Below, piece after piece: positions 1-64,000 of a stretch of 64,000 nucleotides of DNA. The DNA is from Platanthera guangdongensis. Taxonomy: Eukaryota > Streptophyta > Magnoliopsida > Asparagales > Orchidaceae. Location: contig CM077149.1 of assembly GCA_039583875.1 (NCBI GenBank), forward strand, positions 19,481,194-19,545,193, in the 5' to 3' direction. The position numbers were made by a program, and so were the translations under genes. Under the pieces are notes generated by a model. It was not told the origin of the DNA. It saw nothing but the letters and a program-made list of their open reading frames with translations, and did no database searches. Position 1 is the stretch's first letter; each line of letters opens with the position of its first letter.

Positions 1-49
1 TTGCTGGTTAGATGTTGGATAGGTCTTCTCCTGCACATAAAACAATTCA
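1..49 (-). other. gag end of A with stop and splice-acceptor-like tract
   Basis: After the gag stop TGA (47-49) the minus strand reads ATTGTTTTATGTGCAGGAG, a T-rich tract ending CAG|G. The same arrangement occurs at the gag end of elements H and K. The pol frame of A is off the left edge, so its phase cannot be tested here. Confidence 0.4.
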
Positions 50-2137
50 TTTGTTTTTGACACAGTTTACCTTGGGCCTAGGTTGATAACCTCTAAATTC
101 AGAAATGAAGGACATCCTTGGCTGACTCTTATATCCTTCAGGATGATATCTCCTTGGAGGTAGAATCCATTCAGTATAAGGGTTAAAGGTTTGGGATGAA
201 GAACCCTTAGGATTCAATTTTGATTTGCCTTTGAAAATGTTTCCAGAGCTATGACCTCTGTTCGACGATCTTGGAGCTGCGTTCGACGATCTTGGGTCAG
301 ATCGTCGAGCTCCGTTCGACGGTCGACAATGGGTGAGGTCAGGTATATGAGATCGTCGACCTGCGTTCGACGACTCTGGCTGAGATCGTCGATCTGCGTT
401 CGACGATTTTTGCTGAGATCGTCGAGCTGCGTTCGGCGATCGTCGATCTTCATTCGGCGATCGTCGAGCTCCGTTCGACGATTTCTGCTGGGACTTAAAT
501 TTCTGAGGCAGATCAGAATTTTTCCTGGCAACCTCTACAACTCCCTTTCCCTTGTTAGAAATAAACTTGATGGGAGTTGTTAGGACTATAGGTTGGCTGG
601 ATGAAGCACCCAAGCCCAGTGTACTGTTGAATCTAGAGTTCACTGTGCTTGTGATGTCCATCAGCTTGATGCTTCTCCCATTAAGGGATTCTTCAAGCTT
701 CTTGGCCTCAGAGAGCTCACTTTTCAGTGTAGCTATCTGTTCCCTACAGTTCTCCAACTCCTGAGAGAGTTTGAGGTTTTCTGACTGTAAACCATTGTGT
801 TCAGATAATTGATTTCTGAGAGAGATGATCTCTTTCTCAGACTTTAGCAGGTCTAAACATAGTGCTTTAAATTCAGATTTAAAATCTTCTGAAGTAAAAT
901 CAAAAGAACTAATTACCTGATCTTCTTCAGGTTGAGTTTCTGAGTCTGACTCTGACTCTTCTTCCTCTGAATTGTGCTGTGAGGCATTAATTGCCATCAT
1001 GCAGAATTCCTTTTCTTCTGCATCATCCTCATCATCACTTGAGCTAGATGAGGCTTCTGACTCCTCTTCTGTCTCACTCCAGGATTCAGCAACAAAACCT
1101 TTTCTTGTATGCTTATTTTTACTTGAAGAAGGTTTGCCACTTCCATTCCTTTTGGAGTCTTTCTCCTTTCTTCTTTCTTTTCTGTCCCTTCTGTCCTTGA
1201 TCTTGTTCTCTGGACAGTCAGGAACTATGTGCCCTGGTTTCCTGCAACCAAAGCAGATAATATCTTTATTGTTGCTAATGGACTTGTCATACCTTGGCTT
1301 GTCCTGCTCCTTGTATGATCTTCTTCTGAAGTCCTTCCTGACCATCTTGTAGAATCTTTTGGCCAACAAGCTGAGTAGTTCATCATTGCCTGTGCTCTTA
1401 TCTTCAAGCAGATCCTCAGTTGCCTTAAAGGCTATGGTCTTCTCTTTCCTTGTGGCTGGTGAAGCAGCCTTCTGTTCTTCCTCTCTATTCTTGATAAGTA
1501 GCTCATAAGATTTGAGCTTACCCAACAAGGCTTCAGTGGCGATTTCATTTACACTTCTAGCATCTTTAATTGGCCAGATTCTTGAATCCCAAGTGCTGGG
1601 GAAGCACATTAGGATCTTGTCATTGAGTTCTGTCAGAGAAATCTCTTTGTCTAATGTCCTTAGTTCACTGACAATTAGACTCAATCTGTTGTACATGTCT
1701 CCCACTGACTCAGTCTCTCCCTTCTTGAAGTTCTCATATTAGGAGATGAGATGGGATCTTCTGTCCTTTCTCTCATCAGCTGAGCCTGAGACAATTTCTG
1801 AGAGCTTGTCCCAAATCTCCTTGGCTGAATTACATTCAGCTACCTTTTGGAATATGTCATCTGACATTGTCTGGGCTAGGATGTTCATAGCCTTGGCATT
1901 AACTACTTTCCATTTTTTGATGTCAGCATCTGTTCCTGATGGAGGTGGAACAACATTTGTACTGATGCTCTCTGGGGGTCTTGGACACACTGTCAAAACA
2001 GAATTAAATATATCTTCGTCAATAGAATTCATGTAAAGTCTAATCCTTGCTTTCCAAAGTGCAAACTTTGACAGATTGCACACTGGAGGTCTGGTGCTAG
2101 CATAATCTTTGTTTTGGGCCATGATTTGTGCACACAA
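47..2137 (-). pseudogene. gag: gag of element A (one premature stop)
   Basis: This encodes the structural capsid/nucleocapsid protein that packages element RNA in cytoplasmic particles. One frame runs from about 2137 (a more likely ATG is 2122, reading MAQNKD) to the stop at 47-49. It is broken only by TAA at 1739-1741, where related gags have Gln (LNQEF-type context), which fits CAA to TAA. The N-terminal part has the copia gag signature around FALWKARI. The middle has a CCHC zinc knuckle (CFGCRKPGHIVPDC, about 150 residues into the downstream 552-residue part). An acidic Ser/Glu-rich stretch and a coiled-coil-like Leu/Glu region follow. The C-terminus is an unusual run of about twelve RRS-containing repeats encoded by the motif array at 250-485. 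Confidence 0.85.
250..485. repeat. ATCGTCGA-type motif array inside gag of A
   Basis: There are about ten copies of GATCGTCGAGCTGCGTTCG-like units, irregularly spaced at about 18-27 bp. They contain the palindromic core TCGTCGA / TCGACGA and remain open in the gag frame, where they encode RRS-SN repeats. A closely related motif fills part of the same element's LTR at 3308-3562. Confidence 0.75.
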
Positions 2138-2240
2138 AATCTAATAATAAAATACAAAAGAAAAACAGATCTAGTTTGGGATCTTAGGGTTCAGGTGTTA
2201 GCCTGTACAACCAATCAGATATGGTATGTTTAACCAACCT

Positions 2241-2253
2241 GGCTCTGATACCA
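2241..2253 (-). promoter_or_regulatory. Primer-binding site of element A (initiator tRNA-Met)
   Basis: The minus-strand sequence TGGTATCAGAGCC lies two bases inside the LTR end. It is the standard plant copia minus-strand priming site, complementary to the 3' end of initiator methionine tRNA. Confidence 0.9.
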
Positions 2254-2255
2254 AT

Positions 2256-3728
2256 TGAAAGTGCAACTAGATCTGATATACTCTAGAGGGGGGTGAATAG
2301 AGTATATGGTGCTTTAAAAACTTTTACAGGCTTTTACAACAATTGTTGTAATATGTGTGAGCAGGGAAGCAATAAAAAATCTAATCACAATACTAAGCTA
2401 TGCAAAGACTAAGCACAAAAAAAATCTAGGCCAGAAACAAAAAGTAAACAAGCAGAACCAGAGGACACAAGAAAATATAGTGGTTCCCCAAACTTGGGTA
2501 CATCCACTCTTCTACCACCCTAGGTAGGAATCCACTTCAGGATGAGTTGATCAGGTGTCCTGGGCACCAATGAGCTTTTGACAAGATGCTCAAAAACCAA
2601 AGCAGATTTTTTGATCAGGTGTCTTGCCACCAATGAGCTTTTGACAAGGTGCTCAAAAACCAGATTCAAACTTTTGAAGGGAGTTTGAGAAACCCTTTAC
2701 AGAGTGGGGGTGAGAGAGTGATGGCAGTCTTCTCTTTCTCAAACAACTGAGAAGACTATGTGGATTGATGTCAAAGCTCCCCCTGAATCCTTGAAATCTT
2801 CAGGAAGAAAAGCTTTGCTGAGGGTGATAGGCCTTCAAAGGTAGAACTCCAGCAATGGATGATTTCAGCAATGGCTGAAATGTTGAGTGTCTGGAGTCTT
2901 GAAATGATGTTGGTCTTGAACACTTTGAGAGCTGAAGAGATCTGAAGATTTGAAAACTAGATCTCCTTGGATGAGTGTTCTTCAGAATTCTTTTTGACAG
3001 AAGATTTTGAATGAGTCTCTGTGATCTGTAGTGTGTGTTCTCTTCTTGTTAATCTCTATGAATTCAAAAAACATTCTATCTCATATTCTCTGTTCCAGAA
3101 TAGAATATCATTCTCTGTCAAAGATAGCTGTTGGTCTGCATTGATTGCATCCTTAATTGCATAATCTCTTCTAGAGGAAAGTCCACAGAATTATTCCTTG
3201 AAAGATCCCTTGAAACTTGGTCCAGAAATAAATGAAAACGGCTAGCAAATCTCTGAATTAATTGCAGAATAACTCCTGTCTGATTTGAATTTGAATTCTG
3301 GAAGTTATCTGAAATCGTCGAACTGAGCTCTGCTATCGTCGAGCTGAGCTCAGCGAACTGGAAAACTCAAGCAGCAAAATAATCGTCGATCTGAGCTCAA
3401 AGATCGTCGAACTGAGCTCAGAGATAAAGATCCAAAGCATAGTCAAAATCGTCGAACTGAGCTCACCGATCGTCGAATGGAGTTCGACGATAGTATGAAG
3501 TTGAGCTCAGCGATCGTCGAGTGGAGCTCGACGATCTGTCGAAGTTGAGCTCGACGATCAGACTTAGTCTCCAGTCTGAAAAACTTGGTCTTCAGGGCAG
3601 CTTCCAATCCTAGACTTCTAACCCTTAGACTCAATTTTAAATGACCTATTAAGCTATACAGAAGGTCAAATAAAGGTTCCTAGAGACATAGTGATCCTGA
3701 CCCAAATTAGTAATAGGGTGTTCCAACA
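2256..3728 (-). repeat. 5' LTR of element A (1473 bp)
   Basis: Read on the minus strand it runs from TGTTGGAACACC to GTTGCACTTTCA, with the TG...CA ends expected of LTRs. The left boundary is fixed by the primer-binding site and the right boundary by loss of B's integrase frame. Near the internal side it carries a CACCCCCCTCTAGAG block that recurs near the same end of the other copia LTRs in the window. It also carries an array of ATCGTCGA / GAGCTC motifs at 3308-3562. No clear TATA box was identified. Confidence 0.88.
3308..3562. repeat. ATCGTCGA / GAGCTC motif array in LTR of A
   Basis: Repeated units of the form ATCGTCGAACTGAGCTC occur with variable spacing, some reading outward as GAGCTCGACGATC. 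Neighbouring units can therefore pair as hairpins. The array lies in the 5' part of the LTR as transcribed, in the U3 promoter region. Confidence 0.75.
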
Positions 3729-4654
3729 AGGAGGAACCTTCTCTGACCGCTGGCCTGGGGAAACGGCCCAACCAAATCCATTCCCCAGATTGCAAAGGGC
3801 CAGGGGGCCGTGATACTCTTGAGCTGTTTGGCCGGCTGTAGCTGGAGGGGGGCAAACAGCTGGCACTTATGACATCTCCTTGCGAACTCCGCGACGTCTC
3901 GACACAGGGTGGGCCAGAAATATCCTTGCCTGACTATCCTACCCTCCAGGGTCCGACTCCCGGAATGACTCCCGCACTCCCCGGAGTGGACTTCTTCTAA
4001 GATCCTCTGCGCCTCACCCTCGGCTACGCAGCGAGCCAGCATCCCGGAGAGGGTCTTCCTGTATAGCTGCCTGTCTTTAAGGAGGTAGTAAGCGGACTTA
4101 TGCCTCAGCTTCTTCCTGTCTACTCCCTCCGGATACTCTCCTGTGGAGAGGAAAACTACTACTGGATCCATCCACGAAGGCTGCTGATCGATCTCCATGA
4201 GCTCCCCTTCTTCGATGGAGGGGCGGAACAGGTCGGTGATGGTGCCCCCCACCCGGGGGCCATGCTTTGCTAGCTGGTCGGCCTGGTCATTCTCTCCCCT
4301 TGGCACGTGTCGGATGGAGAAGGTCTGGAATGTCCCTATGACCCCCTTCACTTTGGCCAAGTATAACTTCAGGGCGGGCTCCCTTGCTTCGAACTCCCCG
4401 TTGATCTGGGAAGCCACCACCATGGAGTCGGTTAGGACCTCCACATCCAGCACCCCTAACTCCCTGGCCAGGCGCAGCCCCGCTATCACTGCTTCGTACT
4501 CGGCCTGGTTGTTGGTAATGGGAAAATGCACCACCACCGTCTGCTCAATCTGAGTCCCTTGAGGGCTCTCCAGAACCACTCCTACTCCAAGGGAATGCCT
4601 TCCTTAGGCTCCATCCACCCTCACCTTCCAAGGAGTCGGGCGGGTGAGCTCCTC
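3729..4654 (-). pseudogene. pol: Second RNase H and truncated integrase of element B
   Basis: This is in frame with the RT but separated from it by TAG 4655-4657 and TAA 4604-4606. The RNase H shows the DEDD set: DGA before the second stop, TNNQAEYEA, VLTDS and ENDQADQLAKHG. The integrase follows with the HHCC zinc finger (EEVHSGECGSHSG..., CHKCQLFAP) and the start of the catalytic core (WGMDLVGPFPQA). It ends abruptly after RRFLLV, where element A begins. Confidence 0.88.
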
Positions 4655-6534
4655 CTACGCTACTTCTACCACGTAGTCGGCCAGGAAGTCGGCCATCGCC
4701 TGGGCTTTGATTGAGAGCCGCGGAACGAAGGAGACATCGAACTCGCTCAGCTCCACCGACCACTTGGCCAGCCGGCCTGAATGCTCCACCCCCTCGAAGA
4801 TGTTACGGAGAGGGTGGTCGGTCACCACTCGGATCGAGTGTGCCTGGAAGTAAGGTCGTAGCCTCCGAGCCGAGATGATTAGGGTGAATGCAAGTCTCTC
4901 CAAGATCGGATACCGGAGCTCAGCCTTCCTCAGGACCCGGCTGACGTAATAGACAGGGAGTTGTCTCTTTCCTTCTTCACGCACCAAGACGGAGCTCAAG
5001 GCCTCTGCCCCGACCCCGAGATATAAGAACAAATCCTCACCCTCCTTCGGCCCTTGGAGCAGCGGAGCCTGCGTCAACTGTGCCTTGATGGTCTGGAACG
5101 CCTCCTCGCATTCCCTGGTCCATTCGAACCTCTGGCCTCCCCTCAGCGTTTTGAAGAAGGGGGAGCACTTCTCCCCTGCCCGAGAAAGGAAGCGACTCAG
5201 CCCTGCTAGCTTCCCTGTCAACCGTTGGACCTCCTTTGCATTCCGCGGGGACCCTAGCTCCAAGATAGCCTTGACCTTGTCTGGATTCGGCTCGACCCCT
5301 GCGGGGGTGAGGAGATGCCCTAGGAACTTCCCCCGGCCGGCCCCAAAGACACACTTAAGGGGATTCAACCGCATCTTGTATCTGCGTAGGGTGGCGAAGG
5401 TCTCCTCCAAGTCCCGGAGGTGGGAGTCCACATCCCGGCTTTTGATCATGAGGTCGTCCACGTATACCTCCAAGTTCCTTCCCCTTTGCTCCTTGAAGAC
5501 CCTGTCCATAATTTTTTGGTAGGTGGCCCCGGCGTTCTTCAGCCCGAATGACATCATCTTGTAGCAGTAGCAGCCGTCCCCTGTGATGAATGAGACATCC
5601 TTGATGTCCGGGGGGTGCATCCTAATCTGATGGTAACCTGAAAAGGCATCTAAAAAACTCATTACAGAAAAGCCGACGGCTGAGTCAACCAGCGCATCGA
5701 TCCGAGGCAAAGGATAACAGTCCTTAGGACAAGCTTTATTAAGAAGGGAAAAATTGATACACAATCGCCAACGGCCGTCTCCTTTTTTGACCATCACAAC
5801 GTTGGAGACCCAGCCGGGGTACTGAATTTCGGACACGAAGCCAGCCTTGAGATGCTTCGCCACCTCCTCCCTGATGGGTTCTGCCAGCTTGTCTGCCGTG
5901 GATCTCTTTTTCTGCTGAACGGGGCGTGTCCCCGGGTCCAAGTTGAGGCGGTGGCAGGCCACATCCGTGACAACCCCCGGCATCTCCGCGGCGTTCCAAG
6001 CGAAGATGTCCACATTCTTCCGGATGCACTCCAACATCCTGCCTTGGTCCTCCGGGGTCAGCCCTCCGCTGACGCGGATCTTCTCCATCCTTCCTCCCCG
6101 GGTGAGCACCTCCAGCTCCACCACTTCTTCCGCCGCCTCCAGCCTGGACCGCTCCCCCCATCCTTCGGCGTCCCCTTCCTCCGGAACGGGGACCTCTACC
6201 TCCATTTCTCCTCCTACGGCCCTTACTTCAGCCACCTCCTCCAGGTCTCCTCCTGCCGCCTTCTCTGCGCAGTCCTTCACTCCCTGCTCTTCCCCTCCTG
6301 CTCCCTGCTCGACCTCCTCCATCCTCCGCCCATCTCCTCGGCTCCCTCCTGCCAAGAGATGGTGTTCACCGCAGTGACATAGCACTCCCGTGCCACCTTT
6401 GGGTCCCCCCTAACCCTGACCTGCACCCCCTCAATGTTGAACTTCAAGCACTGGTGGAATGATGAGGGGACGCAGCGGAAGGCGCTGATCAGGGGCCTCC
6501 AGAAGATTGCGCTGTAGCTGCTGGGGGCATCCAC
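4655..6534 (-). pseudogene. pol: Reverse transcriptase-RNase H of element B
   Basis: A 576-residue frame ends at TAG 4655-4657. Its upstream 6277-6534 part is in another frame, so a further shift lies near 6280-6385. RT spans about residues 190-360 and includes YPLPRIDALVD, FLDAFSGYHQI, FGLKNAGATYQ and the catalytic YVDD at about 308-311. The adjacent RNase H (about 445-560) has LFLYLGVG where active gypsy RNase H usually has a DAS motif. Its first catalytic Asp therefore appears to be missing, as is common where a second RNase H is present. Role: copying element RNA into cDNA in the cytoplasmic particle. Confidence 0.88.
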
Positions 6535-6561
6535 AATGACGAACTTGCAGTTTCGGGACTG

Positions 6562-8379
6562 CCCCCCCCCAGGGTGACATGAAGGCCGACTCCTCCCTCT
6601 ACTTCCTTCCTTTCTCCCGAGAACCCGAACAAGGGCCCGTCCGAGGCCAGCACCCTCTTAGCCTCAACCTGCATCGCGTCAAACGCCTTTTTGAAGACGA
6701 CGTTCACGGAGCTCCCATTGTCCACGATGATCCGAGAGACAGTGAAATTCTCGATGGCGGCCTTGATGACCAGCGCATCACAGAACGGATCCTCGTGGTC
6801 GGGCATATCACTTCTGGAGAAGGTGATCCTCTCCTCCGGCGGCGGGGTTTGGGATGTAGAGGCGACGCTCCGCCGGTACATGGTGTGGAGGCTTGCCTTG
6901 CGGGAAGCCTCGATCCCCACTCCCCCGTGGATCACTCCGATCCCTCCTCGGGTCCCGACATCGACCCGGTCCTCGCAACGATCCTCCTCTGCCTGAGGCA
7001 GGACCTCCTCGATCCTCACTTCTTGTCGTGCCTCCTCCTGCTGCTGCTGCCGCCCCCTATTCCCTCTCATCTCCAAGAATTCCGGGCACGTGGCTGTTGC
7101 GTGCCCTTCTTCCTGATAGAAGTCACAATAGGGCAGCTCCACCCTGAACTCCCTTCTCCTCCTTCTCATGATTCCCCTCCTTGCTCCCAAAGCTATGGCC
7201 ATGGCCTCCTCCTGATCGGGGAGCCGGGGCCGGTGACCCTGCCTCCAGCCCGGTGGGTGGAACTGGTCCTGCCTCCCCTGATAGTGACCCCTTCCGAAGT
7301 ACCCTCTCTGTGGCCCCTGCCCCTACCACTCTGGTCTCCAACCCAGCCGACGGTCGGGCTCCTGACGCCCCCACCCCGGCTGCTGTCCTTGGAGCTGCCT
7401 CTGCTCCCTCTGCCTGGGCTCCCCTCTTCTCTCCTCCTGCGCTCTTCCTCCCTTCGACTCCTTCTCTTCCTCGGTGGCCCATCTGGCTAGCTTCCTTGCG
7501 AACTCCGGATTCGACGCCTCCCCGTCGACTTCTCTAGCCGCCCTCTCCATCAACTCCTCGTAGGAGAGAAGGGGAACTCTCTTCTGCTCCATTCGGAAGA
7601 ACCCCTGCTGCAGGCCCAGGGTGAAAGCCATCATCAGACTATGGCCTGGCATCTCCTGGACCTGGGTAACCTCCTCCTGGAATCGATCCACGTAGCTCCC
7701 CAACGTCTCGTTCACTCCTTGCTTAATGTGGAACAAGGACTCAGACTCCTTCTTCCTCTTCTTCGAAGTAGTGAACCTCAGCATGAATCCTCGGCGCAGG
7801 TCTTCAAAACAGTAGATGGAGCTAGCCGGGAGCTGGTGGAACCACTCCCTTGCCTTCTCTCGGAGGGTGATGGCGAAGAGACGGCACTTGAATCCGTCTG
7901 ACATCTGACATCTGACGGATGGAGACCACGTCTTCGAACCATTGGACGTGCTGGACCGGGTCTCCCTTCCCGGTGTAGTAGGACATCTCGGGCTCCCTGA
8001 ACCCTTCTGGCACTGGTGCTGAGGAGACCAGCTCGCTGAACGGACTGCCTCCCCCCACCGGGCGAGCCGGCGAATCTCGCGGGCCCAGCTCGCCGAACCT
8101 GCCTCGGCTTGCCGAACCGGGGAAAAGCTCGCGCCCCGGGAGCTCGCATCCTCGGCCTTCCTCGGCCACTTCCTTCCCAGCTCGCCGGCCAAGGGCGTCC
8201 TCGCCCAAAGAGGGGGCGGCCGCGATCTGGGCTGCCGGTGTCGAGTACTCGGCCTGCGCGCCGAGTGCAATCCTGACGAGGCCCAGCACCTCGTTCCTGA
8301 AGTCCTCCAACATCCCTACTGTTGCGAGAAGCGGAGGGGGCGGCGAATCCTGCCTGTCAGATCCTTGTCCTCCCGTCAT
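6562..8379 (-). pseudogene. gag-pro: gag-protease of element B (two frameshifts, one stop)
   Basis: The first ATG of the frame is at 8379. The capsid region has the Retrotrans_gag core (REKAREWFHQLP, FEDLRRGFMLRF, about 7700-7870). At 7897-7916 the 7-mer TCTGACA stands in almost three copies, and the extra unit shifts the frame between QMSD and GFKC. TAG at 7323-7325 stops the frame where Trp is likely. The zinc knuckle near 7085-7130 reads CDFYQEEGHATATC, so its second Cys is Tyr. The protease active site is IIVDNGSS (near 6700-6740), the DNGS form typical of Tat elements rather than DTG. A run of nine G (plus 6562-6570) is one base out of phase, and downstream CKFVIVDAPSSY continues in another frame. 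Confidence 0.82.
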
Positions 8380-8434
8380 TGAGCTCGCCGAAGCTTTTCT
8401 GCACTGACCACTCTCCACGCTCACCGCACCAAGA

Positions 8435-9513
8435 TGTTGAAATCGGAAACCGGCCTCTTATGGAGTTCGACCCTTGGGGAAGGGGTGGTCTCGCGCCTAC
8501 TTTGCTCCTGCAAGAAAAATAACAAAAGAGACAAGAAAGAACAGACCCAAGGGCTCGGCAGGGAGGTCCCACCACAAACCCGGAAGATCTCTGAGTGCTT
8601 CCCCTCCTTAGCCAGAAGCCGAGCTGAGGTACTCTCAGAGAACACTGGAGAATGAGAGTAAGGAGGCACTGAAAGCGTGTCCTCTGAGGTACCCCTTGGG
8701 TCTTATTTATAGCTTTTTGTAACCTGAACTGCCAATAACCAAAATAACTGACCTGAAAATACCAAAAGGCCCTTAGCTGGGTCTGCCAACAGCCAAACTC
8801 CGCTGTTCTGATGGGCTATGCGCAGTCCAACATGGTCTGCCAACAGCGAGACTCCGCTGTCCTGAGGGGCTATCCGCAGTCCTGGGGAGTCAACTCGCCT
8901 CCAATCCTTCTTCGCGGGAGGCGGGCGCGACCTGACTTCAGCTGCCCGCCCATGCTCCCTGGGCGAGCGCGAGCCGGGGGCGCGACCTGCCTTGCTTCTG
9001 CCGGGGCGGACCGGCGGCCAGGTCGCGTGACGAGGCGGACCGGCGGCCACTGCGACTCTCGATCGGCTCGCCGGTCGCGGGTCGCCAAACTCGTCTGCTT
9101 TGGTCAAGGACTCTTCGCGCGACCCGCTCGCTTGCCTCGTCGGCTCGCTCGCCTGAAATGGGCGGGAGCGGGCCAGCCCTTCTGCCGCATATCTGTTTGC
9201 CGCTCGGATGCGGGCCGCGGGGCAAGGTCTGCTCGCCTCCCTGGTGGGACCCACTCGTCGGACACGGGGTTGTACACCAAATATCGCTCGGATCGCGACG
9301 AAACTTGACGAGCAAGTCCAAAATCACTTAACTTAGATTCCAAATGCAAAATTTTTTCTCATTACAACAAGAATTCGGCCGACTCGACCGCAAAGACGCG
9401 AAAATGCCTTAACGGCATTGCGTCGTCAACTCGACATTAAAAGTAACGCCATGACGTCATAAATCTGACATCGCTCAATCAAATAAAATCATCGAAAAAT
9501 CAAGGGCGTTACA
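8435..9513 (-). repeat. 5' LTR of element B (1079 bp)
   Basis: On the minus strand it begins TGTAACGCCC (ending at plus 9513) and ends CGATTTCAACA (plus 8435), giving TGT...ACA ends. Gag starts about 55 bp further on. A sequence TTGGTGCGGTG two bases beyond the LTR end could be the primer-binding site, but I cannot assign its tRNA. No second LTR copy is present to confirm the edges. Confidence 0.75.
8702..8712 (-). promoter_or_regulatory. TATA box in LTR of B
   Basis: The minus strand reads CTATAAATAAG, about 270 bp before the end of the LTR. Transcription would start roughly 30 bp downstream, near plus 8670, which divides the LTR into a long U3 and a short R-U5. Confidence 0.55.
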
Positions 9514-9872
9514 ATTTAGGTCCCCTAATAATTCTTGAAAAGTGAATTTACCAAAAATCTAATTCTTAAAATATCAGGTATGACAACTAAATTCTAATAA
9601 TATTCCAAAGGATAAGCCTCCCCTTAATATACCACATATACATTTTCCAGACATTTTGATCTTGTAAATCACTTTTTAGAAATTTATTTTCTAAAAGGAT
9701 TGTTTTCTTATTTAAATTAGTAGAAATAGTATAGCATCCCAAAAAAATTCCCAAGTATTTATGGGGAGTGTGTTTGAAGCTCTCGACATACCTCCAAATT
9801 TTTTATGGGGAGTGTGTTCGAAGCTCTCCACATACCTCCAAATTTTTCCAATTAAATTCCTCAGATTTATTA
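9514..9872. other. AT-rich spacer with a 44-bp tandem duplication
   Basis: There is no gene. A 44-bp unit beginning ATGGGGAGTGTGTT stands twice, at 9761-9804 and 9805-9847, with few differences. The rest is AT-rich sequence that I cannot assign. Confidence 0.6.
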
Positions 9873-10064
9873 GGCTGTGTTTGTCACGACTTATTTGTCT
9901 GAGTGAGATTGGACAAAAATGTCATTATCATTTCAAATTTTTTGTCTCAAACTACTTTCTTTTTTACAACATTTGGGATACCAAACATACATTTTATGAC
10001 AATGACGTTTTTGTACAATCTCATCGGAGCAAATAATCTACGATAAGCCACGCCAAACGCAATC
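9873..10064. mobile_element. Tourist-like MITE (PIF/Harbinger-type), 192 bp
   Basis: The ends GGCTGTGTTTG and CAAACGCAATC are inverted. Similarity continues inward for about 75 bp through a TGAGATTGNACAAAAANGTCATT-like core, so the element is almost all terminal inverted repeat. It is flanked on both sides by TTA (9870-9872 and 10065-10067), the three-base duplication of PIF/Harbinger elements. There is no coding capacity, so movement would depend on a transposase encoded elsewhere. Confidence 0.8.
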
Positions 10065-10317
10065 TTAAGCTCTCTGTTAATTTTTCTCCAAAATTAAGGA
10101 TTTCAAATTCAAATCCTTTATGGTCCCTTCGTTTTCACGCAATTGAACTTCTTGAATTGGAAATGAAGGTCTAATTTCAATTCCGTCATTTGTTTGCACG
10201 TTTGATGTTGAAATTTGAATTTTAATGAATTTCGTGGAATTCATTTTGACCTAAAGACATTTTTTTTCAACCTTCATAAGAATTGAACAATTTTGGTGGA
10301 GAAACATTTTTAAGTTA
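10065..10317. other. AT-rich flank of the satellite
   Basis: There is no gene. The stretch near 10170-10192 (CTAATTTCAATTCCGTCATT) is imperfectly inverted at about 11670-11700, on the other side of the satellite. This may mark the arms of a larger foldback element, but the similarity is weak and AT-rich. Confidence 0.35.
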
Positions 10318-11590
10318 ATCGTGCGATTTTTTCGCCCGTGAGCGCGTGCTGTCGCACGGGTGCGCGATTTTCGCCCGCGAGCGTATTTTTTGCTGAGTCG
10401 AGCATTTTTCGTCAAAGCGACATATTTCGCCCTGGCGCAGGTTTTTTCACCCGTGAGTGGTTTTTTTGCCCGGATGCAATTTTTTCGCCCAGGCGCGAAT
10501 ATTTCGCCCGGGTGTGAATTTTTTCGCACGAGCGCGATTTTTCGCCGTGGCACGATTTTTCTCCTGCACGCGATTTTTCTCCCCAGGAGAGTTTTTTTCG
10601 CACGGGAGAGTTATTTGCCCGGACACGATTTTTTCGCCCGAGCGCAAAATTTTCTCTGATGCGTGCATTTTTCTTCAGAGCGATGTATTTTGCCCTGGCT
10701 CACGTTTTTCACCCGGGCGTGATTTTTTCGCAAGGACGCGCTTTTTTCGCACGACCGCGATTTTATTCCCCGAGAGCAATTTTTTCACCCGGTTTCGATT
10801 TATTCGCCCGGTCTCGTTTTTTCGACCGGGCGCGATTTTTTCGCACGGCCGGGATTTTTTCACCATGCATAGAATTTTTCGCCCAACAATGTTTTTTTCC
10901 GCCCGAGCGCGATTTTTTGGCCAGGCCGCACATTTTTCGCCGGAGCACGGATTTTTCGCACAAGCGCAAATTTTTCGCCCTGCCTCGAATTTTTCCCCCG
11001 GTCGTGTTTTTTTCGCTCAGGTGCGATTTTTTCGCCCGGGCGCGATTTTTTCACCCGTGTGCGTTTTTTCTCCCGAGAGCGATTTTTTCGTCCGGGCTCG
11101 ATTTCTTTGCCCGGGCGCGAATTTAAAAGCCCGGACGCTATTTTTCCGCCCTGCCGTGTTTTTTACTACTGAGCACAATTTTTTTGTTTGAGCTCGATTT
11201 TTTCGCCGGGCAGCAAAATTTTTCGCCCGACCACGTTTTTTTTCGCTCGTGAACGATTTTTTGCTAGGGTGCGATTTTTTTCTCCCGGGTGTAATTTTTC
11301 GATTGAGCGCGTTTTTTTGCCCGCACGAGTTTTTTTCGCCCGAGCGAGATTTTTTCGCACGAGCGACAAAAACAGGCTCAAGCGACAAAATCGCGCCCGA
11401 GCGAAAAAAGCAACCGGGCCAAAAAATCGTGGCCACGTGAAAAAATCGCGCCCGTGATAAAAAAACACGGCTGGGGGAAAAAAAATCTCGCCCGGGCGAA
11501 AGAATCGCGTCGGGGCGAAAAAATCGCGCCCGGGCGAAAAAATCGCGCATGGGCGAAAAAACTCGTTCCTGAGCGAAATATTCGCGAACA
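10318..11590. repeat. Degenerate ~19-bp satellite with an orientation switch
   Basis: About 65 units of roughly 18-20 bp with consensus ATTTTTTCGCCCGGGCGCG. Each unit has a T-run followed by a CG-rich near-palindrome. From 10318 to about 11365 the T-run is on the plus strand. From about 11370 to 11590 the complement (GCGAAAAAATCGCGCCCGG) is on the plus strand, so the two arms could fold back. Units are diverged and vary in length. Long open frames across it, rich in FFAR and RPG, are products of the repeat and not genes. Confidence 0.85.
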
Positions 11591-12214
11591 TAACGCACTT
11601 TTATTTATATTAGTTTTTTTGTAATATTTTTCAATTCTTATATTGAATTTTAATTTACAAAATCTAATTTCTTAATATTGAATGATGAAATTGGAATTAG
11701 TCACCGATATTTAATTTCATAATATTCACCAATATTCAATTCCAATATGAAATTCTAATTCCGTGTAAAAATTCTAGAATTCTGAAGATCTGGAGCAAAA
11801 ATTCTACAGGGCGTATCACCCTCTTACACACCATATATAAAAATTTGGGGTTTCAATTAGGGGAATTTTCTTTGAAATTTTCTCAGTGAAATTAACTAAT
11901 TTTGATCAAGCCCTTAAAAATAGTAAAAGATTAATAAAAATTCTCAAATTAATTTAGAGGGTGTAAAGGTGCTCTGCATATGTCTCTTAATTTGTTCGAA
12001 ATTTTTAGATCAGTTTTGAACCCGATGAGTAGGCATATACAGATAATTCCCTTTCTTTTAATTAATCAAAATACTAATTAATCCGCAAAAATTCTCATAT
12101 TTTTTACAGGAGATAGCCTCTGCGGTGGGTTTTATTTCTTATGTTCATCATAATTTGTTTTGAGCAATTAGGAGTTGGCAAAAAAAATCAAACAAATTAT
12201 TCTTTTTAAAAAAT
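11591..12214. other. Unassigned AT-rich sequence
   Basis: There is no open frame of note. A TATA-like CATATATAAAA lies at about 11831-11841, followed by GGGGTTTCAATTAGGGG. It could be a fragment of another LTR, but no partner copy is present. Element E begins at 12215. Confidence 0.4.
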
Positions 12215-12886
12215 TGAAAGATAAATTTATGACTAATGAATCATCTAAGGGATGAATAAATGTCTTTTAAATTTCTTTGTTACTTATACTAAAGATACAG
12301 CAGAATTTTGAAAATAAACATTCACAAGCACACAGCACAAGCAATCCACAAAGTACACCGAAATTTTATAGTGATTCTCATATCTAGGGTACATCCACTT
12401 TCCCCCTTCTTCCTCACTAACAATGTACTAGATAAGGTTATATCTCCTACTCTTCAACTCAGATCAACAGGTCTTATAGGCTCAGTTTCTATTAAGAAAC
12501 CTACAACTCAGACCAACATGTCCTACCTCAGATATCCACCCAATCTCCTACCTCAGGTCGCTCAAGAACCCTACCTCAACGTTTATAACACAGACTTACA
12601 CCTCAGTAATCCCACACAAATCACCTACTTCAGGTCCCTCAAGAACCCTACCTCATCCTTTATAAATCAGGCTTACAACTCAGAGAATTTATCTCATACC
12701 CACACAGATCTCAAAAAGATCTTACAAAATTAAGAGGTAAATAAGAATGAAAATAATATAAGAAAACAACAATTCTGTAATCTGACTTATCTAAGAATTC
12801 AAATTCTTCAATTCACCAGCACAAGATAGATTCTTGATAAGCAGACTGACTAAAATGATTTTTCTCTAGATCTGTAATGTTGTAGA
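12215..12886 (-). repeat. 3' LTR of E, internal-side piece
   Basis: It starts TGAAAGATAAATTTATGAC, aligning with the TGAAAGATATTG start of M's LTR. It contains a diverged copy of the CATCTAAGGGATGAATAAATG block and the TTTATAGTG / ACATCCACTTTCCCCC block shared with H and M. CTCAG / CCTAC-rich repeats occur at 12440-12720. It is cut at 12886 by F, and 12882-12886 (GTAGA) is the duplicated target. Confidence 0.75.
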
Positions 12887-13012
12887 TGTAACGTCCCGAT
12901 TCGCACTAGGCCCCTCGTGCGCGTTTTTGAGTCAGGGGTGCTGACTTGGGTTCGGAGAAGTGCTGGCAGCTGGGCTGCACTTGTAAATGGGAGGAGAAAT
13001 CAGTACAAAATA

Positions 13013-13600
13013 GGACACGGGTAGAGACACGGGCATGTCCCTACCCGTGTGGGAGAGGCCAGCTCTCGAGTCGACGACTTGAGTGTGTCCAGAGAAGGAC
13101 ACGGGTAGTGACACGGGCGTGTCACTACCCGTGTGAAGTGACACGGGTAGAGACACGGGCGTGTCCCTACCCGTGTGAAGTGACACGGGTAGACACATGG
13201 GTGTGTCCATACCCGTGTGTGTCGAGTTGAACTCGACGAAGTGTGTCAAGATCGACGAAGTGTGTCGAGATCGACGAAGTGTGTCGAGATCGACGAAGTG
13301 TGTCGAGATCGACGAAGTGTGTCGAGATCGACGAAGTGTGTCGAGATCGACGAAGAGTACCCGAGAAGGACACGGGTAGAGACACGGGCGTGTCCTTACC
13401 CGTGTGTGTCGAGTGGAGTTCGTCGAGACGTGTCCAGATAAGGACACGACTAGAGAACTCGACCGTGTCATGTGGACACGAGTCGGGACACGGGCATGTC
13501 CTTACCCGTGTCGAGTATTGAACTGACACTTAAACTGTCGTTGACGCTTTGCCCGAGCAGGACACGGGTAAGGACATGGGTGTGTCCCTACCCGTGTCAC
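13013..13600. repeat. ACACGGG hairpin array in 5' LTR of F
   Basis: At least seven imperfect hairpins have arms ACACGGGTAG and CTACCCGTGT enclosing GACACGGGCGTGTC (for example 13015-13050, 13100-13135, 13140-13176, 13370-13405, 13559-13599). The same array recurs at 20960-21265 and 21720-21875 in the 3' LTR. Related ACACGGGCGTGT hairpins are in the LTRs of G and in solo LTR I. Confidence 0.85.
13243..13357. repeat. 19-bp tandem repeat, six units
   Basis: The unit TGTGTCGAGATCGACGAAG is repeated about six times without gaps. Each unit is itself an inverted repeat around GATC (TCGA...TCGA). The 3' LTR has only about two units at 21175-21212, so the array changed copy number after or during insertion. 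Confidence 0.9.
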
Positions 13601-13606
13601 GTTTCA

Positions 13607-13616
13607 CATATAAGGG
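13607..13616 (+). promoter_or_regulatory. TATA box in 5' LTR of F
   Basis: CATATAAGGG, identical in the 3' LTR (21884-21893). A transcript starting about 30 bp downstream would have a leader of roughly 100 nt before the ATG at 13744. Confidence 0.65.
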
Positions 13617-13743
13617 TTGTGAAAACCCTAGCTGTTTTCACTCCTCATTCCAGCCATTTTTCCTGAGAGAAACTTTTGTAGAGAGGGAAAACTGCTGGAG
13701 CAACTCCTAGAGGAGAAGATCCGCCGCCGCCGTGAAAGAGAAG

Positions 13744-13803
13744 ATGCAGCCGAGAAGAGTCACAAGATCCATGGATGGAAATAGTGGAAACACCGAAAAT
13801 GAG
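13744..13803 (+). CDS. gag: Candidate LTR-encoded gag exon 1 of F
   Basis: An ATG 135 bp after the TATA box opens 20 codons (MQPRRVTRSMDG...) that end in GAG|GTGAGC, a consensus 5' splice donor in phase 0. The M-x-P-R-R and R-V-T-R-S signature also appears in the candidate gag start of element G. In the 3' LTR the equivalent exon (22021-22080) has a one-base insertion and an early stop, but that copy would not be needed for gag. It is a prediction from splice signals and phase; no transcript evidence is available. Confidence 0.55.
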
Positions 13804-15551
13804 GTGAGCTTCCTCCCCTCTCCCTCGGTGCTTTTCAAATAAACATGAAAGTTGAATTACTTGAAAATACCTTTCCAACGAGTGGTTGCACGACTTCAGG
13901 CGAAGTCTGTAGCCACGAGAAAGTCTGAACGAAAATGACATCTGATAAATCCTGCATGCAGAAATTGTGTTCTGTACGCAGCGGATTTCAAGGCTGATTT
14001 CATGTATGATACTATTGAATATGGGTTGTGGTATGAACATAAAAATTGTAGCCCATGGAAAGACATTTCCATCGGGGTGTTACACGTCTTCACCGGATTC
14101 CTGTAGCTTCGGAAATCTCCGGTTGAAGTTGCTGTCTAGATTTATCCTGTACTTAAATTCTGGGTTGGAATAATATTGAATTTGGACTCGGTAGAGATAA
14201 TGTTGCAATTAAGTTGAGGCTTGGTGAACCTTTTTACGTTAACCATCTTAGTCCAATGAATGATGATATTTATTAATTGGATTCCACATAGTTGATTTGT
14301 GAAGCGAAGCATACATAAACGAAACGATTTGATAGAAATTGGTAGACTATTATAAATGCACATCATAATAATAACATGTTGGATCATTTGGGATGAAAGG
14401 TAGGATGATAACTTATGGCCATGTGTATAATTGTTTAACAGATTGAATTTAGTGTCCAATGCTTAGAGTGTCGTCTCCCTACGGGTAGCATTGTGAAGGG
14501 ATGTAAGTGTGGTGTTGACCGTCACTTGTTGGGATGGCAATGAGATAAGTCAAAGTTGGACGGTTGGGCTTGGTCCTCGGTGCTCATTTCCCGGGGCTCC
14601 TTCCGTGCCGAGAGGATGGTTGGGCTTGGTCCTCGTTCTTTCTCCGAGGCTCCTTCCATGCTACGGTGATGTGGAATTGCACGAGGTGTGAGTTGACACG
14701 CGGTGTCGTAATCCTGGGTTAAGATAGTGTGGGAGGTCTACGGGCTCGCCGATCGTCACACCGACGGGAGTTGACAGTTAGACTTTGGGTGGTCAGGCTT
14801 GGTCCTCAGTGTTCACGTCCTGGGGCTCCTTCCATGCCAAGTGAACGGTTGGTCTGGGTCCTCATGCTTATTTCCGAGGCCCCTTCCGGGTAGCACAAGG
14901 CCAGTTCGGGACTTGGTTCTCGATGCACATCTACCCGAGAACCCCACTGGGCCATAGTACGCATGGGCTCCGCTGTTGTGTTCTTAGCATTGAGGCGTAC
15001 GGAGGCCTAAGTGAAGTAGTGTGGATAACCGCCTAGTAGTAGAGATACCCGCTCTACTGTCACCGCCTGGCCACGTCGGTTGATGCCTGAGAGGTTAGCT
15101 ACCTGCTCGAAAAGTGGGAATTACAAGTCTGTGTCGACATAGCGGTTGCATGTGTGTGATCATAGGTGAGTCATTGCATAGTATGCATACCATTACATAA
15201 CATTGCACAAACAAGACCCTCATCGTATAAATTTGTATGAGCGCGCTTATACGATGAGTTACTTTATGTAAACTGATCCTTAACTTATAAGCTTGTATGA
15301 GCATCCTTATAAGTTAAGTTACTTTCCTGCTGTAGATACTTATACTTGATGGTTCGTTATTGATTTGTAGAACTGCTATATTATATTACTGTTAATCTTA
15401 TCATTATTACCACCTGCTTGTGCCTCTTTATACTATTTATTATACTTGTACCCTTGCTCTTTTCTCCGCCCGGTGCCGAGGATTCGCCGGGCGAGCGGAT
15501 GTGAAGCCACTTAGTTTTTTCGACTAACAGTTGCTACGTCTTCCTTTTTAG

Positions 15552-15656
15552 GAGGTCACCCCACAGGTAGAGCAGCCGCAGACTATGCAGCAGTACAGCC
15601 AGGACAGGACGACAGGGCCTGAAGTGACGGTGATGTCATTACCGTCGATTACTGAT
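15552..15656 (+). CDS. gag: Candidate LTR-encoded gag exon 2 of F
   Basis: Preceded by TTCCTTTTTAG, a strong acceptor. 35 codons open in phase 0 (EVTPQVEQPQTM...), ending ACTGAT|GTTAGT. In the 3' LTR the same exon (24171-24275) is again 105 nt, stop-free, and ends at the ideal donor GTGAGT. Unspliced, the frame closes six codons further on. Spliced to 16156 it joins the gag frame in phase. The eight differences between the two LTR copies all change amino acids, so there is no sign of recent purifying selection. Confidence 0.45.
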
Positions 15657-15962
15657 GTTAGTGTTGAGCGACTCTGATGTAGCCCCGTTGGGCATTTATT
15701 TGCTGTACTCTGATATTGTAGAAGCATGTTTTAGCTACTTTATTTGATGTACTTTGGACTTATATGCTTGGTGTGGATTTTACTTCTCTTATATATTTTG
15801 GTTGGGTTGACATATTTATTGATATTGGTGGTAGCCGGCAGAATAGGCATCTTGTAATACAGGTTAACCTGTGTGCTAATGATACCGTAAGGCGGCTGTT
15901 CTGGGCATAAGACCACCCTTCGTGCCGTGTTTTGGGATCCGGGAGGGGGGGGGTCTTAAAAA

Positions 15963-15975
15963 TGGTATCAATTTG
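15963..15975 (+). promoter_or_regulatory. Primer-binding site of F
   Basis: TGGTATCA follows two bases after the LTR end and matches the start of the initiator tRNA-Met site TGGTATCAGAGC; the remainder has diverged. It lies inside candidate intron 2 (15657-16155), so splicing would remove it. Confidence 0.75.
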
Positions 15976-16155
15976 ACACGATCCTCAACTAAAGAAGTCA
16001 TTCAACAATGGTACCACCCCCGTTCGATTAGTCATTTTGTGGACAAACTGACTTAGCAGAAGCAGTGGTGTGCCCATATGTAATTCACACTAAGTATGTC
16101 CAACTTTGAACTTTGGATTAGCTAACTTGACCATACGTTTGTATGCTACGTGTAG

Positions 16156-19100
16156 ATTCCAACGCACGTTGAGCCGATGGGGGGCACTCCTGCCCCTTCG
16201 ATACCCACTCAGTTCCAACAATCTGAGTTAGGGCAGACGCTCACCGCCATCCTGGATGCCTTTAGGGCGCATCAACCTCCAGTGCAACAACATGCTCCGG
16301 GCTCTAACTAGCTGAGCACCTTCCGGGCTCTCTCCCCTCCCGCCTACCTTGGGACAGAGTCGGCTGCACGCACTGAAGAATGGCTCGATACAGTGCAGGA
16401 GCTATTGGCGGGGATCCGTTGCCCAGCCAACATGGCTGTAACATTGGTGGTGTCCGTATTGGAACTACATGCTAAGAGGTGGTGGAAGTACCTCATGGGC
16501 TCCACCTTCCAAGGGCGAGTCTATACAGAGATAAGTTGGAGCGAGTTCTCGGGTGTCTTCTTGGAGCAGTTCATCCCCTCATCCGCTCGAGATGAACTCG
16601 AAGAGAGGTTTCTTCTGTTGAAGCAAGGATCAAAGATGGTTGCGGAATATCAGCGAGAGTTCCAACATCTCGCGAGGTTCACGGAGTCATATGATCTAGA
16701 TGATAGAGGATATGCCAAGCACTTCTACAAAGAGCTGTGAGATCCCCTAAGGCAGGCCCTATTGTTTATAGCAGACGCTAGCTTGACGGAGATTATCGAC
16801 ATGGCGAAGAGATTGGAAGCGGACCACTTGGGAAGTGGTTGGAGGCCTGCGGAGGGCATAATGGAAGCTGGCCCAAGCAACAGAAGGAGACAGGACTTTA
16901 GAATGGGAAGGGGACATCAAAGAGGTGGAGGACATTTCCATCGAGATTTTAGAGTGGAGCATCCGGTCCCGCAGCCACCCGCGTTGCCTCCACCACCACA
17001 GCCTCAACAATTTCAGCAACCTGAGGGGCGTCGTGGGATGGTGTGTTTTGAATGCAACCAATCGGGCTAGATTCGATATATCTGCCCGCAGTTGTTTAGG
17101 AACGTCCCTCCTGCTCTCCCTCCGGCAGCTCCTCGAGGACAGGGTTACATGTGTGGTCGAGGACGAGGGCCGCGAGGAGGAAACCCCGGTCCTGCCCGGG
17201 ATCAAGTGTACGCGCTGGACATGGTGCAAGAACGGAATCCACATGATGTTATTGCAGGTATGTTGCAGTTAGCCTTCTCATTTTTATTGTTTAAGTTAAG
17301 TTGCTTAAGACATATTAGACACCTACTGTTGAGTTTTGGTTTTTGTTACTTAGGCACCGTGGTAGTCGGCGGGAAGACGGCCTATACGCTGTTCGATACC
17401 GGTGCCTCATACTCTTTTGTGTCTGAGGACTTCATTAAAGACATAGAAGGTGTATAATACTTTACTGGTATAGCTCGATGAGTATGCCTCCCGGATGGCT
17501 CTGAGATGACCGCAACCGCTAAGTGTGAGCAAGAGATATTCATTGGGGGAAAGGCCTTTGATATGCCTGCCACGGTCTTGAGAATACCGAAATTTGACAT
17601 CATTTTGGGCATGACGTGGTTGTACTGGAACTTCGCTAGGATCGACTGCGCGGAGAAGCGAATCTCTTTGAGACATGGAGACACCGACGTCATCTTTCAA
17701 GGTATTAACTTCACACCTCGTATGTTGTTATCTTCAGTTCAGGCTGTAAAAGCCCATATGAAGGGGGATGAAGTCTTCATGATTTGTTTCGAGTTGAAGG
17801 ATATGGCGTTGGATATGAAAGATGTACGGGTAGTACGGGACTTCCCCGAGGTATTTTCTGAGAAACTGCCAAGATTACCCCTGCATAGAGAGGTTTATTT
17901 TCAAATTAATTTAGTACCGAGTGCTAAGCCTGTATCCAGGGCCCCTTACCGAATGGCCCCGAAGGAACTCGCTGAGTTTAGAGTTAAACTGCAAGAACTG
18001 GTGGAGTCAGGGTTCGTTCGCCCCAGCTCGTCACCCTAGGGAGCCCCTGTATTATTTGTCAAGAAGAAGGATGGAACCCTGCGTTTGTATATAGACTACC
18101 AGGAGCTCAATCGACTGACGGTGCAGAACACTTATCCGCTACCCCGGATCGACGAGCTGTTCGATCAACTGGTGGGAGCGCATTGGTTTTCTAAGTTGGA
18201 TTTGCGCTCAGGATATTATCAGTTAAGGATATGAGAGGAGGACATCCAGAACACGGCCTTTAGTTCAAGATATTGACTGTACGAGTTCACTATAATGCTA
18301 TTTGGGCTCACAAATGCCCCTTCGGCCTTCATGAGCCTAATGAACAAGGTGTTTGAACCTTATTTGGACATCTTCATCATTATTTTCATCGACGACATCT
18401 TGGTCTACTCAAATACGGAGGAGGAGCATATTGAGCACTTGACCTTGGTATTGAAGAAATTAAAAGAGCACGCATTGTTCGCCAAGTTCAGTAAGTGCGA
18501 ATTCTGGCTTAAAGAGGTTGCTTTCTTGGGGCGTGTGATAAATGTAGCAGGACTAGCGGTGGATTCGGCCAACGTGCGTGCCGTGAAGGAGTGGTCGCCC
18601 TTGAAGTCGGCGGCCGATGTGCGGAGCTTCCTTGGATTTGCCGGGTATTACCGCAAGTTCGTAAAAGGATTCTCAAAGATTGCCCTCCCTCTTACTTTCT
18701 TGACAAAGAAAGGTGTTCCATTTGAGTGGACACCCCAATGTGAAGCGGCGTTCCAAGTGCTGAAGGATAGACTTACCTCCTCCCCCATCCTAGCACTTCC
18801 GTCTGGGAAGGAAGAATTTCAAGTTTACACCGATGCGTCATATTAAGGGATGAGAGCGGTATTGATGCAGCACGACCATGTAATTGCCTACACCTCAAGA
18901 CAGCTGAAGAAGCATGAGATAAATTATCCGGTTCGTGATTTGGGGTTGGGAGCAGTGGTTTTCGACTTGAAGGTTTGGAGGCGCTATCTATATGGCGTCC
19001 ACTGCGAGATCTTTTCAGACCATAAAAACCTAAGGTATGTTCACACACAGAAGGAACTGAACCTGAGACAATGGCGATGGTTAGAGTTTCTGTGCGATTA

Positions 19101-20745
19101 TGAGTTCACAATGAACTATCATCCCGGAAAGGCGAACTCGGTAGCCGATGCATTGTGCAGAAAGGTACCAGACTCGAGCCCAGAGTCTCGGTTGATGAGT
19201 ATGGTGTTGGCTTGGATGATTGAAGAGATGGATATCACTTTGGTATTTAAGGCTCCTTCGGCAGAGTATACGAAGTACTTGGCAACCATGAGCATAGTTT
19301 GTGATATCCGGGACCGAATCCGGGCAGAGCAAGGAAGGGATGCGGCTCTGGCCCCGGCAATCAAGGCAATCGAAGATGGGACTACTGATGAGTATACACT
19401 AAAAGACGGCCTCGTTTATTTCCGCGGCCGGCTCTACATTCCCAAGGGTGTTAAAATCTAGGAGGATATCTTGAGAGAGGCTCATTGCTCTCAGTATTCA
19501 GAGCACCCGGGTATTGCCAAGATGTACGTCGGCCTACAGAAGACCATGTGTTGGTCGGGAATGAATAAGGATATCATGTATTTTGTTAAACATTGCGAAG
19601 CCTGTCAAAGGGTGAAGGCGGAATGCAAGAGCCCTGGTGGTTTGCTACAGTCGTTGCCCATCCCTGAGTGGAAGTTCGAGGATATCTCCATGGACTTTGT
19701 CCATGGGTTACCTCGATCACGCTCAGGGATTGATTCGGTGTGGGTGATCGTGGATCGACTGACAAAAGTAGCCCGGTTCATCCCTATGAAGAAAGAGGCT
19801 CATGTGGATGTCTTGGTACGTCTCTTTGTGGAGCAGTTTGTACAGTATCATGGCGAGCCTAAGACAATCGTTTCTAACCGGGATGGTCGTTTCACCTCAA
19901 AGGAGTGGAAGGTGGTACAGGCATATTTGGGCTCGCGCCTTACCTTTAGCACCGCGTTTCATCCTTAGACAGACAGGCAGTCTGAGAGGACCATCAGAAC
20001 ACTGGAAGATTTATTGAGATTATGTGTGTTGGATAAAAGAGAGTCGTGGGAAAGGCTCCTACCACTGGTAGAATTCTCCTACAACAACAGTCATCAAGCT
20101 AGCATCGGTATGGCGCCCAATGAAGCTCTTTACGGAAGAAGGTGTAGAACCCCCTTGTCTTGGGTGCAAGATGAAGACCCGAAGGCTTTGGGAATTGAGT
20201 ATATTGATGATATCGATCCGGTGGTTAGACTAATACGGGATCACATGTTGGAGGCTCAAAGTTGGCAGGCAAAGTATTACAATGCAAAGCACAGGATGGT
20301 GGAATTTCAAGTGGGTGATAAAGCATTTCTGAAGATCCGGCCTATACATGGAGTGTCACGGGTGCGTGGGGTGAAAAAGCTCAGCCCAAGGTACGTTGGG
20401 ACATACACTATATTGGAAAGGATTGGCCCGTTGGCCTATCGGTTGGAGTTACCGCCAGAGCTAGAGAATCTCCACGACGTGTTGCATGTGTCGTCGCATC
20501 GAAAGGCATTGTTGCAGCCCGATCAATATATCCCCACTACTGATGGTGCAGTAGCGACTGATAGGTCTGTGCAACTGAAGCAGGTGCTGATCGTAGACAA
20601 TGAGACAAGAATATTATGTAGCAAAAGTGTTCCTTTGGTAAAGGTGCTATGGTTTAATCATGGGAAGGAGGAGTATACATGGGAGACGGTGGACTTGATG
20701 CAAAAACGCTACCCGGAATTATTTCCTCGAGATAATTTTGTTTAA
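16156..20745 (+). pseudogene. gag-pol: gag-pol of F: one 4.6-kb frame with 11 nonsense codons
   Basis: All domains lie in one frame, from acceptor GTAG|ATT at 16155/16156 (gag ATG at 16177) to TAA at 20743. Gag core: WWKYLMGSTF...FLEQFIPSS. Knuckle: CFECNQSG(stop)IRYIC. Protease: [35 protein letters not shown] near 18390. RNase H: VYTDAS. Integrase: HHCC near 19480-19610, core DFVHGLPRS, GEPKTIVSNRDGRF. Chromodomain-like tail at about 20640-20720. Stops are at 16309, 16738, 17068, 17455, 17479, 18037, 18232, 18274, 18844, 19459 and 19966. Nine can be explained by single C-to-T or G-to-A changes; 17068 (knuckle His) and 18274 (a Gly codon) cannot. Confidence 0.93.
17258..17353 (+). other. Putative 96-nt intron between gag and protease in F
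   Basis: The sequence reads ATTGCAG|GTATGTTGC...TTTTGTTACTTAG|GCACC. It is T-rich, with canonical GT...AG ends. Removing it joins DVIAG to TVVVGGKTAYTLFDTGA, the contiguous form usual in Tekay elements. Because it is 96 nt and stop-free, retention would insert 32 residues (rich in Leu and Phe) without a frameshift. Element G has a T-rich gap at the same place (about 46463-46523). Confidence 0.6.
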
Positions 20746-20831
20746 AAGAATATTTTATCTTCTGTTATGCTTTTCTCCCATAGCCTTAGCCTGATTTCAG
20801 GTACTAAATCTTTTATTTTGTTTATAGGATT
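20746..20831 (+). other. 3' untranslated gap of F before the LTR
   Basis: It is pyrimidine-rich and contains no clear polypurine tract next to the 3' LTR (TTTATAGGATT then TGTAACG). The tract is either degenerate or unrecognised. Confidence 0.4.
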
Positions 20832-21300
20832 TGTAACGTCCCGATTTGCACTAGGCCCCCTCGTGCGCGTTTTTGAGTCAGGGGTGCTGACTTGGGTTCG
20901 GAGAAGTGCTGGCAGTTGGGATGCACTTGTAAATGGGAGGAGAAATCAGTACAAAATAGGACACGGGTAGAGACAAGGGCGTGTCCCTACCCGTGTTGGA
21001 GAGGCCAGCTCTCGAGTCGACGACTCGAGTATGTCCAGAGAAGGACACGGGTAGTGACACGGGCGTGTCACTACCCGTATGAAGTGACACGGGTAGAGAC
21101 ACGGGCATGTCCTTACCCGTGTGAAGTGACACGGGCGTGTCCCTACCCGTGTGTGTCAAGTTGAACTCGACGAAGCGTGTCGAGATTGACGAAGCATGTC
21201 GAGATCGACGAAGAGTACCCGAGAAGGGCACGGGTAGAGACACGGGCGTGTTCCTACCTGTGTGTGTCGAGTTGAGTTCGTCGAGACGTGTCCAGAGAAG

Positions 21301-21714
21301 TGTTGAAGTTGGTGACCTGGCGGTCTGTCTTGGCGGGTTGAACATCGCGCGGTCTGGCGGTTTCCCTTCAGTGGTTTGGTTGCTATGTTGTTGCTGTCTT
21401 GAGTCCGAGCGGTCTAGTGGCTTGCCTCTAGAGACTTGGAGACCGGGTGGTCTAGCGGTCTCCCATAGTGATCTCTCCCTCTCTCTGGTGGTAACCAAGC
21501 GGTTAGCACTTCTGTCTAACCACGCAACTTGTGCGAGTTGTTTTGTATTAGTCCGCTTAGTCCTGTAAATTTTTAGTCCCACATCTCTTATTTGTATTCT
21601 CTCATCTCTCCTCCATTCTATATAAGGGAGGCCATACCTTTGTAATAGATACCTTTTTGGGATAATAAAGTTTCTGTTAAACCAATTCCGGTTTGTTTTT
21701 GTTCGTTTTTAACA
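21301..21714 (+). mobile_element. Small copia-type solo LTR (414 bp) inside 3' LTR of F
   Basis: The ends TGTTGAAGTTGG and TTTTTAACA are flanked by a perfect AGAAG duplication (21296-21300 and 21715-21719). It contains a TATA box (CTATATAAGGGAGG near 21618) and an AATAAA-like signal (GATAATAAAG near 21661), correctly ordered for an LTR on the plus strand. The insertion is absent from the 5' LTR, so it arrived after F. No internal region remains, so it was left by LTR-LTR recombination or arrived as such. Confidence 0.88.
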
Positions 21715-22110
21715 AGAAGGACATGGCCAGAGAACACGGTCGTGTCATGTGGACACGGGTAGGGACACGGGCATGTCCCTACCCGTGTCGAGTATTGAAC
21801 CGACACTTAAACTGTCATTGACTCTTCGCCCGAGCAGGACACGAGTAAGGACACGGGCGTGTCCCTACCCGTGTCACGTTTCACATATAAGGGTTGTGAA
21901 AACCCTAGCCATTTTCACTCCTCATTCCAGCCATTTTTCCTGAGAGAAACTTATGTAGAGAGGGAAAACTGCCGGAGCAAGTCCTAGAGGAGAAGATCCG
22001 CCGCCGCCGTGAAAGAGAAGATGTCGCCGTGAAAGAGTCATAAGATCCATGGCCGGAGATAGTGGAAATGCCGAAAATGAGGTGAGCTTCCTCCCCTCTC
22101 CCTTGGTGCT

Positions 22111-22454
22111 AGATCTGTAGTTATCTAGGCGAGATGTCGACTCAAAAGAGTCTTGACTAGCGAGATGGTGATTTCTCTAGGAAGAGGCCGTTATAGGGCT
22201 TGTGCTCTAAGGCTTGTTGTGTCTTCAACCTCTCCAACCTTCTATGTGAATATGGGGGATGGTTTCGTGAAGAGTCATGGCCTCATGAGTGTGAATAAGG
22301 GAGGAGGAATCTCTGGTGTGATTTGCGAAGATCGGCTTGAGGAGGAAGATGAACCGATGCCGTTCATTCTGCCTTTAAGATGCGTGCAGAATCGGTGTTC
22401 AGTGTACAGTGATCATCTTGGCTATTTTCTGATGAGCTATTTCCAGATCTGGGC
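22111..22454 (+). other. 344-bp block present only in the 3' LTR of F
   Basis: It lies between GGTGCT and TTTTAAC, starts AGATCTG and ends near CCAGATCTGGGC. The 5' LTR joins the two sides directly. There are no TG...CA ends and no target duplication, so a deletion from the 5' LTR is more likely than a transposon insertion. It falls inside the candidate LTR intron. Confidence 0.6.
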
Positions 22455-24586
22455 TTTTAACTAAACACAAAAGTTGAAGTCCTTGAAAATACCTTTCCAA
22501 CGAGTAGTTGCACGACTTCAGGCAAAGTCTGTAGCCATGAGAAAGTCTGAACGAAAATGACGTCCGATAAATCCTGCATGCAGAAATCGTGTTCTGTACG
22601 CATTGGACTTCAAGGCTGATTTTATGTATGGTAATATTGAATCTGGGTCTTGGTATGAACATAAACATTGTAGCCCATGGAAAGACCTTTCCATCGATGG
22701 GTTACACGTCTTCACCAGATTCTTGTAGCTTCAGGAATCTCCAGTTGAAGTTACTGTCTAGATTTATCCTGTACTTAAATTCTGGGTTGGAATAATATTG
22801 AATTTGGACTCGGTAGAGATAATGTTGCAATTAACTTGAGGCTTGGTGAACCATTTTATGATAACCATCTTAGTCCAATGAATGATGATGATTATTAATT
22901 GGATTTCATATAGTTGATTTGTGAAGCGAAGCATACTTAAACGAAACGATTTGATAGAAATTGGTAGACTATTATAAATGCGCATCATAATAATATGTTG
23001 AATCATTTGGGATGAAAGGTAGGATGATAACTTATGGTCATGTGTATAATTGTTTAACGAATTGAATTTAGTGTCCAATGCTTAGAGTGTCATCTCCCTA
23101 CGGTAGCATTGATAATGGATGTAAGTGCGGTGTTGACCGTCACTAGTTCGGATGGCAATGAGATGAGTCAAAGTCGGACGGTTGGGCTTGGTCCTCAGTG
23201 CTCATTTCCCGGGGCTCCTTCCGTGATGAGAGGATGGTTGCGCTTGGTCCTCATGCTTTCTCTGAGGCTCCTTCCATTCTACAGTGATGTGGAATTGCAT
23301 GCGGTGTGAGCCGACACGCGGTGTCGTAATCCTGGGTTAAGGATAGTGTTGAAGGTCTACGGGCTTGCCGATCGTCATACCGATGGGAGTTGACAGTTAG
23401 ATTTTGGGTGGTTGGGCTTGGTACTCATTGTTCACGTCCCGGGGCTCCTTCCATGCCAAGTGAATGGTTGGGCTGGGTCCTCATGCTTATTTCCGAGGCA
23501 CCTTCCGGGTCACACAAGGCTAGTTCGGGACTTGGTTCTCGGTGCACATCTACCCGAGAACCCCACTGGGCCATAGTATGCATGGGCTCCGCTGTTGTGT
23601 TCTTAGCATTGAGGCGTACGAAGGCCTAGGTGAAGTAGTGTGGATACCCGCCTAGTAGTAGAGATACCCGCTCTACTGTCACCGTCTGGCCACGACGGTT
23701 GATGCCTGAGAGGTTAGCTACCTGCTCGAAAAGTGGGAATTACAAGTCTGTGTCGACATAGCGGTTGCATGTGTGTGATCATGGGTGAGTTATTGCATAA
23801 CATACATACCGTTACATAACATTGCACAAACAAGACCCTCATCGTATAAGTTTGCATGGGTACTCTTATACGATGAGTTATTTTATGTAAACTGATCCTT
23901 AACTTATAAGCTTGTATGAGCATCCTTATAAGTTAAGTTACTTTCCTGTTGTAGATACTTATACTTGATGGTTCGTTTTTGCTTTGTAGAACTGCTAGAT
24001 TATACTACTGTTAATCTTATCAATATTACCACCTGCTTGTGCCTGTTTATACTATTTATTATACTTGTACCCTTGCTCTTTTCTCCGCCCGGTGCCGAGG
24101 AGTCGCCGGGGGAGCGGATGTGAAGCCACTTAGTCTTTTTGACTAACAGTTGCTACGTCTTCCTTTTTAGGCGATCACCCCACAGGTAGAGCAGCCGCAT
24201 ACTATGCAGCAGGACAGCCAGGCCAGGACGACAGGGCCTGAAGTGACGGTGCTGTCATTATCGTCGGTTACTGATGTGAGTGTTGAGCGACTCTGATGTA
24301 GCCCCGTTGGGCGTTTATTTGCTGTACTCTGATATTGTAGAAGCATGTTTTAGCTTCTTTATTTGATGTACTTTGGACTTATATGCTTGGTGTGGATTTG
24401 ACTTCTCTTATATATTTTGGTTGGGTTGGCATATTTATTGATATTGGTTGTAGCCGGCAGAATAGACGTCTTGTGGTACAGGTTAGCCCGTGGGCTAATG
24501 CTACCGCAAGGTGGCTGTTCTGGGCATAAGACCCCCCTTCATGCCGTGTTTTGTGATATGGGAGGGAGGGGGGGTCTTACAGTAGA

Positions 24587-25700
24587 TGATGATCGGCTTG
24601 ATTTCCTTGAAAAACTTATAGAACAGATCCACCTTAATCCTCTGATCAATTTGTTGAAAGGATCAAAAGATTTTCTTGAGCACCTTCGTCTTCCTTCTTC
24701 TTGGGGTTCTCGCCCTCCTCTGACTTAGGATAAATCAGAATGAGAGAAATGATTGATTGTGTGATTCTTCTAATTATTCTATTCTATGTAGACGACCCCT
24801 CTATTTATAGCCTTCACGGGTTATTGGCTTCTGATTGATGACGTCATCATTACGCCATCATACTTCAAGTTCTCCTTCAAATAGTTTCTGATGAGATATC
24901 ACGTTACTGTAGCTGATGTGACATTTCTGACTTAACTTGACACTTCTGTGTTGACTCTGTATATCTTCAGAATCACAAGTGTAGAGATGTGCCAAGTGTT
25001 TCGACACAATAATACTTAGTGTAAACTACAAAGTATCGAGACATCTTAACAGTCTCGACATAACTGTCTGCTGGGTGTCGACATCTTAATTCGTCACTTC
25101 AGTTCTTCATTATGTCGAGACAGTTGTATTGTCTTGACACTACTGTCCCGAGCTTTAAGGTGTCGAGATATTTGACTTGTCTCGACACTGCTGACTTAAT
25201 CTTCAAGGCATCGAGATAACTGAATTGTCTAGACACAGCTGACTTGATCCTTCAAGGTGTCGAGATAACTGACTTATTTCGACACTGCTATCTTGAATTT
25301 TCATGGTTTGAGATAATTGAATTATCTCGACACAGCTGATTTGATCTGTCGATACTTCTCCTACAAAGGTTTCGACATAGTTGTGAAGTGTGTCGACACT
25401 TTTGTACTTGGTCATTTTTTGCTTTAACTGTCCTGACTTCACTCAGCACTAATAACTGTATGGCGTTGGGTGAACTGACTTAACTCGACACCTGTGGACT
25501 TAGTCAATTTTCTTTATTGTCTTTCCAGTCAACTTTTATGAGTCCACCTGTCAATGTCACTTGGACCACCTGTCCAATCAACATGACATAGACTAACCTG
25601 CATGCATAAACTGAAATATACATCAAATACAAACTTATTTATATCATTGAGTTGAAAGGACTTCTTCAAATCAAGTACATTATTTCCAATGTACCCAACA
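24587..25700 (-). repeat. 3' LTR of E, promoter-side piece
   Basis: It resumes after the GTAGA duplication (24582-24586) and ends at CCAATGTACCCAACA, i.e. TGTTGGGTACATTGG at the minus-strand LTR start, shared with H and M. A TATA box (minus CTATAAATAG, near 24801) precedes the leader. An array of TGTCGAGA / TCTCGACA motifs fills 25010-25400. Confidence 0.8.
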
Positions 25701-25716
25701 ATCTTCCCCTATTTGG
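25701..25716 (-). promoter_or_regulatory. Polypurine tract of E
   Basis: The minus-strand sequence CCAAATAGGGGAAGAT directly abuts the 3' LTR. The same tract precedes the 3' LTRs of H (31849-31864) and M (58860-58875). It primes plus-strand cDNA synthesis. Confidence 0.8.
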
Positions 25717-25944
25717 AGAAGTCATAACCACAATTCAATGATATACACCACAATACCAAAATATAATAATTATGATGTAGATGAGAAGTACTGAACAAAA
25801 TTATAAAGAAAACAACAATAATAAGACAGATATAACAAAGTGCAACCATACTTTTTCATTCCAATTTGTTCAAAGATTATACTTTTCTGTTTTTACAATG
25901 TTCTTAAAACAAAATTACATAGTTTCTAGAAAAGAAAAATAATC

Positions 25945-26922
25945 TAAGATTGTTCTGGTTCTTTGATGACAATGCCTTTTCCTGATTGAACTTTGACTTT
26001 GACTTTAGGCAGCTTATCATCAGCAACCTTCTTCTTTCCCTTGACATCTTTGGCCTTCAAGATCTCTTCTCCCTTAAGCTTTTGCCTTTCAAAATAATGA
26101 TAGAACTTAGGGAAATACTTGCTGGGTTCAATAGAATCAGCTGGGATCTTCCATGCCTTTAGATCTTTTCTGAATTTATAGATGATTTCCTGCTGCTATG
26201 TATGCTTGACCATTCTTATTCTGAATACCATTTTCCCCTGTTTGCTATATTGTTATTGTCTGCTATCCATGTAGTGAGTATAAAAGATCTGGAAGTTGAA
26301 CTCCACTGCTTAAAATCTGGCTTTGCTTCAGCCTGCTCCCTGAATCTCTTCTTAGATATATGAGCTTCTTTTTCTTTGAGCAATACAGAAGCAGCCATCT
26401 CCACTTGCTCATATACTACATTCTGAATCTATGGTGGAGGACTATAGATAGACCGTACTGCAATTTGAATCGCCTCAAAATGAGATGGTTGGCAGTCAGA
26501 CTCAGCAGTTTGATCTTCATAATACCTTAAGGGAGGAAAGCCTAGAGTCTCTTTGATGCCATTGGAGGTCCAAATAACATGCTCAGAGCTTGACTTTATC
26601 ATTACTCCCTCCCCCTTTATGAATTATCTCTTAATATGATCTCTTAGGTCATTTTTATGAGATTTGATTTGTCCTTCTAGATGATTAATCCATGAGGACA
26701 AAATATTCTTCACTTTGAGCAAATGAACATCTAGTTCTTTGCTAGAAGACTTGAATTCCTTAACCAAAGAGTCTGCATGCATAAATAGCTGAGATTCAAC
26801 AACTGTAGAGGTAGAACTTATCTTTGTTTCCAGAGCTATAGTTTGCTCAGCTATCTTTATTAATGAAGTATCATGCATTACAATCATGTTTTCATTCATT
26901 ATAGTCTGGTTTTCAAGGACAT
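25945..26922 (-). pseudogene. Accessory (env-like position) ORF of E, C-terminal fragment
   Basis: Fragments match the downstream ORFs of H and M: KKRFREQAEAKPDFKQWS (about 26216-26404), a coiled-coil-like helix (26624-26899) and the terminal GKGIVIKEPEQS. Several stops and shifts are present. The frame is cut at 26922 by element G, and GACAT (26918-26922) is the duplicated target. No function can be assigned. Confidence 0.7.
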
Positions 26923-29049
26923 TATAACACCCCCTATTCGTCGCATAGTATATAACAGTAAGTCCGACCGGGACCCGACGCCATATAGCACAGATAGACC
27001 GGGTGGTTACTCAATAGAATACCATCCAACTAATAACCAACGTCCTACACAGAGTCATTTTAGCGGAAGCAATTTAATAGTTACAAATTTAGAACCCAAC
27101 ATAAGCATGAATGTCCACTACTAAAACCAACAGGAATGAACGTACAATACACAAGTACAATGGCCTTAAGGCCTTACAATTGTTTACTCAAATAAAATGT
27201 GTCTTCCATACCACGACACGCAGGCCGGTCACACATGAATAAAACAAGTAAACACTCAAAATATGGCCTTCGAGGGCCGGCTCAGTAACTTGGGCTTCAG
27301 CCCGCAATTTACCGCTCGGCTCCGCAACACCTGCAAGCAACAATCCACCGTAACAGTGGCAAACAAAAATAACGGTCAGCTATGCTGACCAAATTATAAC
27401 GATCCCGCCACCATAATCGGGGCGGCGATGTTCTTTACCTACACTTTGTTAGCATAACCAAGCAATATAGTGAATAAACACTTCATCACAGGTATGGGCA
27501 CACACGGCCTCATACCCCGTGCTCTCAGGGCCCATTCTCGGTGAACCGGTCCACGTCACGTCAATTTAAGCCATAGACATTTCGGTCTCACCACCGCCAC
27601 TTGGACGGCCAACCTCGTGAGCATTTAGATCCTTCCGGCCGATGTCACGTCAGTTTAAGCCATAGACAACCTGAGACCTACTATCTATGCCAACAGCAAG
27701 TCCTACGTAGCTTTAGGTCGCTTGAACCGAATGACAAAGGCCATGCACGGTTCCGCTTAACCCGTTGCTCACACTGCAACGTCAATTTAAGATATATGCG
27801 CGGGTTAGCTCCCCGAGTCCCAAATCGTTTACACACATCACATAACCCAGTTATGTTCAAGTTGGCTCCCAGGCCACCATGTTGGCAGAATCACACATTT
27901 GCCCAGATTTATGGGTGCACCTTGGAGTTAATCCCCAAGGCTCCTTGTTTCAATCTACCGCGTAGAAAACTCGAAAAACAATCATTCGCGCGGAGTCTTC
28001 TCCGGCCATTCATGCAATATAACATCACCGATCCAGACCAACTTGTCCGGGTAGGCTTCACACGTCATGCCTATATCCGTTCTCGAATACAGACTCTATA
28101 TGCTAAACAACGGGGACTATTCATGTCTACCCGAAGGAACGCCTCAAACTCACCACAAACTCGCAAGAGCAGACATCCTATGTAAAGAAAAGAGGACTTC
28201 ACATGTCCTAGGATGAGAATCATTACCCTAGCATTTCTCCTTGGCGCCATGGAAATGTATGCGGAAAAAATGCACCGCAATCTCCTCGACTCCGTAGATC
28301 TGAAGTCGGCTTGCGATTTGGAGCTCCGAAGCTCCGCCGGTGACCGGATCTAGCCTCCTTCTTTTTCCTTGCTCTCCCCTCTCTCTAGAACTTTGGAAAG
28401 AGATTGAGTAAGAGAAATGAGGGCTTTGAAACCCTATTCTCGGGTATATCCCAGCAGGAATAACCCCCAGCCATCGGATCCCAAAATAAGGAAATGAACA
28501 GCCACGATTCGCCATTAAAATCCAAAATCTAGGCCGAATACGGCCTGTGACATGCCCGTGTACAGGGCCGTGTTCCCCATTCGCCGTCGAAACCGACGCA
28601 TCCCGAAAAGAACACGGGCACCTGACATGCCCGTGTTAAACTTGACACGCCTGTGTCATACAGAACACGGTCGTGTACTATGCCATGTTACTCCATCGAC
28701 ACTGGACCAACACCAACCCGAGAAGAACACGGGTCTTGGACATGCTCGTGTCCCATTTGACACGCCGGTGTCTACCTGACATGGCCCGTGTGCCGACCCC
28801 GTGTATCAACCACTCCACAGCCCGGCTTTAATCCATGGAGGACAAGGCCTGGGACACACCCGCGTCTCAGGTCGTGTTCGCTGCTCGACGAACGTCGACT
28901 CAAAAATTCGTCGACCTCTTGGCCAGATCGTCGACCCGAGCATGACACACCCTGGGACATGCCCGTGTACCAGGCCGTGTGACCCCTGCCAAGTTCCAAA
29001 CTTTGCTCAAAACGCCACTCGTTGCTCTTTTGAGTTTCGGGGCGTTACA
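26923..29049 (-). repeat. 3' LTR of G (2127 bp)
   Basis: On the minus strand it runs from TGTAACGCCCCGAAAC to AGGGGGTGTTATA (CA mutated to TA at the end). It contains ACACGGGCGTGT hairpins (28545-28980) and a candidate gag exon 1 with intact ATG (28227-28250). A T-rich acceptor-like TTGCTTGCAG lies near 27330. Confidence 0.92.
28227..28250 (-). CDS. gag: Gag exon-1 sequence in the 3' LTR of G (24 nt, intact ATG)
   Basis: The minus strand reads ATG then seven codons (MAPRRNAR) and a donor AGG|GTAATG. The 5' LTR copy, the one that would be used, is at 49199-49222 and has TTG in place of ATG. The exon is also 24 nt in solo LTR I (44538-44561, MTQKRTTR). This conservation across three LTRs supports a real exon. 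Confidence 0.5.
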
Positions 29050-29066
29050 ACTCTCTCCCTCTTAAA
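29050..29066 (-). promoter_or_regulatory. Polypurine tract of G
   Basis: The minus-strand AAGAGGGAGAGAGT directly precedes the TGTAACG start of the 3' LTR, in the expected position for the plus-strand primer. Confidence 0.8.
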
Positions 29067-29135
29067 AGAATTTCGTCCTGAAATTACATAAAGGAAAGAT
29101 AAACACAAAACTTAAACGGTACCTGAGTTGAATAA

Positions 29136-30271
29136 CTACGGGTACTCCTCAAGCATGGTCTGCTCTCGCTCCCACGAGAGCTCTTCCTGATCGCAGTTGT
29201 CCCAACGGACCTTGACCATCATGATCTCTTTGTTACGTAGCCGCTTGACTTCCGAGTCCTCAATGCGTATGGGCTTGACCTTCGTCGTCAACTCATTATC
29301 GACCGACACTTGATCCACCACAATCACTTGTGAAGGCTTCTGCACCGCCTTCCGCAGCACCGATATGTGCAATACATCGTGTAGGCCACTAAGCTCCACT
29401 GATAGCCTCAATCGATAAGCTGCTTCGCCAATCCACTCCAGAACCTCAAACGGTCCAAGGTATCTCGGGCTTAGCTTCTTCAAGTGCCGCACCCACGAGA
29501 CACCCTTGAACGACTTGATCTTCAAGTACACCCAGTCGCTGACAGCGAACCCCACGTTCCTATGCTTGGCATTATAGTACTTAGCTTGCCGGTCCTGCGC
29601 GATTAGCAACCTCTCTCGAATCATTCGAACCAACGACGTTGCATCTTCCACCTCTTAGCGCTTGTACAACTTTGACTCACCCGTTTCCAACCAAGACAAC
29701 GGCGTGCGATATCTTCTACCATAAAGGGCCTCGAAGGGCGGCATTTGTATGCTCGCCTGGTAGCTGTTGTTGTATGCAAATTCCACCAAGTATAGCTGGT
29801 CTTCCCACTGCTTCCCAAAATCCAGGACGCACATGCGAAGCATATCTTCCATCGTCCTCATGACACTCTCGGCCTTCCCATCCATTTGCAGATGAAAGGC
29901 TGTGCTGAAACTCAGTTTTGTTCCCAACATCTGTTGGACCAACCTCCAATCATTGGACGTGAATCGCCCATCTCGGTCACTCACAATGCTGCGGGGCACA
30001 CCGTGAAGCCGTACTATGTTATCCACATATAACTTTGCCAGTTTCTCCACGGAATCATCCTTCCTATGCGGAATGAAGTATGACACCTTCGTCAAATGAT
30101 CTACGACCACCCAGATGACGTCATTACCCTTCTAAGACCTTGTCAAACCATGCACAAAGTTCATAGTAATGTCGTCGAACTTCCACTCCGGAATAGGCAA
30201 GGATTTCAAAAATCCTCCCGGCTTTTGGCAATCCGCCTTCACCAAGGCACATGTTTGACACTTTGCCACGT
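29136..30271 (-). pseudogene. pol: Integrase core, C-terminus and chromodomain-like tail of G
   Basis: It continues the integrase broken by H. CQTCALVKADCQKPGG begins at about 30265, followed by the core VVVDHLTKVSYFI and GVPRSIVSDRDGRFTS. The conserved AYNNSYQASI / EALYGR block and the SPRYLGPFEVLEWIG C-terminal domain come next. The tail VKVRWDNCDQEELSWERE is chromodomain-like. Stops occur at about 30134 and 29655. Role: inserts cDNA, with the tail presumed to guide it to heterochromatin. Confidence 0.85.
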
Positions 30272-30276
30272 ACAGT

Positions 30277-31848
30277 TGAAAGAATTAGTGCCTAACCACC
30301 TAGAGGGGGGGGGGGTGAATAGGTGTAATTCCTGTTTTTCTTTTAAGGCAGAAAATCTGTTCAGTTAACTAATAATAAACTGCAAATTCTACAGCTACCA
30401 CAACACAACAATCACAGAAACATTCAACACAAATTGCACACAGATTTTTATAGTGGTTCCCCAAGGTCTTGGTACATCCACTTTCCCCCTTCGCCTATCT
30501 AGCAGTGTGCTAGATTCGGCCTAACTTCTTCACTTCACCTCAGATCCTCAGATCTTACAACTCAGAGCCCAACAAGGCTCCTACAGCTCAGGCAATCTGC
30601 CCTACCCCAGCCTTCAACAAGGCCTACACTCAGAGATCACAATCTCCTACAACTCAGGCTCACGGCCCTACCTCAGCCTTCAACAAGGCCTACCACTCAG
30701 AGAATTTACTCTCCTACACTCAGCCTTTATAAAACAAGCTTACTGCTCAGATCTAGAATAGATCCTACAGAATTTGATTTAACAAAGTAATTAACCACCA
30801 CCCAGATAGAGAGAGATGGGATGGATGGCTTCTTGAACAGTTCTTGGAAGAACTTGATGGCAAAGAACAACCTCTCTTAGCTTTCTTCAAAGATTCTTGA
30901 ATATGAACTCAGTAGGGTTGAACTCTTGAGAAGTTGATCTTCAATCAGCTTCTGACTTGAGATTCAGATCTCAATCTGAATCTTTCTTGGCAGCCTGGTT
31001 CAGCAACTACACTTCTTAGATGGAGCTCTCTCTCTCCAAATTCTTAGATCTTCTGTCGAAGGTCTTCTTCTTTTTGTGTTGATAGATATCTGTGTAAGAT
31101 CTTCAATTGTAGTTGTAATCATCACTTTCTGTTGAAGGAGAAAGCCTTTATATAGTCTTCCTCCATGGTAACCGGCTGATCCGGTTTCTAACAAACTTCT
31201 GACAGCTTTGACAGTTGCAGTAGACCGGTTAGAAATGACAGCTGTCAAGTCATCCAGTCACTTCTTGAAATACTGTCTCTGTCTGAAAGTGTCGATACTA
31301 ATCTTCATCATGTGTCGACACAAGTAGACTAAGTGTCGACATAAGTGGACTAAGTGTCGACACAAGCCTTGGTGGTGTCGACACATCTCCTTTGTTGTTG
31401 TTAATACTTCTCGACACAGCCTTCTGTTGAATGTGTTGACACTGATTCTGTGTGTCGACACAAATACTTCTTCTTTAACATAGTTAAAACTTTGTTGTGT
31501 GTCGACACAAGTCCTGTGTGTCGACACAGTTGATGTTGACAAAGTCTTCTGTGTGTCGACACTGTCTCTTGGTGTCGACACAGTTGATGCCGACAAAGTC
31601 TTCTCAAGTGTCGACACAATCTACTCCAAGTGTCGACACAGCTTTTCTCCAGTGTCGACATAAGCCTTCATAAGTGTCGACACAGCTTCTCTAGGTGTCG
31701 ACACATGGACTTAGAAAATTTTCTGCATTCCTGCATTTACTTAACCTGCACATATAAACTCAAAACACATCAAATACACCTTGATGCATATCATTGAGTA
31801 GGGTGAGGCTTCTTCAAATCTAGTAGACATTTTCCAATGTACCCAACA
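30277..31848 (-). repeat. 3' LTR of H (1572 bp)
   Basis: On the minus strand it starts TGTTGGGTACATTGG and ends AATTCTTTCA. A TATA box (minus TATATAAAGG, about 31147-31156) lies mid-LTR. There are about twelve intact GTGTCGACAC palindromes at 31300-31710, and a run of 11 G on the plus strand near 30306. Confidence 0.94.
31300..31710. repeat. GTGTCGACAC palindrome array, 3' LTR of H
   Basis: About twelve perfect copies of the 10-bp palindrome plus several one-base variants, spaced irregularly at about 17-45 bp. They lie upstream of the TATA box on the transcribed strand, i.e. in U3. The 5' LTR carries the matching array at 41720-42115. Confidence 0.9.
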
Positions 31849-31864
31849 ATCTCCCCCTATTTGG
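31849..31864 (-). promoter_or_regulatory. Polypurine tract of H
   Basis: The minus-strand CCAAATAGGGGGAGAT abuts the 3' LTR. Confidence 0.85.
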
Positions 31865-32113
31865 AGAAGTCATAACCCTTAGTCAATGATATACACTATA
31901 CATAACAAATACACATTATGATGTATAAAAATATTATATGACAGGGTAACTACTTAAAACAAAACATATATAAGATATATCATCACAGAAAATAATGCTA
32001 ACACAATGAGCATTCATTCTAGTTTTGTTTAAACTTCAAAAGTTTCTTTAACAGAAGTTTATATAGATTTAAACACTAAAGTTTACAATATGATAAAATC
32101 TAGTAAATCTAAT

Positions 32114-34932
32114 CTAAAGCTGCTCTAGCTCCTTGATGACAATTCTTTTGCCTGATTGGACCTTGGCTTGTACAGGAATATCAGTGTCATCAGCAGGCTT
32201 CTTGCCCTTTAGATCTTTCTTCTTCAGCTCTTCAGCCCTTATTTTTTGCCTAGGCTTAGAGAAATATTTGCTAGGCTCCTGAGCATTAAGAGGTAGCTTC
32301 CCTACTTTTGTCTTTCTTCTATACTGAACTATGACTTCTTGCCTGGCCTCATGCTTTTGCCATTCTTGTGCAGAGTACCATTTACCCATATCTAGGGTAT
32401 TGTCCTTCACAGCTTTCCAATCAGTCAGGATGATATTCCTAGATGTTGGGCTCCACTGCTCAAAATCTGGCTTTAACTCTACCTATTATCTGAATCTCTT
32501 TTTGGACAAAAGAGTTTCTTTCTCTTTCAATACTACCTCTGACACAAGCTTATCTACTTTCTCAAGAATAATATTTTTATTACCCTCAGGAGGGTTGTAC
32601 ATAGATTGTACTTCTTGATGAATCATCTCAAAATTTGCTGGAGGATAGATTACTTGAGCAACTTCAGCTTGCTCACCTCCAAAAACAGCAGGGTGTATTC
32701 CAGATTCAGCCACATTGTCATCATCACAAAGGGGTGGATATCCAAGTGTGGCTCTGATGCTATTGGAAATCCATTTAGCATGGTCAGATATAGCTTTGAC
32801 TAATACTCTCTCCCCCTTTATGACTTCTCTGGCAATATGATCTCTGAGATCATCCTTCTGAAATCTGATTTGTTCATCCAGAAAATTAACACCATCCTTA
32901 TAAAATCCCTTTAACTTTAGCAGCAGTCCAGAAATAGTCTTTTGAGACAGCTCAATAGCTGTTTTGACAGCAGTTATGCCTTCCTGGAAGTCCTTATCAA
33001 ACTTATCCTTATCAAACTCTGGCTTGGCTTTAGACTTATCAGCAGGCTAGGCTGTTGCAACATTTTTCAGTTCTGTAACAATTGCATTATGTGATGTAGT
33101 CAGATTATCATTCATCCTAATCTGATTTTCTAAGATATAGCCTTGCTTAAGAGCTATATCATCAACTTGTGTCTTGATTTTCTCTTGGTGTGTGGCTAGG
33201 AAAACCACGACATTTCCACCCTTGTGGAAACAATCAGTCATCTCCTTCTTATGCTGATTAACTTCAAACCTTATAGATTTTATATCTGTAGCCAAGGAGA
33301 GTTGTAAATCTTTGTGTGTCTCATCCATATACTTCTCCATCGCAAACCTTTGCTTATCCAACTTCACTTGCATGGATACTAACAAAGAACTATAATCAAT
33401 TGTTGGGGCAGGCTGTAGAGCAATAGTTTGTAGTGCCTTCTTGTAGCTTTGGCTTCTTCTTTTAAAGACTATTAGCTTCCTTTTCTTAGCTTGAACCTCA
33501 GCAGCATCCTCAGAATCAGAGGTACTGGCTATATAAATTCTATCTTTAGGACTAGGAGGCAAGTCCTGTGCAGTTCTAGGTTGCTCCCCCGAGTCCTTTG
33601 CTCCTCAGTTTCAGTTCTAATTTGCTCCTCCTCATTTCTTGCAGTCTCCCCCTGAGTTTCTACTTGCTCCCCCTCAAAAGCAGTTTTCTCCCCCTCAAAT
33701 CTTTCTGTCTCCCCATAAGTCTCTTGCTCCATAGTAGTGAACAACTCATATAGGGTAAACTCTTGTTGGGAAGGAACTGGAGATACTCTCATCTCTGGAA
33801 CATCAGCAATAGCAGATGTATCCTCCATTACAACATCTTGAGCTTGACTGTTTAATTGAGTTGGCTGGTCAACATCAATCAAATATTCAGTTAATAGTTC
33901 ATCTTCATTATTGAAATTTGATTGATTTACTTCATGTATTACCTCAAGTATAGTTTGGGTTGCCATTTCGCTGTCCAAGTGAGTAGGCACTTCCTCATGT
34001 TGAGGCTTCCCCTAGAGTGGATCCAGGTGAATGGGGCTAGCAGATGGTTGCTCCCCCTGCCTCTGTGCATCTTCATTTCTTATAGGTGACCTTCCAGCAT
34101 TATCAGCTTCTTCCTCATTAGAACTAGAAGCTGCTTGCTCCTATGAACTACTGGAAGGTGCAGGAGCCCTTTTGGCTTTCTTCAGCTTCCTCTGTGGAGG
34201 TGTTTCCTTCTCTAGAGTAGGCATGTCATTAGCTAACACCCTCTCCCACCTTGAGATAATCCTGATGTCCATCCTTCTCATGTGATTAATTTTAGAACCA
34301 GCTGCTTATTCCATGACTTCTGGAATAAATCCAGCTAAGTACAGACTCATTATCCTTCCTAGGTTGGGCTTCTTAATACTTTCCTTAACCTTTTCAAAAA
34401 TCACTGCTGACCAATCAGTGTTGAGTCTGTAGATGATCCTTGTCATCAGGCTGAACATGTAGGCAAAAATCCTATCATGTCCCCCTGGCTTGCAGAGGAT
34501 GACTTTGCCAACTATTTCTGAAAGAAATTTGCCTTGCTGATTCATTCCTTTTCTGTTCATGGCAGCTCCAATCTTCAAGGTGGGATCCAATCCACACCAT
34601 TGAAGTGCTTCCCTTGTCTTAGATGCAGGTACATCTTCCTCTTCTTAAGTTCATGGTAGGTGAAGAGTTTTTCTCAAGCTTTTCAAAGTAAGTTTGACTT
34701 TAGCTCCCTGAACTATTGATTTGATCTTTAATACAGTCGAATCTAAAGTTGCAGCTCCATAGAATTCTAGGATTGCCTTCTTCCAAATCTTTGTTGGTTC
34801 AGAGACTAGAAACTCCAACCCATTCTCAGCAACTAGGGTTACTACAACTTGAATTTCAGAATCCGCATGGTCAAAGGCGTTGCGTACCAGCTCATAGCCT
34901 TCATTGACATTCTCTTCAAGCTTGGGCGCCAT
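32114..34932 (-). pseudogene. Accessory 3' ORF of H (env-like position)
   Basis: It starts at MAPKLEENVNEGYELV (34932) and ends IKELEQL at 32114, about 940 residues if continuous. It is split by several stops and shifts (near 34650, 34306, 34000, 33560, 33047 and 32486). Segments: an N-terminal globular part (SEIVGKVILCKPGGHDR, NLGRIMSLYLAGFIPEVM); an acidic, Glu-rich linker; a basic patch (KRRSQSYKKALQT); long helices likely to form coiled coils (33047-33540); and a Lys-rich C-terminus. I saw no signal peptide or membrane span, so calling it an envelope protein is not justified. M and E carry homologues. Confidence 0.78.
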
Positions 34933-35411
34933 TAGGGTTTAGAGAAATCTTGAATGTAGATGAGAGAATTTGTCGACACAAAGTTTTGGTCTCGAAACAA
35001 TGGAGAGCGTGTCGACAGACAATGTTGGGGACCTATTTATACCTTTCTAAAAACGAAGTTGAAAAGGCACGTTATAATACTCTAAATGTGTCGACACTAT
35101 TGAAAAGTGTCGACACAGACTTCTAATGTCTCGACATAAGTGTTGACTTCTATGTGTCGAGACTTATGCATCTGCGCTCGATGCTTAGTCGATACTCCAC
35201 TCGACGAAATCTGTGTTGAACCTAAGTGTCGACACCATCTCTGGATGTGTCTACACCTACTTGGGATGTGTCGACACTATTTTTCTGAAGTGTCGACACC
35301 AATTTTCTAGATGTGTCGACATCATTTCTCTGGAATGTCGACACCACTTCTATGTATCGATACAAACAATTCCGTGTGTCGACATTATTTTACTGAGCCA
35401 ATTTTGTTAAA
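34933..35411. repeat. Spacer between RNase H and accessory ORF of H, with GTGTCGACAC motifs
   Basis: It is non-coding. About ten GTGTCGACAC copies or near copies lie at 34980-35390. The motif that marks the LTR promoter region therefore also stands directly upstream of the accessory ORF. M has the same arrangement (61987-62480). Confidence 0.85.
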
Positions 35412-38400
35412 CTAATCTATGTTCAACATTCCTAATTCAATTTTAAACTTATTGAATTTAGTTTCATCTAGAGGCTTAGTAAACATATCTGCAATTTGAT
35501 AATCTGTTTTAACAAATTCTAATGAGATGTCCTCTTTCTCTACATGTTCTCTAAGAAAATGGTATCTAATTTCTATATGCTTAGTCCTACTATGTGAAAC
35601 AGGATTATTAGCAATAGAAATTGCACTTGTAGAATCACAAAATAAAGATGTTCTACTTACTTGAATACCATAGTCTTCTAGCTGGTGTTGAATCCACAAT
35701 AGCTGTGCACAGCAACTTCCTGCTGCTACATATTCGGACTCAGCAGTGGATATTGCCACACTAGTCTGCTTCTTACTGCTCCAAGGCACCAATCTTCCTC
35801 CTAGAAATTGACAGGTGCCTGTAGTACGTTTTCTATCTTCTTTGCAACCTGCAAAATCTATATCTAAATAGCCTGTCAATAGAAAATCTCCATTCCTAGG
35901 GTACCAAAGGCCTAGATTAGGTGTGCTCTTAAGATATCTCAAAATCCTTTTTATTGCAGTCAAATGAGATTCTTTAGGGCAGGATTGGTACCTAGCACAG
36001 ACACATGTAGCATACATGATATCTGGTCTACTAGCAGTCAGAAATAGAAGGGAGCCAACTATCCCTCTATACAAAGTTTCATCTACAGGTTTCCCTGCAT
36101 CATCTTTGCTAAGAGACATACTTGATCCCATAGGAGTTCTCATGGTAGTGGATGATTCCATACCATACTTCTTTATTAACTCCAGGGTGAACTTAGACTG
36201 AGTTATGGATAAGCCATCTTCAGTCTGTCTTACTTGGAGACCCAAGAAAAACTTAAGTTCTCCCATATTGCTCATTTCAAATTTTTCTTACATAAGTTTT
36301 GCAAACTTTCTGCAAAGATTACTTTCAGTAGACCCAAATATTATGTCATCAACATATATTTGGATTAGAATAATCTTTCTTTTGGATTCCCTTAGGAATA
36401 GAGTCTTGTCTATTTTCCCCCTTGAGAATTTGTTTTCAATGAGAAAACTAGACAGGGTTTCATACCAAGCCCTTGGGGCTTATTTCAACCCATACAAAGC
36501 TTTCCTAAGTCTATAAACATAATCAGGTTTGAGATGATCAACAAAACCTAAGGGCTGCTCTACAAAGACTTCTTCCTTTAGATTTCCATTTAGGAATGCT
36601 GACTTTACATCCATTTGAAATACCTTAAAGCCTTGATATGTTGTATAAGCAAGGAACATCCTAATTGCTTCCAGTCTTGCTACTGGGGCAAAGGTTTGAT
36701 CAAAGTCAATACCTTCTTCCTGCATATATCCTTTTGCAACAAGTCTTGCTTTATTCTTCACAATGATCCCATTCTCATCCAATTTGTTCCTAAAGATCCA
36801 CTTTGTTCCAATGATATTATGGTATTTTGGTTTAGGAACTAGCTTCCAGACCTTGCATCTTCTGAACTGATTCAGCTCCTCTTGCATGGCATCAATCCAA
36901 TGTGGGTCTAGAATAACTTCTTCAAATTTCTTTGGTTCCACTTGAGATAGAAAGCTGGAGCAAAGAACTGTGCTAAGATTCCTGCTTCTTTTTTGCACTC
37001 CTTGTCTTGGATCACCAATTATCTGATTTGCTGGATGATCCTTTAAGTGTCTATTAGCTGGAGGTAGTCTATCTTCAGGTTGTACACCTCCAGCCTCTTC
37101 ACTATGCTGCACCTCTTGGTTTTCATCAGCATCTGGAGAGTCTTGTACTCCCCCTAGACAGCAGCCACCATTTTCCACTTCCTGATTTGCAGTTGAATCT
37201 TCTGTAATGGTAAGCTTGTCCATTCTCTCATTTATACCTGTAGAACTACAAGAACTACTTGACAATTCACTGTTAATGAGTCTTGTTTCATCAAAGACAA
37301 CATGTATTGACTCTTCTATAACTTGAGTAATCAAGTTGTAGACCCTATAAGACTTACTATTGTTGCTGTACCCAACAAATATCCCCTCTTGGGATTTGAC
37401 AGCAAACTTAGTTAGATAAGACTTGTCATTGTTAAGTATATAGCACTTGCAACCAAAGATTATAAAATAGGATAAGTTTGGTTTTTTGCCCTTCACAATC
37501 TCATAGGGAGTCTTTTTGTGGCTCTTGGTGATAGTAGCCCTAATAATCACATGACATGCAGTGTTTACTGCCTCAGCCCAGAAATATTCTGGGAGAGAAG
37601 TGTCACTCAATAGAGTTCTACCAGCATCAATCAGTGTTCTATTCTTCCTTTCAGCAATACCATTTTGCTGTGGTGTTCTAGGTGAGGAAAATTCTTGAAA
37701 AATCCCAAATTCTTCACACAGTCTTGTCATACTCTCAGATTGAAATTCAGTGCCATGGTCACTTCTGATTTTGACCACTATACTGTCCAACTCATTCTGA
37801 ATTTGTTTAACAAAACTATATAAGACACTTGGGGTTTCATATTTTTGTCTTATAAAGAACACCCAGGAATATCTAGAATAGTCATCTACCACCACAAAAG
37901 TGTAGACCTTCCTACCTAGACTATGAACTGACATATGACCAAATATATCCATATGCAAGAGGTAAAGGCACCTCACTGAATACTTGTTTTCAAGGATATG
38001 AAAGGAGGATTTGGTCTGCTTGCCTTTTTGACAAGCTGAGCATATCCCATCCTTTATACACTTAACTTGAGGACCATTCCTCACTAACTCTTTGCTAAAG
38101 AGTTGGCCAATAGTATTGTAGTTAATATGAGCCAGCCTCTTGTGCTATTTAACGCAATGTGAGACTCTCTCATCAGCTACATGACAAATAGGAGAAACAT
38201 TGTTCTCACACTCAAAGTTAAGACAGTACACATTTCTCTTTCTATATCCTGTCAATATGACCTTTTGATCACTTGACCTTTTGATATGACATCCATTCTT
38301 AATAAATGAAATGTCATATCCTAAATCACTCAACTGACTTATACTTATAAGGTTATATTTCAAAGCCTTCACATATGCCACTTGAGAGAGTGTAATTTGG

Positions 38401-38640
38401 TTATTAGAAATGTTACCAAATCCTTTAATGATTCTTTTTTAGAACCACCAAAGGTTACTTTAGGGTCATCCATGATAGGTGTGTAGTCCTTCAACAACCC
38501 CCTTATTCCAGTCATGTGCCTGGAACATCCACTATCTAAGTACCATATAGGGGCATGGCCACTTGGACTCACCTGTAATAAAGACTACTTAACCTTAGAA
38601 CCCAAATGAGTTTTGGGTCCTTGATTCATGTTAGCCTGAA
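35412..38640 (-). pseudogene. pol: Protease-integrase-RT-RNase H of H
   Basis: Copia order. The protease WYLDSGCSRHMTG is at about 38520, followed by a shift near 38430 and a TAG at 38145. The integrase has HKRLAHINY and CSACQKGK for zinc, then D (MDIFG), D (SDHGTEF) and E (AERKNR) with 35 residues between the last two. [21 protein letters not shown] and IYVDDIIFG near 36350. RNase H: STAESEYVAA and FCDSTSAISI, ending MLNID at 35412. TAA codons at 36480-36482 and 36288-36290 replace Gln (CAA to TAA). Otherwise it is well preserved. Confidence 0.9.
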
Positions 38641-40624
38641 ATTTAACAAATCTACCTGTAGCTCTTCTAGCAGGCAGACTGCTACTCTCCTAGACACTGG
38701 AATTATGCCAACAATCTAAGGCAAAGTGGCCTACCTTGCCACAACACCAGCACTCAAACTTGTTGTACCTTTGTTTAGGTACAACCCTAGCTGAATTGTC
38801 TACAGCAGGCTTCTTATTTTGTGTTGGGGCTTTACCTTTAGATTTGGACCTAACAGTCCATGCAGTTTCTTAAACCCTAACCCAGCCTTACCCTTTTGAG
38901 GTACAAACTCATCAATCAAGGGTAATACAGATTTAGGTTTAGAAAAACTAGCTACAATCTCTTTCTCTTTCTGAAGTCTAACCTCTAGATTTCTAATCTG
39001 ATCATTCTTGAATGTGATAGTACCCATCTGAATAATATTAATGTTTTTCAGTCTGGCTATCTCATTTAACTTCTGATCCAGCAATTTCTCTGAATCAGAT
39101 GCAGCCATCTTAAGAACTGCAATTTCCTTAGCCAGATTTTTGGCCAGGTTTTTGCTCTTCTTAAGTGCCTGCAACATATCTCCATATTCATCTATCAGTT
39201 GATGAATATCACCTTCAGACTCAGACCCATCCACATCACTTGATGCAGATGTTGCTGACTCTGACTCAGTACTGTAATATGAATTTCTAGAAAGACATTG
39301 TACCTTACTAGGACCAGGCTGATCCTGACACTTGTCTTCTTCTGACACAACCATCAGCCCCTTGCACTGATGGTCTTCTTGTTCATATATAGAGTTCAGC
39401 ACCTAGAGAAACTCTTCTTCTATATCTGCTGCATATAGACCAATGTATGCCTTAGCTTCAGATTCTGACTCTGAAGTAGATTGGTTTGTCAAGCTCTTCT
39501 CCTTCTTAGAAACAAAGGATTTCTCCTTCTTGCTCTGGTGTTGACTCTTCTTTTTATCCGCAGTCTCTTTTCTTTTATCTGGACACTCAGCCACAACATG
39601 TCCAGACCTATTACATCAGTAGCAAACTATCTTTGATGTTGTAGATTTGTTTGGCTTAGACCTGCTCTTGTCCTTCATGGATGACTTCCTCTTTTGATAA
39701 TACTCATCCTTAGGCTGAGATGTGGAAGGATTAGACTTCCACTGCTTCTTCTTCAGGAATCTCTGAAACTGTCTTGTAAATGCTGCAAAATCTTCATCTG
39801 AGTCACTGCTGTCTGAATTCTGATTGTCTGAATTATCTAAAGTAGTTTTAGCAACAATCTTAGGAGATGATGTAGACATTCTCCTATTTTTCTTAGTGGC
39901 TTAAACCTTGAAGGCCACAGACTTTTTCTCTATGCACACCTTTTGCACTTTTCTCTTCCTCTTTCCTTGCCATTAGCTGCATCTCATATGACAGCAGTTT
40001 TCCAAACAAGGTTGGTGGAGAGATATCTGCAAGTTTGGCCACTTCCCTAATGGCACAAATCTTAGTGTCCCAATACTTTGTCAAGGATCTTAGGAATGTA
40101 TCATTCAGTTCATAGGTACTGAAGATTCTTCTATAGGACATCAACTCATTAACTATTCTATAGAACTTTTTATAACATTCAGTTATACTGTCAGACTTTC
40201 CTTGTCTGAAACTCTCAAATTCCTGGTTTAGCATAGATTTTCTATCTTGTCTTACTTCTTCAGAACCCTCCATATAGACTATTAAAGTATCCCACATTTC
40301 CTTGGAGGTCTTGCAGTGAATCAATTTTTGAGAAGTTTCATCATCTATGACACTAACTATGATATTTTGGGCTCTCTTATCCATAGTTTCCAAGATGATC
40401 TCATCCTTGGTCATCTCTGAATAATCCTTGGGAATTCTCTGGTTTGCATCTAGAACTGACACCTTCATTGGAATATAAGGACCTTCCTTTACTGTGATGT
40501 AGATCCTTGGATCAGAAGCCTCCATAAATAGCCTGACCCTTTCTTTCCAGATGCCAAATATCTCCTTTCTACATATGGGTAATTTCATAGACCCTAGCTC
40601 CTTATGATTTTCACCTGAACCCAT
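38641..40624 (-). pseudogene. gag: gag of H, two zinc knuckles
   Basis: It starts MGSGENHKELGS at 40624 and has the copia gag fold (ICRKEIFGIWKERVRLFM). A frame change lies near 39890. The first knuckle is broken by TGA (CY-stop-CNRSGHVVAEC near 39610). TAG at 39403 interrupts an acidic region. A coiled coil is at 38950-39150. A second knuckle CWCCGKVGHFALDC lies near 38700-38760, followed by a TAG. The end GSKVK-TAG is followed by TCTTTATTACAG|GTG, the start of the pol frame. Confidence 0.85.
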
Positions 40625-40692
40625 TTTCTTGATTCTTGAATCTGCCTTATGGATCTCACTCAGACTGTTAAGTCCTTCTTTGAGTAACCTCC

Positions 40693-40703
40693 CTCTGATA
40701 CCA
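40693..40703 (-). promoter_or_regulatory. Primer-binding site of H
   Basis: The minus-strand TGGTATCAGAG, two bases after the 5' LTR end, is complementary to initiator tRNA-Met. Confidence 0.92.
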
Positions 40704-40705
40704 CT

Positions 40706-42260
40706 TGAAAGAATTAGTGCCTAACCACCTAGAGAGGGGGGGGGGGTGAATATGTGTAATTCCTGTTTTTATTTTAAGGCAGAAAATCTGTTCAGTTAAC
40801 TAATAATAAACTGCAAATTCTATAGCTACCATAGCACAACAATCACAGAAACATTCAACACAGATTGCACACAGATTTTTATAGTGGTTCCCCAAGGTCT
40901 GGGTACATCCACTTTCCCCCTTCGACTATCTAGCAGTGTACTAGATTCGGCCTAACTTCTTCACTTCACCTCAGATCCTCAGATCTTGCAACTCAGAGCC
41001 CAACAAGGCTCCTACAGCTAAGGCAATCTGCCCTACCTCAGCCTTCAACAAGGCCTACACTCAGAGATCACAATCTCCAACAACTCAGGCTCACGAACCT
41101 ACCTCAGCCTTAAACAAGGCCTACCACTCAGAGAATTTACTCTCCTACACTCAGCCTTTACAAAACAGGCTTACAGCTCAGATATAGAATAGATCCTATA
41201 GAATTTAATTTAACAAAGTAATTAACCACCACCCAGATAGAGAGAGAAGGGATGGATGACTTCTTGAACAGTTCTTGGAAGAACTTGATGGCAGAGAACA
41301 ACCTCTCTTAGCGTTCTTAAAAGCTTCTTGAATCTGAACTCAGTAGGGTTGAACTCTTGAAAAGTTGATCTTCAATCAGCTTCTGACTTGAGATTCAGAT
41401 ATCAATCTGAATCTTTCTTGGCAGCTTGGTTCAGCAACTGCACTTCTTAGATGGAGCTCTCTCTCTCCAACTTCTTAGATCTTCTGTCGAAGGTCTTCTT
41501 CTTTTTGTGTTGATAGATATATGTGTAAGATCTTCAATTGTAGTTGTAATCATCACTTTCTGTTGAAGGAGAAAACCTTTATATAGTCTTCCTCCATGTT
41601 AACCGGCTGATCCGGTTTCTAACAAACTTCTGACAGCTTTGACAGTTGCAGTAGACCGGTTAGAAATGACAGCTGTCAAGTCATCCAGTCACTTCTTGAA
41701 ATACTGTCTCTGTCTGAAAGTGTCGAGACTGATATTCATCATGTGTCGACATAAGTAGACTAAGTGTCGACACAAGTGGACTAAGTGTCGACACAAGCCT
41801 TGGTGGTGTCAACACATCTCCTTTGTTGTTGTTAATACTTCTCGACATAGCCTTCTGTTGAATGTGTCGACACTGATTCTGTGTGTCGACACAAATACTT
41901 CTTCTTTAACATAGTTGAAACTTTGTTATGTGTCGACACAGTTGATGTCGACAAAGTCTTCCGTGTGTCGACACTGCCTCTTGGTGTCGACACAGTTGAT
42001 GTCGACAAAGTCTTCTCAAGTGTCGACATAATCTACTCCAAGTGTCGACACAGCTTTTCTCCAGTGTCGACATAAGCCTTCATAAGTGTCGACACAGCCT
42101 CTCTAGGTGTCGACACATGGACTTAGGAATTTTTCTGCATTCCTGCATTTACTTAACCTGCACATATAAACTCAAAACACATCAAATACACCTTGATGCA
42201 TATCATTGAGTAGGGTGAGGCTTCTTCAAATATGGTACACATTTTCCAATGTACCCAACA
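40706..42260 (-). repeat. 5' LTR of H (1555 bp)
   Basis: It matches 30277-31848 closely, with fewer GTGTCGACAC copies (one block of the 3' LTR array is missing near 41930). A TATA box lies near 41578-41587. It ends CCAATGTACCCAACA against the ACAGT duplication. Confidence 0.94.
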
Positions 42261-42265
42261 ACAGT

Positions 42266-43856
42266 TCCACATCCTACTTAAGTCCTGGCCACCAGAACAA
42301 TTTCTTCACGTCGCGGTACATCTTCATGCTCCCCGGGTGAATTGAGTACTTGGTGTGATGCGCCTCGTACAACAATTCCACCCGTAGATTTCCCACATTT
42401 GGGACGCATAGACGACCGTCTTTCCAAAGCAATCCATCCTCAACAACAAATTGGGAATTTGACCCATCCAAAGCCTCCATCATGAGTTGCTTCATGCGGC
42501 CATCCAAATCCAAAGCCTGCCGAATCCGATCAGCCAGGTCACACTGAACCTCCGTCCAGTTCAATAGTGCTTCAACACTTGACTGCTTGTCTATGCAAGA
42601 AATCTCCAACGCCTCCAACTCCCGAACTAACCGCTCGTCATGGACCGACAACCAATTGGTTTGAGCTGGGGCCCTGCAACCCAACGCGTCCGGAACCGCA
42701 TTGCCTTTCCCAGGCACATAGTGAATTTTGAACGTGTAGTCCCCATGGAACTCCATCCATCTCCTCTATCGCATGTTTAGATCTTTCTGATCCAACAAGT
42801 ATTTCAGGCTCTTATGGTCGGTATAGATATCGACCTTCACCCCGTACAAGTAATGTCTCTAGAGCTTCAAGGCAAAAATCACGGCAGCTAACTCCAAGTC
42901 ATGGACAGGATAATTCCTCTCGTGCACTTTCTGCTGTCTCGAGCCATACGCTATCACACTTCCATGCTGCAGTAGTACACAACCCAAGCCACTTCCAGAA
43001 GCATCGCTGTAGATTTCAAAGCCTTTGGTCCCACTCGGCGAACTCAGTATAGGCGCCGTGGTCAGCCGACTCTTCAACTCCTCAAAAGCTCGTGCGCACT
43101 CCGGCGTCCAAATGAACTTCTGCTCTTTTCTCGTCAAAGTCGTGATGGGTAACGCTATCCGCGAGAAGTTCTCCACGAAGCTCCTGTAATAGCCGGCAAG
43201 CCCCAAAAAACTCCAGAATTCCACTACCGTAGACAGCATAGGCCACTCTCATATCGCAACAATCTTCGTCGGATCCACCACAATTCCCTCTCCACTAACT
43301 ATGTGACCAAGAAACGCCATCGAGGATAACCAAAACTCGCATTTGGAGGCCTAGGCGTACAATTGATTCCTCCTCAGCGTCTCCAGCACCAAATGCAGAT
43401 GCTTAAAGTGATCCTCCTCACTTTGCGAGTACACCAAAATGTCGTCGATGAAGACGATCACAAAGTGGTCTAAGTACTCCATGAAAGTCTTGTTCATCAA
43501 ATCCATGAACACCGACGGCGCATTCGTCAGCCCAAACGGCATGACCGTAAACTCATAATGGCCGTATCTCGTACTAAAGCTGTTTTGGGGATATCACTCT
43601 CCCTTATCCTCAGTTGATAGTAATAGTACTTAAGATCCAATTTAGAGTACACCGATGACCCGACTAACTGATCGAATAGATCGTCAATCGTTGGGATCAG
43701 GTACTTGTTCTTCTCTGTTAGCTTGTTCAACTCCTGATAATCAATACAAAGTCTCAAGCTTCCGTCCTTCTTCTTAACAAAGAGGACTGGTGCGCTTCAA
43801 GGTGACGAACTTGGACACACATACCCCTGCTCCAACAACTCTTGCAGTTGAACCTT
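42266..43856 (-). pseudogene. pol: RT, RNase H and integrase N-terminus of G
   Basis: RT begins at about 43800 ([23 protein letters not shown]), with [10 protein letters not shown] and FIDDILVYS near 43450. RNase H ([22 protein letters not shown]) and the integrase zinc finger (EAHHTKYSIHPG, DVKKLFWWPG) follow until H interrupts. Defects: TGA for Trp in SSSPW near 43797, a one-base loss near 43582 (ALVRD for AFSTR), and stops at 43351, 42859 (Trp) and near 42767 (Gln). The stop in SSSPW is at the same residue as in F (18037). Confidence 0.88.
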
Positions 43857-45820
43857 TGTAATGCCCCGAAAATCGTTATCGAGCTAGTCGCGTCCAAAAG
43901 TAATTTTGGTGCCTGCATAGGGGTACACGGCCTAGGACACGGGCGTGTCCAAGGCCGTGTCTGGCATGGTGTTTTGGCCGATTTTATCCCGAGAAGGACA
44001 CGGCAAGAAACACGGCTGAATGACACGGGCGTGTCATTTGACACGGGCATGTGCCTACCCGTGTCAGTACCCGTGTTCCATAGAGTCGTGACGGTTGGCA
44101 TGATGGTTATTCGTGACACGCCTCCGGTCACGGGCGTGTCTAAGACACGACACGGGCGTGGCAGGTTGGGACACGGGCGTGTTTTGCCCGTGTGGTTTTT
44201 CTGTGTTCGACGATCGTGCTAGGATCGAGGCACATGGCCTGGGACACGGCCGTATACGAGGCCGTGTTTGGCCCAGGTTTGAGGATTTCTGTGCAGATTT
44301 GAGCCGTTAGTTTTCTTTAATTAAGATCTGACGGCCCAGGCATGTTCCTACTCTGTTAAGGCCAGGAATGGTGCTTTAGCTCCTCAGTTCTCCCTTAAGA
44401 TTTCTCTTTCCAAGGATTTAGAGCAAGGAGGAAGAAGGAGGATGATTCCGGCCGCCGGTGGAGCACCGTTTAGAGAACCGAGAGCGGATCTGTGGAGGAA
44501 ATCCCGTTGCAAAGACTTCTATCCGTGTACTTTTCCCATGACGCAAAAGCGTACTACAAGGGTAACGATTCTCTTCTTGAGCATGTGAAGCTCTCTTCCT
44601 TTTTGCATAGGGAAACCCTCTCCCACGAGTGTGCGGCGAGTGTGCGATGTTCCTTGGGGTTGACGGGAATAGTCCCCCTTGTGTTGCATATAGAGTCCGG
44701 AATCGAAGTACGGGAATAGGCATTATGTGTGAAGCCTACCCGGACATGTTGGTCTGGATCGGTGATGTTGCATTTGTTATGATTTGCCGGAGAAGACTCC
44801 GTGCTTTGGGTTTTCGGGTTTTTATGCGGTAGATTGCAGCAGGGATCCTTAAGAATTAACTCTAAGGCGCACCCGAAAAACTGAGCTGAATAGTTGTTCT
44901 GCTAACTTGGCGGTCTGGGAACCGGCCTTGAACATAACTGTGTTATGTGATTGTTTGGAAATGACAGGATCCGAGAGAAGCTTGGCTCGTACGTACGTCT
45001 TAAGGTGTACTACGCGTTGTGAGCAACGGGCAAGTGGAATCGGACCTGGGCTATGTGGTTCGGTGCGAGAGACCCGAAAAGGGGACTGGCCGTTGGCATA
45101 GTCGGGAGCCTTAGATAGTGGTCAGAAAGGCTAAAATGCTCACGTTGTTGCCATCCCAGGGGTGGTGGTGAAGACGCTGAAGTGTCATGATTCACCGATA
45201 ATGTGCCCTGAGTGCACGGGGTGTTTGGTCGTGCGAGCCTACACCTGTGGCTATCATGTTTGTACTATATTATTTTAGCTGGGCTAATGAATTGCAGGGA
45301 AGGAGCACCGCCGTACCGAGTTAGGGGCGGGGTCGTTATAATTTGGTCGGCTTTTGGCTGACCGTTGTTTGTTTGCCACCGTGCGGTGGAATGTTGCTTG
45401 TAGGTGCTGCGAAGCCGAGTACCAAATAGCGGGCTGGAGCTAATGTTGTTGTGCTGGCCCTAGAAGGCCAAAGCGAATAGTTATACTTTTTTATGTCATG
45501 TGTGGCCGGCCTGCGAGCCGATGTATGGAAAACATTATTTAATTAAGTGAACCTCTATATGACCATAAGGCCGTGTACCTTTCAGTGTATTTGTTTTCAT
45601 TCCAGTTGTAGTGGTGTTGGACATTCATGATTATTGGATACAATTATGGGTTCTCTCAACTGTTTAAAAGCTTCCGCTAGGATGCTCTGTGTTAGGACGA
45701 GTAGTCTTAATTGGATAGTTTGGTTATTCATACGTAACCCTTCCGACTGTCCGTGGTATATGGTGTCGGGTTCCAGCTGGACCTTCTAATATATGCCATA
45801 CGACGGATGGGGGTGTTACA
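43857..45820 (+). mobile_element. Solo LTR I (1964 bp), same family as G, opposite orientation
   Basis: The ends TGTAATGCCCCGAAAA and GGGGGTGTTACA are flanked by a perfect ACCTT duplication (43852-43856 and 45821-45825). Its last 70 bp match the end of G's LTR (GGTGTCGGGTTCC, ACGACGGATGGGGGTG). ACACGGGCGTGT hairpins are at 43925-44275. A 24-nt exon-like ATG...AGG|GTAACG is at 44538-44561, and an acceptor TTGCTTGTAG|GTGCTGCG lies near 45400. It interrupts G between protease and RT. Confidence 0.92.
44538..44561 (+). other. Exon-1-like start in solo LTR I
   Basis: ATG plus seven codons (MTQKRTTR) ending AGG|GTAACG. It has the same 24-nt length, position and basic character as the G exon. With no internal region attached, it cannot be expressed as gag from this locus. 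Confidence 0.45.
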
Positions 45821-45825
45821 ACCTT

Positions 45826-46463
45826 CAGCTCCGCCATTTCCTTAGGCGCTAGCCGATACCGAGAGCGTGATACAGGTTTAGCACCTGACACTAGCTCGAT
45901 GGTGGAATCAATCTCCCGTTGAGGCGGGGCTCCAGGAAGATTGCCAGGGAACGCATCAGGGTACTTGGATACCACTGAAATACTGTCCAACGTAGGCTTA
46001 GGCTTTGCAACCTCCACTAGCATAAATAATAGCTCTGCACCTGCACGAACCGCCTTCACCACATGAAGAGCAGACATCAAAGTCTTGCTCGACCTTTTCA
46101 GGCCCGTAAAAGTCGTCTCACGATCTGTTCCCAACTTGACTTCCTTACGATCGCAATCAATAAAAGCTTGCTGCTCGGAGAGCCAGTCCATGCAAAATAT
46201 AACGTCGAACTCCACCAGCGGTTGTAATGATGCTTACAAATTGAACTCTTGACTCCCAATATGAATCTTTATGCCACAGATTCTATCTACTCGCTTCGAA
46301 CACCCATTCGACAACAACACATCCAGTTTGTCCTTCTCCATCGAAGAAGGTACTCCGATGCGCGATATGAATCCTTCGGACAAAAAGGAGTGTGAAGCTC
46401 CCATATCGAAGAGTGCTCTCGCCAGATTCTCACAAATCAAAACAAATCCAATACAAGCAGTGG
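45826..46463 (-). pseudogene. pol: Protease and linker of G
   Basis: The protease active-site region reads ALFDMGASHSFLS, so DTGA has become DMGA. VEFDVIFCMDWLSEQQAFIDC and the linker to RT (FPGNLPGAPPQREIDSTIELV, RYRLAPKEMAELK) follow until solo LTR I cuts the frame. A stop lies near 46234. Confidence 0.82.
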
Positions 46464-46523
46464 TAAGGTAACACGCGCATAACAAGTATTTAAAAATTAA
46501 CTTGCTATAAATTTAAACAGTAC
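46463..46523 (-). other. Candidate intron remnant between gag and protease of G
   Basis: The minus-strand GTACTGTTTAAATTTATAGC...GTTACCTTAC is T-rich with in-frame stops, between ADVVT and the protease. It is about 61 nt, at the position of the 96-nt intron of F. The acceptor AG is not intact (TTAC where F has TTAG). Support is by position rather than signal. Confidence 0.35.
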
Positions 46524-47669
46524 ATGTCACTACATCCGCTTGAATAATGACCTCTTGCTGGCCAAGATTGTAAACTCTAGGTTGAGCCGGAGCATAATGG
46601 GGTGCGGTTGACTCCATCGCCTTGCCCTTTTCTTCATATGTTATTCCTGGATTCCTTTCGGACTTGGGACGTCCGCTCCAGTAGTCACGGGCAAAGTGCC
46701 CCGGCTTCCCACAAGTAAAGCATGCTCCCAGGGTTCGACCCGTAGTCGCCCCAGAAGCACCAGAAGAAGGAGCTGGCCCGAAGTCCTAGCCTTCTTATGA
46801 AACTTACGGTATCCAGACTTCGAGGTAGTCGGCACCTTGAACTCTATCTTCTTATTACCAGTGTCTTTCTTTGCTTGCACATTCTTCAGAACTATTTCCA
46901 AAGAGTGCGTCGTATTGACCAGGGTCAAGAATCCCTACGTCATAGGCCCTGAGAGCAGTAGCCTCAGGTCGTCCCTCAGACCCTCGTATAATCGGTTCAT
47001 CTTACGCTCCTTATCTGTAAATGTAGAGCTAGCGTACCGACCCAATCGAGTAAACTCGTGGAGATACTCATCCACGCTACTCTCTCCTTGTGCCAGCCTC
47101 TGAAACTCATTCTCCATTGTAGTCCTCTGAGTCGAAGGAAGGTACCTTGCCAAGAACAGTCCCGAAAACTCTTCCATCGGGATGTCCGTGAGTTGCCTCC
47201 CTCTCAAGTGATGGAGCTCCAAACCTTCCCACCACAACCTAGCATCACCGTCCAGAAGGAACGTAGCTATAGTGGTCATCTGCCACTCCTCCGTTTCAGT
47301 AGTTGTCGGGACTCTCTTCACTCGGGAGAGCCAGTCTTCAGCTTGAGATGGGGTTCCCAACCCCGAGAACACAGGAGGATTAAAGCTCATAACATGTTTT
47401 AGTTGCATTTTAGTTGCTCTCCTCGGCACCAAAGGCTCCACCACTACCTGATCCACCCTTCTTAGTTCATCCCTTTGAAGCGGTACCTGCTCCATTGTAG
47501 GAGCGGGCTGCTGCATTTGCCTTGCAGGCTGCGCATTGATTATGGCAAACACTACTTCGGCAGCCAATCATATGGTTTCAGCTGAGGGAGGTGTTGCAGG
47601 AGCATTATTCGGTGCACTGCTAGCCTCAGAAACTGGGCGTTCTGACGGCCCTGCATCGCTTCTGGTCAC
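46524..47669 (-). pseudogene. gag: gag body of G (candidate exon 2)
   Basis: An acceptor ACAACTATAG|GTGACC at 47670/47669 opens VTRSDAGPSERPVSEAS in phase with the LTR exon MAPRRNAR. TGA at 47568-47570 fits CGA to TGA. The gag core DGDARLWWEGLE...FSGLFLARYLPS lies at 47150-47350. TAG follows GPMT at 46935, and a shift lies near 46790. The knuckle is CFTCGKPGHFARDY, with the last Cys lost to Tyr. Without the LTR exon there is no upstream ATG in this frame. Confidence 0.8.
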
Positions 47670-47878
47670 CTATAGTTGTACAAAATACCATTAAGAGACC
47701 AAACAAAATTGCAAAAAGCAATTATAGGAACACATAGGTTCCTCAAACACATGTATTTTCATTCCTAAGTGGACATTAATGGGTTCTTTTGATGTTATAA
47801 CGATGACGCACACACATGTGCTTACCACCCCTTAAAAGAATTCGCCCATGAATTCATTTAAGCCTGACCGAAACCCGT

Positions 47879-47889
47879 AGTATGATACC
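47879..47889 (-). promoter_or_regulatory. Primer-binding site of G
   Basis: The minus-strand TGGTATCATAC, two to three bases after the LTR, is a diverged initiator tRNA-Met site. It lies within the inferred LTR-to-gag intron (49198-47670). Confidence 0.8.
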
Positions 47890-47893
47890 AAAT

Positions 47894-50001
47894 TATAACA
47901 CCCCCTATCCGTCGCATATCATATAGCAGCAGGTCCGGCCGGGGCCCGACGCCATATACCACAGATAGACCGGGTGGTTACTCAATGGAATACCATCCAA
48001 CTAATAACCAACGTCCTACATAGAGTCATTCTAGCGGAAGCAATTTTAATAGTTACAAATTTAGAACTCAGCATAAGTATGAATGTCCACTACTCAAACC
48101 AACAGGAATGAACGTACAATACACAAGTGCAATGGCCTTAAGGCCTTACAATTGTTTACTCAAATAAAATTTGTCTTCCATACCACGACACGCAGGCCGG
48201 TCACACATGAATAAAACAAGTAAACACTCAAAATTTAGCCTTCGAGGGCCGGCTCAGCAACTTGGGCTTTAGCCCGCTATTTACTGCTCAGCTCCGCAGC
48301 ATCTGCAAGAAACAATCCACCGTAACGGTGGCAAACAAAAGCAACGGTCAGCTATGCTGAGCAAATTATAATGATCCTGCCCCCATAATCGGGGCGACGA
48401 TGCTCTTTCCCTGCACTTTGTTAGCATAACCAAGCAGTATAGTGAATAAACACTTCATCACAGGCATGGGCACACACGACCACACACCCCGTGCTCTCAG
48501 GGCACATTCTCGGTGAACCGGTCAATGTCACGTCAATTTAAGCCATAGACATTTCAGTCTCACCACCGCCACTTAGACGGCCAATCTCGTGAGCATTTAG
48601 GTCCTTCCGGGCGATGTCATGTCATTTTAAGCCATAGACAACCCGAGACCTACTATCTATGCCAACGGTAAGTCCCGCGTAGCTTTAGGTCACTTGTACC
48701 AAACTATATAGATCGGGCACGGTTCCGCTTAACCCGTTTCTCACACCGCAACATCAATTTAAGCCACATGCATGAGTTAGCTCCCCGAGTCCCAAATCGT
48801 TTACACACATCACATAACCCAGTTATGTTCAAGTTGGCTCCCAGGCCACCATGTTGGCAGAATCACGCATCTGTCCAGATTTTCGGGTGCACCTTGAAGT
48901 TAATACCCAAGGCTTCCTGTTGCAATCTAACGCGTAGAAAAACCGAAAAACAATCATTCGCATGGAGTCTTCTCCGACCATTCATGCAATGCAACATCAC
49001 CGATCCAGAGCAATTTTTCCGGGTAGGCTTTACACATCATGCCTATATCCATTCTCGATTACGGACTCTACATGCTAAACAATAGGGACTATTCATGTCT
49101 ACCAGAAGGAACGCCTCAAACTCACCGTAAACTCTCGAGAACGGGCTTCCTACGCAAAGAAAAGAGAACTTCACATGTCCTAGGATGAGAATCATTACCC
49201 TAGCATTTTTCCTTGGCGCCAAGGAAATGTATGCGGATAAAAAGAACCGCAATCTCCTCGCCTCCATAGACCCGAAGTCGGCTTACGATTTGGAGCTCCG
49301 AAGCTCCGCCGGTGACCGGATCTAGCCTCCTTCTTCTTCGTTGCTCTCCCCTCTCTCTAGAACTTTAAAAAGAGATTGAGTAAGAGAAATGAGAGATTTG
49401 AAACCCTATTCCCGGGTATATTCCAGCAGGAACAACCCCCAGCCGACGGATCCCAAAATAAGGAAACGAACGGCCACGATTCGCCAATGAAATCCAAAAT
49501 CTGGGCCGAACACGGCCTGTGACACGCCCGTGTCCAGGGCCGTGTTCCCCATTCTCCGTCGAAACCGACGCGTCTCGAAAAGAACATGGGCACTAGACAC
49601 GCCCGTGTCATCCAGAACACGGCCGTGTACTGTGCCGTGTTACTCCATCGACACAGGACTAACAAAAACCCGAGAAAAACACGGGTCTTGGACACGCCCG
49701 TGTCCTATTTGACACTCCCGTATCTACCTGACACGGCCCGTGTGCCGACCCCGTGTATCAACCATGCCACAACCCGAATTTAACCCATGAAGGACACGGC
49801 CTGAGAAACGCCCGTGTCTTAGGCCGTGTTCGCTGTTTGACGATCGTCGACTCCAAAATTCGTCGACCTCTCGGCCAGATCGTCGACCCGAGCACGACAT
49901 GCCCTGGGATACGCCCGTATCCCAGGCCGTGTGACCCCTGCTAATTTCTGAATTTGGCTCAAAACGCCACCCGTTGCTCTTTTGAGTTTCGGGGCGTTAC
50001 A
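47894..50001 (-). repeat. 5' LTR of G (2108 bp)
   Basis: It aligns end to end with 26923-29049. Hairpin ACACGGGCGTGT motifs lie at 49508-49935. Candidate exon 1 is at 49199-49222, with start ATG changed to TTG and donor AGG|GTAATG kept. It is flanked at 50002-50006 by GACAT. Confidence 0.93.
49199..49222 (-). pseudogene. gag: Candidate gag exon 1 in the 5' LTR of G (start codon lost)
   Basis: TTG GCG CCA AGG then four codons and the donor GTAATG at 49198. Joining to 47669 removes 1529 nt including the primer-binding site and keeps phase 0. The ATG survives in the 3' LTR copy, so the loss is recent relative to insertion. Confidence 0.5.
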
Positions 50002-50013
50002 GACATATCATTG

Positions 50014-50314
50014 TGAAAGTCTTGTTTTCAAGGTCAGCTAAAAACCTAGGGGGTGAATAGGTTTTTTTTCTTACTTCAAGACTTTTTAACTTTAATCCTA
50101 TAGCTGTACTTAGTGATTAGGTTATTTTTATCTTTCAAGATAAATTAAAGACGACACAGCTGTTTATAGTAGTTCCCCGATCTTGGGTACGTCCACTATC
50201 CCTCTACGCCTTTCTAACAGTGTGTTAGATCAAGCTCTTCCCCCAAAAATCGGCCCCTTGTGAGCTTATAACTCGATCCTATAGGAGCACTAAGTCTCTT
50301 CCTATTGGGTCCAT
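50014..50314 (-). repeat. LTR fragment J of a K-like copia element
   Basis: It starts TGAAAGTCTTGTTTTCAAGG and aligns with the reverse complement of the end of K's LTR (CTAGGGGGTGAATAGG, TTTATAGTAGTTCC, ACGCCTTTCTAACAGTGTG). It lies 7 bases inside E's accessory ORF beyond G's target site, so J was a separate insertion into E. It is cut at 50314 by K. Confidence 0.7.
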
Positions 50315-52082
50315 TGTTCCCAATATCCCTGATTTGTGAGAAGTCAAACAGGTTAATGTCACACACATTAATTATATTTGATGTGTATTTGTTGTCTTGA
50401 GTGCAGGTTAGTCCATATCACATTGATTGAATAAACGAAGCCAAGGCTTAATTTGCCTAAGATGCTACAGAGGCAGAAAATTGGATAAGCCAAAAAACGT
50501 TGAGTAATGAAGAAACACTCAATGCTCTCAACGCCAGAGAAGCAGGAAGATTTTGTTAAGACAAAAAGCGTTGAGTGAGGCGAGCTCACTCAATGCTCTC
50601 AATGCCTTGACGCAGAAATATTTGCTAAGGCAAATAGCGTTGAGTGAGGCGAGCTATCTCAACGCTCTCAACGCCTTGGCTCAGAAAATTTAGCTAATTC
50701 CAAATGCAACGATAGATTTTACTTTTTTCGACCTGAGCTCTAAGTTCGTCAAACTGAGCTTTCACTTTTCGTCGAGCTAAGATCTGCGTTTGTCGAACTG
50801 AGCTCTAAGTTCGTCGAACTGAGTTTTCACTTTTCGTTGAGCTGAGCTCTGAGTTCGTCAAACTGAGCTCTAAATTCGTCGAACTAAGCTTTCATTTTTT
50901 CGTCGAGCTGAACTCTGAGGTCGTCTAACTGAGTTCTGCGTTTGTCGAAGTTTTTTGGCATTGAGTGATGGTCATTCACTCAACGCTTTTGATTCTAATG
51001 CTTGAATTTTGTACAAGTCCACAGATGCTGAGTCATGCTAACGTCAGCAAAGTCAAAAAGCCAACCAAAATTTAAATATTGCAGAAATGTTGCCAGAGAC
51101 GCTGGCGGCTAGCTGTCATCATCCTCTGCACTTTCCAAGAAATATTTTCATCTTTAAGTGTTGGGGCCCACACAGAACAAAGAGCCATTGAATCAAGAGT
51201 AATTGGAAAACATGTGCTGAATGGCTAAATCTCAGCCATCAATCCTGGTGGTGGGCCCACTGCTCGATTGGCCGTCAGAGAATAAACGAAGCAAATCAGC
51301 CAGAGCAAACAATCGAATCCTTGTCTAGGTTTTCTAAAAACGAAAGTGCGGCCGAACTTCAATCTTCTTTCTTGCCTTTCTTGTCAAGCCTAAAGAAGCT
51401 GTTCTGCACAGTTAACCTAGCTGAGTAAAGAGATAGTTGAAGAAATCACCATCTGCAACAGTAGGTTCGGAAGCAATTTTGAGGAAGCAGATCAACAAGC
51501 TCTATAAAGAATAGATAGCTATTTGAAGAAAGATTCAACTGCTGACTTCATTGTCTTCAATAACAAAAGCTTGGGTTGATATCTGCTCAGTCCAAGAAGA
51601 AGTAGACACAGAGATCTTGCCCTGGTGTTTAATCAAATCACCTATTAATTCTTCTATAAAGATTCTTTGTGAGTCTGAAGTTGTAAGCCTGTGTTATAAA
51701 GGCTAAGGTCTCAATGATCTGTATTTGACTTAGTGCTGGGTGAAAGGTCTTTATGACCTTTGGTTTGGCTTAGTGCCTAAGTGGTAGGTCTGTGTGACCT
51801 GTGAGGTCCTGCGGGATCTGTGCTGTAAGCTCTTAAGGAGTTGAGTGTTGGGGGAAGAGCCTAGTCTAACACATTGTTAGAAAGGCGCAGAGGGACAGTA
51901 GATGTACCTAAGATTGGCGAACCACTATAAAATTGCTGTGTTGTCTGTGAATGATCTTGATAGCTAAAATCTAATCTAATCACAAGGCATAAAAATCAGC
52001 TAACTAGTAAGAAAATTAAAATAGAGACAAAAACCTATTCACCCCCTCTAGGTGTTTAGCTAGCCTTGAAAACATGACTTTA
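50315..52082 (+). repeat. 5' LTR of K (about 1768 bp)
   Basis: It ends CCTTGAAAACATGACTTTA (CA changed to TA) before the primer-binding site. It carries three ~70-bp repeats with inverted arms GCGTTGAGTGAG / CTCACTCAACGC (50500-50690), then TTCGTCGAACTGAGCTC-type motifs (50735-50960). A possible TATA box TCTATAAAGA is at 51501. The TTCACCCCCTCTAGG block is near the end. Confidence 0.8.
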
Positions 52083-52084
52083 AG

Positions 52085-52098
52085 TTGTATCAGAGGGA
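52085..52098 (+). promoter_or_regulatory. Primer-binding site of K
   Basis: TTGTATCAGAGGGA, a one-base variant of TGGTATCAGAG. Confidence 0.8.
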
Positions 52099-52161
52099 GG
52101 TTACTCTTTAAAGGCATAACAGTCTGAGTAGATCTCCAAGGTTAGCTAGAAGTCTGTCTCT

Positions 52162-52549
52162 ATGGGTTCAGTAATGAACAATAAGGAGCTGAATGTTGTG
52201 AGGCTTCTAATCTGTAGGAAGAAAGAATTCAGCATCTGGAAAGCAAGGGTGAGGCAGTTCATGGAAGTTGCTGACCCTAGGATGTATACTACAGTCGAAG
52301 AGGGACCATTCATCCCAATGAAGGTCTCTACACTGGATGCAAATATCCAGACAACCAAGACTTATGATGAGATGACTAAGGATGAGTTGGCCCTATCCTC
52401 AATAGACAAGAGAGCAAAGAATATAATTATCAGTATTATTGATGACTCTACACTTCAGAACCTGATCCATTGCACAATAACAAAGGAAATGTCGGGCACA
52501 CTGGTGATCTACATGGAGGGGACAAATGAAGTTCGAGATGATAGGAAGT
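52162..52549 (+). pseudogene. gag: gag of K, N-terminal part
   Basis: It starts MGSVMNNKELNVVRL and is co-linear with gag of H (ICRKKEFSIWKARVRQFM, EEGPFIPMKVS, IHCTITKEM). It is cut after EVRDDRK by solo LTR L. The target GAAGT (52545-52549) is GAAAT on the other side, where SMLNQE continues. Confidence 0.85.
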
Positions 52550-54188
52550 TGAAGGATGGTATGAAAGATACCACTCCTGGTTAGACTGTTTAACTCTAGA
52601 GGGGGGGGGGGTGAATAGAGTATTTTAAAATCTTTTTAGATCTTTATTGCATAAGTAAAATAATGATACTTATAAGTGGAATCAGAGAGTGCATAAATAA
52701 AACTAAGCTAATCAGTAATAAGCACACATAAAGAAATAAGATAACATCACAGACGACACAAGAAATTTATAGTGGTTCCCCTAAAACTTGGGTACATCCA
52801 CTCTTCTACTACCCTGGTAGGAATCCACTCAAGTTTTTGATCAGGTGCCCTGTCACCAATCAGGTTTTTGCTCAGGTGTCAATCACCACAAGATCTGCTT
52901 TAGGTAGATCAGGAAACCCTTCAGGCTTTTGATTAGATGCCTAAAAACCAAATCAAGTCTTTTGATCAGGAGACTTGCAACCAAGTGTTTAAATTTTGAA
53001 GGGACCTAGAACCCTGTGTACAGTGGGGTAAAACAAATAAAAATAGATGTTATCTTCTCTTTTCTGAAGGCAACAGAGAAGACTTGTGGATCCTTGATGG
53101 TGTCAAAGCTCCCCCTAAGATGAAGTTCTATTCAGGAAGATTGAGAGCCTTGCAGGGTGAGTATGTCTTCTTGAAAAGTTCTCTAGAAAGCTGTAGACAG
53201 ATAGAAGTTGATTGTCTCTAGAAAGCTTGTGGGAGGATGAACAATTGATGTAGACAAATTAGAAATTTTCTTTGTGTATATCAGTTCTGTCTTATTCTCT
53301 ATTGTGTTCTCTATGTGCTCTATTCTTCTCTAGTCTCTCTGTCGACTGAAAGAGAAAATTCTTTTATATATCTCTGTCTAATTCTCCTTTGAATTTCGAA
53401 ATGCTTTTTGCATTAAATGCTGACTGCCTAGAGAATGGAAATGCGGCTGAAGAGAATATAACATTAATGAATTTCTCCAACTGTCCTATTAAAAATGGCA
53501 AGTAATATTCCTGATGAAGAGCATAATCAATGCTTCCACTAACAGCTATAATCAAAGAATATAAGAATTGATTATTCAGGAATTACTGCAAGAGAATAAG
53601 GACAAAATGAGGGAAAATTCCAAGTTTGGAACTGCACAACAATCATCGACCAGAGAATAGATTTCGTCGACCTAAGATCAAAGATCGTCGACCAGAGAAA
53701 TCGTGTTCGTCGACCTGGGGAATCTTGTTCGTCGACCTGAGAACCAAGTTCGTTGACCTGAGATCAGCTAACTGTATTCTGTGAAAAACTTCCCAACTCT
53801 GTGCTCTAAGTTCGCCGAGCTGATAATATAACTTCGTCGACTTGAGTAAAGAGAAAGTATTTTGGACTAAATGAGTTGAAGTTGAACGTCAAGAATTCGT
53901 CGACCTGAGCTCGAATATCGTCGAGCTGAGCTCAGAGAATTTACTCTAAGTTCGTCAAGCGGAGCACGACTATCATCGAGCTGAGTACAACGAACGTCAA
54001 ATTCACTTTCTGAACTGATTTTCTTCTAAGTCTTTGAGTCTTCTGCGATTTTCAGTTGGCTAGTCCATGTGTGGTTGATACTAAGAACTTAGCCTAAACT
54101 CTACGACACAAACATGACCCTTGCTATACATGGTGGGTCAAATATCCAAGTTAATGAACCTACCCCAAATCAAACTATGGATCCAACA
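52550..54188 (-). mobile_element. Solo LTR L of an A-like copia element (1639 bp)
   Basis: The minus-strand ends are TGTTGGATCCATAG and ATCCTTCA. The duplication is GAAGT / GAAAT with one mismatch. It contains an 11-G run near 52601, the TTTATAGTGGTTCCCC block, a minus-strand TATA (TATATAAAAG near 53361-53370) and a TTCGTCGACCTGAG motif array (53640-53990) like that of A. No internal region is present. Confidence 0.78.
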
Positions 54189-56388
54189 GAAATCCATGCT
54201 CAACCAAGAGTGTGAGGATTGTGAATGAAAAGTTCTTTAGGATTGTGAATGAACTGAAAAATTCTGGAAGGATATTCAGTCACTATGAACTGAATGACAA
54301 GTTCCTTAGATCTCTCACTAGAGAGTGAGACACAAAGATCTGTGCCATTAGAGAAGTGTCAAAGCTGGGTGACACTCCTCCTCATACCCTCTTTGGGAAG
54401 CTGCTGTCATATGAGATGCAGCTGACTGCTAGGAAAGAAGAGGACCATAACAAGTCTCAAGCAAGAGACAAGACTGTAGCATTCAAAGCTAAAGGCTCCA
54501 ACAAAATAAGAAGTCTCCCACTCCACCAAGGAGAGATGTTGAATCTGATTCTGGAAGATCAGAGAAAAGCACATCAGACTGCCAATGGTTTGATGAATAT
54601 TTTGTTGCCTTCACCAGGAAATTCCAGAAGTTCATGAAGAAGAGCACTGGAGAGGCCGACCTTCCTCCTCTCTTCACAAGGATGACTACTATAAGGGCAG
54701 GAGGAAATCCTCTAAGGAGGACATGTATGGTTCCAAAACTAGTAAACAGGTTTCATCTAATATGACTTGTTATCAATGCAGAAAGCCTGGGCATGTAACA
54801 GCCAACTGCCCAATCAAAAGAAGGGAACATGGTAAGAAAAAGGACCACCAGCAAAAGGGAAAGAAGGAGAAATCCCTCATTGTTAAGAAGCAAAGAAGCT
54901 GGACTGACACCTTCTCATCAGAGTCATAGTCAGAAGAAGAAGAAGCCTACATAGGGTTGCACTCTACTGAAGATGGAGACGTAGAAGCAGACTGCATTAA
55001 AAGGCTAGCTGCTATAGAAGAAGAAGCTGAGAAGGTTCTTTATGATGCTAGGGTTGAAGTCAGGGCCCCTCTATCACAATTTAATGGTGATTCAGAGGTG
55101 GATTATGAAAAAGACGGCTGTTGCCTTGGGCTGATGGCTAGGTCTAATGAAGAAATCAGCCAGGATCAGCCTGGTCCAAGAAAGGTAACCTCTGTTACCA
55201 GCTCTTCTGGTTCATATTATGAATCAATTCCAAATTCTTATGCCTCTGCATCAAATGATGATGATGGCTCAGAATCTGAAGGGGACATCAAAAAATTGAT
55301 TGACAACTATGGTGCACTTCTGCATGCTCTAAAGAAAAGCAAGCTCCTGGCCAAACAACAGGCTTAGGAAATTGCTTATACGTAGCTTGTTGTTTCAGAA
55401 TCAGCAAAACTGCTGGAACTGAATATGCAGGAAGTCAACAAACTGGAGAATGTGAAAATCAGCTAGATGAGCACCATAACCATGAAGAATAACCATATCA
55501 GGAATCTTGAAGGAAAGCTCCAAAAAGAGAGGGAACTAGTTGCCAACTACTCCAAGCCTAGCACAGAGATGCCCTTGATAGACTCCTTCTCCTCCCAAAG
55601 GGAAAGAAAGGGTTGGGTTTCAAGGGAAGGATAAGAGATGCCAATCCCAAGGGAAAGGGCAAAGCTTAAGTGCAACCACTAACCTCTAAGCCTCCTGTTA
55701 AATTCAATAAAGTGCAACTACCTTCTAACAGGCATGACCATGAGAGTATTTATGGTCACTGAAATAATGCTAGACCCTCTTGTGTGACAAAGATGCTCCA
55801 CAATATGGTGTTAGATACAACAAGGGTGCAAGTCCCTTTAAGGCAGCCTATGAGGAAATCCAAATGTCCCATCATGGACCATTTGTGTTTGGTGCAACAA
55901 CCCCTTCAGTTAAGGGTAATGCTGCTGGCTGTTATCCAAATCTTCCAGCCCGTTCTAAGACAAAGGGCAAGGCTATCAGTAGACCAGACCTAGGCATCTC
56001 TGAGGCCATCAAGAGTATGCTTTCTGAAAAGGAAGCAGCTGCTAGAAGGGCTTAAGATATCCCAAGCACTTATACAGCTAGACCCGCCACTTGTCGGACT
56101 AGGGCTGGGAAACTAAAGAACAGGACTACTGCTACCCATTCTAGATTGAGAGCAGCTATTAACACAACCACTAGACCTGCTATGAAAAGAAGGTATAACA
56201 TTCATGAGTGTTGGTGTTGTGGCAAGGTAGGCCATTTTGCTATTGATTGCTGGCATAATCATAGTGTGCAGAGAGCCAATGTTAGCTTGCCTATCAGAAA
56301 AGATGCAGGAAGGCAGAGCCATTTTCAGTCTAACATGCACTATTGACCTATTAAAAATTGGAGTCCTAAGGTTAACTGATTTGTGTCT
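54189..56388 (+). pseudogene. gag: gag of K, C-terminal part
   Basis: It resumes SMLNQE, with a small rearrangement (GGATTGTGAATGAA twice) and a TGA for Trp near 54328. Knuckles are CYQCRKPGHVTANC (about 54765) and CWCCGKVGHFAIDC (about 56212). Between them lie a basic Lys run, an acidic region and coiled-coil segments with several stops (54927, 55365 and others). It ends SPKVN-TGA before TTTGTGTCTTGCAG|GTT. Confidence 0.82.
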
Positions 56389-56861
56389 TGCAGGTTAGTC
56401 TAAGTGCCCATACCCCTATATGGTACTTAGACAGTGGATGTTCCAGGCACATAACTGGAACAATGAGCATGCTGAAGGATTATGCTCCAATAAGGAATGG
56501 ACCAAAGGTTATCTTTGGTGGGTCAGAAAAGGGGTGACTAGAGGTTATGGTAAGATCTCTAATGGCATATTCACTATCACTAGAGTAGCCTATATGGAAG
56601 GGTTGCAAAACAACCTGATAAGTATTAGCCAACTATCTGATATTGACTATGACATAGTATTCCATAAGGATGAGTGTAAAATTAGGAGATTAAGTGACCA
56701 ATAGGTCATCTTAACAAACACTAGGAGTGGAATTGTTTACTGTTTAGATTTTATATGCTTAAGCAAAGACTGACCTATATGCCTAGTTGCTGATGAGAAA
56801 GCCTCTTCCTATGTCCAGTGGCACAAGAGGCTAGCCCATCTAAATTATAGGCCATAGGCAA
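56389..56861 (+). pseudogene. pol: Protease and integrase start of K
   Basis: The protease WYLDSGCSRHITG lies near 56422, with a frame change near 56540. ISISQLSDIDYDIVF and the HKRLAHLNY zinc-finger start follow, with stops at 56702 and 56771. It is cut by M at 56861. Confidence 0.85.
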
Positions 56862-58859
56862 TGAAAGATATTGTACCTAATCACCTAGAGGGGGGGGGGG
56901 GGGTGAATAGGTGACTTAAATCCTTTTGACTTTTTAGGCAGAATTCAACTTATAACACAGAATTAAATCTACTTTATCACAGCACAAATCAGCAATCACA
57001 GAATTCCACAAGCACATAGTAGACACACAGTTTTATAGTGGTTCCCCAAGGTTTGGGTACATCCACTTTCCCCCTTCGCCTATCTAGCAGTGTACTAGAT
57101 TCGGCCAAACTCCTCCACTAGCTCAGAACCCCAAAACAGGTTCCTACACCTCAGGCCCAAGGCCCTACAACTCAACTTCTTCTCAAAGCCTACACTCAGC
57201 CACCAAGGACTACACTCAGCCACCAAGGCCTATACTCAGAGATTCAAATCTCCTACACTCAGGCACTCAAGCCCTACACTCAGCCTTTATAATTACAGGC
57301 TTACAAAGACTCAGATCCCTAAGGATCCTACAAGATAATATGAATACAAAAATTGTAACTCAACAACTCAGAGAAAAGAGAGAAGAGTTGTGAGTTTCTT
57401 GATGAGTTCTTGGAAGAACTCAGCTGAAATCAATCTGACTTGGCTTTCTTCAAAGCTTCTTGAATGTAGAACACAATAAGATTGACGTCTTCTGTAGTTG
57501 ATCCTTGATCTCTGCTACTTAAGATTCAGAATAAATCTGAACCCTTCTTCTCAGCCTGGTTCCAACGGCTGACTTCTTGGATGGAGCTCCCTCTCTCCAA
57601 CTACTTGGATCTTCACTTGATAGCTAGATCTTCTTTGTATTACTTGATGTGTTGATCTTCTAATCAATTGAACAACCGTTTCTGTAGACAGTGTAAGCCT
57701 ATTTATAGGCCTTCTTCATGGTAACCGGCTGGTCCGGTTCATAACTGATTTCTGACAACTCTGACAGGTGCAGTAGACCGGCTGGAATGGCAGCTGTCAA
57801 GTCATCCAGTCAGTTCTTGAAAATTCTGTAACTGTCTGTAAGTGTCGAGATTGTCTGTCTTTAAGTGTCGACACTTATAGACTAAGTGTCGACACAGGTT
57901 GACTGAGTGTCGACACTAGCTTACAAGGTGTCGACAAAACTCCTTGTGTTGTAGATTTTATATCTCGACACTGCTTCTTCTTCATGTGTCGACACTGATA
58001 ATGTGTTTCGACACAAGTACTTGTACTTCAGTATATTGCTGAATTCTTGTAAGTGTCGACACATCTCCTTTGCGTCGACACATCTTCATGTGTTGAACTT
58101 GTCCAGTGTCGACACAACTTCTTGGTGTCGACATAAGCCTTCTGTATTGATACTTGCTGAGTGTCGACACTGCTCCTTGTGTCGACACATTCTTCTTCTG
58201 TTGAGACTCTGGCTGAGTGTCGACACATCTCCTTTGTGTCGACACTTGTACTTAGAATATTCTTGAACTTTGCTGAGTGTCGACACAGCTCCTTGTGTCG
58301 AAACTTTCTTCAAGTGTTGAGTATTCAGCTGAGTGTCGACACATTCTTTCTTGTGTCGACACTTTCTTCAAGTGTTGACTCTTCTGCTGAGTGTCGACAC
58401 ATTGTTCTAGGTGTCGACACTTATACTTAGACTCTGCTGACATTTGCTGAGTGTCGACACAGCCTCCAAGTGTCGATACTTTCTGATGTAGACATAGTTT
58501 CACTGGGTGTCGACACAACTGCTAAGTGTCGACACTGCTTCACTGCACTTTTCTTCACTGAGTGTCGACACAGCTCCTTGTGTCGACACTTTCTGTCTGG
58601 TGTCGACTCTGCATCCCTGGTGTCGACACAATGACTCTAAGTGTCGACACTGCTTGCCTGGGTGTCGACACAAGTCTTCTTAAGTGTCGACACTTTCCCT
58701 TTGGGTGTCGACACATGCACTTAGAAACTTTTTCTTCTTTCCTGTAAATACTTAACCCGCATAACTAAACTCAAAACACATCAAATACATTTTGATGTAT
58801 ATCATTGAGTAGGGTGAGGCTTCTTCAAATCAGGTATATTTGAACTAATGTACCCAACA
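56862..58859 (-). repeat. 3' LTR of M (1998 bp)
   Basis: Plus-strand ends are TGAAAGATATTGTACC and AATGTACCCAACA. A run of 14 G is near 56890. A TATA box (CCTATTTATAGG, about 57698-57709) precedes the leader. It is longer than H's LTR mainly because the palindrome array (57860-58720) is about twice as rich. Confidence 0.92.
57860..58720. repeat. GTGTCGACAC palindrome array, LTR of M
   Basis: By eye about 25 perfect GTGTCGACAC copies plus variants in 860 bp. Local higher-order units repeat as CTGAGTGTCGACACN(10-20)TGTGTCGACACTTTCTTC, suggesting growth by unequal duplication. Confidence 0.92.
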
Positions 58860-58875
58860 AACTCCCCCTATTTGG
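58860..58875 (-). promoter_or_regulatory. Polypurine tract of M
   Basis: The minus-strand CCAAATAGGGGGAGTT abuts the 3' LTR. Confidence 0.85.
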
Positions 58876-59149
58876 AGAAGTCATAACCCTTAGTCAATGA
58901 TATACACCATTCATAATAAAATTACAAATTGATGTAAAGCAGGATTATATATCAGGAAAACACATAACATGTATTAATCAAACATGTATACATAGACATT
59001 TTCTCAGAACAATTATGAAATAAATTTATCACATAGCAAATTTATCACACAGCATATTGTTCTAACAGCTTTGTCATATTCATATTTCAAAAGTTTACAG
59101 AATGTTTAACATCAAAAGATTACATAGTAAACTTAAGAAAATTTCTATT

Positions 59150-61986
59150 CTATTTTTGATCAGCATCTTTGATCACTATCCCTTTTCTAGACTGAATCTT
59201 GGCTTGCATAGGAGCTTCAGCAGCTTCAGTGTCAGCAGGCTTCTTGCCTTTCAGATCCTTTTTCTTTTGCTCTTCAGCTTTAATCTTTTGCCTTTCAAAA
59301 TAATGATATGGCTTGGGAAAGTATTTGCTAGGCTCCTGGGTAGTAGGAGGTAGCTTTCCCATCTTGGCCTTTCTTCTATATTGGACTATGGCTTCTTGCC
59401 TTGTCTCATGTTTTCTCCATTCCAATTCAGAAAACCATTTATTTCTGTATTGTATATTATCTTTTGCAGCTTTCCATGCAGTTAAGATAATATTTCTTGA
59501 AGTGGGGCTCCACTGCTCAAAGTCTGGTCTTTGTTCAGCTTGCTCCCTGAACCTCTTCTTAGACAATCTATTTTCTTCTTCTTTCTGCATAGCTTCTTGC
59601 ATAGCTTCAGAGACTGGCTGAACCACCTTTTCTATGATAACATTTTTCTTATCCTCAGGTGGGCTATACATTGTCTGGATATCAGCATGTATCATATCAA
59701 AATCTGGAGGAAGGTAGATGACTTGAGCCACTTCAGGTTGCTCCCCTCCTAGATATGCAGGGTTAATGCCAGATTCTGCCACATTATCATCATAATAAAG
59801 AGGAGGATATCCAAGAGTAGCTCTGATAGAATTAGAAATCCATTTAGCATGATCAGAGCTGGCTTTGACTAACACTCTCTCCCCCTTTATGACTTCTCTA
59901 ACCATGTGATCCCTCAGATCATCCTTTTGAAATCTGATTTGGGCATCCAAATAGTTGACTCCATCTTTAAAGTAAGGTTTCAACCTTTGGAGTTTGTCAG
60001 TTATGATCTTCTGAGAGTCTTGTATGGCAGTCTTAACAGCAGTTATTACTTCTTGGAAGGCTTTGTCAAAGTCTGCCATAGCAGTAGCAGTAGAAGTTGT
60101 CAGGCCAGCAGCAATGTTCTTCATCTCTGTGACAATAGCATTGTGAGATTCTGTCAAATTGTCATTCATTCTGATTTGGTTCTCTAGAACATACCCCTGC
60201 TTCAGTGCTATGTCATCTACTTGAGCCTTGATTTTCTCTTGATGAGAAGCTAAGTAGACTACTGCATTCCCTCCCTTGTGGAAGCAGTCAGTCATCTCTT
60301 TCTTATTAAGATTCATTTCAAATCTAATAGACTTTATTTCTTGGTCTAAATCAAATCGGAGGGATTTATGACCCTCATCCACATATGTCTCTAAAGCTTT
60401 CCTGTGCTCATCGAGCTTGATTTGCAGAGCAACCATTAGAGCACTGTAATCTACAGTTGGAGTTGGCTGTAGTGCTGGCTGTGGTGCTATGGTTTGCAAT
60501 GCCTTTTTATAACTCTGGCTCCTTCTTTTGAATACTTGAAACTTTTTTTTCTTAGCCCTGGTAGCCTCCTCATCTTCAGAAGCTGAGGTGCTAGCTATGT
60601 CTACCCTCTCCTTAGGTAGCTCCTCAACAGCTAGTTGTTTCTCAGGCTCTTGCCTTGCAGGTTCTTCAAGAATTACCACTTGCTCCCCCTCAACTGGAGC
60701 ATTCTCCCCCTCAACAGCAGTGTCTTTGTCAAAATCAGTTTGATCCAGGTTAAGGAACAAATCTTCCATTGTATATTCTTATGGAGAATGGGCTGGAGAA
60801 ACTCTTGGCTCATCTACCACTGGATCAGATACAACTTGAACTTCAACAAATGTGTCTTCCATGACAACATCTGGGAGTTGGCTATCCAGCTGAGTTTGCT
60901 GATTAACATTACTTAATGGATCAGATAAAACAGTATCCACTTTAAGGAAATCTAAAGCATTAAGCTCAGTGATTACCTCAAGGATGATGTTTGTAGCTTG
61001 CTCACTTTCCAGTGGAGTTGGCTCTTCCACTATTATTGACTCCACCTGGACTGAATCTTGGTGTAAGGGGCTAACTTGTGGTAGCTCCCCCTGCTTCTCT
61101 GCAGCATCTTGTTGACTGTAGATTTCTCAGCATTTCCTTCTGCATTCTCATCAGGTGTGAAGACAACTTGCTCTTCACTACCAGAGCTGCTAGTTGACTC
61201 TTGAGCCACTGGGGTTATTTTCTTCTTCTTCTTCAGTGGAGTTTCCTTCTCAGAAGTTATTTTCTCAGGGGTTGGCATCTCCTTTGACAAAACCCTATCC
61301 CATCTAGAGAATATCCTCAAGTCCATCTTTCTCATATGGTTGATTTTACTGCCAGCAGCTTGACCCATAACCTCTGGTATACTACCAGCTAGGTATAAAC
61401 TTAAGATCCTACCCAAGTTGGGTTTCTTCAGACTTTCTTTGATCTTTTCAAAGACTATAACAGACCAATCTGTTTTCAAAGTGAAGATTATCCTTGTCAT
61501 AATACTGAACATATGGGCTGATACCCTATCATGCCCTCCAGGCTTACTTAAGATTACCTTGCCAACAATTTCAGAAAGGAATTTCCCCTGGCTGTTCATG
61601 CCCTTTCTATTAAACACTGATCCAATTTTCATTTTAGAATCCAGACCACACCATGCCAATGCATCTCTGGTCCTGGAAGCAGTAACCTCTTCTTCTTCCT
61701 TAGTTCTTGGTAACTGAAGGACTTTCCTCAAACTTTTTGGTGAAACCTTAACCTTTTCACCATGAACCCTAGACTTGATCTTGAGTCCAGAGTCGTCTAC
61801 TTTAACTCCATTTAGGAATTCTAAGACTTCTTTCTTCCAGATCTTTGTGGGCTATGAAACAAGAAATTCTAACCCCGAGTCTGCAACTAGGGTTATCACA
61901 TTCTTGATTTCCGGGTGTGCATCCTCAAATGCATCGCGCACCAGTTCATAGCCTTCATTGACGTTCTCCCCAAGCTTTGGCGCCAT
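59150..61986 (-). pseudogene. Accessory 3' ORF of M (about 940 residues)
   Basis: It starts MAPKLGENVNEGYELV (61986) and ends RKGIVIKDADQK (59150). Only three lesions are seen: TAG at 61852 (Glu to stop), a frameshift near 61110, and TAA at 60779. The last 539 residues are open. Order: N-terminal globular part with KPGGHDRVSAHMFSIMTR; acidic linker; KRRSQSYKKALQT; long helical region (about 60400-59900) with likely coiled coils; DNVAESGINPAYLGGEQPEV; SKKRFREQAEQRPDFEQW; Lys-rich end. No signal peptide or membrane span is seen. It lies where Sireviruses carry an env-like gene. Function unknown. Confidence 0.8.
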
Positions 61987-62546
61987 TAGGGTTTGAAGAA
62001 TTTGAATTGAGAGAAGAGAGGTGTCGACATACAAGTTTGGTCTCGAAACTTTTGAAAGCGTGTCGACAGACTAAGGCAAAATCCTATTTATACCTTTCTA
62101 GGTTTGAAGATGAAAAGGCGGGTCAGCTAACTTAAATTGTGTCGACACTGTCGATAAGTGTCGACACTGACTGATAATGTCTCGACACACTGTGTCGACA
62201 CAAGTTTAGTCGACAGATAATATGTGTCGACACTTGTTTATGTGTCGACACCACTTAACTCGACACATAGTTGAGTCTTTACTTAGAGAATTCTGAGTAA
62301 TCACTAAGTGTTGACACCACCTTGGATGTGTCGACATCTACTTGTCATGTGTCGACACTAATTTTCTGAAGTATCGACACCAACTTCCTAGATGTGTCGA
62401 CACCTTTTCACTGAAGTTTCGACACCAATTTTCTGTGTCGACACAGATATCTCTGTGTGTCGACACCTTTTTACTTAGCCATTTCTATAAACTTATTCTA
62501 AGTTTATCATACCTAGTTCAATTTTAAACCTATTGAACTTAGTTTC
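61987..62546. repeat. Spacer between RNase H and accessory ORF of M, with GTGTCGACAC motifs
   Basis: It is non-coding except for the last pol codons. About ten GTGTCGACAC copies or near copies lie at 62020-62470, matching the H spacer in position and content. Confidence 0.85.
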
Positions 62547-64000
62547 TTATAGGGGCTTAGTATACATATCAGCTAGTTGACTATCTGTTCTAACATATTC
62601 CAGTAAAATATCTTCTTTCTCTATATGCTCCCTAAGAAAATGATATTTTATTTCAATATGTTTAGTTCTACTATGGGAAACAGGATTATGTGCAATTGAT
62701 ATAGCACTTGTAGAATCACAAAAGAGTGGAGTTCTACTTACCTGAAATCCATAATCCTCAAGCTGATGTTGTATCCATAGAAGTTGAGCACAGCAACTTC
62801 CTGCAGCCACATATTCTGATTCTGCAGTGGAGATAGCCACACTTGTTTGCTCTTTGCTACTCCAAGAAATCAGTCTTCCACCTAGGAATTGACAGGTTCC
62901 AGTTGTGCTTTTTCTGTCTTCTTTGCATCCTGCAAAGTCTGCATCTGAATAACCTGTTAGTTCAAAATCCCCATTTCTAGGGTACCAGAGGCCTAGATAA
63001 GGAGTGCCCTTTAGATATCTCAATATCCTTTTGACTGCTGTCAAATGAGACTCCTTAGGGCATGCTTGATACCTTGCACAGACACATGTAGCATACATGA
63101 TATCTGGTCTACTTGCAGTCAAATATAATAGGGAGCCAACTATCCCTCTATACAAAGACTCATCTACAGGTTTTCCTGCATCATCCTTGCTAAGAGACAT
63201 ACTTGACCCCATAGGAGTCTTCATGGTACTGGATGAATCCATACCATACTTCCTTATGAGTTCTAGGGTGAACTTAGACTGGCATATGGATAAACCATTC
63301 TCAGTCTGTCTTACTTGGAGACCCAAGAAGAACTTAAGCTCTCCCATACTACTTATCTCAAATTGTCCTTGCATTAGTTTTGCAAACTTTTTGCAAAGAC
63401 TACTTTCAGTATACCCAAATATTATGTCATCTACATATATTTGGACTAGTATTACTTTGCCTCTGGATTCCCTAAGGAATAGAGTCTTGTCTATTTCCCC
63501 CCTTATGAACTTATTCTCAATAAGGAAACTAGATAGGGTTTCATACTAAGCACTAGGGGCTTGCTTTAACCCATATAATGCTTTCCTAAGTCTATAGACA
63601 TGATTAGGTAGATTTGAATCAACAAAACCTGATGGCTGTTCCACATAGACTTCCTCTTTAAGATTACCATTCAAAAATGCTGACTTAACATCCATTTGGT
63701 AAACTTTAAATCCTTGAAAGGTTGCATAGGCCAGGAACATCCTTATGGCTTCCAGTCTGGCTACTGGAGCAAAGGTTTGATCAAAGTCAATACCTTCTTC
63801 CTGCCTATATCCTTTAGCAACCAATCTTGCTTTGTTCTTAATGATGACTCCATGTTCATCCATCTTGTTCCTAAAGATCCACTTGGTCCCAATTATGTTG
63901 TGGTCTTTTGGTTTAGGAACAAGCTCCCAGACCTTGCATCTCTTGAACTGATTCAGCTCTTCTTGCATTGCCTCAATTCAATGAGGGTCTAGGATGGCTT
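62547..64000 (-). pseudogene. pol: RT and RNase H of M
   Basis: [38 protein letters not shown] then TAG for Trp at 63546, and IYVDDIIFG near 63430. RNase H: SDADFAGCKEDRKSTTG, STAESEYVAAGS, FCDSTSAISIAHN, ending DMYTKPL with TAA at 62547, about 20 codons early. The 5' part of pol is beyond the right edge. Confidence 0.9.

What the first reader, a model, noticed from the sequence alone, without database searches (positions are those of the whole stretch)
47670..49222. Gag of chromovirus G appears to start in the LTR and to be completed by splicing across the primer-binding site
Seen: an 8-codon ATG-type exon in the LTR (MAPRRNAR in the 3' copy at 28227-28250, TTG-started in the 5' copy at 49199-49222) ends at donor AGG|GTAATG. 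The acceptor ACAACTATAG|GTGACC at 47670 opens VTRSDAGPSERP in the same phase as the gag core. The gag body has no usable ATG of its own upstream of the core. Inference: the 1.5-kb intron contains the LTR 3' part and the primer-binding site, so spliced RNA would be for translation only and unspliced RNA for reverse transcription. Spliced gag RNA is known for BARE (copia); an LTR-encoded gag exon in a Tekay-type element is, to my knowledge, not standard.
Basis: partly seen in the sequence, partly recalled or inferred. Interest (0 to 1): 0.9.

Follow-up and report, generated by a model that had tools for sequence, protein, structure and literature searches.

The report
Retrotransposon gag begins in the LTR
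In what is likely an orchid genome, two kinds of jumping element carry inside their terminal repeat what is likely the start of their capsid gene (gag), 1.5 to 2.4 kb away from the rest of that gene; the two parts are predicted to be joined by RNA splicing that would cut out the site where copying of the RNA begins, so that splicing would decide whether an RNA is translated or replicated.

Summary
In element G (minus strand) a 24-nt LTR exon (MAPRRNAR; start codon lost in the 5' copy) ends at AGG|GTAATG; 1529 nt on, past the primer-binding site, TATAG|GTGACC opens the gag frame, the acceptor's TAG being an in-frame stop. Not chance: of 31 other genomic copies with both ends readable, 28 keep the ATG, 29 the donor GT, 30 the acceptor AG, and 21 all of these plus exon length. 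A solo LTR of a related family (67% identical) keeps ATG, eight codons and donor. A second, separate Ty3/gypsy element (E2) has the same plan: LTR exon MQPRRVTRS...NTENE|GTGAGC, 2352-nt intron across the primer-binding site, in-frame stop at the acceptor. Six pineapple gags begin MxPRRxTR, resembling E2 exon 1 and the joined G product (MAPRRNAR+VTRS). Best reading: gag(-pol) is translated from spliced RNA, while only unspliced RNA can prime reverse transcription. No RNA evidence was available; the search for spliced retrocopies never ran. Against it: G's donor is weak, stronger sites lie in the LTR, 4 of 15 LTR-selected copies have a 23-nt exon, and an in-frame ATG at codon 43 of exon 2 is common.

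The parts
47894..50001 (-). 5' LTR of element G; TSD ATGTC on both outer sides (50006-50002 and 26922-26918)
26923..29049 (-). 3' LTR of element G, 89.5% identical to the 5' LTR
49199..49222 (-). gag exon 1 in the 5' LTR (TTG at the start in this copy; LAPRKNAR)
   Evidence: ATG in 29 of 30 genomic LTR loci, one of which is the window's own 3' LTR
28227..28250 (-). same exon in the 3' LTR, MAPRRNAR
47670..49198 (-). predicted intron, GTAATG...TATAG, 1529 nt, spanning the rest of the LTR and the primer-binding site
47883..47890 (-). primer-binding site TGGTATCA (the other copies aligned read TGGTATCAGACT)
46935..47669 (-). gag exon 2 of G from the acceptor to the end of the core ORF; one in-frame stop after 33 codons in this copy; Retrotrans_gag PF03732
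43857..45820 (+). solo LTR of a related family inserted in G, TSD ACCTT
44538..44561 (+). the same exon in the solo LTR: ATG, eight codons MTQKRTTR, then donor GTAACG at 44562
   Evidence: position
12887..15960 (+). 5' LTR of second element E2; TSD GTAGA (12882-12886 and 24582-24586)
20832..24581 (+). 3' LTR of E2
13744..13803 (+). LTR-encoded gag exon 1 of E2: MQPRRVTRSMDGNSGNTENE, 60 nt, ends GAG|GTGAGC
13804..16155 (+). predicted E2 intron, 2352 nt, spanning the rest of the LTR and the primer-binding site (TGGTATCA near 15963)
16156..16755 (+). E2 gag exon 2 from GTGTAG|ATTCCAACG (first 600 nt shown); the TAG is in the gag frame; two stops inside

Best explanation
Element G (in its 3' LTR and in most genomic copies examined) and the second element E2 carry inside the LTR an ATG-led stretch that is likely the first exon of gag, predicted to be spliced to the gag body across an intron that contains the rest of the LTR and the primer-binding site. 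Shown by sequence: exon 1 is a whole number of codons; the acceptor's TAG closes the gag frame upstream, so unspliced RNA cannot run into gag from upstream in that frame; branch-point-like and U-rich signals precede the acceptor; both families start MxPRR; in 22 of 30 LTR loci no ATG lies between the expected start site and the exon ATG. Inferred: the LTR promoter makes one pre-mRNA; spliced RNA, lacking the primer-binding site, serves translation of Gag(-Pol); unspliced RNA, whose leader holds dozens of ATGs, serves packaging and reverse transcription. The same donor in the 3' LTR has no gag acceptor downstream and would stay silent. Because spliced RNA cannot be primed, the intron would not be lost in transposition.
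For: 1) Exon, donor, acceptor and phase read directly. 2) Of 20 copies picked only by their gag leader, 16 have the exon region in the 411-nt slot about 1.5 kb upstream; of the 16: ATG 14, GT 15, 24 nt 16, AG 16, all four 13. 15 copies picked by the LTR exon: ATG 14, GT 14, 24 nt 11, AG 14, all four 8. 3) Solo LTR of a related family, 67% identical over aligned columns: ATG, eight codons, donor 11 of 12 bases kept. 4) E2: same plan with a consensus-like donor GAG|GTGAGC, CTAAC 31 nt before the AG, in-frame TAG at the acceptor. 5) YTRAY 22 nt before the AG in 14 of 15 other G copies and in the window; U 43% in the last 100 nt of the G intron against 18% in the first 100 of exon 2. 6) From acceptor to MINAQ, 46 codons in 15 copies (window included): 4 stops in the gag frame against 42 and 76 in the other frames. 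7) 6 of 39 proteins found with a pineapple gag query start M[PASV]PRR.TR[SR]; E2 exon 1 differs only by Q at residue 2, and the joined G product has three more residues before VTRS. 8) M.PRR or M.PRK: 3 in both strands of the window, two of them these exons (shuffles mean 1.2, highest 4, so the count alone is not significant; the placement is what speaks). 9) No ATG between the expected start site and the exon ATG in 22 of 30 LTR loci.
Against: No RNA: no junction reads, and the genome search for spliced retrocopies never returned (23 requests). G's donor lacks G at +5 and ranks 8th of 145 GTs; the acceptor ranks 8th of 113 AGs; stronger sites lie in the LTR (donor 49125, acceptor 48302, matrix recalled and approximate). 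4 of the 15 LTR-selected copies have a 23-nt exon, which would put gag out of frame. In 4 of 20 gag-selected copies no exon region was found in the slot. Exon 1 letters are no more conserved than the stretch around them (96.0% against 96.3% among 30 loci; 67% against the solo LTR, the same as the LTR mean). The ATG at MINAQ is kept in 29 of 33 main-subfamily copies. The lack of upstream ATGs fits the composition of the leader (66% of shuffles have none). Introns in G and E2 sit at different codons (after 8 and 20). E2's exon was seen in one element only, and its 3' LTR copy has a stop in it.
Confidence: 0.8

Rival explanations
1. Gag is translated from unspliced RNA, starting at the in-frame ATG at codon 43 of exon 2 (MINAQ), reached by shunting or reinitiation; the LTR exon is a chance or regulatory upstream ORF.
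For: ATG at MINAQ in 29 of 33 main-subfamily copies; a Platanthera gene model starts there (P0001).
Against: The codons before it are open in the gag frame (4 stops against 42 and 76) and their shared variants lean to synonymous (12 of 26 against 0.28 expected; shifted frames 7 of 25 each; weak). By eye, P0002's PATHPSAE resembles PATPPSAE of exon 2 upstream of MINAQ, though P0002 is only 41% identical to P0001. The two copies of the L036/L057 subfamily have valine there (GTG seen in L036). The intron of the window copy holds 48 ATGs.
Confidence: 0.1
2. The LTR donor is used, but joins an acceptor inside the LTR (48302 or 48410), making a leader intron that keeps the primer-binding site; gag starts otherwise.
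For: Acceptor 48302 scores best of 113 AGs and its surroundings are 89% identical to the solo LTR over 36 columns.
Against: By reading the sequence, the joined frames end within about 20 codons in the 5' copy; an intron within the repeated part of the LTR would be lost when such RNA is reverse transcribed (established logic, not tested); it does not explain the in-frame TAG, the phase match or the MxPRR and VTRS halves.
Confidence: 0.06
3. Coincidence: decayed elements with a chance ATG and splice-like letters.
For: The splice-site scores of G are middling, and the exon letters are not more conserved than the LTR.
Against: Retention of all parts in 21 of 31 copies, of ATG and donor in the solo LTR, and the same plan in E2.
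Confidence: 0.03

Closest known systems
Rice tungro bacilliform virus (Caulimoviridae), spliced ORF IV mRNA
   Same: A short leader ORF is fused by splicing to a distant ORF, which is then translated from the spliced RNA (PMC5902531, passages seen).
   Different: There the product is P4, and the other ORFs are translated from unspliced RNA; here gag itself would depend on splicing, and the exon lies in an LTR.
BARE1 (Ty1/copia, barley)
   Same: Separate RNA pools for translation and replication; splicing in gag expression (PMC3735527, passages seen).
   Different: The BARE1 intron (104 nt) begins 2 nt beyond the end of gag and knocks out pol; the gag start lies after the LTR, and the two pools come from two promoters.
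EVADE (Arabidopsis copia), Ogre (Ty3/gypsy), sunflower Tyran and Varan (copia)
   Same: Plant LTR elements with reported splicing: EVADE and Ogre named as notable exceptions in a 2025 review (PMC12786077, passages seen); Tyran and Varan by nanopore reads (PMC7730604, passages seen).
   Different: EVADE's splicing removes the protease domain; [quoted passage not shown] none is described as an LTR-encoded gag start. In the sunflower study no Tekay element was in the expressed set.
Diaspora (Ty3/gypsy, soybean)
   Same: Splice donors in the LTR and acceptors flanking the gag start were predicted by program (PMC1142308, passages seen).
   Different: Its gag has its own start codon 873 bp after the LTR; [quoted passage not shown]
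HTLV/BLV and foamy viruses (recalled, no call)
   Same: Major splice donor in the R region of the LTR.
   Different: Their gag is translated from unspliced RNA.

Membership tests
Ty3/gypsy LTR retrotransposon | LTR pair with TSD | tested here: met
   2.1-kb LTRs, 89.5% identical, TSD ATGTC; E2 TSD GTAGA
Ty3/gypsy LTR retrotransposon | gag, protease and integrase domains in gypsy order (G) | tested here: met
   PF03732 at 46935-47567, PF08284 at 45724-46233, PF17921 at 42274-42765, PF00665 at 29655-30131 (27.4 bits, under its cut-off 32.6), PF24626 at 29136-29654. RT was not scanned. For E2 only 19969-20745 was scanned (PF24626).
Chromovirus, Tekay clade | chromodomain at the integrase C-terminus | tested here: inconclusive
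   Pfam found only the SH3-like domain in 29136-29654 (G) and 19969-20745 (E2); no chromodomain at E 0.001
Chromovirus, Tekay clade | position in an RT/INT tree | not tested
   no reference set at hand
Retroelement with spliced gag RNA | junction in RNA | not testable with these tools
   no RNA data held
Retroelement with spliced gag RNA | donor, branch point, acceptor and phase retained among copies (G) | tested here: met
   all four of ATG, GT, 24-nt exon and AG in 21 of 31; branch-point-like site in 14 of 15
Retroelement with spliced gag RNA | the same retention among genomic copies of E2 | not tested
   the genome search was asked 15 times and always busy

The most novel reading that the evidence does not exclude
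A lineage of monocot Ty3/gypsy retrotransposons keeps its gag start codon in the LTR as a rule, so that splicing commits each transcript: spliced RNA, stripped of the primer-binding site, is the only gag-pol mRNA, and unspliced RNA is genome only. The pineapple gags with a similar MxPRRxTR start may come from such elements too, which would make this an overlooked, widespread gene structure that gene finders and element annotators miss.
Probability: 0.5. Interest if true: 0.85.

Novelty: new variant of a known kind. Interest (0 to 1): 0.75.

Why it matters
How retroelements divide one RNA between translation and replication is an old question. An intron across the primer-binding site would settle it by construction: what is translated cannot be copied. 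It would also mean that the gag N-termini and leaders of abundant plant elements (thousands of first-look candidates for G in this genome) are misannotated, and it gives a simple test in RNA data. [quoted passage not shown]

Tried and rejected
Search for spliced retrocopies in the own genome (exon 1 joined to exon 2, 32 letters, up to 3 mismatches): asked 23 times; 22 busy, one without a usable answer. Search for genomic copies of the E2 exon: asked 15 times, always busy. Searches with the solo LTR's exon and with the gag protein in the own genome: asked once each, busy, not repeated. Relatives in viral contigs by gag and integrase pieces: none confirmed. Plasmid collection: none. Protein database: the gag core gave 3 hits, a 3-row alignment 11, a pineapple gag 39; in the N-termini printed none spans the G junction. 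A splice-site ranking script stopped on an index error after printing the top lists (the acceptor's rank is read off that list). Script 48 stopped on its last row (L038, cut by another insertion) after printing the rest. In one search the solo-LTR frame came out empty because I started one base late; I read it instead. I expected the exon letters to be more conserved than the LTR around them: they are not.

Rows dropped: I left out L036 and L057 (divergent gag subfamily) and L063 (cut by another insertion), leaving 33 copies with the window; variants seen in exactly 2 copies were skipped. Of 39 non-window LTR hits, 15 gave a readable acceptor, 3 the leader only, 21 neither in the fetched stretch. 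Of 39 non-window gag-leader hits, I took the first 21 less one already in the other sample, so 20. Both hit lists are the 40 best scored of 6227 and 5317 candidates. For 7 of 30 loci no TATA-like site was recognised and a fixed 190 nt was used.

Literature: nine answered searches, of which seven bore on spliced gag or introns. In their listings and in the passages seen of PMC7730604, PMC12786077, PMC6317226, PMC5902531, PMC3735527, PMC1142308 and PMC9097378 I found no LTR-encoded gag exon. Passages of PMC9023349 (Platanthera genomes) were seen for genome size only. No paper was read whole, and subscription papers are mostly not held.

Full report
What was checked. On the minus strand, element G runs from its 5' LTR (50001-47894) to its 3' LTR (29049-26923), 89.5% identical, with the 5-bp duplication ATGTC on both sides. 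The 3' LTR holds ATGGCGCCAAGGAGAAATGCTAGG|GTAATG at 28250-28227; the 5' LTR holds the same stretch with TTG (49222-49199). After the rest of the LTR and a primer-binding site (TGGTATCA, 47890-47883), ACAACTATAG|GTGACC opens exon 2 at 47669. The intron is 1529 nt. The gag frame upstream of exon 2 is closed by TAG, whose AG is the acceptor. The element is old: an in-frame stop lies after 33 codons of exon 2, and a solo LTR of another family (43857-45820, + strand) sits in it.

Source. The window lies in a 4.25-Gb assembly of 274 contigs. The nearest gag protein found is from the orchid Platanthera zijinensis (77% identical). The genome figures in PMC9023349 (passages: assemblies of 4.19 and 4.20 Gb, largest chromosomes 288.56 and 306.18 Mb) do not match exactly (contig C7 here is 308.1 Mb), so the species is left open and 'orchid' is an inference.

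Genomic copies. Among 30 LTR loci (one of them the window's own 3' LTR) the exon ATG is kept in 29 and the donor GT, in register, in 28. Of 39 non-window LTR hits followed downstream, 15 gave a readable acceptor: ATG 14, GT 14, 24-nt exon 11, AG 14, all four 8. Four of the 15 have a 23-nt exon, a one-base loss in a run of A, which would put gag out of frame. As a sample not chosen by the exon, I took 20 of the 39 non-window hits of the gag leader and fetched the slot about 1.5 kb upstream. The exon region was there in 16 of 20; of these 16, ATG 14, GT 15, 24 nt 16, AG 16, all four 13, exon 2 open for 46 codons 12. Together, 21 of 31 keep all four.

Is the start of exon 2 coding? Over 46 codons in 15 copies (window included), the gag frame has 4 stops, the other frames 42 and 76. 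In 33 copies there was 1 indel in these 138 bases, and none in 80 bases of intron tail, so indels say nothing. Variants shared by three or more copies are synonymous in 12 of 26 (28% expected), singletons in 14 of 62; the shifted frames give 7 of 25 shared each. This is weak but in the coding direction. By eye, P0002 (PATHPSAE) still resembles exon 2 (PATPPSAE) upstream of MINAQ. The ATG at MINAQ is present in 29 of 33 main-subfamily copies, but the two copies of the L036/L057 subfamily have valine there. I take it as a conserved methionine inside Gag, though a start there is the main rival.

Splice signals. With an approximate plant matrix (recalled), the donor ranks 8th of 145 GTs and the acceptor 8th of 113 AGs in a 2-kb leader; a stronger donor (49125) and a much stronger acceptor (48302) lie in the LTR. 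A YTRAY branch-point-like site stands 22 nt before the AG in 14 of 15 other copies and in the window. The last 100 nt of the intron are 43% U against 18% in the first 100 of exon 2 (E2: 32% against 20%). In 22 of 30 LTR loci no ATG lies between the expected start site and the exon ATG; the leader's composition alone gives none in 66% of shuffles, so this fits but does not prove.

Related family. The solo LTR is 67% identical to G's 3' LTR over aligned columns. It keeps the ATG, eight codons without an indel (MTQKRTTR) and 11 of 12 letters from the donor on. The exon letters are only as conserved as the LTR (67%), although the ATG and the basic character are kept. In the solo LTR the frame read on through the donor ends after 16 codons (reading); in G's 3' LTR it runs to codon 59. 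A longer LTR ORF is therefore not shared.

A second case in the window. E2 (+ strand, LTRs 12887-15960 and 20832-24581, TSD GTAGA) has CATATAAGG near 13608, no ATG in the 106 nt before the exon, then ATGCAGCCG...GAAAATGAG|GTGAGC at 13744-13803 (MQPRRVTRSMDGNSGNTENE), a 2352-nt span with its primer-binding site, CTAAC 31 nt before GTGTAG|ATTCCAACG, and a gag frame that starts in phase at 16156, again closed by the acceptor's TAG. Its donor is close to the plant consensus (recalled). The intron sits after codon 20, in G after codon 8, so either the junctions moved or they arose separately. Only this one E2 element was examined; its 3' LTR copy has a stop in the exon.

N-terminus. Of 39 proteins found with a pineapple gag (P0012, itself a weak hit of the G gag profile: 31% identity over 36% of P0001), six start M[PASV]PRR.TR[SR] (P0014, P0015, P0021, P0024, P0035, P0041); many others start at inner methionines. 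E2's exon 1 reads MQPRRVTRS. G's two exons put together read MAPRRNAR+VTRS, with three more residues between the two halves, which lie in different exons. The gene structure of the pineapple proteins could not be seen.

How it most likely works. One promoter in the LTR makes one transcript. When spliced, it carries the gag start and loses the primer-binding site: it can be translated, not copied. When unspliced, it carries the primer-binding site, but gag lies behind dozens of ATGs (48 in the window's intron) and a closed frame: it can be copied, hardly translated. All of the RNA part is inferred. It differs from BARE1 and EVADE, where splicing separates Gag from Gag-Pol; here it would separate mRNA from genome.

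Known or not. The nearest precedent is rice tungro bacilliform virus, where splicing fuses a leader ORF to ORF IV (PMC5902531, passages). For LTR elements, PMC1142308 (passages) says in 2005 that no intron upstream of gag was reported; PMC12786077 (passages) says plant LTR elements generally lack introns, with Ogre and EVADE as notable exceptions, and mentions BARE1; the passages shown of PMC6317226 speak of the Ogre intron only; PMC7730604 (passages) reports spliced copia elements of sunflower and no Tekay element among the expressed ones. I therefore rate it a new variant of a known kind.

Noticed in passing
27310-27390 (3' LTR of G), 48270-48350 (5' LTR), 45355-45410 (solo LTR): A small inverted repeat CCACCG..CGGTGG (CCACTG..CGGTGG in G's 3' LTR) followed by a T-rich tract and an AG lies in a stretch 89% identical over 36 columns between families whose LTRs are 67% identical; perhaps a structural or 3'-end signal, or an LTR acceptor.
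   Followed up: partly
L036 (from about base 1613), L057 (from about base 1642): Two copies share the G leader and the first codons of exon 2 but continue into a quite different gag; looks like template switching between families near the start of exon 2.
   Followed up: partly
L037, L041, L063, L065: Four of 15 LTR-selected 5' copies share a one-base loss in the A run of exon 1 that would put gag out of frame; a non-autonomous sublineage or a slippage hot spot.
   Followed up: partly
28028-28063 and 27837-27872 of the 3' LTR of G: Further LTR stretches highly conserved between families (97% and 86% over 36 columns; the second holds the near-palindrome ACATAACTGGGTTATGT), function unknown.
   Followed up: no
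about 21297-21716: The 3' LTR of E2 holds a foreign insert of roughly 400 bases that the 5' LTR lacks.
   Followed up: no
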